Below, piece by piece: positions 1 to 64,000 of a DNA stretch of 64,000 nucleotides. Each line of letters opens with the position of its first letter. Within the stretch, counting starts at the first letter, position 1. Source of the stretch: Halorubrum aquaticum (lineage in GTDB: Archaea; Halobacteriota; Halobacteria; Halobacteriales; Haloferacaceae); contig NZ_FOPZ01000001.1 in the NCBI RefSeq assembly GCF_900113615.1, positions 310,001 to 374,000 of the forward strand. The letters are read 5' to 3'. Made by a program: the position numbers and the translations under genes. The notes under the pieces were generated by a model, which saw only the letters and a list, made by a program, of their open reading frames with translations, was not told the DNA's origin and did no database searches.

Positions 1-15
1 TAGGGTTGACACCGA

Positions 16-679
16 ATGGTCTCCCCGTTCGACGTGTTGGACCTCGACGAGGACGCCGAGGACGATGACGTCGAACGGGCCTACCGCGAGCGGGTGAAGG
101 AGGCGCACCCGGACACGGGGGGGGTCGGTCGAGGAGTTCCAACTCGTCAGGCGGGCCTACCGGGAGCTGTCCGAGCGCGACCTGAACGGTACGGGAACGA
201 ACGGAGCCGACGGGGACGATCCCGCCGATATCGACCTCACGGAAGGGGAGGGACGGGGATCGATCCGCGTGGAGTTCCTCGATTACGAGGCGATCGCCGA
301 CCGCGGGTGGGACCTCGAGGACGCCGACCTCTTCGCGAAGGCGGCCGACGCCGACCTCGCCCCGGCCGACCACGGTCGCCTGCTCGTCGAACCCGACGAG
401 AGCCTGCTCGAGGCCGCCGAGAACCGCGGGTTCTCCTGGCCCTTCTCGTGTCGCGGCGGCGCGTGCGCGAACTGCGCCGTCTACCTCGTCGAGGGCGAAC
501 TCTCCCAGCCCGCGAACCACATCCTCTCGGAGGAACACGCGGAGCGCGGCTTCCGGCTCTCGTGTAACGGCTATCCGCTCTCCGAGGAGCTGAAGGTCGT
601 CTTCAACGTCAAACACCTCCCGGAGCTCGACGAGCTCCGACTGCCGCCCGGCCCGTTCCGGCGGGCAGCCTCGGAGTGA
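16..679 (+). pseudogene. J-domain / 2Fe-2S ferredoxin fusion, frameshifted
   Basis: The N-terminal part reads as a J-domain with an HPD motif, but the frame breaks just after HPDTGG in a run of eight G at 117-124. Seven G would restore HPDTGGSVEEFQLVRRAYRE and join the J-domain directly to the ferredoxin. The downstream part, from about 269, is an intact plant-type 2Fe-2S ferredoxin of the haloarchaeal kind: CRGGACANC supplies three cluster cysteines and LSCNG the fourth. Fusions of a DnaJ N-terminal domain to ferredoxin are known in haloarchaea, so the fused product is the expected form. As written, the gene is broken, or the run is a sequencing error. A ferredoxin-only product from the GTG at 269 is also possible. 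Confidence 0.85.
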
Positions 680-723
680 AAGGGACCCGGCCGCGAGGGG
701 ATCGCGAAGGACGGGTATTCGTC

Positions 724-2979
724 CTAGAACTGCTCGGCGATGGCGGCGACGACGGCGTCCTCGACGGCGTCGCGCTCGCCGGAGAGGAAGCCGATCTTCC
801 CCTCGCGGAGCCCGGCGGTCGAGACGTCCGCGGCGGGGGCGATCTCGTCCGCCCGGGCGGCGACCTCCCGTACCGACAGCTCCGCGGTCGACCGGACGTA
901 CAGCTCGTCGGTGCCGATGCCGACCGTGGCGAGCGGGTCGCCGTTCGCGTGCCGCCGGTGGAGGTCGTCGAGAAGCAGCGGCGTCGGCGGGAAGTCGAAC
1001 CGGTGGGTGTACTCGTCGGTGTCGAGCAGCGCGAACTCGACGCCGTCGACGGACTCGGTGACGACGTTGGCGCTCGCGGTCTCGATCTCGGTCTCGAGCT
1101 TCTCGCGGAACTGCTCGGAGACGTGCGCGGCGAGGTCGCCGCCGTCCTCGAACAGCAGGTCGGCGATGAGCTCGCGTTTGTCCTGATACGACTGGTAGTA
1201 CGCCTCGAGCGCGACCGCCTCGCGAAGCTCCGCGATCCGCTCGCGGTCGTAGCCGGCGTCGTGCGCGAGGTCGACGTACCGCTCCGGCGCGTCCGCCCAG
1301 TAGCTCACGGCGGGCAGGTGGACGAGGTCCGAGCGGATCTCGTCGTTTATCGCCGACGCGAGCGACGCGACCAGCGCGCCCGTCGAGAGGTCGTCGTCGA
1401 CCTCGGCGAGCTCCGGCGACACGAGGGTGTCGACCTGATCGCGCGTCTCGGGGTCCGCGACCGCGGCGTCGACGACGACCGCCTCCACGCCGTAGACGGA
1501 GAGCAGGTCGAGCCCGTCGGCGGATTCGACGGTCGAGCCGGTGCCGACGAGCAGGAAGAGCGGGAGCTTCTCGTCGTGGCGGTCCCGGTCCTGGAGCATG
1601 CGGGTGACGTCGTTCGTCGCCGCGTCCATGTCGTAGACGGGCTCCTCGGTCGGCCGGCGGGTGAAGTAGTGGTACTCCGCGTCGCTCTTGGCGTGCTCGT
1701 CGCGGATGAGCGGGAGCACGGCGCGCTCGACGGCCGCGCCGGCGACGTAGCCGTCGGCGGTGGCGGGGTGACGCACCACGATGGGTCGCGACTCGAGAAC
1801 CGCGCGCCGGACGGCCTCGGCGGCGTCGAGCAGGCCCTCGCCGAGCCCGGCGACCGCCTCGTCGCCCGCGAGCGGCTGGAGCCCCTCGGGGCGGGCCTTC
1901 GCGGTGAGCGCCTCGGCGAGTCGGCGGCGGACCGCCTCGGCGTCCTCGCCCTCGAGCACCGCGAGCGCCTCCGTCTCGACCTGGATGTCGCCGCGACGGC
2001 GTTCGACCTCCCCGTCGATCCGGATGGCGTCACCGACCTCGACCTCGGGGTACGCCCGGACGCCGGGTTCGACGAACGCGGCCGCGTCGACGACGCCGGT
2101 CGCGTCACGGAGCTCGAAGATCGTCGGACCACCCGTCTGGTGTGTGCTCACGACCTCGCCCTCCAGCCGCACCGTCTCGCCGACGAGGTCGCCGAGCGTC
2201 TCGACGTCGACTCGCTCGTACTCCGCGTCCGGTTCGTTCGCGTCCGATCCGGTCTCGTCCTCCGCGTCCGATCCGGTCTTGTCCTCCGCGTCCGACCCGG
2301 CCTCGTCCTCCGCGTCCGACTCTTCGATCTCCGGCTCCGCCGACGCTTCCGCGTCGTCGGGAGCACCGACGGTCCCGTCGACCGTTTCGGAGTCGTCCGC
2401 CTCCTCTGCGTCCTCTGTATCCTCCGCGTCCTCCGCGTCCTTCGCGTCGTCCGAGGAACCCGTCGCCTCCGTCGCGTCGGGCTCCCCGGAGCGCTCATTT
2501 CCCGTGACGTCGCGGGTCGCGTCGGGCTCGTCGTCCGCGGCGTCTCCGGTCTCCGCGTCGGTGTCGTCCGCGGCGTCCGCGCCCTCGTCGTCCTCGTCGG
2601 GAACGTACTCGGTCTCGCCGTCCTGGACGAGCGCTCCGCGGAACTCGCGGTCGGCCTGGCGGATCGACCACGACAGGTCGATGTTGCCGTTGTCCCGCAC
2701 GCCCTTCACCTGGACGAACACGTCGTCACCCGGCTCCCACTCGAGGCTGTCGAGGCGCTTGTCCAGCTCCGATCGGTGGAGCAGTCCCGTGATGCCGGGC
2801 GCGAGATCGATGAAGACGCCGAACTCGGCGTAGCCGTCGACGACGCCGCGGTAGAACCGGTTCGCGACGAGCTGATCGGGGTTGTCGCCCCGGAAGTCGA
2901 AGACCACGTCCTCCTGGTGTGAGCGACAGATACGACCGCCGCCGTCGACGTCGACGCCACAGATGATACAGGATCCCAT
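724..2979 (-). CDS. S1/OB-fold RecJ-like (DHH superfamily) protein with degenerate active site
   Basis: 751 aa. The N-terminus has a small zinc-finger-like cluster (CIICG, then C and H). Next comes an S1-type RNA-binding fold (about 36-105), an extremely acidic linker (about 125-250) with an eight-residue repeat of the GSDAEDET type, an OB-fold nucleic-acid-binding domain (about 255-345) and a RecJ-like C-terminal half. This architecture matches the archaeal RecJ-like family COG1107. The two signature metal motifs look altered: the expected HHDADG region reads RHPATADGYVAG, and the expected DHH reads VVVDAAVADPE. The protein may therefore bind nucleic acid without cutting it, perhaps in a Cdc45-like scaffold role; that is inference. 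Confidence 0.85.
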   Translation of the reverse strand: MGSCIICGVDVDGGGRICRSHQEDVVFDFRGDNPDQLVANRFYRGVVDGYAEFGVFIDLAPGITGLLHRSELDKRLDSLEWEPGDDVFVQVKGVRDNGNIDLSWSIRQADREFRGALVQDGETEYVPDEDDEGADAADDTDAETGDAADDEPDATRDVTGNERSGEPDATEATGSSDDAKDAEDAEDTEDAEEADDSETVDGTVGAPDDAEASAEPEIEESDAEDEAGSDAEDKTGSDAEDETGSDANEPDAEYERVDVETLGDLVGETVRLEGEVVSTHQTGGPTIFELRDATGVVDAAAFVEPGVRAYPEVEVGDAIRIDGEVERRRGDIQVETEALAVLEGEDAEAVRRRLAEALTAKARPEGLQPLAGDEAVAGLGEGLLDAAEAVRRAVLESRPIVVRHPATADGYVAGAAVERAVLPLIRDEHAKSDAEYHYFTRRPTEEPVYDMDAATNDVTRMLQDRDRHDEKLPLFLLVGTGSTVESADGLDLLSVYGVEAVVVDAAVADPETRDQVDTLVSPELAEVDDDLSTGALVASLASAINDEIRSDLVHLPAVSYWADAPERYVDLAHDAGYDRERIAELREAVALEAYYQSYQDKRELIADLLFEDGGDLAAHVSEQFREKLETEIETASANVVTESVDGVEFALLDTDEYTHRFDFPPTPLLLDDLHRRHANGDPLATVGIGTDELYVRSTAELSVREVAARADEIAPAADVSTAGLREGKIGFLSGERDAVEDAVVAAIAEQF
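2240..2320 (-). repeat. 24-bp in-frame tandem repeat in acidic linker
   Basis: About 3.3 copies of a 24-bp unit (plus-strand form begins gcgtccgatccggtctcg) lie inside the RecJ-like gene. They encode the eight-residue repeats GSDAEDET, GSDAEDKT and GSDAEDEA. The copies differ by a few bases, so this is a slightly diverged microsatellite that lengthens the acidic linker without shifting frame. Confidence 0.85.
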
Positions 2980-3110
2980 TTGAGTGTCTCGAGTGTCTCA
3001 CGCCTAAAACGGTTGTCGAAAGCCGTCCGGACGGGAGTCGTTGGCATCCGCCGCGCCGACGAGTCCGGCGGCGAGCCAGTCGCGAGTCGATCGGCGAGTG
3101 GGCCGACGAG

Positions 3111-3728
3111 TCACCCGCCGAGGACCGTCCGTACCGCGGACACGACGCGATATCCGATCCCGTATCCGAAGGTCGCCGCCGGGAGCCCCGCGAGGAGCGT
3201 CCGGAAGGGGGTCGTTTCGTGAACGATCCGAAACCCCCGCAACAGCAGTAGCGTCGCGTATCCGCCGCAGACGACTCGGAGCGTCGGAACGGCCGGACCC
3301 GCGAGCGCCATCGGCGCGCTCGCGTACGCGACCACCTGAACCGTCTCGCTCACGCCGCCGCGGTCACGGAACGCGAGGCCGCCGGCGACCTCCAGGCTGG
3401 CGATCACGAGCGACACCGTCGCGACCGCGGCGGTCAGGTGGAGCCCGACGGGGGCCGCGAGCGCCGTGACGAGCAACACCACGACGGCCGCGGAGAGGGC
3501 GTCGTTCCCGGCGATGGGCGGCACCACGGCCGGCTCGGTCACGACCCAGCCGAGGGTGAAGACGCCGGCGACGGCCGCGGCGAACGTCAGTCCGGGCGCC
3601 TGGTCGCCGGGGGCGATGCCGTTCGCGAAGAAGCGGCGCGGCCGGACCAACACCTCGACCCACGCGCGTGCCAGTCCCCGAAGGCCGCGGTCCCGACCGC
3701 CCTCCGGCCGCTCGATCCACGAGTTCAC
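3111..3728 (-). CDS. Yip1 family membrane protein
   Basis: 205 aa. A short cytoplasmic N-terminus (RRFFANGIAPGDQAPGLTFA) is followed by about five hydrophobic segments (about 48-68, 78-97, 98-118, 132-155 and 160-195). This layout is typical of archaeal Yip1-domain proteins, integral membrane proteins of unknown role. The gene is monocistronic, divergent from the pilin-like gene downstream. The function is not known beyond the family. Confidence 0.7.
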   Translation of the reverse strand: MNSWIERPEGGRDRGLRGLARAWVEVLVRPRRFFANGIAPGDQAPGLTFAAAVAGVFTLGWVVTEPAVVPPIAGNDALSAAVVVLLVTALAAPVGLHLTAAVATVSLVIASLEVAGGLAFRDRGGVSETVQVVAYASAPMALAGPAVPTLRVVCGGYATLLLLRGFRIVHETTPFRTLLAGLPAATFGYGIGYRVVSAVRTVLGG

Positions 3729-3818
3729 GCCGGACGATACGGGGTCCCCGAATAACGGGGTTCCGGTTCGGTCGCCCGCCGACCCGCCGTTATCCGGACT
3801 GATAGCCGGCGGGTAAAC

Positions 3819-3828
3819 CCTTATATCG
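3819..3828 (+). promoter_or_regulatory. TATA-like box of pilin-like gene
   Basis: The sequence ccttatatcg is centred about 27 bp upstream of the ATG at 3851. This places transcription start at or next to the start codon, the usual leaderless layout in haloarchaea. Confidence 0.55.
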
Positions 3829-3850
3829 TCCCCGGCGGAGCGGGAGACGA

Positions 3851-4315
3851 ATGAGCGGGTATCGGGACGACGAACGGGGATTCGCGCCGATGGCGGGGAC
3901 CGGCGTGCTCGTCGGCATCGTGGTGTTGGTGTTGGCGGTCGTCGGTGCTGCGGTCTTCGGGCTCATCGACGGGGTCGCCCCGCCGGACGCCGAGTTCGAG
4001 GTCGAACGGGAGAACGGGAGCCTCGTCGTCACCGCGGTCGGCCCCGAGCCGGTCCCGGCCGAGGAGCTGTACGTCCGCGGGGAGGACCCCGACGGCTCGG
4101 TGACGTTCGGAGGCTGGCCCGGCGAGGGCGTCGTGCGGCCGAACGACCGGGTGGCGGTGCCCAACGCCACCGGCGACGAGACGGTCGAGGTCGTCTGGGA
4201 ACCGGTGGCGTTCGACCGCAGCGAGACGCTCGGGAGCTACGAGCCCGAGGAGGACTCCGAGATCGACGAGTGGGCGGAGGAGAACGGCCCGGCCGCCGCT
4301 CCGGTCGCCGCGTGA
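3851..4315 (+). CDS. Archaeal type IV pilin-like protein
   Basis: 154 aa. The N-terminus is short and charged (MSGYRDDERGFAPM). One strongly hydrophobic helix follows (about 17-42), then a soluble beta-rich C-terminal domain and an acidic tail. This layout resembles the haloarchaeal pilin N-terminal domain family, in which a hydrophobic segment anchors the protein and is used for polymer assembly. The prepilin peptidase site is not clear-cut, and no pilus assembly genes are nearby, so it may be a pilin-like membrane-anchored protein and not a fibre subunit. Confidence 0.6.
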   Translation: MSGYRDDERGFAPMAGTGVLVGIVVLVLAVVGAAVFGLIDGVAPPDAEFEVERENGSLVVTAVGPEPVPAEELYVRGEDPDGSVTFGGWPGEGVVRPNDRVAVPNATGDETVEVVWEPVAFDRSETLGSYEPEEDSEIDEWAEENGPAAAPVAA

Positions 4316-4324
4316 TCGGGCGGG

Positions 4325-5458
4325 TTACTCGACCGAGACCCACTCGCCGCGCTCGTCGGAGCGTTCGATCGCGTCGAGGGTTCGCTGGACCTGATACCCC
4401 TCCTCGAACGACGGCGAGAACTCGCCGCCCGCCGCGACCGCCGAGAGGAACTCGTAGTTCTCGTGGACGAACGTGTGCTCCCAGCCGAGCACGTGGCCCG
4501 GCGGCCACCAGTGGTCGACGTAGGGGTCCGACTCGTCGGTGACGAGCACCGTCTCGTAGCCGCGGTCGCCCTCGCGGAGCACCTCGAGCTCGTTCAGCCG
4601 CTCGAGCGAGAACCGCAGGCTCCCCTTCGACCCGTGGACCTCGACGGTGTGGTCGTTCTTGTGGCCGGTCGCGAACCGCGAGGCCTCGAAGGTGCCCATC
4701 GCGCCGGACTCGTAGGCGACCTGCGCGGAGAACGCGTCGTCGACGGTCACGTCGCGGTACTCCTCGACGTTCCCGTCGTCGTCGAGGACGGGCCGCTCCT
4801 CGACGAACGTCTCGAGGTGGCCGGAGACGCGGTCGATCCCGCCGACGGCGTCGCCGACGAGGAACCCGGCGAGGTCGATCGAGTGCGCGCCCAGGTCGCC
4901 GAGCGCCCCGGACCCGGCGAGGTCGGCGTCCATCCGCCACGCCCAAGGCGCGTCGGGGTCGACGAGCCAGTCCTGGAGATATCGCCCGCGGACGTGGCGG
5001 ATCTCGCCGATCTCGCCGTCCGCGATCAGGTTCCTCGCGTGTTGGATCGCCGGGACGAACCGGTAGTTGAACGCGCAGCCGGAGGGCACGTCGGCGTCGG
5101 CGGCCGCGTCGCGCATCCGTTCTGCCCCCTCGAGGGTGGGTGCAAGCGGCTTCTCACAGAGGACGGGGACGCCCGCCTCCAGCGCGGCGACCGACGGCTC
5201 GACGTGGACGTGGTTCGGTCCGAGGTTGTAGAAGACGTCGACCGCCTCGATGGCGTCGGCCCAGTCGGTCTCGGTGTGTGAAAAGCCGAACCGGTCGGCC
5301 GCCTCCGCGAGGGCCTCCTCGTCGCGCCCGACGAGCGTGTGCCGCTCGATCGCGGGCGCGTCCGGGAAGAACATCGGGAGCCTCGCCATCGCGTTCGCGT
5401 GTGCGTTGCCCATGAATCGATACCCCAGAACGCCGATCTTCAGTGGTTCGTCGGTCAT
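4325..5458 (-). CDS. Gfo/Idh/MocA family NAD(P)-dependent oxidoreductase
   Basis: 377 aa, normal for the family. The Rossmann start is at residues 8-24 (GVLGYRFMGNAHANAMARL), and the family EKP signature occurs as LCEKPLAPT near residue 100, followed by the C-terminal Gfo/Idh/MocA alpha/beta domain. These enzymes oxidise sugars or inositols, or their derivatives, with NAD(P). The neighbour on the same strand is a sugar-phosphate isomerase/epimerase, so the pair probably acts on one carbohydrate; the substrate cannot be told. The start ATG at 5456-5458 directly abuts a 26-bp tandem repeat. Confidence 0.9.
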   Translation of the reverse strand: MTDEPLKIGVLGYRFMGNAHANAMARLPMFFPDAPAIERHTLVGRDEEALAEAADRFGFSHTETDWADAIEAVDVFYNLGPNHVHVEPSVAALEAGVPVLCEKPLAPTLEGAERMRDAAADADVPSGCAFNYRFVPAIQHARNLIADGEIGEIRHVRGRYLQDWLVDPDAPWAWRMDADLAGSGALGDLGAHSIDLAGFLVGDAVGGIDRVSGHLETFVEERPVLDDDGNVEEYRDVTVDDAFSAQVAYESGAMGTFEASRFATGHKNDHTVEVHGSKGSLRFSLERLNELEVLREGDRGYETVLVTDESDPYVDHWWPPGHVLGWEHTFVHENYEFLSAVAAGGEFSPSFEEGYQVQRTLDAIERSDERGEWVSVE

Positions 5459-5460
5459 CG

Positions 5461-5538
5461 TTGTCGTGGGTTCGTCATCGCTGTCGTTGTCGTGGGTTCG
5501 TCATCGCTGTCGTTGTCGTGGGTTCGTCATCGTCGTCG
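5461..5538. repeat. Three tandem 26-bp repeats carrying start-codon-like copies
   Basis: Two identical units and one nearly identical unit of 26 bp (ttgtcgtgggttcgtcatcg plus ctgtcg) lie between the dehydrogenase start and the isomerase stop. On the minus strand each contains CGATGACGAACC, which resembles the true gene start CGATGACCGACGAACC. The repeats thus look like duplications of the translation-start region. Because 26 is not a multiple of 3, each extra ATG falls in a different frame. Confidence 0.9.
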
Positions 5539-5567
5539 CGGTGATCGTTTTTCGCCCTCGCCCTCGT

Positions 5568-6539
5568 TCACTCCGCCCAGTACGCGTCGCCGGGGTGCGT
5601 CTCGAAGACGGCCCGCGAGAGCACGTCGACGGCCTTCTCCATCCCCTCGCGCGGGGAGGTGAGCGAGTCCTCGTGTTCGATCGAGAGCGCGTCCTCGTAG
5701 CCGACCATCCGGAGCGTCGAGACGAAGTCCTTCCAGTGGGCCTCGTCGTGGCCGTACCCGATCGAGCGGAACAGCCACGAACGGTCGGGCTCCTCGGTGT
5801 AGTCGGTGGTGTCGAGCACGCCCTTCACGCGGGCGTTCGACTCGTAGACCCGCGTGTCCTTGGCGTGGACGTGGTGGATCGCGTCGTGCTCGCCGAGGAA
5901 GCGGATCGCCTCCGTCACGTCGATCCCCTGCCAGTAGAGGTGTGAGGGGTCGAAGTTCGCGCCGACGCGCTCGTTCGTCGCCTCCCGGAGCGCGAGCATT
6001 CCGGTCGGCTCGTAGACGAGCATGTTCGGGTGCATCTCGATCGCGAGGTCGACGCCGTGATGGTCGGCGTGTTCGGCCAGGTCGCTCCAGTACGGGATCG
6101 CGACCTCGTCCCACTGGTACTCGTGGGCCTCCGCGTGCTCGGTCGGCCACGGCGCGGTGACCCAGTTCGGCGTCGAGTCGCCGGGCGCGCCCGCGGGCAG
6201 CCCGGAGAAGCAGGTGACGGTGTCGACGCCGAGCAGGTCGGCCAGCTCGATCGCCTCGCGCAGCTCCCGGTCGGCCTCCGCGGCGCGTTCCTCGTCGGGG
6301 TGAAGCGGGTTGTTGTGGGTCGCCAACGCGGAGACGCGCAGGTCGTGCTCGTCGAGCAGGTCGGCGAGCGCCGCCCGCTTCGACTCGTCAGCGAGGTACG
6401 CCTCGCGGTCGACGTGGTCCTCGCCGGGGAAGCCGCCGACGCCGACCTCGACCGCGTCGACGTCGATCCCCGAGAGGTACGCGAACGCGTCCTCGATCGA
6501 TTCCTCACCGAGCGGAACGGTCAGTACGCCGATGTCCAT
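5568..6539 (-). CDS. Sugar phosphate isomerase/epimerase (xylose-isomerase-like TIM barrel)
   Basis: 323 aa. The pattern is that of a TIM-barrel epimerase. It begins MDIGVLTVPLG, with ALATHNNPLHPD, CFSGLPAGAPG, AIEMHPN, NFDPSHLYWQG and VHAKDT spaced as metal-binding strands. Residues in EMHPN, DPSHL, HHVHAKD and SIEHED are the likely divalent-metal ligands. The gene lies upstream of the Gfo/Idh/MocA dehydrogenase on the same strand, about 110 bp apart, suggesting a small sugar-modifying operon. Confidence 0.85.
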   Translation of the reverse strand: MDIGVLTVPLGEESIEDAFAYLSGIDVDAVEVGVGGFPGEDHVDREAYLADESKRAALADLLDEHDLRVSALATHNNPLHPDEERAAEADRELREAIELADLLGVDTVTCFSGLPAGAPGDSTPNWVTAPWPTEHAEAHEYQWDEVAIPYWSDLAEHADHHGVDLAIEMHPNMLVYEPTGMLALREATNERVGANFDPSHLYWQGIDVTEAIRFLGEHDAIHHVHAKDTRVYESNARVKGVLDTTDYTEEPDRSWLFRSIGYGHDEAHWKDFVSTLRMVGYEDALSIEHEDSLTSPREGMEKAVDVLSRAVFETHPGDAYWAE

Positions 6540-6626
6540 GCGTGTGAATCTAACTACATCCCGAATAAACCTTTAGGATACGGTCGACATGGCGGGATCG
6601 ACGATCGGGGGCCGAACCACATGAGG

Positions 6627-6632
6627 TTTTAA
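6627..6632 (+). promoter_or_regulatory. TATA-like box for pspA-like gene
   Basis: TTTTAA centred near 6629 lies 27 bp upstream of the ATG at 6656. This argues that the transcript is leaderless and begins at that ATG, not at the earlier in-frame ATG at 6647. Confidence 0.45.
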
Positions 6633-6655
6633 CGGATGGAGCGTGTATGACGCCC

Positions 6656-7564
6656 ATGGGAATCCTCTCGCGCGCCTCCTACGTCATCCGCTCCAAGGTG
6701 AACGCCCTCCTGAACCGGGCCGAGGACCCGACCGAGTCGCTCGACTACTCCTACGAGCAGATGCGCGACGAGCTCCAGGACGTCAAACAGGGGATCGCGG
6801 ACCTCACGACCCAGAAGAAGCGTCTGGAGATCCAGAAGCGCAAGCTCGAGGAGAACGTCGAGAAGCACAACCGACAGGCGAGGGAGGCGGTCCAACAGGA
6901 CCGCGACGACCTCGCGCGGAAGGCCCTCGAGAAGAAGAAGTCGAAGATGACCCAGATCGAGGAGCTGGAGGGACAGATCGCGAAGCTGAACGACACCCAA
7001 GATCAGCTCGTCGAGAAGAAGAACAAGCTCCAGAACCGCATCGAGGAGTTCCGCACGAAGAAGGAGACGATGAAGGCCCGCTACGAGGCGGCGGAGGCCT
7101 CCTCGCGCGTCTCCGAGGCGATGACCGGCGTCGGCGACGAGATGGAGGACGTGAGCCGTTCGATCGAGCGCGCCGAGGAGCGCACCGAGGAGATGGAGGC
7201 GCGCTCGGAGGCGATGGACGAGCTCGAGGAGACCGGCGCGTTCGAGGACGCGCTCTCCGATAAGGACAACATCGACCGCGAGCTCGACGAGCTCTCGACG
7301 AACAGCGAGGTCGACGCCGAACTCGAGACGCTCAAGGGCGAGCTCGGGAAGTCGGACGCCTCGAGCGGGGACGCGAACGGCGCGACCGAGAGCACGGACG
7401 AGGAGATCGACGCCGAACTCGACGATCTCCAGGCCGAGGTCGACGGCGCGGACCTCGAGGCGGACCTCTCGGACGACGACGTGGAGGTCGACCTCGAGGA
7501 GGACGTCGAGACCGACGTGGAACTCGAGGAGTCCGAGGTCGACGCCGACGAACAGCGGAGCTGA
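6656..7564 (+). CDS. PspA/IM30 family protein
   Basis: 302 aa from the ATG at 6656 (MGILSRASYVIRSKVNALLN), chosen by the family N-terminus and the TATA spacing; an ATG three codons earlier is possible. Residues 1-220 are almost entirely helical coiled coil, as in PspA/IM30/Vipp1 proteins, which bind membranes and stabilise them under stress. The C-terminal 80 residues are a very acidic, low-complexity tail (DLSDDDVEVDLEEDVETDVE) absent from bacterial PspA and typical of halophilic versions. The gene appears monocistronic. Confidence 0.88.
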   Translation: MGILSRASYVIRSKVNALLNRAEDPTESLDYSYEQMRDELQDVKQGIADLTTQKKRLEIQKRKLEENVEKHNRQAREAVQQDRDDLARKALEKKKSKMTQIEELEGQIAKLNDTQDQLVEKKNKLQNRIEEFRTKKETMKARYEAAEASSRVSEAMTGVGDEMEDVSRSIERAEERTEEMEARSEAMDELEETGAFEDALSDKDNIDRELDELSTNSEVDAELETLKGELGKSDASSGDANGATESTDEEIDAELDDLQAEVDGADLEADLSDDDVEVDLEEDVETDVELEESEVDADEQRS

Positions 7565-7597
7565 GGACGCTTTTCCGGGTCGTCCCTCCCCGTCGAC

Positions 7598-8521
7598 TCA
7601 GCCGTGGGTGTACCCGCGATCCGGGAGCGGGTCGCCGTCGACGGTCACGCCCTCGTCCGCCTCACGAACCGTTCCGACCCTGACGAGCCCGGCCGGACAC
7701 GCCTCGCGAGCCCGGTCGAGCTTCCCTTCCGGGACCGTACACACCAGTTCGAAGTCCTCGCCGAAGTGCGCGGCGAGCTCGAACCGTTCCGCCTCGTCGT
7801 CGGCCACGTCGTCGACGGCGGGGTGGACGGGGACCGCGTCGCTCTCGAGTGCGAACCCGACTCCGCTCGCCTCCGCGAGCTGGTGGAGCGAGCGCGCGAG
7901 CCCGTCCGAGGAGTCCATCATCGCCGTCGCGTTCCCCGCCAGCGCGCGGCCGTCGGCGACCCGCGGCGTGAACCGGAAGAGGTCGTTCGCCCGGTCGAGC
8001 GCGGATTCGGTCCCGCGCTCGAAGAGACGGAGCGCGGCCGCCGATCGACCCCACTCGCCGGTGACACAGAGCGCCTCCCCGGGTGACGCGCCGGAGCGGG
8101 TCACCGCGCCGACGCCGGCGCCCGCGTCGTCGCGGTCGGCCTCGTCGACGACGCTCCCGATGGCGGTCGTCGCGGTCGTGAACTCCGTGTGCGTGTCGAG
8201 GTCGCCGCCGACGTACTCCGCGTCGACCGCCGCACAGACGTCGACCGCGCCGGCGACGAACTCGTCGAGGTCGCCGGGATCGAACGTCTCGTCCGCGTAG
8301 ACCGCCACCGCGGCGGTCGCCTCGGCGCCCATCGCCGCGACGTCCGACAGCGACGCGCCGACCGCGCGCCAGCCGGCCGTGTACCGGGTCGTCCCCGGCG
8401 GGAAGTCGGTCCGCTCGTGGAGCATGTCCGTGGTGATGACGGTGCCGTCCACGACGGCGGCGTCGTCGCCGGCGCGGGGGAGGTCGGCCGCGAGTCTCCG
8501 GAGGGCGTCGCGCTCGTTCAC
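7598..8521 (-). CDS. thiL: Thiamine-monophosphate kinase
   Basis: 307 aa from a GTG start at 8521 (VNERDALRRLAADLPRAGDD), chosen because it matches the family N-terminus; the reading frame stays open further upstream but in low-quality sequence. ThiL phosphorylates thiamine monophosphate to the diphosphate cofactor using ATP. The PurM/AIR-synthase-type signatures are present: GDDAAVVDG, TTDMLHERTDF, SLSDVAAMGAEA and MMDSSDGLARSL. The last two bind Mg-ATP in the family. It is divergent from the DHH gene starting at 8637. Confidence 0.92.
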   Translation of the reverse strand: MNERDALRRLAADLPRAGDDAAVVDGTVITTDMLHERTDFPPGTTRYTAGWRAVGASLSDVAAMGAEATAAVAVYADETFDPGDLDEFVAGAVDVCAAVDAEYVGGDLDTHTEFTTATTAIGSVVDEADRDDAGAGVGAVTRSGASPGEALCVTGEWGRSAAALRLFERGTESALDRANDLFRFTPRVADGRALAGNATAMMDSSDGLARSLHQLAEASGVGFALESDAVPVHPAVDDVADDEAERFELAAHFGEDFELVCTVPEGKLDRAREACPAGLVRVGTVREADEGVTVDGDPLPDRGYTHG

Positions 8522-8636
8522 GCTCCCCGAACGGGCCGGCGAGGGGTTAGATGGTTCGGTCGCCGGCGCGGGACGACGCCGTCCCCGGTCCGACACGGAG
8601 CGGCGGAGTTTTCCCGCTGCCGCCCGGCCTGCGCGT

Positions 8637-9938
8637 ATGGACGACGACCTCATCCGCGAGACCGGGACGCCCCTGTCTCGATACACCAAGCTCCCCGGAA
8701 CGGGGTTCTTCTATCCCGACTCGCTCGACGACGAACGCGCGGAGCGGCGCGCCCGCGAGACCATCGAGGACGGCGAGGCGGTCGTGATCGCCGACGGCGA
8801 CGCCGACGGGCTCGCCTGCGCGGCGATGATCCGCGAGGCCCACGACGCCGCCCTCGACGTGGCGGACTTCGAGGCCGCCATCGCGGAACGAATCGCCGAG
8901 GACGACGAGGAGGAGTCGGACGAGAGGGACGCCGCCGACGGCGAGGACGACGACGCTCCCGTGGACGCCGACGTCGACGCTGGCGACGACGAGGACGACG
9001 ACCCCACCGAGAACGCCCACGCCGAATCGCCGGTGGGGCTGGTCTCCGCCGGGCCGTACTCGCTCGACACCGCCCTCGAGCGCGTCGTCGCGTACGCGGA
9101 CGACGGGATCGACCTCTACGTCTGTGACCTGTGTCCCGACCAGTTCGAGCCGATCGCGGACGCGCTGGACGCGCTCTCGGAGTCGTGTGCGTCGATCCGG
9201 TGGTTCGACCACCACCAGTGGGACGGCGCGGTCGCGGCGGCGGTCCGCGAGCGCGGCGTCGACCTCGTCGTCGGCGAGTCCGACGAGGAGTGTACCGCGG
9301 ACGTGACCCTCCGCTCGCTGGAACACTCCTTCGAGGACCGCTGGACCGAACTCGCCGCGGTGACCCGCGACCACGACCTCTGGATCAAGGAGGACCCGCG
9401 GTCGGACGACCTCGCCGACTACTCGTACTGGTCGGGAAGCGAGGAGTACGCGACCGTGATCGGTGCCCACGGCGCGGACCTCCCGCCCGTCGTCCGCGAG
9501 TACGTCGAGTCGCGCCGGGTCGAGAAGTCCGCGCGGATCGACGCCGCCGTCGACCGCGCCGCCGTCCACGAGGTCGGCGACTGGCGCGTCGCCGTGACGT
9601 ACGGACGGTGCTCACAGAACGAGGTGGCCGAGTCGCTCCGCGAGCGGGGGGCCGACGCCGCCGTGATCGTCAAGCCCGCGGGGTCGGCGTCGATCCGCGG
9701 CTCCGACGGTTTCGAACACGCCCACGAGGTCGCCGGGAAGGTGAACGGCGGCGGCCACCCCCAGGCGGCGGGGTGTAAACCCGACATCTACGACGACATG
9801 CTCGATTACGCCCACCACTGGACGACGGAGGGACAGGCGTGTAAACGCGTGATCCTCGCGGCGTTCGAGGCCGTCGCCGAGGAGATCGAAAGCAAGGAGG
9901 CCGAAGGCGACGACGAAGTCGCTGACGACGACCAGTAG
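8637..9938 (+). CDS. DHH family phosphoesterase, RecJ-like
   Basis: 433 aa from the ATG at 8637. Motif I is canonical (IADGDADGLACAAM, about 51-64) and the DHH motif is intact (WFDHHQWD, about 189-196). A DHHA1 glycine-rich motif (GGGHPQAAG) lies near residue 375. An acidic insertion separates motifs I and III (about 85-125). The family removes nucleotides from single-stranded DNA or RNA or degrades short oligonucleotides. With intact catalytic residues this is the likely active counterpart of the degenerate RecJ-like protein earlier in the window. Haloarchaea carry several RecJ paralogues; I cannot tell which one this is. Confidence 0.88.
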   Translation: MDDDLIRETGTPLSRYTKLPGTGFFYPDSLDDERAERRARETIEDGEAVVIADGDADGLACAAMIREAHDAALDVADFEAAIAERIAEDDEEESDERDAADGEDDDAPVDADVDAGDDEDDDPTENAHAESPVGLVSAGPYSLDTALERVVAYADDGIDLYVCDLCPDQFEPIADALDALSESCASIRWFDHHQWDGAVAAAVRERGVDLVVGESDEECTADVTLRSLEHSFEDRWTELAAVTRDHDLWIKEDPRSDDLADYSYWSGSEEYATVIGAHGADLPPVVREYVESRRVEKSARIDAAVDRAAVHEVGDWRVAVTYGRCSQNEVAESLRERGADAAVIVKPAGSASIRGSDGFEHAHEVAGKVNGGGHPQAAGCKPDIYDDMLDYAHHWTTEGQACKRVILAAFEAVAEEIESKEAEGDDEVADDDQ

Positions 9939-10010
9939 AACGGCGATCGATAGGACGGCGACCAAGCGCGGGCGGTTTACGCCGCGAGCGACTCCGTGTC
10001 GACCCGTCGT

Positions 10011-10916
10011 CTACGACGACGACGGCGACATCGAGATGTTGAGGCTCTTCTGTACCAGCTGGGTGAACGCCATCGAGCAGAGGAAGTACCAGACGATCCA
10101 CATCTGGATGGGGCCGACGAGGCCGGCGTCCCAGGTGACCGCGCCGGCGAGCGGGACGACGAGCTCCTGTGCGGCGATCGCGGGGTATGCGGGGTCGGAG
10201 CCGCGGTAGCCGATGACCCAGAACATCCAGAGGAACGCCGGGATGGTCAGGAACATGATCCACACCATCGGGCGGAACTGCTCTTTGAACATCCCGAGCT
10301 GGTCGCCCATCGCGTCCATCTGCTCCTCCTGGATCGCGTCGAGCGCCTCCTGGTCGTCGCGCTCTTTGGCCTCCTTGCGGCGCTCCTGGATGTCCTTCAT
10401 GCGGTCCTGGTACTGGCTCATCTTCTCCATGTCCATCAGCCCCGCGCGCAACAGCGTGGAGTAGAGGCCCGTCCCCAACGCGATCACCATGATGATGACG
10501 TAGAAGGGGACGAGCTCGATCAGCGGCCCCAACACCAGGTCGATCGCGCCGGCGATGACGTTCCGGACCGGCGGGACGGCGTAGCCGACGAACGCGCCGA
10601 TCGTCGCCAGCGCGGCCAGTTTGTCCCACTTCGTCCACGAGGTGGTCTCGGGGGTCTCGACGTCGCCGCCCCCGTCATCGTCCTCGCTCAGTCCCGCCTC
10701 GATCCCCTCGCGGTCGGCGATCGCGAAGCCGCTCTCGCCGTCAACGAGGATCTCCTTCTCGATGAGCCGTCCCCACTGTCCGCTCGTGATCTCGTCGCGG
10801 ACCTCGACCCAGCGGACCTCGCCGTCGGTGGCGCGATCGAGGACGGTTTCGATCGCGTCCCGCATCTCGCCGTCCTCGGTGACGAGCGAGCGGACCCGCC
10901 GTTCGACCTTACTCAT
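10011..10916 (-). CDS. DUF106 (EMC3/TMCO1/YidC-like) membrane protein
   Basis: 301 aa. After a soluble N-terminal region (about 1-95) come hydrophobic segments near 98-120 and 133-158, a charged coiled coil (about 165-212), then segments near 218-242, 250-270 and 275-290. This is the archaeal DUF106 arrangement, part of the Oxa1 superfamily of membrane-protein insertases. It lies directly downstream of adenylate kinase on the same strand, with a 112-bp gap. Location of DUF106 next to adk in a translocation/ribosomal-protein neighbourhood is common in archaea and supports the call. Confidence 0.88.
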   Translation of the reverse strand: MSKVERRVRSLVTEDGEMRDAIETVLDRATDGEVRWVEVRDEITSGQWGRLIEKEILVDGESGFAIADREGIEAGLSEDDDGGGDVETPETTSWTKWDKLAALATIGAFVGYAVPPVRNVIAGAIDLVLGPLIELVPFYVIIMVIALGTGLYSTLLRAGLMDMEKMSQYQDRMKDIQERRKEAKERDDQEALDAIQEEQMDAMGDQLGMFKEQFRPMVWIMFLTIPAFLWMFWVIGYRGSDPAYPAIAAQELVVPLAGAVTWDAGLVGPIQMWIVWYFLCSMAFTQLVQKSLNISMSPSSS

Positions 10917-11028
10917 TATCGAGCGGTTAGCGGTCGACGGTTAAGAACCTTGTAGGATCGTCGTCGCGAGACGGCCGCCTCGACGGAGCCGATCGTCTCC
11001 CGACGGGAGACCGCCTCGACGACGCCGA

Positions 11029-11652
11029 CTACGCCTCGACGACGCCGCGGATCCGGTCGAAGACCTCGTCGGGGGTCGCCTCCCCGTCGACCTCCACGAG
11101 GACGCCCTCCTCGCGGAAGTGCTCGATCACGGGCTCGGTGTTCTCCTCGAACACCTCGAGCCGCTCGCGCGCGGTCTCCTCGGTGTCGTCCTCGCGCTGG
11201 ACCAACTCGCCGCCGCACTCGTCACAGACGCCCGCCTCCTCGGGCGGCTGGAAGTCGACGTGGTAGTTCGCGCCGCACTCCTCACAGACCCGGCGGCCGG
11301 TGAGCCGGTCGACGAGCACCTCGTCGTCGACGTCGAGGAGGACCACGGCGTCGAGGTCCGTGATCTGAGAGAGGTACTCCGCCTGTTCGAGGTTGCGCGG
11401 GTAGCCGTCGAGCACGAAGCCGTCGGCGTCCTCCAGGGCGGTCTTCACGATCTCGTTGACGACCGGGTCCGGGACGAGATCGCCGGCCTCCATGAACGAA
11501 CGAGGCGTCCCGTACTCGGTCTCCATGTCCTTGTTCGCGCGGAGCGCGTCGCCGGTGGTGACGTGGTCGATCCCGTACTCCTCGGCGAGTTTCGCGCTCT
11601 GTGTCCCCTTGCCGGCGCCCGGCGCACCCAAAAGCAGGATCCGGTGACTCAT
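11029..11652 (-). CDS. adk: Adenylate kinase
   Basis: 207 aa. It interconverts ATP+AMP and 2 ADP in the cytoplasm. The P-loop GAPGAGKGT is at residues 9-17, the NMP-binding part follows ([12 protein letters not shown]), and [13 protein letters not shown] is the conserved AMP site. The LID domain carries a zinc-finger-like set of four cysteines (VCEECG and VCDECG), as in Gram-positive and many archaeal long-form enzymes. The DUF106 gene follows on the same strand. Confidence 0.96.
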
Positions 11653-11701
11653 ATCGGGGCGGTCATCCCGCGCACGTAAAGCCTTGAAGATCCGCGGCCG
11701 G

Positions 11702-12619
11702 TCACTCGCCGCCGTCGAGTCGACGTTTCACCCGGTCCGCGTGTGCGTCCGCGAGCCGGGTCGGCTCCGGGAGCTTGTAGCCGGCACACAGCGCCGCGAC
11801 GAGCTCGACGGTCGTCTCCGACGAGACACGATGGCCGGGACTCACGTACAGCGGATTCACCCGACGGCTGTTCGGGTACTGCCGCGACTGGTAGGCGTGA
11901 CCGATGACGGGCGGGTCGGTCCTCGGGGAGTCGGTCGCCGCGCCGGTGCCGGTGGTCGTGCCGACCCGCTCGACCGAGTCGTCGGCGCGGACCGGTGTCG
12001 ACCATCCCTCGGGTCGCTCCGCGACCGGCTCGTCGGGCTCGCCACACAGGAGGCTCTTCGCGACGCCGACGCTCGGCAGGTCGCGTATCACCCCGACGTG
12101 GGTGGCGATCCCGGCCTGCCGGAAGTGGATCCGGCCGGACCCGTCACAGACGAGGAGGTCGGGGGTCGCGGCGAGGTCCTCGAGCGCGGCGAGCATCGGC
12201 TCACCCTCGCGGAAGGCCAGTAATCCCGGAACATACGGGATCGAGAGCGGCGTGACCGCGTCCGCGTACTCGATCACGCGCCCGTTCCGGATCGCGACCG
12301 CGGCCGACACCGCCTCGTCGTGCTCGGGACGGAACGCCTGGTCGATCCCGACGACGACCGGCGCGTCGGCGTCGAGGTCGCCGGTAGGTTCGGGGGACGG
12401 GGACGGCAGTCCGGTCGAGAGGTCCGCGGCCTCGTCGATCGCGACGTCGTCGGGAGTGAATCCGATCTCGTCCGCGAACGTCGCCTCCGCCGCCAGTTCG
12501 CGCTGGAGCGACTCCATCTCCTCGCGCGACAGGCCGAGATCGGGAAGGAACTCCGAGTGCGCGAGCGAGGTCGGGTCGACGGACGGCGTCCACGAGGGCG
12601 ATCGTTCCGGCGGCGACAT
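11702..12619 (-). CDS. nfi: Endonuclease V
   Basis: 305 aa, longer than the usual 220-260. EndoV nicks DNA (or RNA) one base 3' of deoxyinosine. Seen motifs are VVGIDQAF (metal aspartate strand), [14 protein letters not shown] (the PYxPG wedge with the catalytic Glu), [11 protein letters not shown] (second Asp), [10 protein letters not shown] and VGVAKSLL. The extra length comes from an N-terminal extension rich in Pro/Ser and an insertion of roughly 50 residues after [14 protein letters not shown] that is low-complexity and probably a surface loop. The gene lies 49 bp upstream of adk's start on the same strand and follows the rhomboid gene immediately. Confidence 0.92.
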
Positions 12620-13585
12620 TCAGAACCGCCCGCCGGGACCGCCCGGTCCGCCCGGTCCTCGGGGACCGCCCGGTCCGCCGGCGCCGCCCATACGCATCCC
12701 GCCGGGACCGCGCGCGGACCCGGCGAGCCCCTCGTTTCGCTTGCCGAACGCGAGCCCGATCGCGAAGCCGATCAGGTGCGCGAGGTGCGCGATGCCGCCG
12801 ACACCGCCCGTACCGGTCTGGACGACGAGGATCGCGGAGACGAGCGCGATCCCCCACGTCAGGTACTTGATCTTCATCGGGATGACGAAGAAGAGGAGCA
12901 CCCGCATGTTCGGTCGCCACACGGTGAGCACGCCGAGGATCGCGAACCCGGCGCCGCTGGCGCCGAGCACTCCCGTCGGCGGGGCACCCGGGGGAGCCGT
13001 CGCGATCGCGAACAGGACGTGGCCGAGCCCGGCGAGGATCCCCGCCCCGAAGAAGAAGCCCACGAACCGCTTCGATCCGACCGCGCGCTCGACGAGCGGG
13101 CCGAAAAACAGGATCACGATGCTGTTGCCGATGATGTGGAACAGCTGTCCGGGAGCGTGTGAGAACACCGAGGTCACCCACGTCCAGACGTTGGTTATCG
13201 AATCGGAGCGGAGGACGAACAGGGTGTTGTGTAGGGATTCTCCGCCGACGAAGAGCGCGATCCACTGCGCGAGGAAGGTGATCCACATCGCCGCCAGGAT
13301 GGCGTAGGTCGCGTTCCCGCGGAAGTAGCCGAGGAGACCGCCGGTCCCCGTCTCGCGTTCGATCCGTCGTTTCACCCGACCCGCGACGCCGTCGTCGCCG
13401 CGGTTCCCGCCCTCGACGCCGTCGTCGAAGCCGCTGTCGAAGACGCCGCCGGGATCGTTCCACTCGGAGAGCCCCGGGCAGTCGTGGTTCTCCGGCAGGC
13501 GGTGGTCAGCACAGAACGTCCGCCCACACCGTCGACACTGGTACGGGAGGTTCTCGTACTCCCCGCACTCGTCGCACGTCGCCAT
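12620..13585 (-). CDS. AN1-type zinc finger / rhomboid intramembrane serine protease fusion
   Basis: 321 aa. Residues 1-40 form an AN1-like zinc finger (CDECG, CRRCGRTFCADHRLPENHDC). A linker then leads to a six- or seven-helix rhomboid core. The catalytic serine sits in GASGAGFAI, the partner histidine in AHLAHLIGFAIG, and HIIGN supplies the oxyanion-side His/Asn. The C-terminus is a Gly/Pro/Met-rich tail. Rhomboids cut substrate transmembrane helices; the cytosolic zinc finger may recruit substrates or ubiquitin-like tags, which is inference. The gene ends immediately before the endonuclease V ATG, so the two are likely cotranscribed. Confidence 0.92.
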   Translation of the reverse strand: MATCDECGEYENLPYQCRRCGRTFCADHRLPENHDCPGLSEWNDPGGVFDSGFDDGVEGGNRGDDGVAGRVKRRIERETGTGGLLGYFRGNATYAILAAMWITFLAQWIALFVGGESLHNTLFVLRSDSITNVWTWVTSVFSHAPGQLFHIIGNSIVILFFGPLVERAVGSKRFVGFFFGAGILAGLGHVLFAIATAPPGAPPTGVLGASGAGFAILGVLTVWRPNMRVLLFFVIPMKIKYLTWGIALVSAILVVQTGTGGVGGIAHLAHLIGFAIGLAFGKRNEGLAGSARGPGGMRMGGAGGPGGPRGPGGPGGPGGRF

Positions 13586-13659
13586 TACCGTCCCTTACGG
13601 CGGCGGTCCTAAAGCGGTTTGGCTCTCCGGTCGACCCGTCGCTCGCTCCGGCCGGTCCC

Positions 13660-14196
13660 TCACTTCGCGACCTTCGCCTCGAACTTCTCGCGCACCTTCT
13701 CGACCTTCGGCTGGGCGTGGAACGTACAGTAGGCGTCGTCGGGGTTCTTCGCGAAGTAGTCCTGGTGTTTCTCCTCGGCGCGGTGGAACGTCTCCAGCGG
13801 CTCGAGCTCGGTCACGACCTCGTCGTCGTACTCCTCGTCGAGCGCCTCGATGTACGCCGCCGCCCGCTCGCGTTGCTCCTCGTCGTGCGTGAGGACGATG
13901 GACCGGTACTGGCTCCCCACGTCGGGGCCCTGCCGGTCGAGCTGTGTCGGGTCGTGGATCGTGAAGAACGCCTCCAGGAGGTCGTCGTAGCCGACGACCT
14001 CGGGGTCGTACTCCACCTGAACGACCTCGGCGTGGCCGGTGTTCCCGGAGCAGACCTCCCGATACGTCGGGTCCTCCGCGTGGCCGCCGGCGTACCCGGA
14101 GGTCACCGACTCGACGCCCGAGAGCTCCTCGAGCGCCGCCTCGACACACCAGAAGCAGCCGCCGCCGAACGTCGCCGTTTCGAGGTGGTTCGTCAT
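13660..14196 (-). CDS. msrA: Peptide methionine-S-sulfoxide reductase MsrA
   Basis: 178 aa from the ATG at 14196. It repairs methionine sulfoxide in proteins. The catalytic signature GGCFWCVEA places the nucleophilic Cys at residue 14; YAGGHAEDPTYREVCSG and HAEVVQVEYDP are conserved substrate-pocket stretches. It is divergent from ribH across a 99-bp gap that must hold both promoters. Confidence 0.95.
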   Translation of the reverse strand: MTNHLETATFGGGCFWCVEAALEELSGVESVTSGYAGGHAEDPTYREVCSGNTGHAEVVQVEYDPEVVGYDDLLEAFFTIHDPTQLDRQGPDVGSQYRSIVLTHDEEQRERAAAYIEALDEEYDDEVVTELEPLETFHRAEEKHQDYFAKNPDDAYCTFHAQPKVEKVREKFEAKVAK

Positions 14197-14295
14197 ACCT
14201 ACCCGTAGGGGCGCGAACCCCTTAAACACCGTCCGAGCGAGTCGGCCGTCAGCGGCGAACGGTAAACCTTTGGCGTCCCCCCTCCGAGCCGTGGT

Positions 14296-14700
14296 ATGGT
14301 CTCGCTGGGACTGGTGGTGGCGCGGTTCAACGACTCCGTCACGGAGCCGATGGCCGAGGCCGCCCGGGAGGCGGCGGCCGAGCGCGACGCCGTCGTCGTC
14401 GACGAAGTGAGCGTGCCGGGCGCGTACGACAGCCCGCTCGCCGCCGACCGGCTGGCGCGGCGCGAGGACGTCGACGCGGTCGCCGTCATCGGCGCGATCG
14501 TCACCGGCGACACCGATCACGACCGCGTCATCGCGAACGCGACCGCGGAGAAGCTCACGCAGGTGAGCCTCGACCGCGACACCCCCGTCACCTTCGGCGT
14601 GAGCGGCCCGGGGATGTCCGGCGCGGAGGCCCGCGAGCGGATCGACAAGGGCGCGGAGGCCGCACGCGCCGCCGTCGACCTCGCGGAGGAACTCGACTGA
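14296..14700 (+). CDS. ribH: 6,7-dimethyl-8-ribityllumazine synthase
   Basis: 134 aa, the short archaeal form. It condenses the pyrimidine and dihydroxybutanone-phosphate precursors in the penultimate step of riboflavin synthesis. The motifs VVARFNDSVTEPM (substrate strand), VPGAYDSPLAA, VIGAIVTGDTDHD (phosphate loop with catalytic His) and PVTFGVSGPGM are in family order. It lies 18 bp upstream of the aminotransferase on the same strand, suggesting cotranscription. Confidence 0.95.
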   Translation: MVSLGLVVARFNDSVTEPMAEAAREAAAERDAVVVDEVSVPGAYDSPLAADRLARREDVDAVAVIGAIVTGDTDHDRVIANATAEKLTQVSLDRDTPVTFGVSGPGMSGAEARERIDKGAEAARAAVDLAEELD

Positions 14701-14718
14701 CCGAACCAACGGAACACA

Positions 14719-15915
14719 ATGACCGACGCATACGACTACTCCGACCGGATCGGACGCGTAGAGCCCAGCGCGACGCTGGCGATATCGAACCTGGCCGCCG
14801 AGAAGGAGGCCGAAGGGGCGGACGTCGTCGACCTCTCGGTCGGCGAGCCCGACTTCGACACGCCGGAGAACGTCGTCGAGGCCGGGAAGGAGGCGCTCGA
14901 CGCCGGCCACACCGGCTACACCTCCTCGAACGGGATCCTACCGCTTCGAAAGGCGATCGCGGCGAAGCTCCGCGACGACGGGATCGACGCGAACGCCGAC
15001 GAGGTGATCGTCACCCCCGGCGGCAAGCAGGCGCTGTACGAGACGTTCCAGACGCTGATCGACGACGGGGACGAGGTCGTGCTTCTGGACCCCGCGTGGG
15101 TCTCCTACGAGGCGATGGCGAAACTCGCCGGCGGCGACCTCACCCGCGTCGACCTCGCCCCGCACGGCTTCCAGCTCGAGCCCGCCCTCGACGACCTCGC
15201 CGAGGCGGTCTCCGCGGACACCGAACTGCTCGTCGTCAACTCGCCGTCGAACCCGACCGGCGCGGTGTTCTCGGAGGCCGCTCTGGAGGGCGTCCGGGAC
15301 CTCGCGGTCGAACACGACCTCGCCGTGATCTCCGACGAGATCTACGAGCGGATCGTCTACGACGCCGACCACGTCTCGCTCGGGAGCCTCGACGGGATGG
15401 CCGACCGCACGGTCACGGTCAACGGCTTCTCGAAGGCGTACTCCATGACCGGGTGGCGGCTCGGGTACCTCCACGCGACCGAGGAGCTCGTCGGGCAGGC
15501 GGGCAAGCTCCACTCGCACTCGGTCTCGTGTGCGACCAACTTCGTCCAGCGCGCCGGGATCGAGGCGCTCGAGAACACCGACGAGTCGGTCGAGGAGATG
15601 CGGGAGGCGTTCGCCGACCGCCGCGACCTGCTCGTGGACCTGTTCGACGAGCACGGCGTCGATGTCGACGTCGGCGACGGGGCGTTCTACATGATGATCC
15701 CGGTAGGCGAGCCGCGGAGCGGCTCGAGTGCGAGCGGCGACGGGCCGCGAGCGGACGACGCCGACTGGTGTGAGCGCGCCATCGAGGAGGCGTCCGTGGC
15801 GTGCGTCCCCGGGAGCGCGTTCAACGCGCCCGGCTTCGCACGGATCTCCTACGCCGCGAGCGAGGAGCGACTGCGCGAGGCGGTCGACCGGCTGGTCGCG
15901 AACGACCTGCTCTGA
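14719..15915 (+). CDS. Pyridoxal-phosphate class I aminotransferase (aspartate aminotransferase-like)
   Basis: 398 aa, full length. Fold-type I aminotransferase signatures are DLSVGEPDFDTPENV, VVNSPSNPTGAV (cofactor Asn), ISDEIYERIVYD, and NGFSKAYSMTGWRLGY, in which the Lys forms the Schiff base with PLP. The Arg in GFARISYA binds the substrate carboxylate. Sequence style is that of the archaeal/Thermus aspartate aminotransferase group; the exact amino acid partner is not settled by sequence. An unusual Ser/Gly/Ala insertion (GSSASGDGPRADD) lies near residue 338. Confidence 0.92.
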   Translation: MTDAYDYSDRIGRVEPSATLAISNLAAEKEAEGADVVDLSVGEPDFDTPENVVEAGKEALDAGHTGYTSSNGILPLRKAIAAKLRDDGIDANADEVIVTPGGKQALYETFQTLIDDGDEVVLLDPAWVSYEAMAKLAGGDLTRVDLAPHGFQLEPALDDLAEAVSADTELLVVNSPSNPTGAVFSEAALEGVRDLAVEHDLAVISDEIYERIVYDADHVSLGSLDGMADRTVTVNGFSKAYSMTGWRLGYLHATEELVGQAGKLHSHSVSCATNFVQRAGIEALENTDESVEEMREAFADRRDLLVDLFDEHGVDVDVGDGAFYMMIPVGEPRSGSSASGDGPRADDADWCERAIEEASVACVPGSAFNAPGFARISYAASEERLREAVDRLVANDLL

Positions 15916-15968
15916 ACGCCGGCTCCGTGCGGTCGAGCGCCGTTTCGTCCCGGTTTCGCCGGTGGGAT

Positions 15969-15978
15969 TTTTATACAC
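15969..15978 (+). promoter_or_regulatory. TATA-like box of uspA gene
   Basis: ttttatacac is centred about 34 bp upstream of the ATG at 16007, giving a transcript with at most a few untranslated bases. Confidence 0.45.
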
Positions 15979-16006
15979 CTGTGCGGATCGTTGCCTTGGT
16001 GACGAC

Positions 16007-16495
16007 ATGTACAAGCACATACTGTACCCCACGGACGGGAGTGCCGGCTCCGAGGCCGCGATATCACACGTACGGGAGATCGCCGAGGCGTTCGACGCGA
16101 CGGTTCACGTGTTACACGTCGTCGACACGCGTCAGTTCACGCTCGGGATGAGCGGCAACTACATCTCCGGGCCGAAGGGCTACTCGGGGGACCGACCGTC
16201 CGAGGAGGACCGGAAACGCGAGCTCGAGGAGCGCGCCACGCCGTTCGTCGAGGAGGTCGCGAACGACTTCGAGGGGATCGAGACGGTTGCCTCGGTCCGG
16301 GGCGGAAACCCCCACGAGGTCATCCTCGAGTACATCGACGAGAACGACATCGACATGGTCGTGATGGGGACCGAGGGTCGGTCCGGCGTCAGGCGCTACC
16401 TGCTCGGCAGCGTCTCCGAGAAGGTCGTACGGCTCGCCGACCCGCCGGTCGTGACGGTTCGAGCCGACGCCGAGGACGACGGCGAGGACGAGTAG
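16007..16495 (+). CDS. Universal stress protein UspA family
   Basis: 162 aa from the ATG at 16007. It is a single UspA domain of the ATP-binding type: the N-terminal strand HILYPTDGSAGSEAAI and the C-terminal Walker-like MGTEGRSGVRRYLLGSVSEKV (G-2x-G-9x-G-S) are intact. An insertion (about 45-68, GYSGDRPSEEDRKREL) follows the first half. Haloarchaea have many Usp paralogues, usually stress-responsive. This one stands alone between the aminotransferase and gatC. Confidence 0.92.
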   Translation: MYKHILYPTDGSAGSEAAISHVREIAEAFDATVHVLHVVDTRQFTLGMSGNYISGPKGYSGDRPSEEDRKRELEERATPFVEEVANDFEGIETVASVRGGNPHEVILEYIDENDIDMVVMGTEGRSGVRRYLLGSVSEKVVRLADPPVVTVRADAEDDGEDE

Positions 16496-16573
16496 CGCCG
16501 GACTGGCGGCCGCTCGCTCCCGGCCGGTCGGCCGTTCCGAAACCCTTACTCCCGGTCCGTCGTACCCCCACGT

Positions 16574-16930
16574 ATGACAGACACCTCGGACCCCGACGGC
16601 GAGTCCGCCGGTCCCGACGCCGGCGACGCGGACGGGGACACGAAGGCCGGTTCCGGCGAGCCGGTCGTCGACGCCGCCGAAGTGGAGCACGTCGCGGAGC
16701 TGGCCCGCGTCCGTCTCGCGGAGGAGGAAACGGAGACGTTCGCCGACCAGTTCGCGGAGATCCTCGAGTACTTCGAGGCGCTCGACGAGGTACCCGACCT
16801 CGACCGCGAGGAGGAGCTCGTCAACGTGATGCGCGCCGACGAGGTCGAGGCGGGACTCGCCCAGGAGGAGGCGCTGGCGAACGCCGCGGAGACGGAGGAC
16901 GGCTTCTTCAAGGGGCCGAAGGTGTCGTAG
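16574..16930 (+). CDS. gatC: Aspartyl/glutamyl-tRNA amidotransferase subunit C
   Basis: 118 aa. After a 35-residue acidic N-terminal extension comes the GatC core: VEHVAELARVRLAEEETE, then FAEILEYFEALDEVPD, and a C-terminal FFKGPKVS that wraps the GatA active site. GatC is the small chaperone-like subunit of the GatCAB complex that converts misacylated Asp-tRNA(Asn) or Glu-tRNA(Gln) to the amide. It is followed with no gap by gatA. Confidence 0.94.
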   Translation: MTDTSDPDGESAGPDAGDADGDTKAGSGEPVVDAAEVEHVAELARVRLAEEETETFADQFAEILEYFEALDEVPDLDREEELVNVMRADEVEAGLAQEEALANAAETEDGFFKGPKVS

Positions 16931-18253
16931 ATGGCGACCGAGTACAACGCGTTCATCACCGAGGAGACGATCGAGGGCGACGAAGACGGCCCGCTCGCGG
17001 GCACGACCGTCGCGGTCAAGGACAACATCTCGACGGAGGGGATCCGGACCACCTGCGGCTCGGAGATGCTCGCCGACTACGTCCCGCCGTACTCCGCCAC
17101 GGTGGTCGATCGGCTGACGGACGCCGGCGCGACGGTCGTCGGCAAGACGAACATGGACGAGTTCGGGATGGGAACCACCACGGAGACCTCCGCGTTCGGC
17201 CCGACGCGTAATCCCGCGGACCCCGACCGCGTCCCCGGCGGCTCCTCCGGCGGCTCGGCGGCCGCGGTCGCCGCGGGCGAGGCCGACGTGGCGCTGGGCT
17301 CGGACACGGGCGGCTCCGTGCGCTGTCCGGCCGCGTTCTGCGGCGTCGTCGGGATCAAGCCCACCTACGGGCTGGTCTCGCGGTACGGGCTCGTCGCGTA
17401 CGCCAACTCGCTCGAGCAGATCGGACCGATCGCGAGCACCGTCGAGGAGGCGGCGGAAGCGCTCTCGGTCATCGCGGGTCCGGACCCGAACGACGGGACG
17501 ACGCGTGACCCGACGAGCGTCGACGGCGGCGGGGATGGCGACGCCGACGCCGGTGCCGACGGCGGCATCGACTACGCCGCGGCCGCCGACGGCGACGTGG
17601 ACGGGCTGACCGTGGGCGTGCCGACCGAGCTGTTCGAGGGGGCGGACGAGCGCGTGGTCGAGACGGTCGAGGACGCGATCGCCGACCTCGAGGCACAGGG
17701 GGCGGAGACGACCGAGACATCCCTTCCCTCGGTCGAGCACGCGGTCCAGGCCTACTACGTGATAGCGACCAGCGAGGCCTCCTCGAACCTCGCGCGCTTC
17801 GACGGGGTTCGCTACGGCCACCGAGCCGACTCCGACGAGAACTGGAACGAGTCGTTCGCCGAGACCCGCGAGGCGTTCGGCTCGGAGGTCAAACGCCGGA
17901 TCCTGCTCGGGACCTACGCGCTCTCGGCGGGCTACCACGACGAGTACTACGCGAAGGCCCAGGACGCCCGCGAGTGGGTCCGGCAGGACTTCGAGGAGGC
18001 CTTCGCGGACGTGGACGTGATCGCGTCGCCGACGATGCCCGTCCTCCCCTTCGAGCTCGGCGAGAGCCTCGACGACCCGCTGCGGATGTACCTCGCGGAC
18101 GCGAACACGACGCCCGCCAACCTCGCGAACCTGCCGGCGATCTCGGTGCCCGCGGGGGAGGCCGACGGGCTCCCGGTCGGACTCCAACTCGTCGGGCCGA
18201 AGTTCGACGAGGAGACGGTGATCCGCGCGGCGAGCGCGGTCGAGGACCGATGA
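16931..18253 (+). CDS. gatA: Aspartyl/glutamyl-tRNA amidotransferase subunit A
   Basis: 440 aa. The amidase subunit releases ammonia from glutamine. The Lys-cisSer-Ser triad is visible: Lys about 30 (VAVKDNIS), GGSSGGS at about 103-109, and the nucleophile Ser about 129 in LGSDTGGSVRCP. A Gly/Asp/Ala-rich insertion lies near residues 196-220. The start immediately follows the gatC stop, and the stop overlaps the next ATG. GatB is not in the window; in haloarchaea it is often encoded elsewhere. Confidence 0.95.
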   Translation: MATEYNAFITEETIEGDEDGPLAGTTVAVKDNISTEGIRTTCGSEMLADYVPPYSATVVDRLTDAGATVVGKTNMDEFGMGTTTETSAFGPTRNPADPDRVPGGSSGGSAAAVAAGEADVALGSDTGGSVRCPAAFCGVVGIKPTYGLVSRYGLVAYANSLEQIGPIASTVEEAAEALSVIAGPDPNDGTTRDPTSVDGGGDGDADAGADGGIDYAAAADGDVDGLTVGVPTELFEGADERVVETVEDAIADLEAQGAETTETSLPSVEHAVQAYYVIATSEASSNLARFDGVRYGHRADSDENWNESFAETREAFGSEVKRRILLGTYALSAGYHDEYYAKAQDAREWVRQDFEEAFADVDVIASPTMPVLPFELGESLDDPLRMYLADANTTPANLANLPAISVPAGEADGLPVGLQLVGPKFDEETVIRAASAVEDR

Positions 18254-18756
18254 GCCTGACCGACGAGGAGCTGGACCGCCTCGCCGACGTGGTTCGCCTC
18301 CAGCCGACGAAGAACTCCGAGCTGGAGGACGCGTGGGGGGTCGACGGCGGTAGCGAGGTCCACCGCTACCTCGAGGACCACCTGAAGGAGTACTACTACC
18401 GCGACGACGACAGCCTGATCCGGACGACGGCGGAGGCGAACGACCTCGTCGACGTCGAGCCCGGCATCGAGGCGGACGCGGTCGCGAAGGGGGCCGCTCC
18501 CGACACGATCCGCGTTCCGGAGCTCGAGGCCCGGGTGTTCGCGGTCGTCGCCGGCCCCGAGGAGCGCTCGCAGTCGGTCGTGAGCGTCCTCGAGGACCTC
18601 CGGGAGACGTACGACGTCGACCCCGACGTGGGGGAGGTGCGCCGCGCGCTCCGGAGCCTAGAGCGCAAGAACGTCGTCGAGGTCGTCTACCGGACCGTGC
18701 CGACGTTCCGGCTCGCCGTCGAGCGGGACGCCGTCGACGTGGAGATCGTCGAGTAG
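18250..18756 (+). CDS. Conserved haloarchaeal hypothetical protein downstream of gatA
   Basis: 168 aa. The ATG overlaps the gatA stop (ATGA), implying translational coupling. The N-terminal third reads like a winged-helix unit (LADVVRLQPTKNSELEDAWG, SEVHRYLEDHLKEYYYRDDD), and the C-terminal part resembles a second one (VSVLEDLRETYDVDPDVGEV, ALRSLERKNVVEVVYR). I recognise it as a haloarchaea-specific family, possibly the one called DUF5797, without a known function. A DNA- or RNA-binding role is inference. Confidence 0.75.
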   Translation: MSLTDEELDRLADVVRLQPTKNSELEDAWGVDGGSEVHRYLEDHLKEYYYRDDDSLIRTTAEANDLVDVEPGIEADAVAKGAAPDTIRVPELEARVFAVVAGPEERSQSVVSVLEDLRETYDVDPDVGEVRRALRSLERKNVVEVVYRTVPTFRLAVERDAVDVEIVE

Positions 18757-18808
18757 CTGGCGGCGGAACGGGAGAATCCGACGGAGGCGGGGAATCGGAC
18801 GCGAACGG

Positions 18809-19816
18809 TCAGTCGTCCGTGGACTCGCCCGTGCCCGCGTCGATCTCCCTCGCGACCGATCCCGTCCCGGCTTCCTCGGAGACGCCCCGTCGGGACTGGA
18901 GCTTCCCGGCCAGCACCATCCCGATGTAGACCGCGACGGCGACGAGGACGATCGTCCCGCCGGCGGTCGCCTCGTACCGGTACGAGAGGGTGATCCCGAC
19001 GAGCACCGCGATCTGCGCGAGCACGACCGAGGCGAGAAGCGACTCGCGGAACCCGCGGGCGACCTGCGCGGCCGCGGCGACGGGGACGACGAGCATCGCG
19101 GCGACCAAGATTACGCCCATGATCTGCATCGCGCCGACGACCACCAGCGCCGTCAGCGTCGTCATCAGCCGGTTGTACCACGTCACGTCGATCCCGGCGA
19201 CGCGGGCCGCGGTCTCGTCGAAGGTGACGTACAACAGCTGTTTGTACGTGACCGTCACGACGACCGAGACGAGGAGGAAGAGGACGACGAGCAGGACCGC
19301 GTTCTCCCGGGAGACGGTCGCGAGGTTCCCGAAGAGGTACTGGTTGATCCCGACCGCGAGCCCGCCGGTGTTCACGCTGATCAGCACCGCGCCGAGCGCG
19401 AACCCCGTCGAGAGCACGATCGCCATCGAGACGTCGTTGTACGCGTCCGTGACCTCGGAGATCAGTTCGATGGCGAGCGCGGCGAGCATCGCGACGACGA
19501 CCGCCGTGAGGTACGGGGAGATCCCCGTCCCGAGGATCGAGTTGACGAACAGCCCGACGGCGACGCCCGCGAACGCCGTGTGTGCCAACGCGTCGCCGAT
19601 GAGCGCCATCTGCCGGTGGACGAGGAACGTCCCGACGAGCGGGGCCATCACCGCGATCAGCGTCCCGACGAGGAACGCGTGGTGCATGAAGACGTACTCC
19701 AGCATCCCGATCCCGAGCGCGTCGCCGACGGCGTAGAGGGCGTCGCTCCACAGCCCGACCAGCCACGCGAGGAAGTCGTAGGGGGCCCGGATGGCCTCCG
19801 AGACGAGGGTCGTCAC
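18809..19816 (-). CDS. Metal ABC transporter permease (ZnuB/MntB family)
   Basis: 335 aa with about eight or nine hydrophobic segments, typical of the ABC-3 permease family that imports Zn, Mn or Fe. The short cytoplasmic loop contacting the ATPase is present around RVAGIDVTWYNRLMTTLTAL. The start ATG overlaps the stop of the ATPase gene by four bases. It is the last gene of an A-C-B operon. Its charged tail (GVSEEAGTGSVAREIDAG) is cytoplasmic. Confidence 0.93.
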   Translation of the reverse strand: MTTLVSEAIRAPYDFLAWLVGLWSDALYAVGDALGIGMLEYVFMHHAFLVGTLIAVMAPLVGTFLVHRQMALIGDALAHTAFAGVAVGLFVNSILGTGISPYLTAVVVAMLAALAIELISEVTDAYNDVSMAIVLSTGFALGAVLISVNTGGLAVGINQYLFGNLATVSRENAVLLVVLFLLVSVVVTVTYKQLLYVTFDETAARVAGIDVTWYNRLMTTLTALVVVGAMQIMGVILVAAMLVVPVAAAAQVARGFRESLLASVVLAQIAVLVGITLSYRYEATAGGTIVLVAVAVYIGMVLAGKLQSRRGVSEEAGTGSVAREIDAGTGESTDD

Positions 19817-20679
19817 GAGCCGTCACCCCTCGAGTCCGTTTCCGTTTTCGCCCCCAGACCGAGGTTCGTCCCGTACGCCCGCTCGAGGGCGTCGCTCCCG
19901 GCGAACGCCGCGGGCGACCCGTCGAAGTACACCTCGCGGTTGAGACAGATCACCCGGGAGGCGCGTTCGAGGACCGCCCCGATGTCGTGTTCGACGAGCA
20001 GTATCGTCATCCCCTCGTCGTTGAGGTCGGCGAGGAGATCGAAGAAGGCGTCCACGGACTCGGCGTCGACGCCGACGGTCGGCTCGTCCAACACGAGGAG
20101 TTCGGCCTCGCCGGCGAGCGCCCGCGCGATGTAGGCGCGCTGGCGCTGGCCGCCCGACAGCGCCGTGATCTTCCGGTCGGCGAGTCGCTCGATCCCGACC
20201 GTTCGGAGCGCCTCGCGGGCGTGCTCGCGGTCCGTCTCGGTCACCCGGCCGAATCCGGCGTGGGGGAACCGCCCCATCAACACGACCTCCGCGACCGTGA
20301 TCGGCATCCGCTTCGTGTTCTCGGTCACGTCCTGGGCGACGTAGCCGACGCGCTCGCGCTCGGCGAACGCGAGCGAGGGGTGCCCGAGCAGCCGGGCGTG
20401 TCCCGAGTCGGGCTCGTGGAGCCCCAACACGAGCCGCAACAGCGTGCTCTTCCCGGAGCCGTTCGGTCCGACGATCCCGACGTATTCGCCGCGGTCGACG
20501 CCGAAGGAGACGGACTCGACCACGGGCGCCGCGGCGTAGCCGAACGTGAGGTCGACGGCGTCGACGACGCGGTCGGCGTCGGCGGTGCCCTCTCCCCTTC
20601 GCCCCTCGCCGGCCTCCGCGCTCTCCCGGCTCGTCTCGACCCCGCCGACCCCGACCGATGGAATCCCTTCGAGCGACAT
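19813..20679 (-). CDS. Metal ABC transporter ATP-binding protein (ZnuC/MntA family)
   Basis: 288 aa from the ATG at 20679 (MSLEGIPSVGVGGVETS). Walker A is GPNGSGKST, the Q-loop is near YVAQDV, the ABC signature is LSGGQRQRAYIARAL, Walker B is LLVLDEPT and the switch His is in LLVEHD. It powers uptake of a divalent metal. The C-terminal part after HDIGAVLERASRVICLNREV is standard for the metal branch. It lies 2 bp after the substrate-binding gene. Confidence 0.95.
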   Translation of the reverse strand: MSLEGIPSVGVGGVETSRESAEAGEGRRGEGTADADRVVDAVDLTFGYAAAPVVESVSFGVDRGEYVGIVGPNGSGKSTLLRLVLGLHEPDSGHARLLGHPSLAFAERERVGYVAQDVTENTKRMPITVAEVVLMGRFPHAGFGRVTETDREHAREALRTVGIERLADRKITALSGGQRQRAYIARALAGEAELLVLDEPTVGVDAESVDAFFDLLADLNDEGMTILLVEHDIGAVLERASRVICLNREVYFDGSPAAFAGSDALERAYGTNLGLGAKTETDSRGDGS

Positions 20680-20681
20680 GG

Positions 20682-21737
20682 TCAGGGCTCGAAGTTGCGG
20701 CCGTAGTCGGCGAAGCTGACGTCCTCGGGCTCGTCGATCCCCAACAGGATCCGGAACGTCGGGAGGTTGACCTGGCGCGCGATGTCGAAGTAGCCCCAGC
20801 CGCGCTCGGCCCACGAGTCCGCGGTCCCGGCGTACGGCGTGACGGGGAAGTACGCCTCCACGTCGGTCTGTTCCAACAGCTGTCTCGCCGGCCGGATCGG
20901 CTCGAAGACGGCCGCGCCGATGTGCCGGATGTCGTTCGCGGCGATGGTCTCCTGGGCCCGACGCATGTCCGCGGGTCGCACGTCGCCGTCGGCCGCGAGG
21001 TTCACCACCAGCGGCTCGATGGTGGTCCCGTACCTGTCCGAGAGGTAGCCGAAGGCGTTGTGGGCGGCGAGAAAGACCACGTCGCGCTCGGCGGCCTCGA
21101 ACGCCGACTCCCACTCCGCGTCGAGGTCGTCGAGGTCGGCCTCGAGCGCGGTCGCGTTCTCGCGGATCGTCTCCTCGGCGTCCGGCGCGGTCTCGACCAA
21201 CCCGTCCGCGACGTTCTCGACCGAACGTTTCGCGCGCTCGGGGTCGAGCCAGAAGTGCGGGTCCTTCGCGTTTTCCACCGCCTCGTCCTCGGTGAGCCCC
21301 TCGCCGAGGTCGATCAGGTCGACGCCCTCGCGAGCGTTCACGACCGTCGTCTCCACCGTCTCGGAGGCGAGCGTGTCGATCGCGCGGTCGGCCCACGGCT
21401 GGAAGTCGGGACCCACGTAGACGAACGCGTCCGCGTCGGTGATCCGCCGCTGGATCGACGGGTCGGGTTCCCAGCCGTGGCCGTGGAGGCCGGTCGGAAC
21501 CAGGTTCTCGACCGTCACGTTCGTACCCGCCGCGAGCCGCCGAGCGTAGTCGTAGAACGTGAAGAAGGAGGCGACCACGGTGGGGCCGTCGCGGCTCGCG
21601 CTCCCGTCGTCATCGGCGTCGTCGGGAGTCGCGGACCCGCCGAGACAGCCCGCGATCCCGCCGGCGACCCCGCCGGCGCCGACCGCGAGTACGCCCCGTC
21701 TGGAGACGCTCGTCGTTCCGGTTCGTTCGGAGTTCAT
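20682..21737 (-). CDS. Metal ABC transporter substrate-binding lipoprotein (ZnuA-like)
   Basis: 351 aa. The N-terminus is a Tat signal (SVSRRGVLAVGAGG) ending in a lipobox (GGIAGC), so the protein is exported folded and lipid-anchored. Cluster A-I solute-binding features are VVASFFTFYDYARRLA, GLHGHGWEPDP, YVGPDFQPWAD, DPHFWLDPERAKRSV and HNAFGYLSDRYG. The three His-containing stretches give the likely metal ligands. There is no His-rich loop of the kind seen in many zinc-specific ZnuA proteins, so Mn or Fe cannot be excluded. Confidence 0.93.
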   Translation of the reverse strand: MNSERTGTTSVSRRGVLAVGAGGVAGGIAGCLGGSATPDDADDDGSASRDGPTVVASFFTFYDYARRLAAGTNVTVENLVPTGLHGHGWEPDPSIQRRITDADAFVYVGPDFQPWADRAIDTLASETVETTVVNAREGVDLIDLGEGLTEDEAVENAKDPHFWLDPERAKRSVENVADGLVETAPDAEETIRENATALEADLDDLDAEWESAFEAAERDVVFLAAHNAFGYLSDRYGTTIEPLVVNLAADGDVRPADMRRAQETIAANDIRHIGAAVFEPIRPARQLLEQTDVEAYFPVTPYAGTADSWAERGWGYFDIARQVNLPTFRILLGIDEPEDVSFADYGRNFEP

Positions 21738-21790
21738 TACCGGACCGTCCGCCGGGGACGGACATAACGCTTGTGCCCCTAATAGAATTA

Positions 21791-21804
21791 TTAGATATAT
21801 CTAA
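21791..21804. promoter_or_regulatory. Perfect 14-bp palindrome upstream of the metal ABC operon
   Basis: TTAGATATATCTAA is a perfect inverted repeat lying 54-67 bp upstream of the substrate-binding gene's ATG, in an AT-rich pocket that also has to hold the promoter. Such a palindrome overlapping a metal-uptake promoter is the usual place for a DtxR/SirR/MntR-type metalloregulator. The regulator itself is not in the window. Confidence 0.55.
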
Positions 21805-21934
21805 ATATTTTCGGGGAGTCCGGAACTCCCCGTCACGGTCGGGACCGTCCCGGCGAGCCGTGAACCGCAGTCACGGGCCGCGAACGCGACCCGCGAACCT
21901 CAAGGTTCAATGCGGGCGAGCGAGTGAAACGGGT

Positions 21935-22180
21935 ATGACCGATCAGGAGCTCCGGAAGGAGGCGCACGACCTCGACGTCACGGTCTGGGTCGGCAAGGGA
22001 GGTATCGAGGCGGTCGTCGACGAGCTGTCCGATCAGCTCGACGACCGGAAACTGGTGAAAGCGAAGTTCCTGCGGGCCGCCCGCGGCGGGACCTCGACCG
22101 ACGAGCTCGCCGACGAGCTCGCCGAGGCGGTGAACGCGGACCTCGTCGAGACGCGCGGGAACACCGCCGTCTTCCACTGA
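21935..22180 (+). CDS. CRM-domain (YhbY-like) RNA-binding protein
   Basis: 81 aa from the ATG at 21935. It is a single CRM/YhbY domain: KEAHDLDVTVWVGKGGIEAV contains the family GxxG-type loop (VGKGG), followed by KLVKAKFLRAA and a final strand ending GNTAVFH. YhbY proteins associate with pre-ribosomal large subunits; in archaea the role is inferred. The stop TGA overlaps the start of the mscS-like gene by one base. Confidence 0.9.
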   Translation: MTDQELRKEAHDLDVTVWVGKGGIEAVVDELSDQLDDRKLVKAKFLRAARGGTSTDELADELAEAVNADLVETRGNTAVFH

Positions 22181-23058
22181 TGGTCGGGTCGTCTCTCGCC
22201 GTCACCGGGACGCTTGAGCCGTACCTCGGGGGGGCGACCGAACTGGTCCTCGACGCGGCGATATTCCTCGTCGTGGTCGCGGTCGCGTACGTGCTCAACA
22301 AGGCGGTCATCGCCCCGCTAGTCGGCCGACTGTTCGACCGACAGGGGCTCGACGAGCACGCGCGCAGACCGCTCCAGAAGATCGTCACGTTCCTCGTGCT
22401 CTTCGCCGGCATCACCGTCGCGTTCGGCGCGGCCGGCTACCAGGGGTTCCTTCGGTCGCTGGCGACGATCGCCGCCGCGGCCACGCTCGCGGTCGGGTTC
22501 GCCCTCCAGGACGTGATCAAGAACTTCGTCGCCGGCGTCTTCATCTACACCGACAAGCCGTTCCGCATCGGCGACTGGGTCGAGTGGGACGGCCACTCCG
22601 GGATCGTCGAGGACATCTCGTTCCGGGTCACCCGCGTGCGGACGTTCGACAATGAACTCCTCACCGTCCCGAACAACGTGCTCACCGGCGGCGTGGTGAA
22701 GAACCCCGTCGCCAAGGGACGGCTCCGGCTGAAGTTCGTCTTCGGGATCGACTACGACGACGACATCGACGAGGCGATAGACATCATCGTCGAGGAGGCG
22801 GAGGCTCACGAGGGGATCCTCGAGGACCCCGCTCCGTCGGTGCGGCTGAACGAACTCGCCGACTCGTACGTCGGGCTCCAGTCGCGGATCTGGATCGACG
22901 ACCCCTCGCGGGCGGACTTCATTCGGACGCGTGCGGAGTACGTCCAGGCGGTCAAGGAACGGTTCGACGAGGAGGGGATCACCGTCCCGTTCCCGCAGCG
23001 GACGGTCGCGGGCCGGGACGCGTGGTCCGAGCCGGGGACGTTCGGCGGCGGGGAGTAG
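22180..23058 (+). CDS. Small-conductance mechanosensitive channel, MscS family
   Basis: 292 aa. Hydrophobic segments lie at about 25-48, 68-92 and 95-118; the last is the Gly/Ala-rich pore helix (ATIAAAATLAVGFALQDVIK). The conserved beta domain follows (KPFRIGDWVEWDGHSGIVED, TVPNNVLTGGVVKNP). MscS relieves turgor on hypo-osmotic shock, important for halophiles when salt drops. It is translationally coupled to the CRM gene and lies just upstream of the K+ transport cluster. Confidence 0.93.
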   Translation: MVGSSLAVTGTLEPYLGGATELVLDAAIFLVVVAVAYVLNKAVIAPLVGRLFDRQGLDEHARRPLQKIVTFLVLFAGITVAFGAAGYQGFLRSLATIAAAATLAVGFALQDVIKNFVAGVFIYTDKPFRIGDWVEWDGHSGIVEDISFRVTRVRTFDNELLTVPNNVLTGGVVKNPVAKGRLRLKFVFGIDYDDDIDEAIDIIVEEAEAHEGILEDPAPSVRLNELADSYVGLQSRIWIDDPSRADFIRTRAEYVQAVKERFDEEGITVPFPQRTVAGRDAWSEPGTFGGGE

Positions 23059-23129
23059 CGGGCGTCGGGGCCGAAGACGCCCCGCCCGCGATAGTAACCC
23101 ACTTGTAAGTCCGCACAGTGGGTGCCCCC

Positions 23130-24467
23130 ATGCACGTGGTCATCGTCGGGGCGGGGGAGGTCGGCACGAGCATCGCCGCGAGCCTCGCCTCCGACCACGA
23201 GGTCGTCGTCGTCGACGTCGACCCCGACCGCGCCGAACAGCTCAAGTACGAACTCGACGTGCTCACGATCGCCGGCGACGGGACGACCACCGGGATCCAG
23301 ACGGCCGCGAACGTCGACGAGGCGGACATGATCATCGCCTGTACCGACGACGACCGGACCAACCTCGTGACCTGCGGGACCGCGAAGACGCTCGGGGACG
23401 GCTTCACCATCGCGCGGGTGAAAAGCACCGAGTACCTCCGGACGTGGGAGGGCAACGAGGGGGCCTTCGGCGTCGACTTCATGGTGTGTACGGACCTGTT
23501 GACCGCCCAGAACATCGTCCGCGTCATCGGGCTCCCCGCGGCGATCGACGTCGACCCGTTCGCGAGCGGGCTCGTCCAGATGGCGGAGTTCGAGATCGCC
23601 GCGGAGAGCCCGGTCGCCGGACAGACCGTCTCGGAGGCCGACCGGTTCGAGTCGCTGACGTTCGTCGGCCTGTTCCGCGACGGCGAGATGATCATCCCGC
23701 GCGGCGACACCGACATCGGGGCGGGCGACCGGGCCGTGGTGATCGGGAGCCCCGAGAGCGTCCAGTCGTTCGCGAACGACGTCGCGCCCGAAACCACGCC
23801 CGACCGCGCCGACGAGATCGTGATCGTCGGCGGCAGCGAGATCGGGTATCAGACCGCTCGGCTCCTGGAGGAGCGGGAGTTCACGCCGCGGCTGATCGAG
23901 CGGGACGCCGACCGCGCGCGCACGCTCGCGGAGGACCTCCCGAACACGATCGTGATGGAACACGACGCGACCGACACGGAGTTCCTCTCGAGGGAGCACG
24001 TCGACGAGGCCGACATCGTCGTCACCGCGCTCCGCTCGGACGAGAAGAACCTGCTCGTCTCGGTGCTCGCCAAACGGATGGGCGTCGACCGCGTGATCGC
24101 GGTCGTCGACAGCCCCGACTACGTCACCGTCTTCGAGGAGATCGGCATCGACATCGCGATCAACCCCCGCACCGTCACCGCCGAGGAGATCACCCGGTTC
24201 ACCTACGAGAGCATCGCCGAGAACATCGCGGTGCTGGAGAACGACCAGGCGGAGGTCCTCGAGTTGGAGCTCACCGAGGGGTGCCGGTTCGCCGGGCGGT
24301 CGATCGCCGAACTCGTCGAGGAGATCGACGTGCGGTTCGTCATCGGTGCGATCACCCGAAACCACGCGCTCGTCACGCCGCGGGGAGACACCGTCCTCGA
24401 GCCCGGTGACCACGTCATCCTGCTCGTGGATTCGGACTCCGTGAGCGAGATCGCCTCCATGGCCTGA
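23130..24467 (+). CDS. trkA: Trk potassium uptake system regulatory protein TrkA
   Basis: 445 aa from the ATG at 23130 (MHVVIVGAGEVGTSIA). It has two tandem RCK units: an N-terminal Rossmann domain (GAGEVG; acidic DVDPDRAEQ) with its TrkA-C, then a second (VGGSEIGYQTARLL) with a second TrkA-C (LTEGCRFAGRSIAELVEE). TrkA binds NAD(H) or nucleotides and gates TrkH. It is followed after 4 bp by a trkH gene, so the pair forms a functional Trk operon. Confidence 0.95.
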   Translation: MHVVIVGAGEVGTSIAASLASDHEVVVVDVDPDRAEQLKYELDVLTIAGDGTTTGIQTAANVDEADMIIACTDDDRTNLVTCGTAKTLGDGFTIARVKSTEYLRTWEGNEGAFGVDFMVCTDLLTAQNIVRVIGLPAAIDVDPFASGLVQMAEFEIAAESPVAGQTVSEADRFESLTFVGLFRDGEMIIPRGDTDIGAGDRAVVIGSPESVQSFANDVAPETTPDRADEIVIVGGSEIGYQTARLLEEREFTPRLIERDADRARTLAEDLPNTIVMEHDATDTEFLSREHVDEADIVVTALRSDEKNLLVSVLAKRMGVDRVIAVVDSPDYVTVFEEIGIDIAINPRTVTAEEITRFTYESIAENIAVLENDQAEVLELELTEGCRFAGRSIAELVEEIDVRFVIGAITRNHALVTPRGDTVLEPGDHVILLVDSDSVSEIASMA

Positions 24468-24471
24468 GTCC

Positions 24472-25977
24472 GTGGCGGGATCCAGGATCCGGGTCGGGTG
24501 GCAGGCGAGCGTCGGACTGGCCGGCGACGTCCTCGCGGCGCTCGTCGTTCCCCTGTCGTTCCCGCTCCTGCTCTCCGTCTACTACGCCGAGCCGTCGCTT
24601 CCCTTCCTCGCCGCCATCGCCGTCACCCTCGCGCTCGGGGCGCTGTTCCGGCGCTTCGGGGACCTGGAGGTGAACCTCGGTCCGCGCGAGGCGTTCCTCG
24701 CGGTGGCGCTGATCTGGCTGCTCGTCGCCGCCGTCGGCGCGATCCCGTTCGTCGTCGCCGGCGTCGGGACGATCGCCCACCCCGTCAACGCGATGTTCGA
24801 GGCGATGAGCGGGCTGACGACGACGGGCGCGACCGTCCTCCGTGACTTCTCGCTCCACTCCCGATCCGTGCTGATGTGGCGGCAGGTGATCCAGTGGCTC
24901 GGCGGGCTGGGAATTCTGATCTTAGCGACCGCGGTGCTCTCGGAGATCGGGGTCGGTGGCGCCCAGCTGATGGAGTCGGAGTCACAGACCCAGGACGTGA
25001 ACAAGCTCACGCCGAAGATATCCCGGACGGCACAGCTCATCTGGAGCCTCTACCTCGGGCTCACCGCGCTCGCGATCGCGACCTACTTCCTGCTCGGGCT
25101 GGCGTTCGATCCCCGGATGGACATGTACAACGCGGTCGCACACGCGTTCACCTCCGTCGCGACCGCCGGGTTCTCGCCGGAGCCGTTCTCCGTCGGCGCG
25201 TTCCACCCGGTCATCCAGTGGGCGGTCGTCCCGTTCATGGTGATCGGCTCGACGAGCTTCGTGCTCATCTACTTCTTCATCAACGGCGAGCCGATGCGAC
25301 TGTTGCGTAACGAGGAGTTCCACTTCTATCTGGGCGCGCTCGGCTTCTTCTCGTCCGTCGTCGCGCTCGCGCTCTTTCTCGACCCCGCGACGGCGTTCGG
25401 AGTCGAGGGGACGCTCCGACACGCCGTGTTCAACGTCGCCTCCATCGTGACCACGACGGGGTACGCCAGCACCGACTACGTGCTGTGGGCCCCCGCGGCG
25501 AAACACATGCTCTTCGCGTGTATGTTCATCGGCGGGATGGTGGGGTCGACCACGTGTTCGATCAAGTCGCTGCGGTGGCTCGTCGCCCTCAAGGCGTTCC
25601 GGCGGGACCTCTACACCGCGATCCACCCGGAGACGATCCGGCCGGTTCGGGTCACGGGTAAACCGGTCGACGAGGAGGTCATCCGCGACATCTACGCGTA
25701 CCTGCTCTTGAGCATCGTGATCTTCTTCCTCCTCACCGTCGTGATCGTCGTCGACGCCGAGCGCGCGGGGCTTCGCGTCACGGAGTTCGAGGCGATGGGT
25801 GCGGCCGCGACCACCTTCCTCAACATCGGGCCCGCCTTCGGCGAGGCCGGCCCTTACGGCACGTTCGCGTCCTTCTCGATGACGACCCGCGGCGTGATGA
25901 TCGTCCTGATGTGGATCGGCCGGATCGAGATCATCCCCGTGCTCGTGTTGTTCACGAGGGCGTTCTGGACGTCCTGA
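24472..25977 (+). CDS. trkH: TrkH family potassium transporter (paralogue 1)
   Basis: 501 aa from a GTG start 4 bp after trkA. It has the TrkH/KtrB fold of four M1-P-M2 repeats: selectivity-filter stretches are GLTTTGATVL, VATAGFSPEP, TTTGYASTD and NIGPAFGEA, each with the conserved Gly. The repeat-3 M2 region, usually GGxxGSTAGGIK, here reads GGMVGSTTCSIK, so the Ala-Gly-Gly is changed to Thr-Cys-Ser. That loop acts as an intramembrane gate in characterised TrkH/KtrB, so the change may alter gating. Confidence 0.93.
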   Translation: MAGSRIRVGWQASVGLAGDVLAALVVPLSFPLLLSVYYAEPSLPFLAAIAVTLALGALFRRFGDLEVNLGPREAFLAVALIWLLVAAVGAIPFVVAGVGTIAHPVNAMFEAMSGLTTTGATVLRDFSLHSRSVLMWRQVIQWLGGLGILILATAVLSEIGVGGAQLMESESQTQDVNKLTPKISRTAQLIWSLYLGLTALAIATYFLLGLAFDPRMDMYNAVAHAFTSVATAGFSPEPFSVGAFHPVIQWAVVPFMVIGSTSFVLIYFFINGEPMRLLRNEEFHFYLGALGFFSSVVALALFLDPATAFGVEGTLRHAVFNVASIVTTTGYASTDYVLWAPAAKHMLFACMFIGGMVGSTTCSIKSLRWLVALKAFRRDLYTAIHPETIRPVRVTGKPVDEEVIRDIYAYLLLSIVIFFLLTVVIVVDAERAGLRVTEFEAMGAAATTFLNIGPAFGEAGPYGTFASFSMTTRGVMIVLMWIGRIEIIPVLVLFTRAFWTS

Positions 25978-26057
25978 GCGAGACGACGCGTCGGCCGACG
26001 GTCCCCTTCGACAGGTTAATACAGCGAACCGCCGACTCCCCGATAGATCGAACTCCT

Positions 26058-27593
26058 ATGTCGTGGGGCGTCAACTGGAAGGCGAGCGTCGGACTCCTCG
26101 GAGTCGGGATCAAGTACCTCGCGGTCACGATGCTGGTTCCGCTCGCCGTCGCGGTCGCCTACGGCGAGGACGTGTGGGTGTTCCTCGTCTCGATGGCCCT
26201 CGTCGCGGCGATCGGTCTCACGGTCGAGCGAGTCGACCGGGATCCCGACCTCGGCCCGCGCGAGGCGCTGCTGTTCGTCTCGCTGGCGTGGCTCGCCGCG
26301 GCGCTCATCGGCACGATCCCGTACCTGCTCGCCGGGTACGGGACGGCGTCGACGGTCGCGGAGCCGGTGAACGCGCTGTTCGAGTCGATGAGCGGGTTCA
26401 CGACGACCGGCGCGACCGTCCTCGGCGAGATCAGCACGGACCGGCATTCCCACGCCCTGTTGATGTGGCGCCAACTCACCCAGTGGCTCGGTGGGATGGG
26501 TATCATCGTCCTGATGATCGCGATCCTCCCCGAGGTCGCCGTCAACGGGGCCCAACTGATGGAGTCGGAAGCGCCGGGACCCGAACTCCAGAAGCTCACG
26601 CCGCGGATCGCCGAGACGGCGCGTGCGCTCTGGCTGATCTACTTCGGGTTCACCGTCGTCTACATCGCGATCCTGTACGGGCTTCACCTCCTCGGGATGG
26701 CCCCGAACATGGGGCTGTACAACGCCGTGGCGCACGGGTTCACGACGCTGCCCACGGGAGGGTTCTCTCCCGAGGCCGACAGCATCGCGGCGTTCTCGGC
26801 GGCAGTCCAGTGGGTCGTCATCCCCTTCATGGTCGTCGCCGGGGTCAACTTCGCGCTGTTCTGGCACGTGTTGCGGGGCGAGGCCGAACTCATGCTCGAG
26901 AACGCGGAGTTCCGCGTCTACGCCGGCGCGCTCGCGGTCGTGACTGCCGTCCTCGCGGTGCTGTTGTTCCGCGGTGCCGCACCCCCCATCGAACTGGGCG
27001 GCGCGACGGAGGGCGTGACCGAGAACTCGCTCCGACAGGCCGCGTTTCAGATCGGGTCGCTTCTGAACTCCACCGGATACGCGACGGCCGACTTCGCCCA
27101 GTGGAACACGGACGCGCAGATCCTCCTGATGTTCGCGATGTTCATCGGCGGATCGGCCGGTTCCACGGGCGGGGGCGTGAAGATCGTCCGGTGGATCATC
27201 GTGGCGAAGACGATCCGGCGGGAGCTGTTCACGACGGCACACCCGGACGTCGTTCAGCCGGTTCGACTCAACGGGAGCGTCGTCGACGAGGACGCGATCC
27301 GCGGCATCATGGTGTTCACCCTCCTGTACCTTCTGCTGTTCGCGCTCTCGGCGGTGTTCATCGCGCTCGACACCGCCCGGATCGGGATCCAGCTGTCGGT
27401 GTTGGAGTCGACCAGCGCGTCGCTTGCGACGATCGGGAACATCGGACCGGGATTCGGCCGGCTGGGGCCGTTCGGGAACTACGAGTTCTTCTCGAACGCG
27501 TCGAAGCTGCTGATGGTCTTCCTGATGTGGGTCGGTCGGCTGGAGATCGTGCCGGTGCTCGCGGTGTTCATCTCGGCGATCGACGGCCGGTGA
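26058..27593 (+). CDS. trkH: TrkH family potassium transporter (paralogue 2)
   Basis: 511 aa from the ATG at 26058. It has the same fold as paralogue 1, with filters GFTTTGATVL, LPTGGFSPEA, NSTGYATAD and NIGPGFGRL, and a canonical gate loop GGSAGSTGGGVKIVRW. A TATA-like ggttaatac about 40 bp upstream gives it its own promoter. It has no trkA directly beside it and may share TrkA with paralogue 1. Confidence 0.94.
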   Translation: MSWGVNWKASVGLLGVGIKYLAVTMLVPLAVAVAYGEDVWVFLVSMALVAAIGLTVERVDRDPDLGPREALLFVSLAWLAAALIGTIPYLLAGYGTASTVAEPVNALFESMSGFTTTGATVLGEISTDRHSHALLMWRQLTQWLGGMGIIVLMIAILPEVAVNGAQLMESEAPGPELQKLTPRIAETARALWLIYFGFTVVYIAILYGLHLLGMAPNMGLYNAVAHGFTTLPTGGFSPEADSIAAFSAAVQWVVIPFMVVAGVNFALFWHVLRGEAELMLENAEFRVYAGALAVVTAVLAVLLFRGAAPPIELGGATEGVTENSLRQAAFQIGSLLNSTGYATADFAQWNTDAQILLMFAMFIGGSAGSTGGGVKIVRWIIVAKTIRRELFTTAHPDVVQPVRLNGSVVDEDAIRGIMVFTLLYLLLFALSAVFIALDTARIGIQLSVLESTSASLATIGNIGPGFGRLGPFGNYEFFSNASKLLMVFLMWVGRLEIVPVLAVFISAIDGR

Positions 27594-27636
27594 CGCCCCG
27601 CGTCGAGGAGACGGGGGCGACGCCTCTCCCGCCTCT

Positions 27637-27993
27637 TTAGTCCTCGTCGACGTTGACCTCGCCGATGAACGACCAGTGTACCTTCGTTTCGCCATCCGGC
27701 TGCGGTTCCTCGGTGACGTGGTAGACGTACGGGCCGTGGGGACAGTCGTCACAGCCGTCCTCACAGGGGAGCCGTTTCACGACCTCCGTGTATCCCTCGT
27801 GTTCCGTGATCCGAACGACGTCCTCGCCGGGTTCCGGTTCGATCGGGAGGTCCCGTTCCTCGTGAAACCGGAGCAGTTCCCGGGCGTGAACGATCGTCTT
27901 GCGGAGGTCCTCGGGCGAGAGGTCTTCCAATTCGGCGACGAGTCGATCGGGTAACCCCTCCGGAGGCGTGGGGTCCTCTGGGGAACGAGGCAT
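27637..27993 (-). CDS. Conserved haloarchaeal hypothetical with cysteine cluster
   Basis: 118 aa from the ATG at 27993. The N-terminal half is helical (LVAELEDLSPEDLRKTIVHA). The C-terminal half carries CEDGCDDCPHGPYVYHV, a closely spaced Cys/His set that probably binds zinc, followed by a basic-aromatic strand (KVHWSFIGEV). I do not recognise a characterised family. It interrupts the potassium cluster on the opposite strand. Confidence 0.7.
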   Translation of the reverse strand: MPRSPEDPTPPEGLPDRLVAELEDLSPEDLRKTIVHARELLRFHEERDLPIEPEPGEDVVRITEHEGYTEVVKRLPCEDGCDDCPHGPYVYHVTEEPQPDGETKVHWSFIGEVNVDED

Positions 27994-28297
27994 GTTCGAG
28001 GACTCTATCTCGGAGACATATAACGACTCCGCGGACCGCGGGCCACGTTCCAGCTGCTTCCCCATTATCGCGTGGAGGGCCCGACTCGGCCGGTTCGGTC
28101 GGTCGATTCGATCACGAAACGGGGGGTGTGTACACGATCGACCAGTCGTTCACGTGTATTCAGTATTTTTCAACGGGATCGAATAAATAGCGTGATCGGG
28201 TCCACGCACCATTGTTTTCGAGTCGAGAGCTGATCATCGGGTCTCCGCTCACTCTCGAAGGAACAGTTCTTATGAGAGGAGGATGTAACCGGCTGAT

Positions 28298-28735
28298 ATG
28301 ACCGAATCCGGACCGCGATCCGAGGACCTGCTCGCCCACGTGCTCCTCCCGGTGGCCCACGAGGAGGACGCGCTCGCGACGGCGGAGGCGCTCGAACCGT
28401 ATCACCCGGATCGAGTGACTGCCCTCCACGTCGTCGAGAAAGGCGGAGGAGTACCCGACAAGACGCCGGTCGAGCAGTCCGAGGAGTTGGCCGCGGAGTC
28501 GTACGCCGCGGTTCGGACGGTGTTTCCCGACGCGGACGAACATACAGCCTACGCCCGCGACGTCGCCGGGGCCATCTTCGACGCCGCCGACGAGGTCGAC
28601 GCGAGCGCGATCGCCTACCGGTCCCGGGGCGGGAACCGGCTCATGCAGTTCCTCTCCGGCGACCTCTCGTTGAAACTCGTCACGAACGCGGATCGGCCCG
28701 TGATCGCGCTCCCGCGCGTGGACGAAGGAGAATGA
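28298..28735 (+). CDS. UspA-like protein coupled to the APC permease
   Basis: 145 aa. A TATA-like ttcttatgag centred 27 bp before the ATG implies a leaderless start. It has the UspA layout (HVLLPVAHEEDALATAEALE; C-terminal RSRGGNRLMQFLSGDLSLKL), with the phosphate-binding segment modified (YRSRGGNRL in place of MGTHGRSGL). The stop overlaps the ATG of the permease (ATGA), so the two are coupled and may act as one unit. Confidence 0.85.
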   Translation: MTESGPRSEDLLAHVLLPVAHEEDALATAEALEPYHPDRVTALHVVEKGGGVPDKTPVEQSEELAAESYAAVRTVFPDADEHTAYARDVAGAIFDAADEVDASAIAYRSRGGNRLMQFLSGDLSLKLVTNADRPVIALPRVDEGE

Positions 28736-31014
28736 GCGACGAGGAGCTGGCGAAGGACTTGGGGCTGATCTCGGCGATGACGATCGGGATCGGCACCATG
28801 ATCGGTGCGGGGATATTCGTCCTCCCCGGCGTCGCCGTCAATGCCGACGGGGGTGCCGGCCCCATCGTCGTCGTGTCGTTCGTCGTCGGCGGCGTGATCG
28901 CGATGGTGAACGCGCTTTCCGTCTCCGAGCTCGGCACCGCGATGCCCAAGGCGGGCGGCGGCTACTACTACATCAACAAGTCGCTCGGTCCGATGTTCGG
29001 GTCGATCGCCGGCATGGGCGACTGGATGGGGCTCGCGTTCGCCTCCGCGTTCTACTGTATCGGCTTCGGCCAGTACCTCGCCGTGTTCGTCGGGCTCCCG
29101 GCGGTCCCGGGGCTCAACCCGATACAGGTCGGTGCGCTCGTCGCCGGGGCGATCTTCATCGGCGTGAACTACGTCGGCGCGAAGGAGACCGGCGGCATCC
29201 AGACGGTGATCGTTACCCTCCTGCTTTCGATCCTGGCGGTGTTCGCCGTCGCCGGCTTCTTCTCGTTCGACTACGCGACGCTTGCGGGCAACGAGGGCGG
29301 ACTCGCTCCGGGCGGTTACGGAGCGATCCTTCCCGGCACCGCGCTCGTGTTCGTCTCGTTCCTCGGGTACGCGAAGATCGCCACGGTCGCGGAGGAGCTG
29401 AAGGACCCCGGGCGGAACCTCCCGATCGCCATCATCGGGAGCGTCGGCATCGTCACCGTGATCTACGCGATCCTCGTGACGACGATGCTCGGCGTCGTCC
29501 CGTGGCCGGAGCTCAGTCAGGACGCGCCGGTTGCACAGGCGGCGCGCGTGGCCTTTCCCGAGTCGATCGGTCCCGTCACCGGCATCGCGGGCGGCGCGGC
29601 CGCGGTGATGACCGTCGGTGCGCTGCTGGCGACCGCCTCGTCGGCGAACGCCTCGATCCTCGCATCGGCCCGGATCAACTTCGCGATGGGCCGGGACAAG
29701 ATCGTCACCAACTGGCTCAACGAGATCCACCCAAACTACGCGACCCCCTACCGGTCGATCCTCGTGACGGGCGGACTCATCGTGGTCTTCATCGCGCTGT
29801 TGGGACAGGACATCGAGATCCTCTCGAAGGCCGCCAGCGTGCTCCACCTCATCGTGTACGCGTTGATGAACGTGGGACTCATCGTCTTTCGTGAGGCCGA
29901 CGTGCCGGAGTACGACCCTGACTTCACGGTGCCGCTGTACCCGTTGACGCCGATACTCGGCGCGGTCCTGTCGCTCGGGCTCGTCGCGTTCATGGACGGG
30001 ATCGAGATCGCGCTGTCGGGCGCGTTCGTCGTCGTCGCGGTGGCGTGGTACTTCATCTACGCCCGCAACAAGACCGACCAACAGGGCGTACTCTCCGAGC
30101 ACATCCGGAGCCGGGAGGCGGATCTCCCCGATCGAGTGGTCGGAGCCGCGGACGCGGTCGCGCCGAACGGGACCGGGAACGAGGGCCCGACGATCATGGT
30201 CGCCGTGTCGAACCCGCGGACCGAGAGCGCACTCATCACGCTCGCCGGTGCGATCGCCCAACACGAGGGCGGTCGCGTCCTCGCGACCCATATCGTCACC
30301 GTCCCGGACCAGACGTCGCTCGAGACGGCGTCCGAGAACCGAGCCGGCCTCGACGAGTCCTCCGAGGAACTCCTCGCCGCGGCGGCGGCGGACGCGGAGG
30401 CGTTCGACGTACCGATCGAGACGAAGACGATCCTCTCACACCGCGGGATCGAGGAGGTCTTCGACGCGGCGCGGACGAACGACGCGGACACGGTCGTGAT
30501 GGGATACGGTGGGACCCGGTTCGCCGGCGGACGCGTCGAGGGCTCGCTGGACGAGATCACCCACGACCTCCCGTGTGACTTCCTCGTCCTCGACGGGCAG
30601 CGGCTGGACCTCTCCGACGTGCTCGTCCCGACCGCCGGCGGACCGTCCTCCGACCTCTCCGCGGAGGTCGCGGGGGCGCTCCGGGACACGCTCGACGTGG
30701 ACGTCTCGCTTCTGTACGTCGCCGAGCCGGGCGAGGAGGAGGCCGGACACGAGTTCCTCTCCGGCTGGGCGGACGGACACGGACTGGACGACGCGAACCT
30801 GCGAATCGAGACGGGCGACGTGGAACGGACGATCGGCCGTCTCGGCGAGGAGTACGACCTCGTGATCGTCGGTGCGACCGAGCGCGGGCTGCTCTCGCGG
30901 ATCGTTCGCGGATCGCTCGCGTTCGATACCATCGAGACGCTCGACACGCCGGTGTTGCTCTCGGAGCGGCCGTCCGCGCGATCGCTTTGGGAGCGGCTGT
31001 TCGGCGGACGCTGA
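28732..31014 (+). CDS. APC-family permease with two C-terminal UspA-like domains
   Basis: 760 aa. Residues 1-450 are a 12-segment amino acid-polyamine-organocation permease: GTMIGAGIFVLPG in the first helix is the classic APC substrate/ion motif, and LGYAKIATVAEELKDPGRNLP matches helix 6 and the following loop. After a linker come two cytoplasmic UspA-like domains (about 480-620 and 625-750), ending FDTIETLDTPVLLSERP. This fusion is common in haloarchaea. The substrate may be an amino acid or other cation; the place inside a K+ cluster leaves the cargo open. Confidence 0.92.
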   Translation: MSDEELAKDLGLISAMTIGIGTMIGAGIFVLPGVAVNADGGAGPIVVVSFVVGGVIAMVNALSVSELGTAMPKAGGGYYYINKSLGPMFGSIAGMGDWMGLAFASAFYCIGFGQYLAVFVGLPAVPGLNPIQVGALVAGAIFIGVNYVGAKETGGIQTVIVTLLLSILAVFAVAGFFSFDYATLAGNEGGLAPGGYGAILPGTALVFVSFLGYAKIATVAEELKDPGRNLPIAIIGSVGIVTVIYAILVTTMLGVVPWPELSQDAPVAQAARVAFPESIGPVTGIAGGAAAVMTVGALLATASSANASILASARINFAMGRDKIVTNWLNEIHPNYATPYRSILVTGGLIVVFIALLGQDIEILSKAASVLHLIVYALMNVGLIVFREADVPEYDPDFTVPLYPLTPILGAVLSLGLVAFMDGIEIALSGAFVVVAVAWYFIYARNKTDQQGVLSEHIRSREADLPDRVVGAADAVAPNGTGNEGPTIMVAVSNPRTESALITLAGAIAQHEGGRVLATHIVTVPDQTSLETASENRAGLDESSEELLAAAAADAEAFDVPIETKTILSHRGIEEVFDAARTNDADTVVMGYGGTRFAGGRVEGSLDEITHDLPCDFLVLDGQRLDLSDVLVPTAGGPSSDLSAEVAGALRDTLDVDVSLLYVAEPGEEEAGHEFLSGWADGHGLDDANLRIETGDVERTIGRLGEEYDLVIVGATERGLLSRIVRGSLAFDTIETLDTPVLLSERPSARSLWERLFGGR

Positions 31015-31084
31015 GACCGATCGAACCCCCGCTTTCGGCACGGAGCGGTAGGCTTTCAATCGTCGGTTCTGAACCGAGGGATGA

Positions 31085-31768
31085 ATGTATCTCATCGTCG
31101 TCGGCGCGGGGGACATCGGAACGCCGCTCGTCGAACTGGCGACCGACAGCGGCAACGAGGTCGTCGTCATCGAACGCGACGAGGAGCGAGCCGAGCGGGC
31201 GTCGAGGGGGTACGACTGTCTCGTCATCAACGACGACGCGACCACGAAGGAGACGCTACGCGACGCCGGTGCCGAGCGGGCGGACGCGCTCATCTCGACG
31301 ACGGATCAGGACGCGACGAACATCATGGTCTGTCTGCTCGCACAGGAGCTTTCGATACCGAACATCGTCTCGGTCGTCCACAACCCCGAGCACATGAACG
31401 TGTTTCGGAAGATCGGCGTCAACACGATGCAGAACCCACAGAGCCTGATCGCGGAGTACCTCTATCGGGCGGTGAGTCGACCGTCCGTCGTCGACTTTAT
31501 GCACATCGGTGAGGAGGCGGAGGTGTTCGAGATCACCGTCGGGTCGGACGCGCCGATCGCGGGCAAGACGTTACGCGAGGCGGACGAGGAGGGGCTCATC
31601 GAGGAGGAGACGCTGATCGTCGCGATCGAACGCGACCGCGAGGACAGCCCGATAACTCCCCGTGGGACCACTCGCATCGAAGCGAACGACCTCCTCACGG
31701 TGTATTCTGGACGCGGCGTGACCCCGGACGTGGCGGAGGTCTTCGGACACACCGGAGATCGAAGCTGA
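31085..31768 (+). CDS. trkA: TrkA-type RCK protein (single unit)
   Basis: 227 aa, half the size of the first TrkA: one Rossmann domain (VVGAGDIGTPLVELA; IERDEERAERA) and one TrkA-C domain (VGSDAPIAGKTLREAD). Its size is that of KtrA-type regulators, which assemble as octameric rings on KtrB/TrkH. The next gene, 1 bp after its stop, is trkH paralogue 3, so this is a self-contained K+ uptake pair. Confidence 0.94.
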   Translation: MYLIVVGAGDIGTPLVELATDSGNEVVVIERDEERAERASRGYDCLVINDDATTKETLRDAGAERADALISTTDQDATNIMVCLLAQELSIPNIVSVVHNPEHMNVFRKIGVNTMQNPQSLIAEYLYRAVSRPSVVDFMHIGEEAEVFEITVGSDAPIAGKTLREADEEGLIEEETLIVAIERDREDSPITPRGTTRIEANDLLTVYSGRGVTPDVAEVFGHTGDRS

Positions 31769-31769
31769 G

Positions 31770-33464
31770 ATGTCCGGACGACGCGACGGCCTGCTCCCGA
31801 CGGATCTGCGGATCATCAGCCGGGACGTCGGCTCGCTGTTGTTGATGGAAGCCGGACTCATGGTCGTCACCACCGTCATCGCCCTCGGATTCCGGGAGTT
31901 CCACGCCGCGCTCGGGTTCTTCACCGCGGCCGGGGTGACTGCGGCCGTCGGTGGGGCGGCCAACCGAACCTTCGACGACGCACCGGACCCACAGATGAAA
32001 CACGGGATGGTCATCGCCGCCGGCGGCTGGCTCACGGTCGCGGCGTTCGGATCGCTTCCGCTGTTGTTGACGGCATGGATGACGCCGCCCGCCGCCATGG
32101 ACGCGTTCGTTCCCGCGGCGACCGATACGAGCTCGTGGGAGCCGGTCGGCGTCGCCGGAACCACGACGCTCTCGAGTCTCGCGTACTTCCGCGACCCGCT
32201 TCACGCGTTCTTCGAGAGCATGAGCGGGTGGACCGGGAGCGGTCTGACGATGGCCGTCCACGAGCCGTCGCTTCCCCGCGCAGTCCAGTGGTGGCGGTCG
32301 TTCATTCAGTGGGTCGGCGGCGTCGGCGTCATCGTCCTGACCGTCTCGATCCTCTCTCGACCGGGAAGCGGGAGCTACGCGCTCTACCGGAGCGAGGCGC
32401 GCGAGGAGAAGATCCACCCGAGCGTCGTCTCGACGGTCCGGACGGTCTGGAAGCTCGTCGTCGGGTACACGGTACTGGCGTTCTCCATGCTGTTCGTCGC
32501 GATCCGCGCGAGCGACGGCGCGTACGCGGAGTCTCTCTCCACGGGGGAGGTCGCGTGGCAGGCACTCAACCACGCCATGACGGGACTGACGACCGGCGGG
32601 TTCTCCGTCACCGACAACTCGATCGCGACGTACGACTCCCCGCTCGTCGAGGCCACGTTGTTGCCGATAATGGTCCTGGGGGCCATCGCGTTCCCGATCC
32701 ACTACGTCGTGCTCCGAGACCGCGACGTTCGCGAACTGGTATCGGACCTCCAGACCCGGTGGCTGTTCGTCCTGCTCGCGGCCGGCGTCATCGCGCTCTC
32801 GATCCAGAACGTCGCGTCCGTTCCGCGGACCACCGGCGCGTTCGCGACGCAGTCGTTTCTGCCGTTCCCGGTTCCGCTACTCGACGGTGCTCGACTCGAC
32901 GCGATCCGGGATTCGACGTTCCAGTGGATCAGCGCGATGACGGCCACGGGATTCCAGTCGGCCCCGATCGGTCGCTGGGTTGCCGGCGGCAAGCTGATCG
33001 TCGTCGGTGCGATGGTGCTCGGCGGGGCCGCCGGATCCACCGTCGGCGGCATCAAGATCGTTCGGGGGTACACCGTCGCTCGGGGCATCGTCTGGCAGTT
33101 CTCCCGCGTGTTCCTGCCGAAGAACGCCGTCGTCACCGCCCGCATCGGCGACCGGACGCTGGATCGTGAAACGATGGAACGGGAGTTCAGCGAGGCCGCG
33201 ATCGTTACCCTGCTGTGGATCGTGGCCCTCGTCCTCGGCAGCCTCGTGCTCGTCAACGTCGCCGGCCCGGATTTCAGTTACGCCGACGCGTTGTTCGAGG
33301 TCGCAAGCGCGCAGGGGAACGTCGGACTCTCGTCGGGGATCACCGGGCCGTCGATGTCACGGCTGGCCGAGGCGATGTTCGTTCTCAACATGTGGATCGG
33401 TCGGTTGGAGATCATTCCGGTGCTCGTGTTCGTTCGTGCCGGACTGTACGGGTTGGACCCGTAA
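31770..33464 (+). CDS. trkH: TrkH family potassium transporter (paralogue 3)
   Basis: 564 aa, the longest and most divergent of the three. Filter stretches are GWTGSGLTMA, LTTGGFSVTD, TATGFQSAP and NVGLSSGITG. The first has lost the usual TTTGAT pattern but keeps the filter glycine. The gate loop GGAAGSTVGGIKIVRG is canonical. Two extra N-terminal hydrophobic segments precede the first repeat. It starts one base after the stop of its RCK partner. Confidence 0.93.
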   Translation: MSGRRDGLLPTDLRIISRDVGSLLLMEAGLMVVTTVIALGFREFHAALGFFTAAGVTAAVGGAANRTFDDAPDPQMKHGMVIAAGGWLTVAAFGSLPLLLTAWMTPPAAMDAFVPAATDTSSWEPVGVAGTTTLSSLAYFRDPLHAFFESMSGWTGSGLTMAVHEPSLPRAVQWWRSFIQWVGGVGVIVLTVSILSRPGSGSYALYRSEAREEKIHPSVVSTVRTVWKLVVGYTVLAFSMLFVAIRASDGAYAESLSTGEVAWQALNHAMTGLTTGGFSVTDNSIATYDSPLVEATLLPIMVLGAIAFPIHYVVLRDRDVRELVSDLQTRWLFVLLAAGVIALSIQNVASVPRTTGAFATQSFLPFPVPLLDGARLDAIRDSTFQWISAMTATGFQSAPIGRWVAGGKLIVVGAMVLGGAAGSTVGGIKIVRGYTVARGIVWQFSRVFLPKNAVVTARIGDRTLDRETMEREFSEAAIVTLLWIVALVLGSLVLVNVAGPDFSYADALFEVASAQGNVGLSSGITGPSMSRLAEAMFVLNMWIGRLEIIPVLVFVRAGLYGLDP

Positions 33465-33495
33465 CGCTCCGGCGTAAACGGGGCCCGCTCCGCAG

Positions 33496-35136
33496 TCACA
33501 CGAACGCCCGCTCGAACGCACGGATCCCGTCGTCGGTCCCGACGACGACGAGCTCGTCCCCCCGCTCGACGGTCGTCTCCGGGCCCATCTCGGTTATCAC
33601 CTCCTCGCCCCGCTCTATCGCCATCACCGTACACCCCGTCTCGCCCCGGACGTCCGCCTCGAAGAGGGTCCGGCCGACGAGCCGGGGTGCCTCGAGTCTG
33701 ATCACCTCCACCTGCTGTTCTATCGAGAGCACGTCGCGGCCCTCGAGCAGGCGCGACGCCGACATCCGTCCGGTCACCGTCGCGAGCGAGAGGACGTAGT
33801 CGGCACCCGCCCGGTAGGTCTTCGAGACGTTGGACTCCTCGTCGACGCGGGCGACGATCTCCGTGTCAGGCGCGGTGTCGCGGATCACGAGCGTGGCGAA
33901 CTCGGTCGTGGTGTCGTCGGGGAGCGCGATCACGACGGTGTCGGCGTTCGCAACCCTAGCCTCCGAGATCGTCTCCGGCTCGGTGACGTCGCCCACCACG
34001 TCGACGCCCTCCCTCGCATCGGCGTCGACGACCGTGTACGGGATCCCGGCGTCGTCGAGCTCCGCCGCGACGGCCCGGCCCACCTGCCCGTAGCCGGCGA
34101 TCACCGTCCGTCCCGCGGCGAACCGGCGCACCGACGACTGGGTCATCTCGACGAGCCGCTGTAGCTGGTCGGAGCGCCCGGAGACGAGGAGCACGGTCCC
34201 GCGCGTCAGCGTCGCGTCCGGGGACGGGGAGGCGTCGAACTCGCCCTGGAACCACGCGCCGACCACGTTGACGCCGGCGCGCTCGCGGATCCCGCTGTCC
34301 GCCAGCGTCGACCCGGCAAGCTCCCCGCCGTGGCGGACCGACACCTCCGCGAGCCGGAGGTCCTCGCCGATCGCGACCGCCTCGTCGAGCTCCGTCCGGA
34401 GCGCCGTCGTCACCTTCGCGGCGAGCCCGCGACCGAGCAGCGGCCGCGGCGAGAGGACGTGGTCGGCCCCGGCGAGCCGGTGGTACCGCTCCAACTCGGG
34501 GTCGTCGACCACGCTGACGACGGAGACGTCCTCGGCGAGCTCCTTGGCGGCGAGGACGATGCTCGCGTCCACCCGGTCGGAGACGTCCGCGACGAGGGCC
34601 CGCGCCTCGGTCAGCCGCGCCGCGGTCAACCCCTCGGCGGACTCCGGGTCCGCACGGATCACCCGGTGGCCGTCACCGTACAGCTCGTCCGCGCGCTCGC
34701 GGTCGGACTCGACGACCACGTAGGGGACGTCGTGTGCCTCCAACTCCTCGATGAGGACCTCCGCCCGCGTGGTGTACGAGCAGATGACCACGTGCCCGGA
34801 GACCCCGTTCTCGAGAGTCGTCGGGGCGGTCTCGGTGAACGCCGCCTCCAGAAGCGGCGTCGCGACGACCGGGAGCGCACCGACGAGAAGCGCCATTCCC
34901 AACAGGTCGGTCACGACGATGAACGCCTGCATCTGCGGGCTGTCCCACGGGGCGTCCCCGCCGAACCCGGTGGTCGTGAACATCTCGACGGTGAACTGAA
35001 GCGAGTCGAGGAACGTCTGCGGGCGTCCCTCGTAGGTCGCCATCCCCCATCGATAGGCGACCGCCGTCCCGACCAGCGCCAGAAACAGCATGAAGAAGTA
35101 GCCGACGACCCGCCGCTGCCATCCGTTCATACGCAA
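33496..35136 (-). CDS. RCK-gated potassium channel (two-TM pore, tandem RCK domains)
   Basis: 546 aa. Two transmembrane helices (about 11-30 and 72-95) flank a pore loop with a K+ selectivity filter (MFTTTGFGGDAPW). Two RCK modules follow. The first Rossmann glycines are degenerate (VVICSYTTRAEVLI); the second is canonical (TVIAGYGQVGRAVA). Each has a TrkA-C-like domain. The family (MthK/Kch-like) is gated by ligands or Ca2+. It is convergent with trkH paralogue 3 and closes the potassium island. Confidence 0.93.
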   Translation of the reverse strand: MRMNGWQRRVVGYFFMLFLALVGTAVAYRWGMATYEGRPQTFLDSLQFTVEMFTTTGFGGDAPWDSPQMQAFIVVTDLLGMALLVGALPVVATPLLEAAFTETAPTTLENGVSGHVVICSYTTRAEVLIEELEAHDVPYVVVESDRERADELYGDGHRVIRADPESAEGLTAARLTEARALVADVSDRVDASIVLAAKELAEDVSVVSVVDDPELERYHRLAGADHVLSPRPLLGRGLAAKVTTALRTELDEAVAIGEDLRLAEVSVRHGGELAGSTLADSGIRERAGVNVVGAWFQGEFDASPSPDATLTRGTVLLVSGRSDQLQRLVEMTQSSVRRFAAGRTVIAGYGQVGRAVAAELDDAGIPYTVVDADAREGVDVVGDVTEPETISEARVANADTVVIALPDDTTTEFATLVIRDTAPDTEIVARVDEESNVSKTYRAGADYVLSLATVTGRMSASRLLEGRDVLSIEQQVEVIRLEAPRLVGRTLFEADVRGETGCTVMAIERGEEVITEMGPETTVERGDELVVVGTDDGIRAFERAFV

Positions 35137-35178
35137 GGAAAGGACGGTGCCGTGAAAAACGTGAGCCGTCGGTGCCGG

Positions 35179-35415
35179 TCACGGGGCCTCCACCGGCCGT
35201 GCCGCCTCCGCACACCAGGCGTTTCCGCGACGGCCGGCCCGCCGGAGGTCGAGCCGGACGATCGAGCCGGCGTCCAGCTCCGAGAGCTCCTCTCTGAGCT
35301 CCGGGTCGTCGTACTCGACGACGTACAGCGTCCCGTTTCGCGGATGTTCACGGAGCGTGATGGTTCCGTGGTCGTTACACGCCTTGACGACGGTGTACTT
35401 GCCGGTCCGATCCAT
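35179..35415 (-). CDS. Small conserved haloarchaeal hypothetical protein
   Basis: 78 aa from the ATG at 35415; a GTG one codon upstream is possible. The sequence reads as a compact beta-barrel-like fold (KYTVVKACNDHGTITLREHP, TLYVVEYDDPELREEL, GSIVRLDLRRAGRRGNAWCA). I recognise it as a family widespread in haloarchaea but with no known function. It lies between the K+ channel and the pantothenate gene and is divergent from the latter. Confidence 0.65.
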   Translation of the reverse strand: MDRTGKYTVVKACNDHGTITLREHPRNGTLYVVEYDDPELREELSELDAGSIVRLDLRRAGRRGNAWCAEAARPVEAP

Positions 35416-35507
35416 CACGGCCGGGAGTACGCGTTCGATCGACTTAGTTATTGGATCGGTTCCCGCGGTAACGGACCACTTTACTCGTCGCGGCGTCGAT
35501 CGGAACC

Positions 35508-36269
35508 ATGACCGGGACGGAGATCCCCGAGGACCACCCCAGATACGCGTCGCTTCTCACCCGACACCGCATCGAGGCGGGCGTCGAGAAGGGCATCACC
35601 TCGAAACAGGGTCTCATCGCACAGGGGCGCGGCGAGGCGTTCGACTACCTGCTCGGCGAGCGTACCCTTCCGAGCGCCGATGCGGCCGCGCGGGCCGCGG
35701 CCGCGACGCTGCTCGCCGCGGACCACCCGGTGTTCTCCGTGAACGGGAACGTCGCCGCGCTGGTCCCCGAAGAGACCGTCGAACTCGCCCGCGTCGTCGA
35801 CGCCGACCTCGAGGTGAACCTCTTCAACCGCACCGAGGAACGGATGGAGGCGATCGCCGACCACCTCCGCGAGCACGGCGCGGCGGAGGTGAAGGGGCTG
35901 ACCGGCGACGGCGAGATCCCCGGACTGAAGCACGCGCGCGGGACGGTCGACGCCGACGGGATCGGCGCGGCCGACGTGGTGGTGGTTCCGCTGGAGGACG
36001 GCGACCGCGCGGAGGCGCTCGCGGCCGCGAACAAGACGGAGGTCGTGATCGACCTCAACCCGGGGAGCCGGTCGCCACGGACCGCCGCGGTCCCGATCAT
36101 CGACAACGTCCTCAGGGCCGTCCCGAACGTGACGGCGCACGCCCGCGACCTGGCCGACGCGCCGCCCGCGGAGCTCCGGGCGGTCGTCGACGACTTCGAT
36201 CCCGACGCGGCGCTGGAGGCGGCCGAGCGAGCGATTCGCGAGGGGTCGTTCGCCGCCGACGGGACCTGA
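35508..36269 (+). CDS. 4-phosphopantoate--beta-alanine ligase (archaeal phosphopantothenate synthetase)
   Basis: 253 aa. This archaeal enzyme joins 4-phosphopantoate and beta-alanine with ATP, replacing bacterial PanC/CoaA chemistry in CoA synthesis. The sequence follows the family (formerly DUF137): HPRYASLLTRHRIEAGVEKG, ITSKQGLIAQGRGEAFDYLL, FSVNGNVAAL, VNLFNRTEERMEAI and the C-terminal IDLNPGSRSPRTAAVPIID. A later CoA step, coaD, lies at 59913-60407 in the same window. Confidence 0.93.
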   Translation: MTGTEIPEDHPRYASLLTRHRIEAGVEKGITSKQGLIAQGRGEAFDYLLGERTLPSADAAARAAAATLLAADHPVFSVNGNVAALVPEETVELARVVDADLEVNLFNRTEERMEAIADHLREHGAAEVKGLTGDGEIPGLKHARGTVDADGIGAADVVVVPLEDGDRAEALAAANKTEVVIDLNPGSRSPRTAAVPIIDNVLRAVPNVTAHARDLADAPPAELRAVVDDFDPDAALEAAERAIREGSFAADGT

Positions 36270-36302
36270 GGGGTCCGTCGGGATCCACCGCCCGGACTCG
36301 GC

Positions 36303-37364
36303 TCAGATCGCGTCGTCGTCGGCGGACGACGGGTTCCCGTGGCCGGAGTAGAGGTCGTCGTGGACCGAGAACAGGTCCTCGCGGGTCGGCGTCGCGTCGA
36401 CGACGACGGTCCGCCCGCGGAATCCCACCGTCGCGTCGTCGAGGGCTCCCTCGGAGTCGACGCCGCCGGAGAGCCGGCGCAGGCGGTCGCGCGTGAGTCG
36501 CGTCGGGTCGAGCGTCGCCGCGTACCGGAGGTCGGTTCCGTCGCCGCCCCCGCCGACGCCGAGCGAGACGCCGATCGATCCGGCGGCCTCGACCGTCGCC
36601 TCGAGGGCGTCCGGCGCACCGGAGAGTGCGGACCGGAGCCGGCTCCGACCCGTTTCCCCGAGGTCCGCGTACACCGCGGCGTCGCCCGCAAGCAGCGACG
36701 GGAGCGAACCGGATCCGACCGTTCCGTCGCCGGTCATCGTTCCTCCGTCGCCGGCCGCGCTTTCTCCGTCGGGCGATCGACCGGCCGCGGCGTCGACGTG
36801 GGCCACGGCCCGGTCGACGCCGGGCGCGTATCCGACGACGAGTTCGGTCCCGCCGACGGCGACCGCGTACGGCTCCTCTCGACCGCGGAACCGACGGGCC
36901 GGTCCGTCGGCCCGTCGGGTTCGAGCGGTCGACCAGCGTCCACGGTCCTCGACGGCGGCCGCGAGTCGGTCCGGGTCGAAGGACCCGCGAACGACGACCG
37001 CCCCCTCGATGTCCTCCCCGGAGAGCGCGACGCTCCCGGCGACGGCGTCGACGTCGGCGAGCGAGACGTCCGTGTGGGCCATCGCGGCGGAGAGCCGGGT
37101 CGACCACGGCTCGGGGAGGCCGACCGTCGAGACGGCCGCGGGGTCGACGACCGCGGTGACGACGGTGTCGCCGTGGGCGAGTCGACCCGCGTGATACGGG
37201 GCGATCGAATCGGTCGAGCGGTACGGATCGGTCGAGCGGTACGGATCGGTCGAGCGGTTCGTCTCGGCAGTGTCGGCCGCCGAACCGCCTGCGACGCCGG
37301 CGATCGACGTTCCGAGGAGTCCCACGGTAGCGAGTCGTCCGAGCAGCGTGCGTCTGGAGGGCAT
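36303..37364 (-). CDS. Exported hypothetical protein with Tat signal
   Basis: 353 aa. The N-terminus carries a twin-arginine signal (PSRRTLLGRLATVGLLG). Right after it come three copies of RSTDPY or a variant, encoded by an 18-bp DNA repeat. The mature part is Ala/Gly/Asp-rich with no recognised domain; it has a Ser/Gly-rich middle (GESAAGDGGTMTGDGTVGSG). There is no lipobox cysteine, so it is probably secreted or released into the pseudo-periplasm. The function is unknown. Confidence 0.75.
   Translation of the reverse strand: MPSRRTLLGRLATVGLLGTSIAGVAGGSAADTAETNRSTDPYRSTDPYRSTDSIAPYHAGRLAHGDTVVTAVVDPAAVSTVGLPEPWSTRLSAAMAHTDVSLADVDAVAGSVALSGEDIEGAVVVRGSFDPDRLAAAVEDRGRWSTARTRRADGPARRFRGREEPYAVAVGGTELVVGYAPGVDRAVAHVDAAAGRSPDGESAAGDGGTMTGDGTVGSGSLPSLLAGDAAVYADLGETGRSRLRSALSGAPDALEATVEAAGSIGVSLGVGGGGDGTDLRYAATLDPTRLTRDRLRRLSGGVDSEGALDDATVGFRGRTVVVDATPTREDLFSVHDDLYSGHGNPSSADDDAI
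37209..37262 (-). repeat. 18-bp tandem repeat, three copies, encoding RSTDPY
   Basis: Two identical copies of atcggtcgagcggtacgg and a third differing at its end lie in frame just behind the Tat signal of the exported protein. The unit of 18 bp keeps frame, so copy number could vary without breaking the gene. Confidence 0.9.
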
Positions 37365-37491
37365 CGTTCCCCGATCACGGGGAGGGCACTTAATTCACCG
37401 ACTTCGACTGCCGAACCTTCCACGGGGGCGGTAGTGCGGCCGTCGCGTCGGCGAGGGCAAGTTCAAAGTCCCTCGGCGACTACCACGTGTC

Positions 37492-37941
37492 ATGGAACTG
37501 GACGACACGGACAGGGCGATCCTTCGGATCCTCCAGGAGGACGCCAGGACCCCGTTCTCGGAGATCGCGCGCCGGATCGACATGTCGAGCGCGACGGTCC
37601 ACGACCGTGTCGGCCGGATGGAGGACGCGGGCGTCATCGAGGGATACCACGCGTCGGTGAACGCCAAGGCGGTCGGATACGGCGTCAGCGCGCTCGTCGG
37701 GCTCCGCGTCGAGCAGGGTCGCGAGGAGGACGCCCTCGAGCGCCTGCGGGAGATCGAGGGCGTCCGGGAGATCCACCTGACCACCGGCGAGTGGGACGTG
37801 ATCCTCCGGGTGGTCGCGGAGGACACCGACCGGCTTCGGGAGCTGATGTTCGACCGGATCGCGAACATGGGCGGCTTCTCGCGGTCACAGACCATGATCA
37901 TCCTCGGGACCGACTACGAGGCCGAGGGACCGCCGGTCTGA
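37492..37941 (+). CDS. Lrp/AsnC family transcriptional regulator
   Basis: 149 aa. The N-terminal HTH ([40 protein letters not shown]) is followed by the RAM/AsnC ligand-binding domain ([39 protein letters not shown]). Such proteins form octamers and respond to amino acids. The target is unknown. A neighbouring tcaaagtc just upstream could serve as its promoter or autoregulatory site. Confidence 0.94.
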
Positions 37942-38032
37942 CCGTGCCGCCGGCGTCTCAGTCCGGTACCGGCGGGTCAGCGAGCCGTCCGGTACCGGAA
38001 CCCTCAACTCCGGAACCCTCCGAACCCCTGGT

Positions 38033-39190
38033 ATGAGCGCACGGTTCGAGGATCGGGCGGGGATCTCGGCGGAGCGGGCGTGGGCGGCGGCGGTCGCCGC
38101 GGTCTCCGCGGTCCTCGTCGTCGGGTCCGTCGTCTTCCCGCGGGTCGTCTACGACCGGTTCCTCTGGCGGTACTTCTGGGGACCGGTCGCCGCCGACGGA
38201 CAGGTCGCAGAGTGTGCGGTCCGCCCCGCCGACGGCGGGACGGAGTTGCTGACGAGCGCGGCCGCGTGTACGGACGCGGTCGCGGCGGGAGATGTCGTCG
38301 CGTACCCCGGTTACACCACCGTCTCGACGCTGAGCTACGTCGTCATCCTGCTCGCGATGCTGATCGGGGTCGTCTTCCTCCTCCGTCGGCTCGACATCGC
38401 AACGGAGTTCCGGTTCTTCTACGCGCTGTTCCCGTTCATGCTGTTCGGCGGCGCGCTCCGCACCGTCGAGGACGCCGGGATCGCGGCGATCCGCGCCGGC
38501 GTCGAGCCGCTGATCTCCTTCCCGTTGAGCGCGCTGATCATCAGCCCGTTCATCTACTTCACGGTCTTCGGGGTGACGCTCCTCTGTGTGATCGCGGCGT
38601 ACGCCCTCGAGGACCGGGGGATCGTCGACGACTACGCCCCGCCGCTGTTCGGGGCCGGCGTCGTCGCGCTGACCGCCTCGGTCGGTTACCTGGCGTACCT
38701 CGCGGTCGCCACCGACTACGTGGCCTTCTACCCGCAGGTGGTCGGCCTGATCCTCCTCATCGCGAGCGCGTCGGCGGTGATCACGTGGAAGCTGATCGAG
38801 CGGTTCGAGCCGTCGATCAACCGCGGCACCGGGTTCGTCGGGTTCGTGATCATCTGGGGCCACGCGATCGACGGGGTCGCGAACGTGATCGGGCTCGACT
38901 GGATGCCGGCGCTGACGGGGACCGGGAACCTCTTCCCGAAACACGTCGTCAACGAGCTGGTCGTGGACTGGACCGGTCGATTGCTGCCCGAGTCGGTGCT
39001 CGCGGTCACCGGCGACGCCTGGCCGTTCCTTTTCGTCAAACTCGCCGCGGCCACCTTCGTCGTCTGGGTGTTCAACGGCGAGCTCTACGAGGAGTCGCCG
39101 CGGTACACGCTGTTGCTGCTCATCACCGTGCTCGCCGTCGGGCTCGGTCCCGGGACGCGGGACATGCTGCGGGCGACGTTCGGCGTGTGA
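38033..39190 (+). CDS. DUF63 family membrane protein
   Basis: 385 aa with about eight or nine hydrophobic segments. DUF63 is an archaeal integral membrane family of unknown function. Recognisable stretches are [20 protein letters not shown] and [19 protein letters not shown], which hold conserved polar residues (Arg-Thr-Glu-Asp; His-Asp-Asn) inside the membrane and may be catalytic. No neighbouring gene suggests the role. Confidence 0.88.
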
Positions 39191-39241
39191 TCGGACGCGT
39201 TCGGCGTCCGACTGACGCGTGGATCGGACGCCCCCGACGGC

Positions 39242-40114
39242 TCACTCCTGCGGATCGATCCCGTCCAGCTTCCGGACGTCCCGGTCGGCCAGCTCCAGTC
39301 GCGAGGCGGCGACGTTCGACTCGAGGTGTTCGACGCTCGAGGTTCCGGGGATCGGGAGCGTCACGTCCGAGTGATCGAGCAGCCACGCGAGCGCGACCTG
39401 TCGGGGCGTGGTCCCCTCGCCGTGGCCGTCGGCGACGTCCTCCAGAACGCCCGCAGCGCCGTCCTCCTCGACCGCGTACATCGGACCCCACGGGATGAAC
39501 CCGACCCCGTACTCCTCACACGCCCGAAGGACGTCCTCCTCGTCGCGGTTGCCCACGTCGTAGCGGTTCTGGACCGTCGCGATCTCGACGACCTCCCGCG
39601 CGGCCTCCAACTGTTCGACGGAGACGTTCGAGAGGCCGACGCGGTCGATCTGGCCGGCGTCCTTCATCTCGGCGAAGGCGTGGACGGACTCCTCGAAGTC
39701 GGCGTCCGGATCCGGTCGATGGAGCTGATACAGGTCGATCGAATCGGTCCGGAGGCGATCGAGGCTACACAGGACCTGGTTCCTGAGGAAGTCCGGGTCA
39801 CCGTGGGGGATCCAGTCGCCGTCGCGGTTCCGGAGCAGTCCGGCCTTCGAGGCGACCACGACGTCGTCGTCCGCGTCGAGTTCCTCGCCGATCAGGCGCT
39901 CGCTGACGCCCGGTCCGTAGGAGTCGGCGGTGTCGACGAAGTCGACGCCGAGGTCGACCGCCCGGCGCAGGACCGATCTCGCCGCCCGCTCGTCCTCCGG
40001 AGTCCCGACGATGTCCTCGCCGGTGAGCCGCATCGCTCCGAATCCAAACCTGGCGACCGAGAGCCCGTCACCGAGGTCGAACGTGTCGTCCGGATCGACG
40101 TGTTCCGTGGTCAT
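39242..40114 (-). CDS. Aldo/keto reductase
   Basis: 290 aa from the ATG at 40114. The TIM-barrel AKR residues are visible: DTADSYGPG (Asp and catalytic Tyr), VVASKAGL (Lys) and DLYQLHRPD (His), with the C-terminal NADPH site PIPGTSSVEHLESNV. It resembles the YakC/Tas group of AKRs acting on small aldehydes or ketones. It is divergent from the C45 peptidase-like gene. Confidence 0.93.
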   Translation of the reverse strand: MTTEHVDPDDTFDLGDGLSVARFGFGAMRLTGEDIVGTPEDERAARSVLRRAVDLGVDFVDTADSYGPGVSERLIGEELDADDDVVVASKAGLLRNRDGDWIPHGDPDFLRNQVLCSLDRLRTDSIDLYQLHRPDPDADFEESVHAFAEMKDAGQIDRVGLSNVSVEQLEAAREVVEIATVQNRYDVGNRDEEDVLRACEEYGVGFIPWGPMYAVEEDGAAGVLEDVADGHGEGTTPRQVALAWLLDHSDVTLPIPGTSSVEHLESNVAASRLELADRDVRKLDGIDPQE

Positions 40115-40237
40115 ACGGACGCGTCGTCCGCCAGCGACAAAGCCGTGGGGGTCGCCGGCACCTCCGTGGAAGGTCGGCGGCCCCGAACGGGCTTCCCCCA
40201 CTCGAAGGTTTATCATACAGGGGAACGCACTCCGACC

Positions 40238-41401
40238 ATGACCGAATTCGAGCGCGTGGTGTTGTCTGGCACGCCGCGCGAGCGCGGGATCGAACACGGC
40301 GAGCGGTTCGCCGAGGAGGTCGCCGCCAACGTCGAGACGTATCGCGAGCGGTTCTCCCACGAGGGCGTCGACGTCGATGCGATGCGCAACCACGCCGCCG
40401 AGTACGTCGAGTATATCGAGCGCGAGAGCCCCGAGTACGCCGCGGAGATGCGCGGGATCGCCGAGGGAAGCGGCGTCCCCCTCGTCGACGTGACGATGCT
40501 CAACGTCCGGTGGGAGGTGATCTATCCGGCGTGGAAGGCACAGACGGAGAAGGAGAACGAGGCGGCCACGACCGGGACCGTGGCGGAACCCGAACCGCCG
40601 GTCGACGGCTGTACCAGCTTCGGAGTGATGCCGTCGGCGACCGCGGACGGGACGACCTACATGGGCCAGAACTGGGACTGGCTCGCCCCGATCGAGGACA
40701 CGCTCTTCCTGATGGAGCTGCGCCGAGACGACGCGCCGGACGTGCTGGCGATGACGGAGGCGGGCATCGTCGGCGGGAAGATCGGCGTGAACGAACACGG
40801 CATCGGGATCGCGGTCAACGGTCTGATCTCCGCCGACGACGGAAGCGAGGGGTTCCGCAAACCCTACCACGTCCGGTTCCGCGAGGTGCTCGACGCCGAC
40901 CGGTACGACGACGCGCTCCGGCCGATACTGGAGACCGACCGCGTCTGCTCCGCGAACGTCCTCGTCGGCCACGCCGACGGCGAACTGATCGACCTCGAGG
41001 CCGCCCCCGAACTCGTCAACCCGATCCATCCCGACGAGGGCGTCCTCACTCACTCGAACCACTTCGAGACCGACGCGGTCGAGAGCGTCAACGAGCGCCG
41101 CGGCCCGAGCACGCTCTACCGCGCCGAGCGTCTCCGACGGCTGCTCGCCGCGGAAGCCGCCGAGAACGTCGCTGCGGGCGACGACTCGACGGAACGCGGG
41201 ATCGATTCCGAGGCGATCCGGGACTCCCTCCGGGACCACTTCGGCCGGCCGTCGAGCATCTGTAGCCACGTCGACGAGTCGCTCCCCGAGGTCGAACACG
41301 GACAGACCAACGCCAGCCTCGTCATCGACCTTCAGGAACGTCGGATACTCGGACAGCGCGGACCGCCCTGCGAGGGCGAGTACCACGAGTACGCGCTGTA
41401 A
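40238..41401 (+). CDS. C45 family autoproteolytic acyltransferase/hydrolase-like protein
   Basis: 387 aa. A TATA-like gtttatcat 27 bp before the ATG makes it leaderless. The family of acyl-CoA:6-aminopenicillanate acyltransferases (MEROPS C45, Ntn fold) self-cleaves before a catalytic Cys; here the candidate is the Cys in VDGCTSFGVMP (about 128). Also matching are GQNWDW, MTEAGIVGGKIGVNEHGIGI, THSNHFE and SICSHVD. The insert before the Cys (about 98-124, Glu/Ala-rich) would be the cleaved linker region. The substrate is unknown, probably an amide. Confidence 0.88.
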   Translation: MTEFERVVLSGTPRERGIEHGERFAEEVAANVETYRERFSHEGVDVDAMRNHAAEYVEYIERESPEYAAEMRGIAEGSGVPLVDVTMLNVRWEVIYPAWKAQTEKENEAATTGTVAEPEPPVDGCTSFGVMPSATADGTTYMGQNWDWLAPIEDTLFLMELRRDDAPDVLAMTEAGIVGGKIGVNEHGIGIAVNGLISADDGSEGFRKPYHVRFREVLDADRYDDALRPILETDRVCSANVLVGHADGELIDLEAAPELVNPIHPDEGVLTHSNHFETDAVESVNERRGPSTLYRAERLRRLLAAEAAENVAAGDDSTERGIDSEAIRDSLRDHFGRPSSICSHVDESLPEVEHGQTNASLVIDLQERRILGQRGPPCEGEYHEYAL

Positions 41402-41425
41402 CGTCCCGAAGTGGGTTCCGAACGT

Positions 41426-42220
41426 TCACAGGTCGATTGAGTCGCCGCGGTCGGCGACGCGGAACCCCGCCGACTCCAGCCGCTCACGCGCGTCCGATCC
41501 CGGATCGAGGAGGGGATTCGTGTGGTTCAGATGGGTGAACAGGACCTCGGTGTCGGCGTCCGCGAGGGCGTCCATCGAGGACCGAACCGTCGGATGCGGA
41601 ACGTCATCGACGCGGTCGATCTCGTCCCGACTCCAGAAGGTCCCGTCGACGAGGGCCACGTCGACGTCGCGGATCAGGGACTCGGCACGTTCCGTCAGGG
41701 AGTCGACGTCGCTCACGTAGAGAAGCGATCGGTTCGGGCCGTCGATCCGATACGCCAGCGTTCCGGTCGGAAGCGTCTCGCGGTGGTCGACGCGGAACGG
41801 CGTGACCGAAGTCTCGGTAAGGGGAACGGCGGAGTCCTCGTCGATCGACCGCAGGTCGACGTTCCCGTCCTCGACGAGCGAGTACAGCGGTTCGTTCTCC
41901 CTGATCACGTCGCCGAGGCCGGGCGTCGCGTAGACCGGAAGCTCGTCCGCGTCGACCGACTCCCGTCCGAAGTACAGGAGTCCGGTGAGATGCCCGAGGT
42001 GGGCGTGCGTCAGGAACGCGCCGTCGGGGACATCGGCGAGTTGAAAGCGAACGTCGGGCGTCGCGTCGAACAGGTACCGACCGCCGTCCTCCAATCGGAT
42101 CGCGCTCGCGTATCGCGTCCGTCCGGGGGCCTCGCGTGCGGCCTCACAGTTGCCACACCGGCATCCGAGGTGCGGAACGCCGGCGTCCTGGGCGGTTCCG
42201 AGGATCTCGACGGTACTCAC
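41426..42220 (-). CDS. MBL-fold metallo-hydrolase, PqqB/PhnP-like
   Basis: 264 aa. It begins like PqqB (VEILGTAQDAGVPHLGC) and has an N-terminal cysteine set (GCRCGNCEAARE) that in PqqB/PhnP relatives binds a structural zinc. The active-site region THAHLGHLTGL stands in for the usual HxHxDH, with Leu-Gly in place of the second half, a PqqB-group feature. Other conserved pieces are VDHRETLPTGTLAYRI, YVSDVDS and HLNHTNPLLD. No other PQQ genes are nearby, so the substrate is unclear. Confidence 0.85.
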   Translation of the reverse strand: MSTVEILGTAQDAGVPHLGCRCGNCEAAREAPGRTRYASAIRLEDGGRYLFDATPDVRFQLADVPDGAFLTHAHLGHLTGLLYFGRESVDADELPVYATPGLGDVIRENEPLYSLVEDGNVDLRSIDEDSAVPLTETSVTPFRVDHRETLPTGTLAYRIDGPNRSLLYVSDVDSLTERAESLIRDVDVALVDGTFWSRDEIDRVDDVPHPTVRSSMDALADADTEVLFTHLNHTNPLLDPGSDARERLESAGFRVADRGDSIDL

Positions 42221-42392
42221 GGGATCCGCATGCGGGCCGTCGGCGTATCAAGATGGTGGTGTGAGACCGACATCCCGGACGCTCCTCCGGCGTCGTGTTC
42301 GACGGGTAGCGGACTCATGTTTCGGGTATCTCGAGGGGTCCATCGACGACTCGGACCCCAAAGCGTATGTCTCACACGTGAGTGAAGTTCCC

Positions 42393-42773
42393 ATGGTACG
42401 ACACGTCACGACGGATGCGGGCTACGACAGCGACTTCCCCTTCTCACAGGGCGTGATCCACGGGGACACCGTCTACACGGCCGGCCAGATCCCGAAGGAC
42501 CCCGAGACTCGGGAAGTGATCGGCGAGACGATCGAAGAACAGACCCGCCAGACGTTCGACAACCTCGAGGCCGTCCTCGAGGCGGCCGGGACCTCCCTCG
42601 AGAACGTCGTGAAAACCACGGCGTTTCTGACCGACATGGACGACATCGAGGGATTCAACCGGGTGTACCGCGACCGGGTGCCCGAGCCCTACCCCGGACG
42701 GAGCACCGTCGAGGTCGCCGCGCTCGCGATCGACATCACGGTGGAGATCGAGATGGTGGCCGCCATCGAGTGA
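42393..42773 (+). CDS. RidA family (Rid) reactive intermediate deaminase
   Basis: 126 aa from the ATG at 42393. It deaminates reactive enamine/imine intermediates from PLP enzymes. Signature residues are PFSQGVIHGDTVYTAGQIP, NLEAVLEAAGTSLENVVKTT and YRDRVPEPYPGRSTVEVAAL, in which the Arg of PGRST is the catalytic carboxylate binder. It marks the last ordinary chromosomal gene before the accessory region. Confidence 0.94.
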   Translation: MVRHVTTDAGYDSDFPFSQGVIHGDTVYTAGQIPKDPETREVIGETIEEQTRQTFDNLEAVLEAAGTSLENVVKTTAFLTDMDDIEGFNRVYRDRVPEPYPGRSTVEVAALAIDITVEIEMVAAIE

Positions 42774-43324
42774 GTCGATCGAAGGCGTTGGCACCGGGCC
42801 CGTGGACCTCGCCGTCCTCGTTCATCCCGTGACACGCCGGAATCGGTCGGCAGTCCGTAGGCGTTCGAGAGCGGTTCCGGAGCCGTCCACTCGAGCCTCA
42901 TCCACGATCGACTCGTCGGCTCGTCAGTGTCCGTCCACGGCAGCGAGCCGACGCTTGGTGCCGTGTTCGGTTCCGTCTCCCCCTCGAAAGCTCGCCACCC
43001 GTGAAACCATCAGTGCGCCTGTTCGACCGCTTGTAGCCGTCGATGATCCGAGCGAAGTTCGCCGGCGGCCGGATTCGGGCTCCGCCACGGCGACCACTCG
43101 AATCCCATCCAGTCGGCGGCGTAGTAGTCGGATTCGTTGAGCGTCGTCACGTAGTGAGGTTTTGTCCGGCGAGCCGTATTTAGTGTTGGCCGTCCCATCG
43201 ACAGTCTCGATCTGCTCACGGGCTTCCGTGTTTTCCGTTCGAACGTCGCCATCTGAATGGTCATGCCGTTCGCTTGACTCGACCAGAAGTATCAATTCAC
43301 AAGCCAGACACTGTCCTGAGAAAG
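42774..43324. other. Gene-poor junction at left edge of the accessory region
   Basis: About 550 bp with no convincing full gene. A minus-strand open frame at 43010-43264 (84 aa, with DYYAADWMGFEWSPWRSPNP) has plausible aromatic-rich protein texture and could be the tail of a lost gene, but it has no recognisable family. This is probably the left boundary of the accessory segment. I found no copy of the tRNA-Lys end here. Confidence 0.4.
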
Positions 43325-44137
43325 ATGGACGAAACGACCGCTCGGAAGCTGCTCTCAGAGATCGACGAACCGACGCAGCCGGCGCTACAAGAGCTACAGG
43401 AGACGGCTATCGACAGTGTTGAGACGGTCCTGTCGGACGCCGGCTTTCCGATTCGGGAAGAGGTCTGTCGCCGGCTCTCCTACACGTATTACTACGACTG
43501 GGAAACTGACGACCCGGACATCGTCCTCCTCGTACAGGATCCGGGAAACCTCCACGAACGCCACCTGTCGGAACTACGTCCTCACAACCCGCTTGCGGGC
43601 GAATGTTCTCCTCGCGAACAGATCGGCGTCTACCGCGAGTTCGGGAAGAGCTGGCTGACCGGGCGAAACGCCGATTTCACGGAGCGCTTTTTCGAGACGC
43701 TCGCTAGTCACGGACTCATCTCACTCCCGAACGGCTGGCATCACTACGTCGCGTCCGGAGACTTTTATCGAGACTTCTATCTCGGCGACGTCGTGAAGTA
43801 TCGCGTCGACGGATTCGGCACTGCTGCCGAGCGTGCCTCGTATCAGAGTTTGCTCGAACGTGAACTCCGAGCGTTGGACCCGGAACTAGTGATCACTTTC
43901 GGCGGCAACGCGTGGCCGGCGCTACGACGATCTACCACACCCGTACCCGTGGTAGATACGAATGCTGACCCCGACAGCATCATGTCCATTCACGGAACGC
44001 TCCACCAGATTTCCAAGCCGATCGACGCCCACGTACTTCCGTTAGCTCACATGAGTGGCCAAGTCTGGTGGCGGTTCCCTCCCGACGAGTACATTTCTCG
44101 ACTTAGTGAGGCTCTCGAAGTGTTCGAACGCCGGTAG
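43325..44137 (+). CDS. Uracil-DNA-glycosylase-superfamily-like protein
   Basis: 270 aa from the ATG at 43325. The fold markers are those of the UDG superfamily: motif 1-like DIVLLVQDPGNLHERH, a central PNGWHHY, LDPELVITFGGNAWPALR at the usual LxPkvivalG position, and motif 2-like LAHMSGQVWWRFPP, where UDGs have HPS and the DNA-intercalating loop. I do not recognise the exact subfamily, and the catalytic Asp/Asn is not certain. It has lower GC than neighbours and stands alone, consistent with horizontal gain, possibly a defence or repair cargo gene. Confidence 0.6.
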   Translation: MDETTARKLLSEIDEPTQPALQELQETAIDSVETVLSDAGFPIREEVCRRLSYTYYYDWETDDPDIVLLVQDPGNLHERHLSELRPHNPLAGECSPREQIGVYREFGKSWLTGRNADFTERFFETLASHGLISLPNGWHHYVASGDFYRDFYLGDVVKYRVDGFGTAAERASYQSLLERELRALDPELVITFGGNAWPALRRSTTPVPVVDTNADPDSIMSIHGTLHQISKPIDAHVLPLAHMSGQVWWRFPPDEYISRLSEALEVFERR

Positions 44138-44326
44138 CGAGAACTGACGGAGCGATTACCAACGCTGGGTCACACCGACACGAGCGACCACGCGCCGCCG
44201 CCGCGTGCCGTACGCACCGGGAGTGACCCCCCTATCTATACGTGTGCGTATCTGTCGTCGCCGCGATCGCGCCCCCGTCGAAAGACGTTCGAACCCGAGT
44301 CTGTTCGAAGGGCTGAGCGACGGAGT

Positions 44327-44662
44327 TCAGTTCCACTCATTCACGTTCACGACCGGCGGCAGATCAGTCGGCTCCGGTACCCACTCGATCACCTCCGCGA
44401 CGCAGTCGGCGATCGCGTAGGTATCCATCGTGTCATCGGCGTAGTAGAGGACCGGAACGTTCCCTCGTGTCTCCTTGTCGAGAAAATCAGTGTCGTGGGT
44501 GAGTACGAGGTAGCCACCCTCACGAGCGAACGTCGCGATCGAGTCGTCGTCGACTCCCTCGGAAAGTGCCTCATGGACGTGTTCGGCAGCGATCCCCTTC
44601 CCGCGGAGCGCCTCCGCGACTCGCGGACTCGTGTTCTCGTCGACGAGGACTCGGTACTCCAT
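44327..44662 (-). CDS. DUF5615 PIN-like toxin candidate
   Basis: 111 aa from the ATG at 44662. It has the PIN-like DUF5615 pattern: an early VLVDENTSPRVAEALR (acidic pair), DDDSIATFAREGGYLVLTHD and the adjacent TDFLDKETRG carrying the remaining acidic residues. Such proteins are predicted RNases. It starts 4 bp after the stop of the DUF433 partner, the standard layout of this toxin-antitoxin-like pair. Confidence 0.88.
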   Translation of the reverse strand: MEYRVLVDENTSPRVAEALRGKGIAAEHVHEALSEGVDDDSIATFAREGGYLVLTHDTDFLDKETRGNVPVLYYADDTMDTYAIADCVAEVIEWVPEPTDLPPVVNVNEWN

Positions 44663-44666
44663 CCGG

Positions 44667-44963
44667 TTACGCACTGTCGTCGTCTTTCAGTTCCGACAGC
44701 GACACCGCGCCCGCCTCCCGTGCCGCAGCCTCGCGTTCCGCCCGCCGGCGCTCGACCGCCGCCATCTCGTCGGGATGGCTGTGGTAGTACTGGAGCGCGC
44801 CGTACACGTCCGCCACGTCGAGCTCGAGCTGGTCGGCCACCTCCTCGGCTGACTTCCCGGCCCCCTCGACGAGCCCCTGAATCCGCCGGACGGTCACGCG
44901 CCGCCCCTCGATATGCGGCTCGTCGTGAACCTCGGTCACGATCCGAACCGACGACTGTGCCAT
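44667..44963 (-). CDS. DUF433 antitoxin candidate
   Basis: 98 aa from the ATG at 44963. The DUF433 domain is a short wHTH: EPHIEGRRVTVRRIQGLVEG, then KSAEEVADQLELDVADVYGA and LQYYHSHPDEM. A charged C-terminal tail (VERRRAEREAAAREAGAV) probably binds the partner DUF5615 protein and blocks it. This is VapBC-like pairing, by known association of the two families. Confidence 0.88.
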   Translation of the reverse strand: MAQSSVRIVTEVHDEPHIEGRRVTVRRIQGLVEGAGKSAEEVADQLELDVADVYGALQYYHSHPDEMAAVERRRAEREAAAREAGAVSLSELKDDDSA

Positions 44964-45155
44964 ACCCGCGAGTATCACCTGAGGCGGCATAAAACATCGC
45001 TCCACGGTTCTCCACCCGTTCCGATCAACCTCGGTCTGATCCGAGCCGATCGCGCACCTCACCCGATTCGAGCGCCCGCTCACCGCTCTGCCGCGTGATC
45101 ATCGAACCTCCGGGGAGCGATCTCACTTCCGATCAAAGACTCAAAAATCAAGTTT

Positions 45156-45238
45156 ATTGTCGTGTTTGTGAATGAGAATACATCGAATAAACACATTAAC
45201 CCCGTATTTTCAAGTTCGGTCGTGACAACGTGTAGTCG
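45156..45238 (+). promoter_or_regulatory. Duplicated upstream region, copy 1 (AbrB-like gene 1)
   Basis: From attgtcgtgtttgt at 45156 to the ATG is exactly 83 bp. The same motif lies exactly 83 bp before the second AbrB-like gene. Between them both copies keep a block of the type acccCGTgTcTTCAAGTT, whose TCAAGTT stretch is centred about 27 bp before the ATG and could be the TATA element. The whole control region was duplicated with the gene. Confidence 0.75.
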
Positions 45239-45496
45239 ATGTCGAGCGAGATTCGGAAGTTGCGAGATCTCGGCAACGGAAGCGGCGGGGTCACCATCCC
45301 TCGCGACACGCTCCGGAACTGGGGTCTCATCGATGACGACGACGAGTTGACCGACGCACACCTCCACATCCACGAGTCCGACGACGCCATCGAGGTCAGG
45401 CCGATCGGTCCGACTCCTGGAGGTTCCGACGACGACTCCTCGAAACCGAAGCGATCGACCGGCCGCTCGATCCCCGCCTCGAAGGCCGACCTGTAG
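45239..45496 (+). CDS. AbrB/SpoVT-like DNA-binding protein, copy 1
   Basis: 85 aa. The N-terminus is a swapped-hairpin AbrB fold (SSEIRKLRDLGNGSGGVTIP, RDTLRNWGLIDDDDELT). A variable acidic linker is followed by the invariant tail KRSTGRSIPASKADL. AbrB-like proteins dimerise and bind DNA, often as antitoxins or regulators. No toxin gene is adjacent, so it may be an orphan regulator. It is tandemly duplicated with the next gene. Confidence 0.82.
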   Translation: MSSEIRKLRDLGNGSGGVTIPRDTLRNWGLIDDDDELTDAHLHIHESDDAIEVRPIGPTPGGSDDDSSKPKRSTGRSIPASKADL

Positions 45497-45565
45497 CGAG
45501 CACGCCTCCCCTTTTACGACTGGTTGAACCCGTATTACCGATCGCACGACCAGAAAATCACTGCT

Positions 45566-45648
45566 ATTGTCGTGTTTGTTCGCCTGAATAGGTCTAAAAA
45601 GTACATTTACCCCGTGTCTTCAAGTTATACCGTGACGACGTGTACACG
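45566..45648 (+). promoter_or_regulatory. Duplicated upstream region, copy 2 (AbrB-like gene 2)
   Basis: The motif attgtcgtgtttgt recurs at 45566, 83 bp before the ATG at 45649, as in copy 1 (offset 410 bp). Conservation is best in the last 45 bp, including the TCAAGTT stretch and CGTGACgACGTGTA directly before the start codon. The part between is more diverged. Confidence 0.75.
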
Positions 45649-45903
45649 ATGCCCGGAGAGATCCGAAAGCTGAACGATCAGGGAAACGGAAGCGGCAGCA
45701 TCGTCATCCCGAAAGACGCCCTCCGCGAGTGGGGATTGGTCGACGAGGACGATGGCAGCGTGATGAGCGCGCACCTACACGTTACCACCTCAGACGACGG
45801 CGTCGTCATGCTCCAGCCGCTCGGCGAGATGGATCCCACGAACGACTCGCCGTCGAAGCGATCGACCGGCCGCTCGATTCCCGCCTCGAAGGCCGATCTG
45901 TAG
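45649..45903 (+). CDS. AbrB/SpoVT-like DNA-binding protein, copy 2
   Basis: 84 aa from the ATG at 45649, chosen by alignment with copy 1; an in-frame GTG three codons earlier is possible. The fold is the same (GEIRKLNDQGNGSGSIVIPK, ALREWGLVDEDDGSVM). The middle differs (DGVVMLQPLGEMDP) but the tail KRSTGRSIPASKADL is identical to copy 1. That pattern suggests the tail is the functional interaction surface. Confidence 0.82.
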   Translation: MPGEIRKLNDQGNGSGSIVIPKDALREWGLVDEDDGSVMSAHLHVTTSDDGVVMLQPLGEMDPTNDSPSKRSTGRSIPASKADL

Positions 45904-46298
45904 TTCCGCTCGTTTTCTCTCGTCGATCCGTTCGCTGACCGGTCACCCGAACTGTCCTCGACATCGAGTAGTTCGCTCGCTTCAGCCGATCGACGAGCGA
46001 GCTCGTCGTCGTCACCGTTTCACGGTGGTTCGTAACGTGAGGGGGTCCCCCCCTATGATTTCACTTCCCCACCCGCGCGTGCGTAAGCGTCACGACCGCG
46101 AGAGAGATCGGCATCTTGAGCGAGCGGTCGTCAGATTCCGAAAAACGGCCTTGTTGAAATCCTCGCCCGGTGGTAGGTTTCTGCGGGCGTGCTGAATACA
46201 GAGCGCATAATCAGCACAGAATAAGCTACAAATAGAACAGGTAGAATCGGTCAGTATAGAGCTTATAGTCACATGATTCAGGAGTAGCAAAGCTCAAC
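45904..46298. other. Gene-free stretch between AbrB pair and RNase HI remnant
   Basis: About 395 bp without a convincing gene. It holds a C-rich/TATA-like block near 46045-46085 (loosely like blocks at 48494 and 48649), and a segment near 46150-46230 whose tail (gctgaatacagagcgcat) looks like non-coding or insertion-sequence-derived DNA. I cannot identify a terminal inverted repeat or a transposase. Confidence 0.4.
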
Positions 46299-46660
46299 GA
46301 TGGCGCTCGTCCGAATCCCATCCTGTAGCTGTCGAGTACATTATAGAGACTGACGGCTGAACCGGAGGGGGTAGCGAACACTTCGGGGAATCAGCCAACA
46401 ACCGAATCCAGTGCCACTCCCTCATCCGAGGGTTAGAGGTCGTGTCGGAGCAGGGGATGTTCCGGGGTTGAAGCGAGAGGTGACTCCGAGATAATTGTGA
46501 AGCAAGTTCGTGGTGAGTATGAAGTGAAACAGCCAGAACTCCGTCCACTACGTGACCGCGTACAAGAGTTGACGAGTTCGAGCAATTCGAGATACAGCAC
46601 ATTCCGTGAGAGGAGAACTGGGAGTCAGACGAGCTGGTTGACCGAGCCTTCGACGACTGA
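46299..46660 (+). pseudogene. Decayed archaeal RNase HI (RVT_3-type) gene
   Basis: Joining fragments across three frames gives an RNase HI: DGARPNP (46299-46319), then PVAVEYIIETDG, SEHFGESANNRIQCHSLIRG and LEVVSEQGM (46322 on), then VEARGDSEIIVKQVRGEYEV and KQPELRPLRDRVQEL (from about 46467), then EQFEIQHIP, stop, EENWESDELVDRAFDD (46580-46660). The family signatures DG..NPG, TNN.AEY..LI.GLE, GDSELVVKQ..G.Y and H..REEN..AD.L are all there in order. The gene has in-frame TGA at 46358 and 46607 and at least three frameshifts (near 46320, 46470 and 46575), so it is dead. Confidence 0.85.
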
Positions 46661-46718
46661 GTGGGACTAACTTCGAGATCGGTGCTATCTGGGAATATCT
46701 CCGTGAAGTGGATACTAA

Positions 46719-47111
46719 TTATTCCAATTTTTTTGATAGAATCCTTGATATTTTTATATCGTCACCTTCCTCTTCTACTAATTGCCTAGAAGTAAGAACT
46801 CTCATTATCCAATTGATTTTATGTGTGGGTATTTCAGAACCGGGTGGTTCTGATTGTATTTCTTCCTTTGTTACTGGGCCATTGTCAATAATGTACGATA
46901 GAACATTAATGTATTTTGGTTTATCCTCTTCGTATGACGTAGGAATTTCGTCTGAATAAAATATTTGTTTGTTTTCTTCCGGTAAATCTTTGATATCCTC
47001 TTCTGAGAGTCCTAGTATTGGAACAAATTCATCTTCGTCAGTATTTGTCGCTTCTTTTATTTCCTTTTCGAATGTATTGAATATTTCGGTGAGACGTTCC
47101 TTGTCTGGCAT
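46719..47111 (-). CDS. AT-rich orphan protein with possible C-terminal winged helix
   Basis: 130 aa from the ATG at 47111. It has a normal-looking acidic protein sequence, but the DNA is strikingly AT-rich against the GC-rich surroundings and uses A/T third positions throughout. The N-terminal half is helical (MPDKERLTEIFNTFEKEIKE); the C-terminal half (INVLSYIIDNGPVTKEEIQS, KINWIMRVLTSRQLVEEEGD) looks like a winged helix. I do not recognise a family. The base use marks it as acquired from a low-GC source, for example a haloarchaeal virus or plasmid. Confidence 0.65.
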   Translation of the reverse strand: MPDKERLTEIFNTFEKEIKEATNTDEDEFVPILGLSEEDIKDLPEENKQIFYSDEIPTSYEEDKPKYINVLSYIIDNGPVTKEEIQSEPPGSEIPTHKINWIMRVLTSRQLVEEEGDDIKISRILSKKLE

Positions 47112-47632
47112 AAACAGAAATAGTTAGAGATAACACAAGTACTTACCGAAAAATAACAACTAGGTTAGATGATTTCGTCCTAATTACTGTTCTATAGCGC
47201 CCGGTTGTCATAGGATTATATGGAGGGATTGAACGAGTGATGCCGTATCTGGGAAACACCCCGTGTACCTCAGTTGATGACCGACGAGACAGCACGGTTG
47301 TGTTGGATATCAAAACTTTCGAACTCTCTCACGCTACGTAACTTTCGCCGAAGGTGTCGCTGGTGGTTCGACAGACTTTCAGTATGGTCATCTCCCATAC
47401 GTGACTCCATCAGAGGAGTGTCCCTCGTCCCACTTCTGACGCATCTGGTCAAAGGCTCGGAAGCAGTCATCCATCAACTGCTGAATATACTCTCTGTATC
47501 TCGCACACCGATTCTATCACTGGTTGAGGATTTCAATAGAATCAAAAATCCACTTCCAGTCTCGACAAACGCTTCACAACGAGTGAATCGTCGGTTCGCG
47601 GCTCGCGAGCAATTCGAACGGCCGAACTGCGA
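47112..47632. other. Gene-free stretch upstream of AT-rich orphan
   Basis: About 520 bp of intermediate GC with no convincing complete gene. On the minus strand around 47400-47510 a stop-free run reads like protein (REYIQQLMDDCFRAFDQMRQ, KWDEGHSSDGVTYGR) and may be a remnant of a lost gene; it has no start and I cannot name it. Confidence 0.4.
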
Positions 47633-48052
47633 CTACGCAGATCCATCGCGGAATCGATCGATCGGCACGTCGGCGATCTCGTCGTAGTCGTCGTCACCAC
47701 CGACCAGAAGCGTCCCCTCGACGTGGTCGGCGGTCGCCAGCGCGAACGAGTCGCCGAGTGCCGGGTTGTACCCGAGAATGTACTCCGACGCCTCTAGCCA
47801 TGCGTCGGCGACATCTACCGGCTCGATGCCGAGGTCGATCAGCCAGTCGAGATACTCGTCGGCCGTGTCGCGGTCGTACTTCCGAGCGAGCGTGTACCGC
47901 ACTTCGGTGAAGTTCACGTAGCTCGCGTAGCCGGTGGTGTCCTCGACGGCGACCGCGTCGAGATACTCCTCGACGACCTCGCTGCCAGGTTCGTTGTCGG
48001 CGTGCGCTATCAGCGGCTCGGCGTCGAAAACGACACAGTCAGGCAGCGTCAT
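47633..48052 (-). CDS. PIN-domain toxin (VapC-like)
   Basis: 139 aa from the ATG at 48052. PIN-domain acidic residues are in place: CVVFDAEPLIAHAD (first Asp), a central YASYVNFTEVRYTLARKY (Glu), LGDSFALATADH (two Asp) and LLVGGDDDYDEIAD at the end. VapC toxins cut RNA. The start ATG overlaps the antitoxin stop (ATGA), so the pair is translationally coupled. Confidence 0.92.
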   Translation of the reverse strand: MTLPDCVVFDAEPLIAHADNEPGSEVVEEYLDAVAVEDTTGYASYVNFTEVRYTLARKYDRDTADEYLDWLIDLGIEPVDVADAWLEASEYILGYNPALGDSFALATADHVEGTLLVGGDDDYDEIADVPIDRFRDGSA

Positions 48053-48354
48053 CACTCCTCCGTCGAGAACTCCGCCTCGCGCTCTTCGCGGTCCTGCTCG
48101 CGCTTCTCGTTGAGGATCTCGGTCGCCGACCGGTCCGTGCTCGCCTCGCTTCGGGCGGCAAACCCGCGCATCTCGCTCGGCGAACGGACGTGTTCGACGA
48201 TCACCTCTCCGTCCTCGGTCTCCCGAAACACCACCTTTCCGGGGGCCTCGATCCCGAGTTTCTCGCGGAACCGCTTCGGGATAGTCGCCTGACCGTGCTT
48301 GGTGACGGCGACGATCTCTTTTTCAGAGTCGTTTGTATTCTCTGTCTTACTCAT
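48052..48354 (-). CDS. AbrB-family antitoxin (VapB-like)
   Basis: 100 aa. The AbrB/MazE swapped-hairpin is in the middle (VAVTKHGQATIPKRFREKLG, PGKVVFRETEDGEVIVEHVR) and the charged C-terminus (SATEILNEKREQDREEREAE) would wrap the PIN toxin. Encoded immediately upstream of it and coupled by a 4-base overlap. Such pairs stabilise plasmids and islands. Confidence 0.92.
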   Translation of the reverse strand: MSKTENTNDSEKEIVAVTKHGQATIPKRFREKLGIEAPGKVVFRETEDGEVIVEHVRSPSEMRGFAARSEASTDRSATEILNEKREQDREEREAEFSTEE

Positions 48355-48493
48355 TATTCATAATTCTAGAGCGTTCATAGGTAAACGTTTCGCGCATCTC
48401 CAGGCGGTTACCGTTCACTCTGCGGGGCGAGCCGACCACACCGTCCACCTACAGACGAGACTACATCGTTCCTGGCGATTCGGTCCGTTCCCT

Positions 48494-48528
48494 ACCCCCT
48501 CCCCCTCACTTCCCATTATATACGCGCG
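48494..48528. repeat. C-tract/TATATACGCGCG repeat, copy 1
   Basis: The block accccctccccctc is followed by acttcccattatatacgcgcg. It shares with copy 2 the two C-rich runs and TTATATACGCGCG with about the same spacing. The two copies are 155 bp apart. The TATATA core suggests a promoter-like or protein-binding site. Confidence 0.7.
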
Positions 48529-48648
48529 GGCGTGGGTCAGATTCTCGGCAGGCAGCAGAGACGCCGAACCGGCCCATCTCGAAACGACGAATATCGTGAT
48601 CCGGAGAGATCTCGAGGTGACCCTCGATCACGTTCGATCGCACGGCTC

Positions 48649-48687
48649 ACCCCCCTCCCCCTCCCCTTCTCTTATATACGCGCGCGC
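48649..48687. repeat. C-tract/TATATACGCGCG repeat, copy 2
   Basis: acccccctccccctcccc is followed by ttctcttatatacgcgcg and more CG repeats. The alternating purine-pyrimidine run TATATACGCGCGCG could flip to left-handed DNA under supercoiling in high salt; that is inference. Confidence 0.7.
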
Positions 48688-48784
48688 AGGGGGTTCGCTG
48701 AGAGCGGCCGCGCGAGGTTCGGTACCGACCGATCTTAGAATCCGATATCTCGGAAAATAGCGAATGGCCGGACACCGACCCAGG

Positions 48785-49396
48785 TCAGACGCGGTCGATG
48801 TGGTCGTAGACGCGTTCTGTCGTTTGGATGCTCGCGTGTCTGAGCCGGTTCCGCACGTCGTAGAACGAGTTCCCCTCCTCGACGTTGAGCATCCGATACG
48901 CGACGCTGTGCCGCAGCGTGTGCGGCGTCACGTCCGCCGGGTCTCCTCGGCCGGTGAGCGTCAGCGGACGCACGTCGGCCGCGACAGCCGCGTCTCGCAC
49001 GACGTTCCGAACCGACTCGGTCGACATCCGGTCGGCCTGCCGCGACGGCCAGAGCGCCGCAGTGTCCTTCCACCGGCTCGCGAGGTACATTCGGAGCGTT
49101 CGCACCGTCTCGTCGGCGAGCTCGATCTCGGTGTAGCTCGGCGACCGATCGGTCGGGTAGTCCTTCTGGAGGTCCGCCGGCAACGCGATCACCCCGTCGT
49201 CGAGGTCTAGGTGGTCGTCGACGTCGAGCGCGATCGCCTCGCTGACGCGAAGCCCCGTGTCGTACAGCGTCGCGATCAGTGCGTCGTTGCGAGCCGCGAG
49301 GTACGTCGCGCTCACTTCCACGGTCGCGCTTCGCATCTCGTCGACCTGGTCCGGCTTCAGCCAGACGGTCGCTTTCTCCTGAGTTTGGGTTTCCAT
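48785..49396 (-). CDS. Short tyrosine site-specific recombinase/integrase
   Basis: 203 aa, essentially only the catalytic domain. Catalytic residues: Arg50 (LYDTGLRVSEA), His159 and Arg162 (PHTLRHSVA), His187 (RLRHASIQTTERVY) and the nucleophile Tyr197; Lys78 (LQKDYPTDR) is the likely fifth. There is no N-terminal SAM-like core-binding domain, as in some haloarchaeal pleolipovirus and plasmid recombinases. It is likely to have integrated the neighbouring element. Its first codons (METQTQ) lie within a repeat that recurs 72 bp upstream, so it may autoregulate. Confidence 0.92.
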   Translation of the reverse strand: METQTQEKATVWLKPDQVDEMRSATVEVSATYLAARNDALIATLYDTGLRVSEAIALDVDDHLDLDDGVIALPADLQKDYPTDRSPSYTEIELADETVRTLRMYLASRWKDTAALWPSRQADRMSTESVRNVVRDAAVAADVRPLTLTGRGDPADVTPHTLRHSVAYRMLNVEEGNSFYDVRNRLRHASIQTTERVYDHIDRV

Positions 49397-49486
49397 ATTT
49401 CTATGTGTTTCGAGGTGGGTTGTTTATAAGTGGTACAGCGAAGTGAAGCGGTGAGTTTGGGTTTCTATAACAAGAATCCCAAACTC
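49381..49486. repeat. Direct and inverted GAGTTTGGG repeats around recombinase start
   Basis: gagtttgggtttc occurs at 49381-49393, spanning the first codons of the recombinase, and again at 49453-49465 in its upstream region. An inverted copy of its core, cccaaactc, lies at 49478-49486, making a 9-bp inverted repeat with a 16-bp spacer. These could be binding sites for an autorepressor or for the recombinase itself. Confidence 0.8.
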
Positions 49487-49647
49487 GTCTTAGCCGTTGT
49501 CACACCCTCCGCAGTTTCGTAAACTGCCTCATTTGTGTCCACGGCCGAACCCGTGCCGTTCCACCACCGTAGGCCCAGACCGTCGCACCGAGTAGGTGTT
49601 CACGGGCGATCGCAGTCCGGCTTCGATCGATGCTCCCGGTAGATTCG
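49397..49647. other. Intergenic control region of the recombinase and 3' end of the gene train
   Basis: About 250 bp. The recombinase promoter must lie here; on the minus strand a TATA-like ttataaac is at about 49420-49432. The rest, up to the stop of the small membrane protein gene, has only low-quality open frames and I see no gene in it. Confidence 0.5.
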
Positions 49648-49929
49648 TCACTCGCCATCGTACACCTCCGGCTCGAGACGCTCTCGTGTGTCGCACAGTC
49701 GCTGCCAGACGGCTACTGCGATCTCTGCTCCACGGAAGAGTCCGTACATCAATCCCGCCGCTACGAGGTAGAACGTCGCGATGAACGGATACACCACAAG
49801 TAGCGGTGTGAGCCGAACCCGGCCGTAGGCCGTCCGCTGCCGCCACTCGCTCCACAAGTGCGCAACATCACAGCGTACGCCGTCCACGATAGCGAAGAAC
49901 GCCTCCGGGAGCTCCTCACTCGTCGCCAT
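49648..49929 (-). CDS. Small membrane protein of the integrated element
   Basis: 93 aa with a hydrophobic stretch at about 41-70 (LTPLLVVYPFIATFYLVAAG), probably one long or two short transmembrane segments, and soluble ends. Its start overlaps the end of the Topo VIA-like gene by 14 bp. I do not recognise a family. It is the last gene of the long element operon. Confidence 0.65.
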   Translation of the reverse strand: MATSEELPEAFFAIVDGVRCDVAHLWSEWRQRTAYGRVRLTPLLVVYPFIATFYLVAAGLMYGLFRGAEIAVAVWQRLCDTRERLEPEVYDGE

Positions 49930-50938
49930 CGGTCACCTCCAGAGCATCTCGGTCGATCTCGATACACTCGGCGAGTTGCTCTCGGCGATCGCGGATTCGG
50001 TTCTCGACCTCGTGTTTCTTCTCCAGGTCGACGTGCTCCTCGATCGCGTCGCGGACGAGGTCCTCGAGGAACTCCCGTTCGAACTCTTTCAGCGCGTTCA
50101 GTTCGACGTTGGTGTCGCGGCCGTCCGAAACGTACCGACGGAACGACCGCTTGATCGTCGCGTCCTTGTCCGAGGACGATGGTACCGGATTCTCGGGGAG
50201 TTCGAACCGCTCGATGTGCTCGGTGTTCAGTGCTTTCCGCTCGAGCGCGAAAGTACCGTTACCGCCTTCGAACCAGAACGGAGCCCCGTATTCGGCGTCG
50301 TAGTAACGCGGGTCGTCGGATCCCGGGAACTCCCGACCGAGGTCGATGCCGTAGTACCCCATCGCGTCGAGGATGCTGACAGGGGCGTGGAACCCGGACG
50401 GATTGTAGTCGCCGAAGTAGAGGATCCGGACATCCTTTCCATCGCTGATCTTCTCGATGAGTCGGTTACTCGCTTGGTAGACCTTGGAATCCGACCAATC
50501 TCCGCGAGTTGCCTCCAGCCGGACGTTGAACTCCTCACAGACGGGCGCGAAGACGGACGCGAGGCTTTGCTTCTCGAGCCAGACCTCGACGTACGACTCC
50601 TGCTCGCGCCAGAAGTCCTCCCAGTAGTCGTTCCACACCTTGTCGACCCGGTCGTCGACGAAGTGTTTGGGATCGCGCCAGCCCGTCGCCGAGACGTTCT
50701 CCGCCGTCCGCGAGGCGTCGACGATCTGTGCGGGGTCGATGTAGCCCGCTCGGCGTCCCTTCTTGACCGCCCGCTTCACATAGCGGTACTCCCACTTGTG
50801 ACCGCGAGATTCGAGCGCGTAATAGACGTCGCGAACGGTGCGCTCCTCGCCCGAGGACAGCACGTCCTGTATCTGCGAGAGGATAGCCTGATTCTTCCTG
50901 CCGGGGTTCCACTCGCCCTTCGTCGTCTCACTCGCCAT
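49916..50938 (-). CDS. Topo VIA/Spo11-like Mini-A protein with altered Toprim motif
   Basis: 340 aa from the ATG at 50938; an ATG one codon earlier is equally good. The N-terminal winged helix carries VRDVYY (35-40), the position of the catalytic Tyr in Topo VIA/Spo11. A Toprim domain follows: Glu122 in EVWLEKQSL and the acidic motif FGDYNPSG (175-182), where Asp-x-Asp-Pro has become Asp-x-Asn-Pro. Free-standing Topo VIA homologues without a B subunit, called Mini-A, have been described in mobile elements of haloarchaea and others. No ATPase B subunit is present here. It probably breaks or binds DNA during element replication or segregation. Confidence 0.82.
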   Translation of the reverse strand: MASETTKGEWNPGRKNQAILSQIQDVLSSGEERTVRDVYYALESRGHKWEYRYVKRAVKKGRRAGYIDPAQIVDASRTAENVSATGWRDPKHFVDDRVDKVWNDYWEDFWREQESYVEVWLEKQSLASVFAPVCEEFNVRLEATRGDWSDSKVYQASNRLIEKISDGKDVRILYFGDYNPSGFHAPVSILDAMGYYGIDLGREFPGSDDPRYYDAEYGAPFWFEGGNGTFALERKALNTEHIERFELPENPVPSSSDKDATIKRSFRRYVSDGRDTNVELNALKEFEREFLEDLVRDAIEEHVDLEKKHEVENRIRDRREQLAECIEIDRDALEVTDGDE

Positions 50939-51224
50939 CATCTCCCCCCGTGGCGGCGATTCCAACGCCGAACTGTTTCTGGAGGTAGGACTCCAACGGG
51001 AGCGTCCGACCCTCCCAGTAGTAGTAATGCGACTCACCGATGAATTCGGTCTCCTTGAGTTTCGACGGGTCCCTAGGAGCGTCGGTCTCGATGTCGAACA
51101 CTTCGATCGCCTTCGCGAAGCCTGCCGCGTAGGACTTTTCGAGACCCTCCCACACCTCGTCGGTTTTCTCCTCGTACGCTTCGAACCGATCGGTCTCGCC
51201 TCCGGATCGATCACTCGACATCAT
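50928..51224 (-). CDS. Element hypothetical protein upstream of Mini-A
   Basis: 98 aa from the ATG at 51224 (a second ATG follows at once). It is acidic, with an aromatic-rich centre (ESHYYYWEGRTLPLESYLQK). No family is recognised. Its end overlaps the Mini-A start and its start lies inside the zinc-ribbon gene's end, so it is embedded in the operon and likely cotranslated. Confidence 0.65.
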   Translation of the reverse strand: MMSSDRSGGETDRFEAYEEKTDEVWEGLEKSYAAGFAKAIEVFDIETDAPRDPSKLKETEFIGESHYYYWEGRTLPLESYLQKQFGVGIAATGGDDGE

Positions 51225-51345
51225 TCACCACCCTAACGTCATCGGAGCCGCAGTTCGGGCACGGATCGGGGATCTTGCCGTCGTTCGTGGGAGTTGCGCG
51301 TCCAAGCCATCCACATCCGTCGCACTCGACGGATTCGAGAGTCAT
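51211..51345 (-). CDS. Tiny zinc-ribbon protein 1 (44 aa)
   Basis: 44 aa: a single zinc ribbon with CDGCGWLG at the front and CPNCGSDD at the back, so four Cys at 8, 11, 29 and 32. The start ATG overlaps the stop of the upstream gene (ATGA) and its end overlaps the next start by 14 bp, which is strong evidence that it is a real, coupled gene. The function is unknown; ribbons of this size usually bind nucleic acid or a protein partner. Confidence 0.75.
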   Translation of the reverse strand: MTLESVECDGCGWLGRATPTNDGKIPDPCPNCGSDDVRVVNDVE

Positions 51346-51764
51346 ACCTCACCCCCAACCGGAACGGGATCAGTACCACAGACGTTACAGTAGAGCCATT
51401 CTACACCGTCCCTACGCAACTCGCCGATTATCTGCTGGTTGCCGTAGTCGTGATCCTCGTCGGTACAGCCGTTTGGGCATTCAACTCGCTCGAGACCTCC
51501 GTCGACTTCCTCACCGCCGTCGGTTCGGAGATTGTGGTCCCCCTGCTCGTCGAGAGCGAGCTGTACCTCGACAGCCGCTTCGCTCAACTTGTCGACGAAC
51601 TCCTCCGTCGTCACCTCTACCGCGGCCATACTCTCCGAGCCGTGGAACTCCATGATCGGCCCATCTGCGTCCGGGCCGGGATCCCGAATACCGATTCCTT
51701 CGAGTTCTCCGATCCACTCTCCTGAGCGACGGAAGTCGGTGTTATCGTCGTTCTCACCCTTCAT
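51342..51764 (-). CDS. Element protein with C-terminal zinc ribbon
   Basis: 140 aa. An acidic N-terminal region (about 1-90) is followed by a C-terminal zinc-binding part: ECPNGCTDEDHDYG and WLYCNVCGTDPVP, four cysteines with a short His-bearing loop. No wider family is recognised. Its start overlaps the end of the 56-aa gene and its end the start of tiny zinc ribbon 1. Confidence 0.7.
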   Translation of the reverse strand: MKGENDDNTDFRRSGEWIGELEGIGIRDPGPDADGPIMEFHGSESMAAVEVTTEEFVDKLSEAAVEVQLALDEQGDHNLRTDGGEEVDGGLERVECPNGCTDEDHDYGNQQIIGELRRDGVEWLYCNVCGTDPVPVGGEV

Positions 51765-51924
51765 AGCCGGTATCCACCTCCTCGATCCGATGGGCCGGGA
51801 ACAGCATCGGCCCGAACGGTTCCGTCCCGCAGCGGACCCAGCCGCTCGAGAGGATCTCCACCTCCTCGTAGACGCTCGCGTAGCCCTCGTCGAAGTGGAC
51901 TTTCACGTTCTCGTAGACCGTCAT
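51754..51924 (-). CDS. Small element protein (56 aa)
   Basis: 56 aa. It reads MTVYENVKVHFDEGYASVYE and then EVEILSSGWVRCGTEPFGPM, with beta-strand texture and a single Cys. It fills the gap between HNH and the next gene exactly, with an 11-bp overlap downstream and a 12-bp gap upstream. No family is recognised; such small genes are typical of haloarchaeal virus-like operons. Confidence 0.65.
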   Translation of the reverse strand: MTVYENVKVHFDEGYASVYEEVEILSSGWVRCGTEPFGPMLFPAHRIEEVDTGYEG

Positions 51925-51936
51925 ATCTCACCCCTC

Positions 51937-52458
51937 TCAGACTTCGATCGGCTCTCCGTCGCATTCCCGTCTCGCGCACTCCAGACACCGCTCACCGGCG
52001 AATCCGGGCGATGTCGCGAGCAGCTCCGCGACATCACCGCAGCCGTCACAGATGTCCTCGTCGGAGATTCCGGCCGCCCGGCGTTCCCGTTCTCGTTTCT
52101 CGTCTTCGGCCCACGCTCGGACCTCTTGCTGCGTGATCGACGCGTGGCGAGCATGTTCCACCGGCTCGAGGTTCTCTCCCCGGTTGTCCCACTTGATCCC
52201 GTTGCGGTGATGGACATCCTTCTCCGAGAGATCGTCGAGGACCGACTCAATCGGTTCCTCGAGCGGGTAGCACTCGACGATCGCGAGCAGCCGGTGGTGT
52301 GCGACGTAGACGTCTTCGCGTCGCTCTCCCGGCGTGTGCGGTCGGTATTCGGTCGATCGCCAGCGCTCGTAGCCTGCTCCGCTCCCGTGCCCCGGCTTCG
52401 CGTGTTCGAACCGAGCGTACCGCTGTACGCGGTTCGAACCGTAATGATAGCTCGGCAC
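51937..52458 (-). CDS. HNH endonuclease with C-terminal zinc ribbon
   Basis: 173 aa. The HNH core is DVHHRNGIKWDNRGENLEPV (about 90-112) preceded by VYVAHHRLLAIVE; the His-His and Asn-Asn pattern matches the HNH_3 group often carried by phages. A C-terminal CDGCGDVAELL ... CLECARREC adds a zinc ribbon. It begins 7 bp after the PCNA-like gene. It could be a homing-type nuclease or a structural element nuclease. Confidence 0.88.
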   Translation of the reverse strand: MPSYHYGSNRVQRYARFEHAKPGHGSGAGYERWRSTEYRPHTPGERREDVYVAHHRLLAIVECYPLEEPIESVLDDLSEKDVHHRNGIKWDNRGENLEPVEHARHASITQQEVRAWAEDEKRERERRAAGISDEDICDGCGDVAELLATSPGFAGERCLECARRECDGEPIEV

Positions 52459-52465
52459 ACCGTCA

Positions 52466-53320
52466 TCACTTCCTCTGGATCCGCGGAGCGAGCATCATCA
52501 TCACGTGACCGAGATCGTCCGCGAAGTCGTAGTAGATCTTCACGGGCATCTCCTCGGAGAACTCCACTCGAAGCTCTGTGCCGCTCTTCAGCGGCTTCAG
52601 GATTCCCGCGTACTTGCTGCCGCTCGTCGAGCCGCCGACCAGGTACGGAAGCGAGTACATTCCTACTGCGTCCGCGTCGAACGTCGCGTTCGGCAGTTCG
52701 TCCGCTCCGAGAACCGTCTGAATCTCGTCGGTATCTCCGTGGCCGCGAACGGCCAACGCCTCCTCGTCGACCATCGATTCGAACTTGACATGGTCGCTGA
52801 CGAGTTCCGCATTCTCCACTGCGTCAGTGATCACACCCGCATCGGCTGTGAACTCCACCGAGTGATCGATATCCGGGATATCGGGTTCGTCACGGATCGT
52901 CTTCGGGTCGATCCCCGACATCTCGACTTCGACGTTCGTGTGATCGATCTCGATCGACCGCGTCTCGGGTCGGTACGTGAACGTTACCGGGTCATCCCCG
53001 CTTGCGCTGCCGATGTAGTCGTCGAGCCGCTGGAGATTCAGCCCGATCGGGAACATCCCGTCACCCACTGATTCGAACGCACCAGGTTCGACCTCAACGT
53101 CGACCATGCCGACGTTCGCGGGATCGACGGCTGCGACCGACAGCCCCTCGTAACCGATCCGGAAGATCGCCTCGTCGACGACCGTCAGCAGTTGGTCGAC
53201 CACCTGCTGGAGCACTTCCGCGCGGATAACGACCGTCAGACTGTCGACTGCTTCCGTTTCCGTTCCTGCGGTCGCCGCGTCGCCGTCTCCAACCGCGTCT
53301 TCAGCGTCAGCGGCCGCCAT
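52466..53320 (-). CDS. PCNA-like sliding clamp encoded by the element
   Basis: 284 aa. After a 25-residue acidic extension comes a complete clamp: VVIRAEVLQQVVDQLLTVVD, DEAIFRIGYEGLSVAAVDPAN (the conserved DPANV turn), GDGMFPIGLNLQRLDDYIGS, the interdomain stretch, and a C-terminal strand GHVMMMLAPRIQRK. A chromosomal PCNA must exist elsewhere, so this is a second, element-borne clamp. PCNA genes occur in several haloarchaeal tailed viruses and plasmids. It would recruit the host replicative polymerase to the element. Confidence 0.92.
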   Translation of the reverse strand: MAAADAEDAVGDGDAATAGTETEAVDSLTVVIRAEVLQQVVDQLLTVVDEAIFRIGYEGLSVAAVDPANVGMVDVEVEPGAFESVGDGMFPIGLNLQRLDDYIGSASGDDPVTFTYRPETRSIEIDHTNVEVEMSGIDPKTIRDEPDIPDIDHSVEFTADAGVITDAVENAELVSDHVKFESMVDEEALAVRGHGDTDEIQTVLGADELPNATFDADAVGMYSLPYLVGGSTSGSKYAGILKPLKSGTELRVEFSEEMPVKIYYDFADDLGHVMMMLAPRIQRK

Positions 53321-53625
53321 CAGACACCACCTCCGAGGTCGTCGTCGGTCGCGTCTTCGCCCTCGGTACTCTCGTCGCTCTTGGTAGTATCGTCACTCAT
53401 GGCCGGTGTCTCCGCGAATCGCTCAGTCGTCCGCTCGATGCTCTCCGGCACGCCACGCAGCGTCTGCTCCAACTCGGCAGCGGAGATCCCCGCCGGCGCT
53501 TCGACGAGAATCGAGACATCGCCCTTCTCCACGCTCGCCAGTGCCCGGTCACCGACAACGTCGATGTCGAGGACCGCCGGATGTTCCGTCGCCGCCGTCT
53601 CCGGCGTCGGATCACTCGTCGCCAT
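53320..53625 (-). CDS. Acidic element hypothetical protein
   Basis: 101 aa, very acidic with a Ser/Thr/Asp-rich C-terminal third (DDTTKSDESTEGEDATDDD). A short amphipathic middle (AELEQTLRGVPESIERTTER) may be helical. Its stop shares one base with the PCNA start, implying coupling to it. No family is recognised. Confidence 0.65.
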   Translation of the reverse strand: MATSDPTPETAATEHPAVLDIDVVGDRALASVEKGDVSILVEAPAGISAAELEQTLRGVPESIERTTERFAETPAMSDDTTKSDESTEGEDATDDDLGGGV

Positions 53626-54130
53626 CGGCCACCTCCATCCCGGCCGCCGCCAGCTCGTCGAGTCGCTCGCGTGCCTCGCCGCCGTCAGCGACGGCTTCTT
53701 TCGACGCCGAGGGTTCGACCGGACTTTCCGTCTCGGTCGGTTCGTCGTCGTTCTTTCCGACGACGATCGAGACGTGGTGGATCCCTTGGTGGAGCGCGAT
53801 CACGTCCTCGCGCTTCAGCGGCTGGATCACCACTTTCCGAACCGCCTCCTTCTGGATGTTCAGATGGTTTGCGAGAATCGACTCGGCCGTTCCGAGTTCG
53901 ATCCGGCCGCCGACTCCGGTCCACTCAACGAGCTTTCGATGGCCTTCCTCCGCCTTCACCGGCAGGCCGCTGTCGTAGACTGTCTCGACATCGTCGTCTC
54001 CGGCGTACGTCGTCGCGACCGCGTGCCGCAGTGCGTCGGCCAGCGACCCGTGTTCTTCTTCGGCCTCCTCGAGAGCGGCGAGAAGCCCCTCGTCACGGAT
54101 CGTCGCCTTCGCGACTCGTGACTCACTCAT
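53612..54130 (-). CDS. Element hypothetical protein with acidic tail
   Basis: 172 aa. The first 110 residues look folded (ATIRDEGLLAALEEAEEEHG; LVEWTGVGGRIELGTAESIL; KEAVRKVVIQPLKREDVIAL), possibly with an HTH-like segment. The rest is acidic linker and helix. It overlaps both neighbours by 8 to 14 bp. Function unknown. Confidence 0.65.
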   Translation of the reverse strand: MSESRVAKATIRDEGLLAALEEAEEEHGSLADALRHAVATTYAGDDDVETVYDSGLPVKAEEGHRKLVEWTGVGGRIELGTAESILANHLNIQKEAVRKVVIQPLKREDVIALHQGIHHVSIVVGKNDDEPTETESPVEPSASKEAVADGGEARERLDELAAAGMEVADGDE

Positions 54131-54719
54131 TGAGCATCACCTCCTCCGCCTCAATGACTTCTTGAAACGCCTTCCGGCTCCCTCCGTTGTCCGGGTGATT
54201 CTTCGCTTTCAGCGACCGTGCGGCCGCTTTCACCACTGTATCCGGCGCGTCCGGAGAGACATCGAGCACTTCGTGAGCCGGCGTTGCCGAACTACTCTCT
54301 GCGACGACATCACCATCGCTCGCGTCGCCCGGCGGAAGTCGTGCTGCGGCGAATTCGGAGTCGCCCGTTCGAACCGGACGGGTCCCCCGCATCCGGGTCT
54401 CATGGACCCACTTGTAGACGGTCCGGACGTTGTCTCGAAGCCGTGGCGACGCGTCGCAGGCCACCGCGAACGACTCGCCGTCGTCAGTCCATCGAAGGAC
54501 GAATCCCGGATCGTCCGGGTTCGCGTTGTGGAGCGGCAGTCCGTTCGACTTCGTGTGAGCGTTCGCGATGGACGCCCGCCAGTTCTCGACGTCCATCCGT
54601 CCCATCTCCGTCGAGAGGTCCTGCGTCGTGGTCGCGAGCGACGCCTCGAAGCTCCGGTTCGGCTCGCGCTCCGCTTCCGGTGTCCGCTCGAAGCCCGCCG
54701 GCCACTCGAAACGGCTCAT
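54123..54719 (-). CDS. Element protein with C-terminal J-domain
   Basis: 198 aa. The last 50 residues are a J-domain with an HPD tripeptide (SLKAKNHPDNGGSRKAFQEV), the signature that stimulates Hsp70 ATPase. The N-terminal 130 residues are not a known J-protein partner domain. Viral J-proteins (for example polyoma T antigen) recruit host Hsp70 to remodel replication complexes; a similar role here is inference. It overlaps the tiny zinc-ribbon gene upstream by 4 bp. Confidence 0.82.
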   Translation of the reverse strand: MSRFEWPAGFERTPEAEREPNRSFEASLATTTQDLSTEMGRMDVENWRASIANAHTKSNGLPLHNANPDDPGFVLRWTDDGESFAVACDASPRLRDNVRTVYKWVHETRMRGTRPVRTGDSEFAAARLPPGDASDGDVVAESSSATPAHEVLDVSPDAPDTVVKAAARSLKAKNHPDNGGSRKAFQEVIEAEEVMLNE

Positions 54720-54853
54720 GCCGACACCTCCAGACTACCGCCACACCGCCAGCAACACGGAGCTTCAGCGGGATTCGACCGGCCGCAGTCGGTACAGTCG
54801 CTCCGAAGACCGAAGATCCCTCCCCAAAGCCGGTAGGTCGCACCGGCGCTCAT
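54716..54853 (-). CDS. Tiny zinc-ribbon protein 2 (45 aa)
   Basis: 45 aa. An N-terminal aromatic stretch (YRLWGGIFGLRSD) precedes a zinc ribbon CTDCGRSNPAEAPCCWRCGG with paired cysteines. The stop overlaps the J-domain gene's ATG (ATGA). It is the first gene of the longer operon half; the repeat-rich control region lies directly upstream. Confidence 0.72.
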   Translation of the reverse strand: MSAGATYRLWGGIFGLRSDCTDCGRSNPAEAPCCWRCGGSLEVSA

Positions 54854-55121
54854 CGGTCCACCCCCCAACGCCTGCGAGCGGGCCCACGGCCGCATAATGC
54901 GCGGCGGCGCGCGCGCCGCATAAAGTCCGCGCGCCGTCGCACGGATGCGTCACGTGGGCAGCGATTTCGACGCACCCCCGTACCCTCGTACGACTTTCTA
55001 AATCCGGTTCGAGACGGCTTGAAGGCCGGAATAATCGCTGAATCGGTGTCGTACGACGGGGTCGCGGAGTCGTACGACTCGTACGCTCCAGTTGTTCCAC
55101 ACGAAACAGTGGAAACGGAGG
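54854..55121. promoter_or_regulatory. Control region with phased TCGTACGA palindromes and GC hairpins
   Basis: About 268 bp without a gene between the two halves of the element gene train. It has three TCGTACGA palindromes centred at about 54989.5, 55052.5 and 55073.5 (the last a perfect 14-bp palindrome GAGTCGTACGACTC at 55067-55080), a GC-rich inverted repeat near 54897-54925 (gcgcggcggcgcgcgcgccg), and two TATGCGG direct repeats on the minus strand that may include the promoter of the downstream genes. It is a candidate operator or origin. Confidence 0.65.
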
Positions 55122-55589
55122 TCATCGGTCGACACCCCCGTCGGCCGCGACCGGCTGACTCGTCTCGGCGTCGACGCGATCGTGTTCGACATCGTCGACG
55201 GTGAGCCACCACGGCGGCGAGAGGTGCGTCCGACCGGTGTCGAGGTCGGTGACGCCGAGGTCGTCACGACTCCAGTGCCACCAGAGTAGCGCAACGTGAG
55301 CGCACCAGCCGCGGAAGCGGTAGCCGTCGCAGTCGCATTCGGCGACGAGGTCACCCTCGTAGACCGCGAACAGCACACGGTGCCGTGAGAGCGCCGTCTC
55401 GTCGTCCTCACGGCCGAGCAGCACGTCGAACTCGGCAGGGTTCACAGCTCCGATCGTCGACCGTGCGGCCTGTGCGCGCCGCCAGCTGGAGGACGTGGTC
55501 CATCCATCCGGGAACTGGAGCTGGTCGGGTTCGCCGAGACGGTTCGCGATCTCCTCGCGCTGTTCGTCGACTGCGGTCTCGGCGTTCAT
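55122..55589 (-). CDS. SWIM zinc-finger protein of the element
   Basis: 155 aa. The SWIM signature Cx1Cx(n)CxH is clear in AECDCDGYRFRGWCAHVALL (about 97-115). Flanking sequence (SSWRRAQAARSTIGAVNPAE; LSRHRVLFAVYEGDLVAE) is beta-rich as in haloarchaeal SWIM proteins. SWIM fingers bind DNA or protein and occur in transposase and recombination factors. Start overlaps the end of tiny zinc ribbon 3. Confidence 0.88.
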   Translation of the reverse strand: MNAETAVDEQREEIANRLGEPDQLQFPDGWTTSSSWRRAQAARSTIGAVNPAEFDVLLGREDDETALSRHRVLFAVYEGDLVAECDCDGYRFRGWCAHVALLWWHWSRDDLGVTDLDTGRTHLSPPWWLTVDDVEHDRVDAETSQPVAADGGVDR

Positions 55590-55693
55590 AGCGCACCCCC
55601 GTAGCTACACTCGGGACACGCGTCGTAGGGGATCGCGCTGCCGGGCTTCGAGGTTCGCGTCAGCTTCGCTCCGCAGTCCGGACAGTACCTCAT
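55586..55693 (-). CDS. Tiny zinc-ribbon protein 3 (35 aa)
   Basis: 35 aa, almost nothing but a zinc ribbon: MRYCPDCGAKL at the start and DACPECSYGG at the end, four cysteines as two CxxC pairs. Both ends overlap neighbours by 4 bp (ATGA at each junction), which argues for a translated, coupled gene. Function unknown. Confidence 0.72.
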   Translation of the reverse strand: MRYCPDCGAKLTRTSKPGSAIPYDACPECSYGGAL

Positions 55694-56031
55694 GGCGGCG
55701 AACACCTCTTCACGAAGTTCCCGACGCCACCCGCGTGCCTGTCCTCGATGTGCTGTCGGATCGCGTCGTGAACCGCCTGCTCACCGCAGCGGATCTTCGA
55801 AATCCACTCGTCTTCGTCGAACCGCGTGTTCACCGCGTAGTACCGCGTCTCGTCGTCGACGATCTCGCGAATGTAGCCGCTCCAGCCGGCGCTGTCCTGC
55901 CAGAGACGAAGCTCACCGTTCGCGTTGAACAGCTCCGAGATGTTCAGTTCACGACGCTCTTCGACGACGGCGCTCGCTGCGTTCTCGTCGGTGTCGAGAT
56001 CGACATCGATCTGCCGCTCGACGCTGCTCAT
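55690..56031 (-). CDS. First gene of the element, hypothetical
   Basis: 113 aa. It starts MSSVERQIDVDLDTDENAAS, with a plausible ribosome-binding sequence ggaggtg just upstream. It has an acidic N-terminus and an aromatic middle (LRLWQDSAGWSGYIREIVDD). No family is recognised. It lies next to tRNA-Lys and leads the minus-strand operon, so it may be regulatory (for example an excisionase or repressor), but nothing in the sequence proves that. Confidence 0.65.
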   Translation of the reverse strand: MSSVERQIDVDLDTDENAASAVVEERRELNISELFNANGELRLWQDSAGWSGYIREIVDDETRYYAVNTRFDEDEWISKIRCGEQAVHDAIRQHIEDRHAGGVGNFVKRCSPP

Positions 56032-56105
56032 GACGCCACCTCCGAGTGACCTCCGGATCGACCGAAAAATACATCTAGGAGGCCTCTATCCTTTATTAAC
56101 GGAAC

Positions 56106-56178
56106 GGGCCGGGCGCGATTTGAACACGCGACCGACGGATTAAGAGTCCGTCGCTCTCCCTAACTGAGCTACCGGCCC
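56106..56178 (-). tRNA. tRNA-Lys (anticodon CUU)
   Basis: 73 nt folding into a complete cloverleaf: acceptor GGGCCGG pairs with CCGGCCC, D-loop GCTC...GAGC, anticodon stem ACGGA/TCCGT holding CTCTTAA (anticodon CTT), T-arm GCGTG-TTCAAAT-CGCGC. There is no CCA encoded. Its 3' end faces the element, the usual polarity for tRNA-targeted integration. It is the boundary between accessory DNA and chromosome. Confidence 0.97.
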
Positions 56179-56383
56179 TCGACCTCCCGTATCCGAGTCA
56201 CGGTAAAAGGCCTTTTCATTCGCCGGGCACCGCGGCGGTGACGACGATCCGCGTTCCTCTCGGACGAACCGTCCCGGATCGTTCGGAGAGCCGCACGAAC
56301 CCGTCGAAACCGGCGTTTCGGCCGCCTGAACGGCCGCGACGAGAGCGCACTCGTTAAGTGTCGTCCCGCGGAAACCAGTCCCA

Positions 56384-57847
56384 ATGAGTAGTGGCGCATC
56401 CGGCTCGGCACGCACGCGATACGCGATCCTCGGCTGCGGGAGCGTCGGCCACGCGGTCGCGGAGTCGCTCTCCCATCGCGGCAAGGACGTGCTCATCCTC
56501 GACCGCGACGAGAGCCGCGTCGAGGCGCTGCGGGACCAGGACCTCAACGCCCGCGTCCAGGACATCGCGGAGCCCGACGTCGTCGACGCGCTCGACGACC
56601 GGGACATCGTGTTGATCCTCGCCTCGGACGTCGAGGCCAACAAGGCGGCCGTCTCCGCGATCCGCGAGGTCGACGGCGACCAGTACGTCGTCGTGCGCGC
56701 GTCCGATCCGGTCAGCGAGGACGAACTGCGCGAGCGCGGCGCGGACGTGGTGATCAACCCGTCGACGGTGATCGCCGATAGCGCCCTCCAGTCGCTCGAG
56801 ACCGGCGAACTGGAGTACATGGCCCGCCAGCTCGCGGAGATCATCGAGGGCGGCGGCGGCCGGATGGCGATCCTCACCCACGACAATCCCGAGCCGGACT
56901 CGATCGCGTCGGCGACCGCACTCCAGGCGATCGCGGACGCGTTCGGCGTCGAGGCCGACATCCTCTACTCCGGCGACGTCGGCCATCAGGAGAACCGGGC
57001 GTTCGTGAACCTCCTCGGGATCGACCTGCTCTCGCGAGCGGACGCGCCGCCGCTCTCGGAGTACGACACGGTCGCCGCCGTCGACCTCGCGAAGTCCGCC
57101 GAGGACGAGATGGACTTCGAGACCGGGATCGACGTCTACATCGACCACCTCGAGTCGGACGCGCCGCCGGACGCCCGGTTCGTCGACGTGCGGACCAACG
57201 TCTCCTCGACGTCGACGATCCTCACGAAGTACCTCCAGGAGTTCGACCAGTCGCCGACCGAGGCGGTCGCGACCGCGCTGCTGTACGGGATCCGCGCGGA
57301 GACGCTGGACTTCAAACGCGACACGACGCCGGCGGACCTCACCGCGGCCGCGTACCTCCACCCGTTCGCCAACCACGACACCCTCGAGCAGGTGGAGTCG
57401 CCGTCGATGAGTCCCGAGACGCTCGACGTCCTGGCCGAAGCGATCCAGAACCGGCAGGTCCAGGGGAGCCACCTCTTCTCGACGGCCGGGTTCATCCGCG
57501 ACCGCGAGGCGCTCGCACAGGCCGCCCAACACCTCCTGAACCTGGAGGGGATCACGACGACGGCCGTCCTCGGGATCGCCGACGACAACATCTACCTCGC
57601 GGCCCGCTCGAAGGACATCCGGCTCAACATCGGGAACGTCCTCCAGGAGGCGTTCGCCGAGATGGGCGACGCCGCCGGCCACTCGACGCAGGGCTCCGTC
57701 GAGATCCCGCTCGGCATCTTCACCGGGATCGAGGCGAGCGGGGGGAACCGCGACACGCTCCTCCACCTCACCGAGGAGGCGGTTCGCCGGAAGCTGTTCG
57801 ACGCATTGGGCGTCGAGGGAGCGGCCGAGGGCGGGAACGGGTCGTAA
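56384..57847 (+). CDS. TrkA-N (RCK) / DHH-DHHA1 fusion phosphoesterase
   Basis: 487 aa. Residues 12-135 are a TrkA-type Rossmann domain (YAILGCGSVGHAVAES; ILDRDESRVEAL). Residues 155-470 are a DHH-DHHA1 phosphoesterase: THDNPEPDSIASATAL (motif I intact), AAVDLAKSAEDEM, and the DHH position reading YIDHLESDAP, so the second His is Leu. DHHA1 carries GHSTQGSVEIPLG in place of a usual GGGH run. Related DHH proteins hydrolyse c-di-AMP or short oligonucleotides. An NAD/nucleotide-sensing RCK half makes a link to K+ homeostasis plausible. Confidence 0.9.
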   Translation: MSSGASGSARTRYAILGCGSVGHAVAESLSHRGKDVLILDRDESRVEALRDQDLNARVQDIAEPDVVDALDDRDIVLILASDVEANKAAVSAIREVDGDQYVVVRASDPVSEDELRERGADVVINPSTVIADSALQSLETGELEYMARQLAEIIEGGGGRMAILTHDNPEPDSIASATALQAIADAFGVEADILYSGDVGHQENRAFVNLLGIDLLSRADAPPLSEYDTVAAVDLAKSAEDEMDFETGIDVYIDHLESDAPPDARFVDVRTNVSSTSTILTKYLQEFDQSPTEAVATALLYGIRAETLDFKRDTTPADLTAAAYLHPFANHDTLEQVESPSMSPETLDVLAEAIQNRQVQGSHLFSTAGFIRDREALAQAAQHLLNLEGITTTAVLGIADDNIYLAARSKDIRLNIGNVLQEAFAEMGDAAGHSTQGSVEIPLGIFTGIEASGGNRDTLLHLTEEAVRRKLFDALGVEGAAEGGNGS

Positions 57848-57954
57848 GGGAACTAAGGGAAGGGAAAGGAAGGAACCCGACTTCCGAACGGCGCGATGCG
57901 CCGCCGATACACGCCGGGGACGGCTTTTTATCCGCGGTCGGCGACTCCTCTCGC

Positions 57955-59382
57955 ATGACCGACCCGTTCGTCGTCGTCGGTGCCGACGCAGCCGGACTGA
58001 GCGCCGCCAGCAAGTTCCGCCGGGAGGCCCCCGACCACGACGTCGTCGTCTTCGAGAAGGGACGCTGGATCTCCTTCGCGTACTGCGGGATGCCGTACTT
58101 CATCGAGGGGCGGATCGACCGCCTCTCGAATCTGCTCTCGCTGTCGCCGAGCGAGGTCGAGGGCCGCGGTATCGACCTCAGACGCGGCCACGAGGTCGTC
58201 GGGGTCGACGCCGAGGAGAAGCGCGTCTCGGTACGGACCGCGGAGGGGGAGACGTTCGAGCGGGCGTATTCTGACCTGCTCGTCGCGACCGGCGGCCGCG
58301 CCGTCACCGGCCCGTTCGACGTGCGGGGGATCGACGGCGCGTTCACCCTCCACGACATGGACGCCGCGGCGGCGATCGACGCGTACGTCGCCGAGCCCGA
58401 CGCGTACGACCCCGGCCGGGCCGACGTGTCGGCGGTCGACCGCGATCGCGTCGACCGCAACGCGGCCATGCCCGCTCCCGAGACCGCCGCGATCGTCGGC
58501 GGGGGATACGTCGGCGTCGAGATGGCGGAGGCGCTTTCGGGTCGTGGACTCGACGTCCACCTCTTTCAGCGCTCCGAACGCCTCCTCCCGCCGTTCGGCG
58601 AGGCGGTCGGCGAGCGGGTCGAGACGGAACTCGAAGGCCGGGGCGTGACCGTCCACACGGGGAGTCCGGTGGGGCGACTCGTCGGCGACGACCGGATCGA
58701 GGCGGTCGCGTTCGACGGCGAGCGACTCGCCGTCGACCTCGCGGTCGTCGGCGTCGGGATCGAGCCGAACGCGGAGCTGCTCTCCGGAACGGGCGTCGAA
58801 CTCGGCGAGGGCGGCGCGGTCCGGACCGACGAGTACGGTCGGACGAACCTGCCGGACGTGTACGCCGCCGGCGACTGTGCGACGGCGATCCACGCCGTCA
58901 CCGGCGAGGAGGCCTGGATGCCCCTCGGACTCACGGCGAACCGTTCCGGCCGTGCGATCGGAGCGACGGTCGCCGGCGACCCGACGCCGGTCGGCGAGAT
59001 CGCCGGGACGGCCGTCGTCAAGGCGTTCGATCAGGAGTGCGGCCGCGTCGGACTTCTCGAGGAGGGGGCGGCAGTCGAGGCCGGATTCGACCCCGTGAGC
59101 GAGACGATCACCGCGGGGTCGCGCTCGGGGTACTACCCCGGTGCGGCCGAGACCGACGTGACGCTCGTGGCCGACCGCGACACGAAGCGGCTGATCGGCG
59201 GGAGCATCGTCGGACCCGACCGCGCGGCCGTCCGGGTGAACACCCTCGCGACCGCGCTGGAGGCGGACCTCACGGTTCCCGAACTCGAACGCCTCGATCT
59301 GGCGTACGCGCCGCCGTTCAGTCCGGTCTGGGACCCGATGCTGGTCGCGGCGAAGGTGTTGAACGGCTCGCTCGAGGAGTGA
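57955..59382 (+). CDS. FAD-dependent pyridine nucleotide-disulfide oxidoreductase (CoA-disulfide reductase-like)
   Basis: 475 aa. Dinucleotide sites are VVVGADAAGLSAASK (FAD) and AAIVGGGYVGVEMAEAL (NAD(P)H), with YAAGDCATAIH binding FAD at the end. A single redox Cys lies at about residue 43 (SFAYCGMPYFIEG), the CoADR/NADH-oxidase group signature. Substrates may be CoA disulfide, a gamma-glutamylcysteine disulfide, or oxygen; gshA in the same window makes the thiol that haloarchaea use in place of glutathione. The FAD start lacks the usual third Gly (GADAAG). Confidence 0.92.
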   Translation: MTDPFVVVGADAAGLSAASKFRREAPDHDVVVFEKGRWISFAYCGMPYFIEGRIDRLSNLLSLSPSEVEGRGIDLRRGHEVVGVDAEEKRVSVRTAEGETFERAYSDLLVATGGRAVTGPFDVRGIDGAFTLHDMDAAAAIDAYVAEPDAYDPGRADVSAVDRDRVDRNAAMPAPETAAIVGGGYVGVEMAEALSGRGLDVHLFQRSERLLPPFGEAVGERVETELEGRGVTVHTGSPVGRLVGDDRIEAVAFDGERLAVDLAVVGVGIEPNAELLSGTGVELGEGGAVRTDEYGRTNLPDVYAAGDCATAIHAVTGEEAWMPLGLTANRSGRAIGATVAGDPTPVGEIAGTAVVKAFDQECGRVGLLEEGAAVEAGFDPVSETITAGSRSGYYPGAAETDVTLVADRDTKRLIGGSIVGPDRAAVRVNTLATALEADLTVPELERLDLAYAPPFSPVWDPMLVAAKVLNGSLEE

Positions 59383-59388
59383 GAAGGG

Positions 59389-59916
59389 TCAGTCGTCGAC
59401 GTCGGCGGTCGGGGACCCGTCGTCGTCCTTCGAGTTCGCATCGTCGTTCCCCGCGTCCCCGCCGGTCGCCGCCGTCAGTCCGCGACCGACGAGGAAGCCG
59501 ACGAGCGCGAGCACGACCGTGCCGGCGACCGCGAGCGCGAGGGGCTCCATCACCGCGAGGAGGGTCGCGAGCGCGTCACCGGTCGCGCCGGGGATCGGCG
59601 CGTCACCGCCCACGTCGACCGCGATCCCGCCGCCGGCGACGAGGCGGATCCGGGGGCCGACGAGTTCGAGGAGGACCGCCGCAACCGGTCCGTACGCGAG
59701 GAGGGCGCTCGGGAGGAGTCCGCCGCCGACCCGTGCGAAGCCCGCGACGCCGACCGCGGCGACGACCGCGCAGGCGGCCGCGACCGCGACCGGGTCCGTC
59801 CCAACCGATCCGGCCGACCGAACGGCGACGAGCGTGAGCGCGAACCCGGTCACGCTCCAGACGGCGGCGCGCTCGAATCCCACCTCGCCGAGGAGGGTCC
59901 GCGCGAGTCGCGTCAT
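59389..59916 (-). CDS. Hypothetical membrane protein next to coaD
   Basis: 175 aa with about four hydrophobic segments (20-40, 43-62, 65-88 and 118-142) and a charged, disordered C-terminal tail. It overlaps the stop of coaD by 4 bp and is convergent with the flavoprotein gene. No family is recognised. Confidence 0.65.
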   Translation of the reverse strand: MTRLARTLLGEVGFERAAVWSVTGFALTLVAVRSAGSVGTDPVAVAAACAVVAAVGVAGFARVGGGLLPSALLAYGPVAAVLLELVGPRIRLVAGGGIAVDVGGDAPIPGATGDALATLLAVMEPLALAVAGTVVLALVGFLVGRGLTAATGGDAGNDDANSKDDDGSPTADVDD

Positions 59917-60407
59917 TCGGGTCGCGTCGCGCCCCGGCCCTCCCGGTCGGGAGTGATGTTTCCGTGCTCGTCGATCTCGCCGGCGACGATGCGCGTCGAG
60001 GAGATCCGCTCGCCGTCGTCGGCGGGAACGTGGTCGACGACGACGATCTCCAGCGGGTCGTGGCCGCGGGACTCGCGGATCTCGTTGATCCGTTTCCCTC
60101 CCTCCTTCGTCTCGGGCGAGACGATCAGCGCGTCGAACTGTGGCTCGACGGCGATCCCCGTCGGCTCCTCGAGCTTCCTGACCGCGAACTCGCGTCCGTG
60201 CTCCGCCGCGAGGGGTTCGAGTTCGGCCTCCAGGTCGCGTTTCCGCCCCTCGTAGGGACGGACGTACCGCTCGACGTGTCGGGTCTTCGGGGCGAGCTCG
60301 TCGGAGGTCAAGCCGACGGTCACGTCACCCAGCTCGAACGCCCGTTCGAACAGCTTCCGGTGGCCGTCGTGGACGGGGTCGAACGTGCCGCCGAGCGCGA
60401 CGTTCAT
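59913..60407 (-). CDS. coaD: Phosphopantetheine adenylyltransferase (archaeal type)
   Basis: 164 aa. It transfers AMP to 4'-phosphopantetheine to form dephospho-CoA. The nucleotidyltransferase signature GGTFDPVHDGH is at residues 6-16, and the C-terminal ISSTRI matches the ISSTxIR motif. The middle (VERYVRPYEGRKRDLEAELE, LIVSPETKEGGKRINEIR) is the archaeal COG1019 form. With the phosphopantoate ligase at 35508 it gives the window two CoA genes. Confidence 0.95.
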   Translation of the reverse strand: MNVALGGTFDPVHDGHRKLFERAFELGDVTVGLTSDELAPKTRHVERYVRPYEGRKRDLEAELEPLAAEHGREFAVRKLEEPTGIAVEPQFDALIVSPETKEGGKRINEIRESRGHDPLEIVVVDHVPADDGERISSTRIVAGEIDEHGNITPDREGRGATRPE

Positions 60408-60489
60408 GTCCGTGAGTTGCGCGGGCGGAACTTAAATCATCCCGAACCGACCGCGGGGGCGTCGATCGGTTCGGTCGCGGTCGCTCCGG

Positions 60490-61149
60490 TCACCGTCCGT
60501 CGTCGTCGGCCTCGTCGTCGCTCCGATCGCCCTCGTCGTCACCCTGGTCGCTCCCGTCGTCGCTCCGATCGCCCTCGTCGGTCGCTTCCTCCGCGTCCTC
60601 CTCCGCTCCGGCCACGGAGATCTGAACCGGCTCGTCGTCCCCCTCGGCCGACTTCCCGCCCAGCCGCCGGTCGAGGTTGAAGACGGCGTTGAGCTCGGCC
60701 TGGACGTCGCCGACGACCCCCCGGACCAGCTCGCTCGGCGCGATCGCCTCGTACTCGTAGGGGTTGTTCCCCGCGCCGTCGGACTCGCGTTTCCCACGCG
60801 AGACGGTTCCCTCGTCGTGGAGCTCCGCGAGCGCCTCTCGGACGGTGCTCGGGTAGAGGCCGGTCCCGTCGGCGACCTCGTCGCTGGTGCTCTCCGGGTT
60901 CTCCCGGAGGTAGACGTATATCCGTGCCCGCGTCTCGGTGTCGAGCAGCCACGCGAGCAGGTCCACGACGTTGTCGTCGAAGCCCTTGACGGCCTTGTCG
61001 GCACCCTCGCCGAGTCGCTCGCGCGTCCTTCGGAGCTCCTCTTTGGTCCGTTCCGTCGGCGATCCGTCGTCGTTACCGACGATGTCGTCGTCGATGATAT
61101 CGTCGCCGATGGTGTCGTCCCCGTGTTCGGCGTCGTCGTCCGTAGTCAT
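60490..61149 (-). CDS. Haloarchaeal winged-helix transcriptional regulator
   Basis: 219 aa. The central winged helix (about 60-125) is clear: ETRARIYVYLRENPESTSDE, GLYPSTVREALAELHDEGTV. Both ends are acidic and low-complexity (N-terminal GDDTIGDDIIDDDIVGNDD; C-terminal EGDRSDDGSDQGDDEGDRSD). It resembles haloarchaeal MarR/TrmB-like regulators. It is divergent from nothing nearby and has its own promoter region; the targets are unknown. Confidence 0.82.
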   Translation of the reverse strand: MTTDDDAEHGDDTIGDDIIDDDIVGNDDGSPTERTKEELRRTRERLGEGADKAVKGFDDNVVDLLAWLLDTETRARIYVYLRENPESTSDEVADGTGLYPSTVREALAELHDEGTVSRGKRESDGAGNNPYEYEAIAPSELVRGVVGDVQAELNAVFNLDRRLGGKSAEGDDEPVQISVAGAEEDAEEATDEGDRSDDGSDQGDDEGDRSDDEADDDGR

Positions 61150-61209
61150 GCCCGAAACCTCGCTCCGCGCGCTGAAAAGGGTTTCTCGTCGCTTTCGTTC
61201 CGACGGAAC

Positions 61210-62298
61210 TCAGGCGTCGTCCAACACGAGGTCCGCACGGAGCGCGTCGGGACCGCCCTCCTCGCGGATCCGCCGTTGGTGCTCCGTGCCGCTCTCGTCC
61301 GCGTAGACGTCCCGGATCCCGTCGATCCCCAGTCGGTCGCACTCCTCCGCGACGACCTCGCCGAGCGAGACCGTCCCGTCGCCGTCGCGCGTGACGAACG
61401 ACGCGTCGTGGCCGTGTCGGATCGCGCGCCACTTGTTCTCGTCCAGTAGCTCGCGTCGAAGGGCGGGTTCTGATCCGGGTTCCCCGTCGTCGTACCGCTC
61501 CGCGAGGTCGACGACGAGCGCGTGGACGAACTCGACGAACGCCAGCGTCCGCTCGGGGTCGCGCTGGGCGTCCGGCGCGCGCACCTCGACGGTGCCGTGG
61601 CCGGTGTGCGGGCGCACGTCGAACCAGAGCTCGCCGCGGTCCTCGATCGACCCCTGTTCGACCATCCGACGCTCGAACCGGTCGAACGCCTCGAAGTCCG
61701 CGAACGCCGAGGGGATCCCCGTGTTCGGGAGGTTCTCGAATATCTTCGCACGCGCCGACGCCAGCCCCGTGTCGTAGCCGTTCCAGAACGGGGAGTTCGC
61801 CGACAGCGCGAGGATCACCGGACAGTACCAGCGGAGACGGTTCGCGATCCACACCGCCTTGTCCGCGTCGTCGACGCCGACGTGGACGTGGAGGCCCGCC
61901 GTCGTGTTCCGGTGTTGAGGATACCGGATCCGGTCGAGCTGTGAGCGGTACCGTGGCTTCTCGGCGTGGTCCAGCTCGCGCCACCGCGCGGCCGGATGTA
62001 GTCCCGCGGCCGCGATCCGGTAGCCGTCGGCGGCGGCGTGATCGACGAGCGCGTCCCGAACCGATCGGAGCGCCTCCTCCGCTCGGTCCGGGTCCTCGAT
62101 GAGCGGCGTCTGTGCCTCGATCGTACACTTGAACAGCTCGTGGTCGAACCCGTCGGGGACCGCCGCGGGCGGATCGCGGCCGTACACGAGGTCGTCGGTT
62201 CCGGAGGTCGGACGACCGTCGGCGTCCACGATGAAGAACTCCTCCTCGATGCCGAGCGTCCCCGTTCGGGTGAACGCGTCCCGCGAACCGAGTTCCAT
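61210..62298 (-). CDS. gshA: Glutamate--cysteine ligase (gamma-glutamylcysteine synthetase)
   Basis: 362 aa. It has the GCS2/YbdK ATP-grasp-like fold: [20 protein letters not shown] at the start, [18 protein letters not shown]-type strand (here [19 protein letters not shown]), and [20 protein letters not shown]. Haloarchaea use gamma-glutamylcysteine in place of glutathione, and this family supplies it. A TATA-like ttattataagg is about 29 bp upstream of the ATG. The flavoprotein at 57955 may recycle the disulfide. Confidence 0.93.
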
Positions 62299-62491
62299 TA
62301 CGAGGCGATTAGCCCGTGCGTTATTATAAGGATTGGATGGGGGAAATCACTTCGTGACGGGAGCATGATGCTTCGAAAACGTCCCGACTGCGGCGGTATC
62401 GACGCCATCCGAGGAAACGGAAGTCACGAGAAGGAGGCGATCCGCCGGAAAACGAGTCGGCCCGAGGGTTCGGTGTACGCGCGTCCCCGGC

Positions 62492-63046
62492 TCAGCCGAG
62501 GAGGTAGCGGGCGGCGGGGAACCGCTCGATGAGGGGCATCCCGCCGACCTCGATCCGCTCGATGTAGGCGTCGAGGCCGAGGATCCGGCCCGCGCCGAAG
62601 GCGGCGACCGTGAGGAACACGGCCGCGTAGATGAGCGTCGAGTCGAACAGCGCGAGGAACTCGCCCGCCCAGCCGCCGAGGTAGAACATCGTCATCTGGA
62701 TGGCCCCGCCGAGGGCGGCCAGCCGGACGAACGCTCCGGCGATGAGCGCCACGCCGATGAGCACCTGCGTGACCGGAACGACGACGTTGACGATCTCCAT
62801 GAGCGCCGGCATCGACGCCATCGCGGCGTAGAGGCCGCTGACCGGGCTCGCGGGGTCGACGTTCGCGAGGTATCCGGCCGCGTCGAACGGCCACTCGCTC
62901 ACCTTCCCGAGGCCCGCGAACAGGATCATCCCGCCGATGAGCGCCCGGAGCAGGACGATGAACAGCGCCGACAGCGAGTGCGCCTTCCCCAGCAGCGTTA
63001 TCCCGCCGAACTCCCCGCCGAACTCGTTGGTGGTTTTGGTGGACAT
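62492..63046 (-). CDS. DoxX family membrane protein
   Basis: 184 aa with four hydrophobic helices (about 26-48, 72-95, 98-118 and 128-150), the DoxX/DoxD-like layout. Conserved features are LRALIGGMILFAGLGKVSEW and VLIGVALIAGAFVRLAALGG. DoxX proteins are linked to terminal oxidases or thiosulfate:quinone oxidoreductase and to oxidative stress, but the exact role here is not known. Confidence 0.85.
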   Translation of the reverse strand: MSTKTTNEFGGEFGGITLLGKAHSLSALFIVLLRALIGGMILFAGLGKVSEWPFDAAGYLANVDPASPVSGLYAAMASMPALMEIVNVVVPVTQVLIGVALIAGAFVRLAALGGAIQMTMFYLGGWAGEFLALFDSTLIYAAVFLTVAAFGAGRILGLDAYIERIEVGGMPLIERFPAARYLLG

Positions 63047-63195
63047 AGTGTCTCTCTCCAGTTACGGATACGCCGGGTGAACACATAAGGGGGGAAGGGC
63101 GTTCCACGTTGCGGGGAAGGGGATCGCCGTCTCCCCCGATCGACGGGGTCTTTATAAATATCCGGGGCCGCGGGCGGGTTCCGCTTCCGATCGGT

Positions 63196-63879
63196 CTACC
63201 ACTCCTCGCCGCTCCCGAGGTCGACGTCGGCGTCGGGTTTCGCGGAGGGACAGACGTCCGCGAGCACGCAGTCGGCACAGTCCGGGTTGATCGCGGTACA
63301 CGTCGCGCGCCCGTGGTCGATCATGAGGTGAGTGAACTGCTGCCAGTCCGTCTCCGGAACGATCCCGAGGAGGTCCTCCTCGATCGCCTCGGGCCGCTCC
63401 TCCTCCGTGATCCCCAGCCGCCTCGTGAGCCGCTGGACGTGCGTGTCGACGACGATCCCCTCGACGACGTCGTGGCCGTGCTGGAGGACGACGTTCGCCG
63501 TCTTTCTCCCCACGCCCGCGAGGTCGGTGAGTTCGGACATGGTGTCGGGGACCTCGCCGTCGTGTTCCTCCGCGATGTCCGCACACGCCGAGCGGATGTA
63601 CTTCGCCTTGTTGTTGTAGTAGGTGATCGAGTTTATCGCCTCGGCCAGCTCCTCCTGCGGCGCGTTCGCGTATTCTTCGGGCGTCTCATAGGTCTCGAAC
63701 AGCTCCGCACAGACCGAGTTGACGCGCTCGTCGGTACACTGCGCGGAGAGGATCACGGCGATCAGAAGCTCCAGCCGGTTCGAGTAGTCGAGCGAGATGG
63801 TGGAGTCGGGGTACTCCTCGTAGAGCCTCTCGAGGACCTCCTCGACCTGTGCCTCCCGCGTTTCGAGCGGCGTTCCCAT
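63196..63879 (-). CDS. nth: Endonuclease III
   Basis: 227 aa from the ATG at 63879 (MGTPLETREAQVEEVL), chosen over the ATG three codons earlier because TTTATG lies about 26 bp upstream of it (leaderless spacing) and because the family N-terminus begins there. A DNA glycosylase/AP lyase for oxidised pyrimidines: HhH motif LTDLAGVGRKTANVVLQHG, catalytic Asp in IVVDTHVQRLTRRLG, catalytic Lys in LSAQCTDERVN region per family, and a [4Fe-4S] cluster CTAINPDCADCVLADVC in C-6-C-2-C-5-C spacing. Confidence 0.95.
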   Translation of the reverse strand: MGTPLETREAQVEEVLERLYEEYPDSTISLDYSNRLELLIAVILSAQCTDERVNSVCAELFETYETPEEYANAPQEELAEAINSITYYNNKAKYIRSACADIAEEHDGEVPDTMSELTDLAGVGRKTANVVLQHGHDVVEGIVVDTHVQRLTRRLGITEEERPEAIEEDLLGIVPETDWQQFTHLMIDHGRATCTAINPDCADCVLADVCPSAKPDADVDLGSGEEW

Positions 63880-64000
63880 ACGCGTCACACTCGCCGGCCG
63901 GCATAAAGCGATCCGGAAGCGGCGGCGGAGCGACAGTTTCAGGTTCCGTCCCGGCCACGAGCCGACGTGTCACGCTCCCGCGATCGGACCCGACGACACC

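Follow-up and report, generated by a model that had tools for sequence, protein, structure and literature searches.

Extent of the insertion

The 64,000 nucleotides of Halorubrum aquaticum analysed here (the window) carry a dense series of virus-like genes beside a tRNA-Lys gene, which raises the question of whether these genes form a complete mobile element or part of a larger one. The initial annotation described a compact element of an undescribed type, extending from a tyrosine recombinase gene to the end of the tRNA (48785–56178). The linkage to the tRNA is clear: an intact tRNA-Lys(CTT) lies at 56105–56178 on the minus strand, and its 3' end (56105–56120) is the att core AATCGCGCCCGGCCCG. 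The proposed extent did not hold. In a relative with an empty site (G008), the tRNA-Lys is only ~370 bp from the end of a RidA-like gene, which places the insertion of the window at about 42774–56104, between the RidA-like gene and tRNA-Lys; we infer its left end. GC content falls from ~0.69 to 0.48–0.66 between ~43 and 56 kb, and low-GC foreign DNA reaches ~42.8 kb. Foreign DNA thus occupies the region from ~42.8 to 56.1 kb. We found no left tRNA repeat within the window, and a pattern search of the whole genome (G000) returned the att core as a single copy.

Early genes and optional modules

The genes between the recombinase and the tRNA are on the minus strand and mostly overlap by 1–16 bp, but gaps of 226 and 251 bp break the end-to-end chain described initially at two points. 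The first gene after the tRNA, o113 (55690–56031), encodes a conserved protein that occupies the same place in at least 11 elements and is 34–41% identical to its counterparts in SNJ1-type proviruses. It is followed by a 39-aa zinc ribbon (55586–55705; 100% identity in G204) and by a SWIM zinc-finger protein (55122–55589), an early assignment confirmed by an hhalign probability of 99% to the annotated SWIM protein of the simulovirus HJIV1. The SWIM protein is present in 14 of 52 Halorubrum genomes; BJ1 gp10 was rejected as a relative (hhalign 1.3%). Next come an optional 59-aa zinc-ribbon-like ORF (54716–54895) and, beyond a J-domain gene, the core proteins o172 (53612–54130) and o101 (53320–53625), found in 20 and 15 of the 25 loci compared, respectively. 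The RHH-like N-terminus of o172 suggests that it probably binds DNA; the AlphaFold models of o172 and o113 reached pLDDT values of only 47 and 48, too low to be informative. Further from the tRNA lie o56 (51754–51924; 96% in G170), the Cys-rich o140 (51342–51764; 88% in G170), a 44-aa zinc ribbon (51211–51345), o98 (50928–51224; 86% in G170), and a 93-aa protein (49648–49929; 75–95% in relatives) with one predicted membrane segment, counted in its G206 homologue. The zinc mini-proteins noted at first are real short ORFs; the matches of the 39-aa and 44-aa ones to Pfam zinc ribbons are weak.

The gene set had been read as a replication-remodelling cassette, and its Mini-A, PCNA, HNH, and J-domain genes are where they were said to be. 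Mini-A (49916–50938, minus strand) matches phrog_6247 (E=6e-93), is 58% identical to HCIV-1 gp35, and is Topo VIA-like, with 5Y-CAP and Toprim motifs (conserved motifs TVRDVYY, VWLEKQS, and GDYNPSG). Profile searches of its neighbouring genes found no TopVIB-like match. As of PMC8185306, a DNA cleavage or relaxation assay had been reported for no archaeal Mini-A. The PCNA-like sliding clamp (52466–53320, minus strand; PF00705) is 34–37% identical to the clamps of CGphi46, HSTV-1, and phiH. It travels with an HNH nuclease (51937–52458, minus strand; PF13392, phrog_27281) in an adjacency that matches HSTV-1 gp40-41. A 267-aa protein of four relatives, c23, was rejected as a divergent clamp (hhalign probability 2.5%). 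The J-domain protein (54123–54719, minus strand) has a PF00226 match slightly under the cut-off (E=1.4e-5) and is 50% identical to HCTV-2 gp5 and 39% to BJ1 gp5. Scans of IMG/VR with HNH, Mini-A, and the J-protein returned zero relatives. These profile and homology matches support the view that the genes are virus-derived replication helpers, with roles in replication that would follow from their families. They do not form a fixed cassette: many relatives lack Mini-A, many lack PCNA-HNH, and many lack the J-protein, and in several relatives a DNA methyltransferase occupies the Mini-A slot. These modules are thus optional, and they have relatives both in tailed haloviruses and in membrane-containing ones.

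Cargo and the distal end

Beyond the recombinase, the insertion continues with further genes, of which we regard the first three and the uracil-DNA-glycosylase superfamily gene as cargo. A VapB/MazE-type antitoxin (48052–48354, minus strand; PF04014) precedes a VapC/PIN toxin (47633–48055, minus strand; PF01850) and a winged-helix-like protein (46719–47111, minus strand; weak TrmB match, 92% in G107). Two tandem paralogues on the plus strand (45239–45903) are AbrB-like by inspection, with no Pfam match; related copies occur in many elements, and a direct repeat (45144–45342 and 45554–45752) is found at this pair. Next are a DUF433 protein (44667–45083, minus strand; PF04255) and a DUF5615 PIN-like protein (44327–44674, minus strand; PF18480), likely an antitoxin and a toxin, respectively, and a uracil-DNA-glycosylase superfamily protein (43274–44137, plus strand; PF03167). 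The distal end of the element is a remnant of a gene that we named GIY-YIG-like nuclease by inspection (42832–43202, minus strand): its two blocks align to a single 288-aa ORF in G204, around an internal deletion of ~300 bp.

Two recombinases and the att sites

The gene taken initially as the border of the element does encode a tyrosine recombinase of 203 aa, hereafter INT203 (48785–49396, minus strand; PF00589, E=5e-23). It is of the Int2 type, with 47–50% identity over 95% of the protein to int2 of phiCh1, phiH, and ChaoS9, and, on visual inspection, its R, K, HxxR, H, and Y residues are conserved. Att-bounded relatives in Halorubrum carry, next to the distal att, a different, full-length integrase. 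This integrase is 90–96% identical within elements at tRNA-Lys, 92–95% within those at Tyr, and 86% at Pro-GGG, and only 27–40% between targets. INT203 is 83–97% identical among relatives whatever the tRNA target. It was thus rejected as the integrase that sets the left border because it does not track the target, and is best described as an internal gene of the family.

Pairs of att sites with the Lys core were found in G206 (19.2 kb apart), G186 (23.6 kb), G209 (36 kb), and G010 (11.4 and 8.6 kb), and with the Tyr core in G193, G010, and G186 (20.3–21.4 kb); several of these copies come from draft genomes, and G010:C7 has an assembly gap and an IS remnant beside one att. The core is single-copy in G204, as in the window genome, and the window has no full-length integrase. 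Lacking both this gene and a second att copy, the copy in the window is truncated and probably locked: its early genes and toxin-antitoxin cargo are intact, yet excision between two att sites is probably lost. Given the intact genes in the window and the preserved key residues of INT203, mobility through INT203 or in trans may still occur.

These data make the initial proposal, in which INT203 and the tRNA delimit a small plasmid-like element complete in itself, very unlikely. Support for such an element comes from the 8.6-kb stretch of G010:C7, which lies between att copies and has only INT203, but it is at that end that the assembly gap and the IS remnant are found. INT203 is internal in proviruses and indifferent to the target, and no att copy adjoins it in the window.

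A family of elements in Halorubrum

Many loci of Halorubrum carry the tRNA-proximal module, beside tRNA genes for Lys, Pro, Tyr, Val, or Ala. The dN/dS values against relatives are 0.07–0.49, indicating purifying selection on all 10 genes measured. The recurrent order and these values show that the gene set is not a chance assembly. The gene order suggested for a search of haloarchaeal genomes was found in many other Halorubrum loci, with Mini-A, PCNA-HNH, and the J-protein variably absent. Among plasmids, we found no near match. A 485-aa secreted protein of H. cibi had no match among phages.

The hosts of the module are of several kinds. Some are integrated proviruses of 20–21 kb of the Simuloviridae (SNJ1-like) type. 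The virion genes of the Tyr/Ala group resemble those of SNJ1, HJIV1, and NVIV1 (33–35% identity for the packaging ATPase and 30–35% for the major capsid protein, MCP), and in G038 the PCNA, HNH, SWIM, and o172 genes occur together with homologues of the SNJ1-type ATPase and MCP. Others are proviruses with an unknown membrane-protein module. A third kind comprises about a dozen virion-less Halorubrum elements, some of which are att-bounded (19.2 kb in the one-contig genome G206) and carry restriction or other cargo.

The comparison of intact members gives a common order. From the tRNA with its att site, an early operon whose transcription runs away from that tRNA leads to INT203, followed by a late slot, regulators, the full-length integrase, and the other att. 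The early operon contains o113, SWIM, o172, and o101, with optional J-protein, PCNA-HNH, and Mini-A or DNA methyltransferase, and the late slot holds virion genes in some members and defence or cargo genes in others. We infer a common descent of this whole chassis in simulovirus-type and virion-less elements; the o113 and o172 proteins are only 34–41% identical between the two. We class the locus as a ViPRE-like, simulovirus-chassis island (ViPREs, or virus and plasmid related elements, occur in haloarchaea; PMC3622292) rather than an undescribed type. We consider it likely that it is a truncated, probably locked copy in a family of tRNA-targeted Halorubrum elements whose chassis is shared with integrated SNJ1-like proviruses. 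In an intact member, the full-length integrase would insert the circle at the 3' end of the tRNA, which would be restored. After excision, the circle would be copied by the host replisome, with the element's clamp loading the host polymerase, HNH and Mini-A nicking or relaxing the DNA, and the J-protein recruiting the host's DnaK, which would remodel complexes of replication or of the repressor.

Origin of the virion-less elements

The lack of capsid, spike, terminase, and recognisable Rep genes reported at first was confirmed by Pfam, PHROG, virion-module, and hhalign searches. The window and 12 other loci gave zero matches to any virion module tested. Neither the window nor the rest of its genome has a match to a simulovirus MCP, and the window has none to a packaging ATPase and none to a terminase, portal, or HK97 capsid (HSTV-1 head and HCTV-2 TerL/portal queries, Pfam/PHROG). 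The HUH RepA of SNJ1 and HJIV1, which NVIV1 lacks, had no match either; SWIM is the only protein of the window that matches the SNJ1 and HJIV1 genomes. The att-bounded, virion-less class is real, as the 19.2-kb element of G206 attests, but the copy in the window is itself truncated. It largely corresponds to what had been named as the refutation of a new type, i.e., a piece of a larger virus family whose other genes have been lost, because the integrase and the left att (attL) are missing and the module is found inside larger proviruses with SNJ1-type ATPase and capsid genes.

One may then ask if all virion-less copies arose by repeated, independent decay, with integrated viruses shedding their virion genes many times and leaving the early modules as relics. 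The truncation of the window copy, its broken distal gene, and the existence of related proviruses with virion genes fit this account. We nevertheless think it rather improbable: the early genes are open in about a dozen virion-less copies, with purifying selection in those measured, some copies are att-bounded with a full-length integrase, and the INT203 tree splits the virion-less elements from the simulovirus-type proviruses (support 93/94), leaving them outside the provirus clade.

This same split is compatible with satellite behaviour, which is possible. Elements of the virion-less lineage, and with them the window copy prior to truncation, would encode integration and replication-helper functions themselves and be packaged in the particles of an SNJ1-like helper sharing their chassis. 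The att-bounded member of 19.2 kb, from a one-contig genome, is near the provirus size of 20–21 kb, and the late slot is filled with defence or toxin-antitoxin genes. Virion-less elements occur in 4 of the 6 genomes with a simulovirus MCP, which is only suggestive (hypergeometric P=0.02, uncorrected and ignoring phylogeny); strains of the G010, G186, G193, and G372 type have an SNJ1-like provirus as well as a virion-less element. Relatives such as G206 show the satellite trait of an integrated mobile element without virion genes; the window copy lacks attL. Since the window's own genome has no simulovirus MCP, and tRNA targets and integrases differ between the virion-less and simulovirus-type groups, we hold this account to be unlikely. 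Its fuller version is a shade more doubtful: the virion-less Halorubrum lineage, with its clamp, Mini-A/methyltransferase, and J-protein modules, would consist of satellites of integrated SNJ1-like membrane viruses, with helper particles as the vehicle by which these satellites spread genes for defence and toxin-antitoxin systems; the window would hold a truncated member.

Relation to known elements

Retaining the reading of the locus as a truncated copy in the shared-chassis family, we compared it with described systems. ViPREs, in the excerpted description, are mosaic chromosomal loci drawing on several haloviruses and plasmids, with an integrase, a tRNA at one end, and a partial tRNA at the other; two att-flanked ones are described there, at tRNA-Ala, with pleolipovirus or SNJ1 genes (PMC3622292). 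The window has their mosaic character, with a Mini-A like that of HCIV-1, a PCNA-HNH pair as in HSTV-1, an HCTV-2-type J-protein, an HJIV1-type SWIM protein, and a phiH-type recombinase. The partial tRNA, i.e., the second att, is absent from the window genome and present in G206, G186, G209, and G010. The same excerpt (PMC3622292) does not mention the INT203/o113-o172 chassis.

Likeness to the Simuloviridae (SNJ1, HJIV1, NVIV1) lies in the SWIM protein and in relatives of the module inside proviruses with SNJ1-type ATPase and capsid proteins, whereas the window lacks capsid, ATPase, and RepA. Haloarcula californiae icosahedral virus 1 (HCIV-1, Sphaerolipoviridae) shares Mini-A with the window, but it is a lytic linear virus with its clamp domain within the virion protein VP1 (PMC4958249), while the clamp of the window is a separate gene. 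Among tailed haloviruses, HSTV-1 shares PCNA-HNH, HCTV-2 and BJ1 the J-protein, phiH and phiCh1 a recombinase like INT203 (int2), and CGphi46 the clamp; unlike them, the window lacks terminase, portal, and head genes. The L segment of phiH (pPhiHL) is a 12-kb virus segment with an int2-type recombinase and pcnA that is able to live as a plasmid. Unlike the window, it carries repH and genes for repressors; it has neither Mini-A nor a J-protein, and its genes are arranged in another order. The archaeal satellites pSSVx and pSSVi are virion-less and use helper viruses, fuselloviruses of Sulfolobales; their genes are unrelated to those of the window.

In this family, one integration and early-gene chassis is common to whole membrane viruses and virion-less islands of the same archaeal genus, with a late slot in which capsid genes can be exchanged for cargo of the defence or toxin-antitoxin kind. 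How virus replication modules, among them the archaeal Mini-A and a viral-type clamp, endure in elements that lack virion genes thus becomes testable, as does the existence in archaea of satellites of membrane-containing icosahedral viruses. The described simuloviruses are episomal and come from Natrialbales (PMC12642351); the proviruses reported here extend SNJ1-type viruses to integrated forms in Halorubrum.

Gene content and extent of the element

The window comes from a Halorubrum genome and so belongs with H. cibi, H. lipolyticum and Halorubrum sp. Boch-26 in one genus. The only tRNA found by ARAGORN in the window is tRNA-Lys(CTT) (56105-56178, minus strand). Leftward from it run sixteen genes, all on the minus strand, as far as 48785, where the 203-aa tyrosine recombinase INT203 is encoded (48785-49396, minus strand). 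The initial annotation described them as overlapping end to end; most do, by 1-16 bp, and the series is broken in two places, by 226 and 251 bp. The functions it listed are all present. Pfam and PHROGs confirmed the recombinase, HNH, PCNA, J-domain and short zinc-ribbon proteins. Mini-A belongs to phrog_6247, is 58% identical to HCIV-1 gp35 and conserves the TVRDVYY, VWLEKQS and GDYNPSG blocks, and the SWIM zinc-finger protein (55122-55589, minus strand) matches the annotated SWIM protein of the simulovirus HJIV1 (hhalign 99%). Its reading that virion genes are lacking was also upheld: Pfam and PHROGs gave none in the window, and neither did direct comparisons with candidate virion modules (SNJ1-type, head-tailed and others). 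AlphaFold models of two core proteins, o172 and o113, were too poor to be informative.

The insertion is larger than the 48785-56178 first proposed. GC content is 0.48-0.66 from about 43 to 56 kb, down from about 0.69. In a relative, G008, the site is empty, with a RidA-like gene about 370 bp from tRNA-Lys and no element DNA between them. The RidA-like gene of the window ends at 42773, and the insertion therefore spans about 42774-56104. The part left of the recombinase encodes VapBC, a winged-helix-like protein, two AbrB-like paralogues, a DUF433/DUF5615 pair and a uracil-DNA-glycosylase-like protein. It also holds a GIY-YIG-like gene broken in two; both fragments align to a single ORF of the relative G204, with about 300 bp missing. 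The AbrB-like gene is tandemly duplicated (45144-45342 and 45554-45752, copies 70% identical). Between the recombinase and VapB genes lie two 42-nt copies (48495-48536 and 48651-48692, 81% identical), each a C-rich stretch followed by TATATACGCGCG. Similar sequence occurs in other elements, and the copies are possibly promoters or INT203 recombination sites.

A tRNA-proximal module common to three kinds of element

We searched 391 haloarchaeal and 52 Halorubrum genomes. Four Halorubrum genomes and one further genus have Mini-A, 14 genomes have HNH, and INT203 (84-100% identity) occurs in about eighteen places. Gene-by-gene comparison of 25 fetched loci revealed a common order beginning at a tRNA (Lys, Pro-CGG, Pro-GGG, Tyr, Val or Ala). 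The proteins o113, SWIM, o172, o101 and INT203 recur; the J-protein, the PCNA-HNH pair and Mini-A vary, and a C5 or N6/N4 DNA methyltransferase occupies the Mini-A slot in several relatives. In another genus, Mini-A immediately adjoins tRNA-Ala (L081:16777-18358), and a relative of a 485-aa secreted protein lies in the same region. Near the J-protein gene of four relatives we found a 267-aa protein (L123:14398-15201 and homologues); three of these relatives lack the PCNA-HNH pair and the fourth has HNH only. By eye it resembled a clamp, a reading that hhalign did not support.

The module occurs in three kinds of element. Virion-less elements are found in the window, G204, G209 (two), G186, G193, G206, G012, G201 and G010, and, without INT203, in G170, G107 and G372. 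Simuloviridae-type proviruses, at tRNA-Tyr or Ala, carry INT203 followed by a packaging ATPase (33-35% identical to SNJ1, HJIV1 and NVIV1) and a major capsid protein (30-35%). Their INT203 copies separate from those of virion-less elements in the tree (split 93/94). Three integrated tRNA-Tyr proviruses (G193:C41:126030-146374, L128+L152; G010:C4:70639-91701, L129+L151; G186:C134:9636-31094, L133+L153) are apparently complete and flanked by 20-bp direct repeats. Simuloviruses have been described as episomal and limited to Natrialbales (PMC12642351), so these integrated Halorubrum proviruses extend Simuloviridae. In G038, from another family, PCNA, HNH, SWIM and o172 accompany homologues of the SNJ1-type ATPase and capsid protein. 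The third kind has a serine recombinase, the 485-aa secreted protein and a run of membrane proteins. This module, for which no viral match was found, is conserved at L080:1-6085, L115, L116 and L120, with a distant copy at L081/L082; the 485-aa protein occurs in 19 of 145 haloarchaeal genomes. The module may encode a new type of virion or vesicle, perhaps Halfvol2-like.

The suggestion of a compact element of an undescribed type does not hold. Among described categories the nearest is the ViPRE, a mosaic virus/plasmid locus flanked by a tRNA on one side and a partial tRNA copy on the other (PMC3622292). The INT203 chassis (early module plus INT203) and its virion-less members were not described in the open-licence literature searched.

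The integrase associated with the tRNA target

At least two copies of the att core, the 16-nt tRNA-Lys 3' end, are present in G206 (19.2 kb apart), G186 (23.6 kb), G209 (36 kb) and G010 (11.4 and 8.6 kb), and the tRNA-Tyr 3' end is doubled, 20.3-21.4 kb apart, around the three proviruses. A full-length integrase (346-366 aa; weak Pfam matches suggest SAM-like and catalytic domains) adjoins the distal copy. Its identity is 90-96% among Lys, 92-95% among Tyr and 86% among Pro-GGG elements, but falls to 27-40% when targets differ. INT203 is 83-97% identical whatever the target; the full-length integrase thus goes with target choice. INT203 is 47-50% identical to int2 of phiH and phiCh1 and, like it, is an internal recombinase. 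Neither the window nor G204 has a full-length integrase, and each contains a single att core. The window copy is therefore truncated, not a complete element bounded by its recombinase as initially annotated, and its excision by att x att recombination is probably impossible. The tRNA-Lys site is a hot spot for integration (L072, L076, L089, L090): empty in G008, it holds other cargo in G335 and, in H. cibi, another element type whose integrase, located next to the RidA-like gene where a contig ends, is 30-40% identical to all full-length integrases compared.

Probable maintenance of virion-less elements

In intact members, the full-length integrase would insert a circle at the tRNA 3' end, the att core restoring the tRNA. 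The excised circle would be copied by host replication proteins, because the window has no recognisable Rep, polymerase or helicase. Judging from their families, the clamp, HNH and Mini-A would give element DNA an advantage at the host replisome and control its topology, while the J-protein would bring in host DnaK. No assay of an archaeal Mini-A had been reported as of PMC8185306.

The virion-less state could reflect repeated decay only, or a maintained lineage. The att-bounded copy in G206, a one-contig genome, was listed gene by gene. Besides INT203 and the early module it has regulators, a type IIG-like restriction enzyme and an uncharacterised pair that the pleolipovirus Harhisp1 also carries in its accessory part; virion genes are absent. 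Comparison of ten genes of the window with their counterparts in relatives gave dN/dS of 0.07-0.49 at dS of 0.19-0.93, so the products of these genes have been kept. These sequence comparisons support a virion-less lineage that has been maintained, and not just repeated decay. Type IIG restriction genes or a PADLOC candidate defence gene occur in other copies or in neighbours in the same tRNA array. G010:C7 is clearly two elements side by side, and several longer arrays may also be. Use of a helper virus by the virion-less elements, the satellite reading, is possible but not the likeliest explanation. The simulovirus capsid gene is absent from the window's genome; four of the six genomes that carry it also have virion-less elements (P=0.02, kinship ignored).

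Follow-up and report, generated by a model that had tools for sequence, protein, structure and literature searches.

Asparagine replaces the second aspartate of the DxD motif in a haloarchaeal clade of Mini-A topoisomerase homologues

Introduction

Mini-A proteins (Takahashi et al. 2020, NAR Genom Bioinform lqz021; described here after PMC8185306, PMC7614492 and PMC8084294) are small proteins resembling subunit A of topoisomerase VI (Top6A), which lack a B subunit and occur in viruses and plasmids. Papers given by PMC number are cited from excerpts throughout. The window analyzed here, a stretch of 64,000 nucleotides from Halorubrum aquaticum, encodes such a protein on its minus strand, with the sequence DxN in place of the acidic DxD motif of the Toprim domain. 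An earlier note on this DNA proposed that the asparagine could weaken metal binding, or change the chemistry from strand passage to nicking or binding only. The question is whether the asparagine marks a disabled enzyme or one that would still cut DNA.

Results

The gene and its protein family

The frame 49916-50938 (-) is intact, starts with ATG and codes for 340 amino acids. Residues 35-40 read VRDVYY, residues 120-125 WLEKQS and residues 175-182 FGDYNPSG, giving the motif set R36-x3-Y40, Toprim Glu122 and D177-Y-N179-P-S-G. The tyrosine context and the Toprim glutamate described in the earlier note were both found (Y40 and Glu122), and its residue numbers (Tyr39/Tyr40, Asp177) are correct. 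Tyr40 (codon 50819-50821, minus strand as for all codons given here), the second tyrosine of the pair, is the presumed nucleophile and aligns with Tyr106 of Top6A in the numbering of PMC13040014. Glu122 (50573-50575) is the first Toprim acid and corresponds to E202 of Top6A. In sequence alignments, Asp177-Tyr178-Asn179 (50402-50410) takes the place of D254-x-D256.

The proposed Mini-A-like identity was supported by database matches. PHROG 6247 ('DNA topoisomerase') matched residues 15-338 with an E value of 6.1e-93. A tblastn search of phage records yielded 76 with a match. Among these, gp35 of the halovirus HCIV-1 (YP_009272855.1) was 57.8% identical with 96% of the query covered; apart from HCIV-1, identities were about 31% or less among the matches listed. 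Plasmid records with a match numbered 22, and two among the 20 listed carry the annotation 'Topo Mini-A'; the plasmid record LC711082, annotated in this way, was 25% identical across 81% of the query. For the alignment, 19 of the 76 phage records and 4 of the 22 plasmid records were fetched. The PHROG match, the identity to gp35 and the low dN/dS reported below rule out a chance reading frame. The Pfam profile TP6A_N, a mark of Topo VI subunit A, scored 17.6 bits, under its cut-off of 26. NCBIfam gave no match. A PDB search with a profile of 21 members had the Topo VI A subunit of M. jannaschii as its sole, weak match (E 0.094), in which GDxDPSG of the profile was paired with TDGDPYG.

An AlphaFold2 model was calculated from 65 sequences and reached a pLDDT of 82.9 and a pTM of 0.80. 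The predicted Toprim order is strand 115-121 followed by Glu122, strand 140-143, and strand 169-175 followed by Asp177. Using the model as Foldseek query, Topo VI A (9o7o, E 5.2e-4, probability 1.00) was the only match at E <= 0.001. In VIA-align, the top six were Topo VI A entries with Z 9.4-10.8, 214-233 aligned residues and rmsd 4.1-5.5; 1d3y gave Z 10.8 (rmsd 5.5, 222 aligned) and 9o0g Z 10.4 (rmsd 4.1, 233 aligned). Spo11 reached Z 8.3 with 8urq (rmsd 4.8, 205 aligned) and Z 7.7 with a second entry (200 aligned), and the small Toprim protein 2fcj Z 8.8 (107 aligned). The C. glutamicum nuclease 8b7f, aligned in its Toprim part only (Z 9.3, rmsd 2.9, 126 aligned), is on a par with several of the Topo VI A entries, which counts against the reading that we prefer below.

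Taken by architecture, the protein is a short A-type protein with winged helix and Toprim and with no GHKL or B part. It is homologous over its full length to Mini-A and PHROG 6247 and shares with them the winged helix with YY, the R-x3-Y tyrosine (R36/Y40), the Toprim Glu (E122), the first Asp of DxD (D177) and the PSG motif. Carriage by a mobile element or virus is indicated by an integrase gene, a tRNA-Lys gene, the absence of the island from one congener, and relatives in HCIV-1 and in IMG/VR contigs. The second Asp of DxD is replaced by Asn179. Among the literature excerpts, no source was found that makes this Asp part of the definition of Mini-A; therefore, we file the protein as Mini-A, as a variant. 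By its predicted fold and by its site, it belongs to the Mini-A kind.

No B subunit accompanies the gene, as the earlier note had stated. A tblastn search of the window with the host's Top6B gave a best E value of 0.26, and a B part was found neither adjacent nor fused. The host's ordinary Topo VI A gene lies on contig C11 (TP6A_N, 62.5 bits), and the open frame beside it was recognized by eye as what we take to be Top6B. With Topo VI subunits encoded elsewhere in the host genome, the protein could in principle borrow Top6B and form an alternative Topo VI holoenzyme. We consider this improbable. In contrast to Topo VI subunit A, which has a full N-terminal region, a Top6B partner and DxD, the protein is missing the N-terminal part; the aligned stretch begins between Top6A residues 41 and 75 according to which structure is compared. 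Moreover, tblastn of phage records found relatives in many bacterial phages.

Distribution of Asn179

An alignment-based scan for relatives found at least 534, of which 79 loci were kept. Because one of the two scan patterns demands D or N at position 179, rarer residues could be missed. Viral contigs scanned with a single protein gave no relative, whereas alignment-based scans found them. The final alignment has 109 rows. It omits L039, L042 and L043 (from contigs already represented by HCIV-1 or L038), L050 and L087 (match figures equal to L049 and L086, sequences not compared), one exact duplicate and the window's own copy L003. E122 and D177 were present in 109 of 109 rows and, gaps aside, Y40 in 106 of 107. 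The rows with Asn179 number 10 and are made up of four Halorubrum copies including that of the window, the Halolamina copy, HCIV-1 and four IMG/VR contigs. The remaining 99 (97 Mini-A, the host Top6A and the divergent L026) all have Asp. The asparagine therefore differs from Topo VIA, as the earlier note had pointed out, and also from 97 of 97 other Mini-A rows. The alignment of the family, which that note had proposed as a check, gave a divided answer: the haloarchaeal clade normally has Asn, and elsewhere in the family Asp is the rule. In the literature excerpts on Mini-A, no demonstrated cleavage by a Mini-A was found. DxN in a Mini-A was found nowhere in these or in the excerpts on DxN with Toprim, and the original Mini-A description may already note it.

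The window protein is 91-92% identical to the copies of Halorubrum sp. Boch-26, H. cibi and H. lipolyticum and 57% identical to that of Halolamina salifodinae. HCIV-1 gp35 has the same DxN and the same GDWSDS loop, and in contrast to the window copy it sits in a sphaerolipovirus genome. A profile of the clade matched in 5 of 391 Halobacteria genomes, and a broader profile in 23 of 391; of the 28 matches listed for the latter, 8 have no locus and stand outside the comparison. In the viral-contig copy L038, an in-frame stop occurs close to the C terminus, past the motifs discussed here.

In a first tree, which further omits L096, L106 and L109 (N terminus unmatched), the DxN rows formed one group with a support of 100/100, the bootstrap being not fully settled. 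A second tree of 50 chosen rows (9 DxN, 12 of 15 longer haloarchaeal relatives, 29 others) grouped the 9 DxN rows again with 100/100. The stem of the clade is long, with 3.89 changes per column in the first tree and 1.65 in the second. We compared the 10 clade rows with the 97 other Mini-A rows, leaving aside the host Top6A and L026, both with Asp. At 21 positions, the clade is fixed and at least 80% of the others have another state. These are 18 substitutions, including D179N, D281N, K253P, Y147D and D184H, and three inserted residues. Position 253 is Lys in 97 of 97 non-clade rows and Pro in the clade, position 281 is Asp in 96 of 97, and the GDWSDS loop is GYxS in most others. R36, Y40, E122, D177 and E279 are retained in 10 of 10 clade members.

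Such a pattern would also fit a cleavage-deficient derivative, which keeps the dimeric DNA-bending fold for binding or architecture, or for competing with host Topo VI, and which has lost cleavage or nicks only. DxN, joined by 17 further substitutions (K253P and D281N among them) and three inserted residues at otherwise uniform positions, and the long stem in both trees argue for it; a changed function of the clade is indeed possible on these grounds. Nevertheless, we judge a cleavage-deficient derivative to be rather unlikely, as all clade members retain these five residues.

A further group of longer haloarchaeal Mini-A relatives was compared (15 loci, L142-L156; 12 with open frames of 490-612 amino acids, three shorter). 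In the 50-row tree, the 12 included form a separate group. Mostly these proteins have RGxHY, together with the Toprim Glu and DxD; one of them, when scanned, gave no Pfam match and matched PHROG 6247 at E 6.9e-24. Position 179 is Asp in 15 of 15, position 147 is Asp or Glu in 14 of 15 (one unclear) and position 281 is Asn in 12 of 15. Asn179 therefore looks like a derived trait of one haloarchaeal clade and not a general feature of halophiles, and an adaptation of the motif to halophilic life was rejected. Since the longer relatives combine DxD with Asn at 281, D281N is no sign of a dead site, and this takes away part of the case for lost cleavage.

Selection on the gene

Pairwise dN/dS of Mini-A among the four Halorubrum copies was 0.068-0.114, indicating strong purifying selection. 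For comparison, the PCNA-like gene of the same element gave 0.216-0.345, the HNH gene 0.088-0.209 and the integrase 0.055-0.107 (three copies). Thus, the Mini-A values are lower than those of PCNA, mostly lower than those of HNH and similar to those of the integrase. The PCNA-like clamp of the element evolves faster than its Mini-A. The codon of Asn179 varies between AAT and AAC, and the codons of Asp147, Glu122 and His184 likewise show synonymous changes only. A pseudogene or a sequencing error is unlikely in view of the copies in four genomes, the low dN/dS and the AAT/AAC variation. The low dN/dS fits a protein whose exact sequence matters, whether it cuts or not.

The metal site

The window protein can be read directly against M. 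mazei Top6A: Y40 aligns with Y106, R36 with R102, E122 with E202, D177 with D254 and N179 with D256 (residues named in PMC13040014). E279 is probably the counterpart of the clasp partner E342, judging from the offset that the fold alignment shows at its end. In Spo11, the catalytic site A is attributed to E233 and D288, while D290 together with D288 holds a metal at site B (PMC11746154). E233 and D288 are essential and D290 is dispensable; D290N has little effect on recombination and D290 to Ala a partial one (PMC11746154). In spo11-D290A, breaks were reduced by none to about 50%, varying with assay and background (PMC3728922), which counts against the cleavage-competent reading preferred below. 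For mouse SPO11, E224/D277 are assigned to site A and D277/D279 to site B, and its dimers cut DNA in vitro without partners or a B subunit (PMC11922746). Plant SPO11-2 always has DxN, as do some protist proteins, and some algae have the DxN form only (PMC11302465).

In the alignment, the essential residues of Spo11 correspond to E122 and D177, and the dispensable one would correspond to Asn179. The near-neutral D290N and the natural DxN of SPO11-2 argue by analogy against lost cleavage, whereas the poor DNA binding of a topo I mutated at the second Asp of DxD (PMC11302465) is in favor of it. By the same analogy, the DxN swap probably does not disable the enzyme. The loss or change of chemistry suggested by the earlier note is thus not supported, the Asn being fixed in 10 of 10 clade members and the gene under purifying selection in the four Halorubrum copies. 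The cleavage by SPO11 dimers that have no B partner speaks against it as well.

Alternatively, the metal site could be re-tooled, with Asp147 (50498-50500) replacing the acid lost at 179 and two metals bound in a new geometry. The 10 of 109 rows with N179 are also the only ones with D147, and a loop after strand 2, as predicted by the model, should face the active-site side of the Toprim sheet. However, the longer relatives carry a loop acid with DxD intact, so that the changes at 147 and 179 are not tied to each other. In addition, D147 aligns with loop 227-229 of M. mazei Top6A, which enters the minor groove (PMC13040014) and is not a metal ligand. D147 as a substitute acid was therefore rejected, and we hold a re-tooled site to be very improbable.

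The element and its island

The genes around Mini-A, all on the minus strand, suggest an integrated element. A small neighbor of 93 amino acids with a probable membrane segment, seen by eye, lies at 49648-49929. At 50928-51224, an upstream neighbor overlaps the Mini-A start and had no match in the loci compared. Domain scans and locus comparison identified an integrase, a tyrosine recombinase catalytic domain of 203 amino acids (48785-49396), and a PCNA-like sliding clamp (52466-53320); an HNH endonuclease-like protein (51937-52458) was found by Pfam/PHROG-type scans and locus comparison. A DnaJ-domain protein (54123-54719) scored 25.6 bits, short of the 27.8 bits that Pfam sets as cut-off. 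In 4 of 4 Halorubrum, Mini-A is accompanied by the PCNA-like and HNH genes and two unnamed genes. The integrase and the small neighbor are present in the window, L121 and L123, and the DnaJ-like gene was detected in the window and L123.

A tRNA-Lys (CTT) gene, found by tRNA search and congener comparison, adjoins the island at 56105-56178. tRNA-Lys adjoins the window and Boch-26 copies and tRNA-Pro the H. lipolyticum copy; at the H. cibi locus no tRNA was found. In congener G105, the gene whose end lies near 42.77 kb in the window comes within about 400 bases after tRNA-Lys, and therefore roughly 42.8-56.1 kb is an island, in which the Mini-A element takes up the tRNA-side part. Congener G116 has tRNA-side parts of the element, with no Mini-A match listed in the broader profile search. 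The rest of the island (43274-48354) contains a UDG-superfamily gene, a DUF433/DUF5615 pair and a MazE-like/PIN pair, with a low-GC stretch at 46-48 kb. Two adjacent small plus-strand frames at 45239-45903 end alike (RSTGRSIPASKADL), apparently by tandem duplication. Just past the integrase stop, at about 48500-48700, two similar CT-rich stretches are each followed by TATATACGCGCG, possibly the end of the element. No exact repeat of the tRNA stretch of at least 12 bases was found near the integrase end, and no convincing shorter one. A scan for promoters and terminators stayed at chance level.

A PCNA-like clamp recurs near haloarchaeal Mini-A genes (window, L121-L123, L035, L037, L002). Of the six other clade members, three have the match (DNA around L035 and L037, and inside VP1 of HCIV-1); none was found in the DNA around L036, L038 and L124. 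We also considered an HCIV-1-type provirus. Of the 47 HCIV-1 proteins, 26 were searched against the window (tblastn, E 1e-4) and matched only Mini-A and the PCNA-like VP1 segment. No HCIV-1-type capsid gene was found with these 26 queries, and the provirus was rejected.

Discussion

We favor, with a probability of about 0.6, that the protein is a cleavage-competent, B-less type IIB homodimer, which has kept the essential metal site A (E122, D177) and in which the structural site B is weakened. A DNA gate would be made of two subunits, each supplying Tyr40 to an active site whose Glu122 and Asp177 come from its partner; attack of the tyrosine on a strand would leave 5'-phosphotyrosyl ends. Metal ion A, held by E122 and D177, would serve catalysis, and Asn179 would weaken or remove the mainly structural metal ion B. 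With site B weakened, cleavage should be kept, maybe slower, more dependent on ion type or salt, or easier to reverse. As there is no ATPase subunit, the homodimer would probably cut, reseal or relax bent or supercoiled element DNA and not perform ATP-driven strand passage. Replication, integration/excision or resolution of the element may provide the occasion.

Topo VI subunit A of M. mazei and M. jannaschii provides the best solved fold matches. Spo11 is eukaryotic and meiotic, unlike the window protein, and shares with it B-free cleavage as a possibility and, in SPO11-2, a natural DxN. The DxN of the Mini-A clade may have arisen separately from that of SPO11-2. More tentatively, the clade may be a natural type IIB cleavage module with one catalytic metal, a disabled site B and no B subunit, and so, in minimal and virus-borne form, a convergent counterpart of plant SPO11-2. 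This remains doubtful; such a module may serve a dedicated step on element DNA, for example making tyrosine-linked ends for replication or resolution.

The clade-wide Asn at the second DxD position sets apart a haloarchaeal branch within a viral family already known. The need for a second metal in cleavage by type II topoisomerases and Spo11 has been argued mainly from mutants. Here, nature supplies a test case in a small protein, a clade with a fixed Asn at a metal ligand and with no B subunit. If its DxN is independent of that in plant and protist SPO11-2, the same relaxation of the site would have evolved at least twice.
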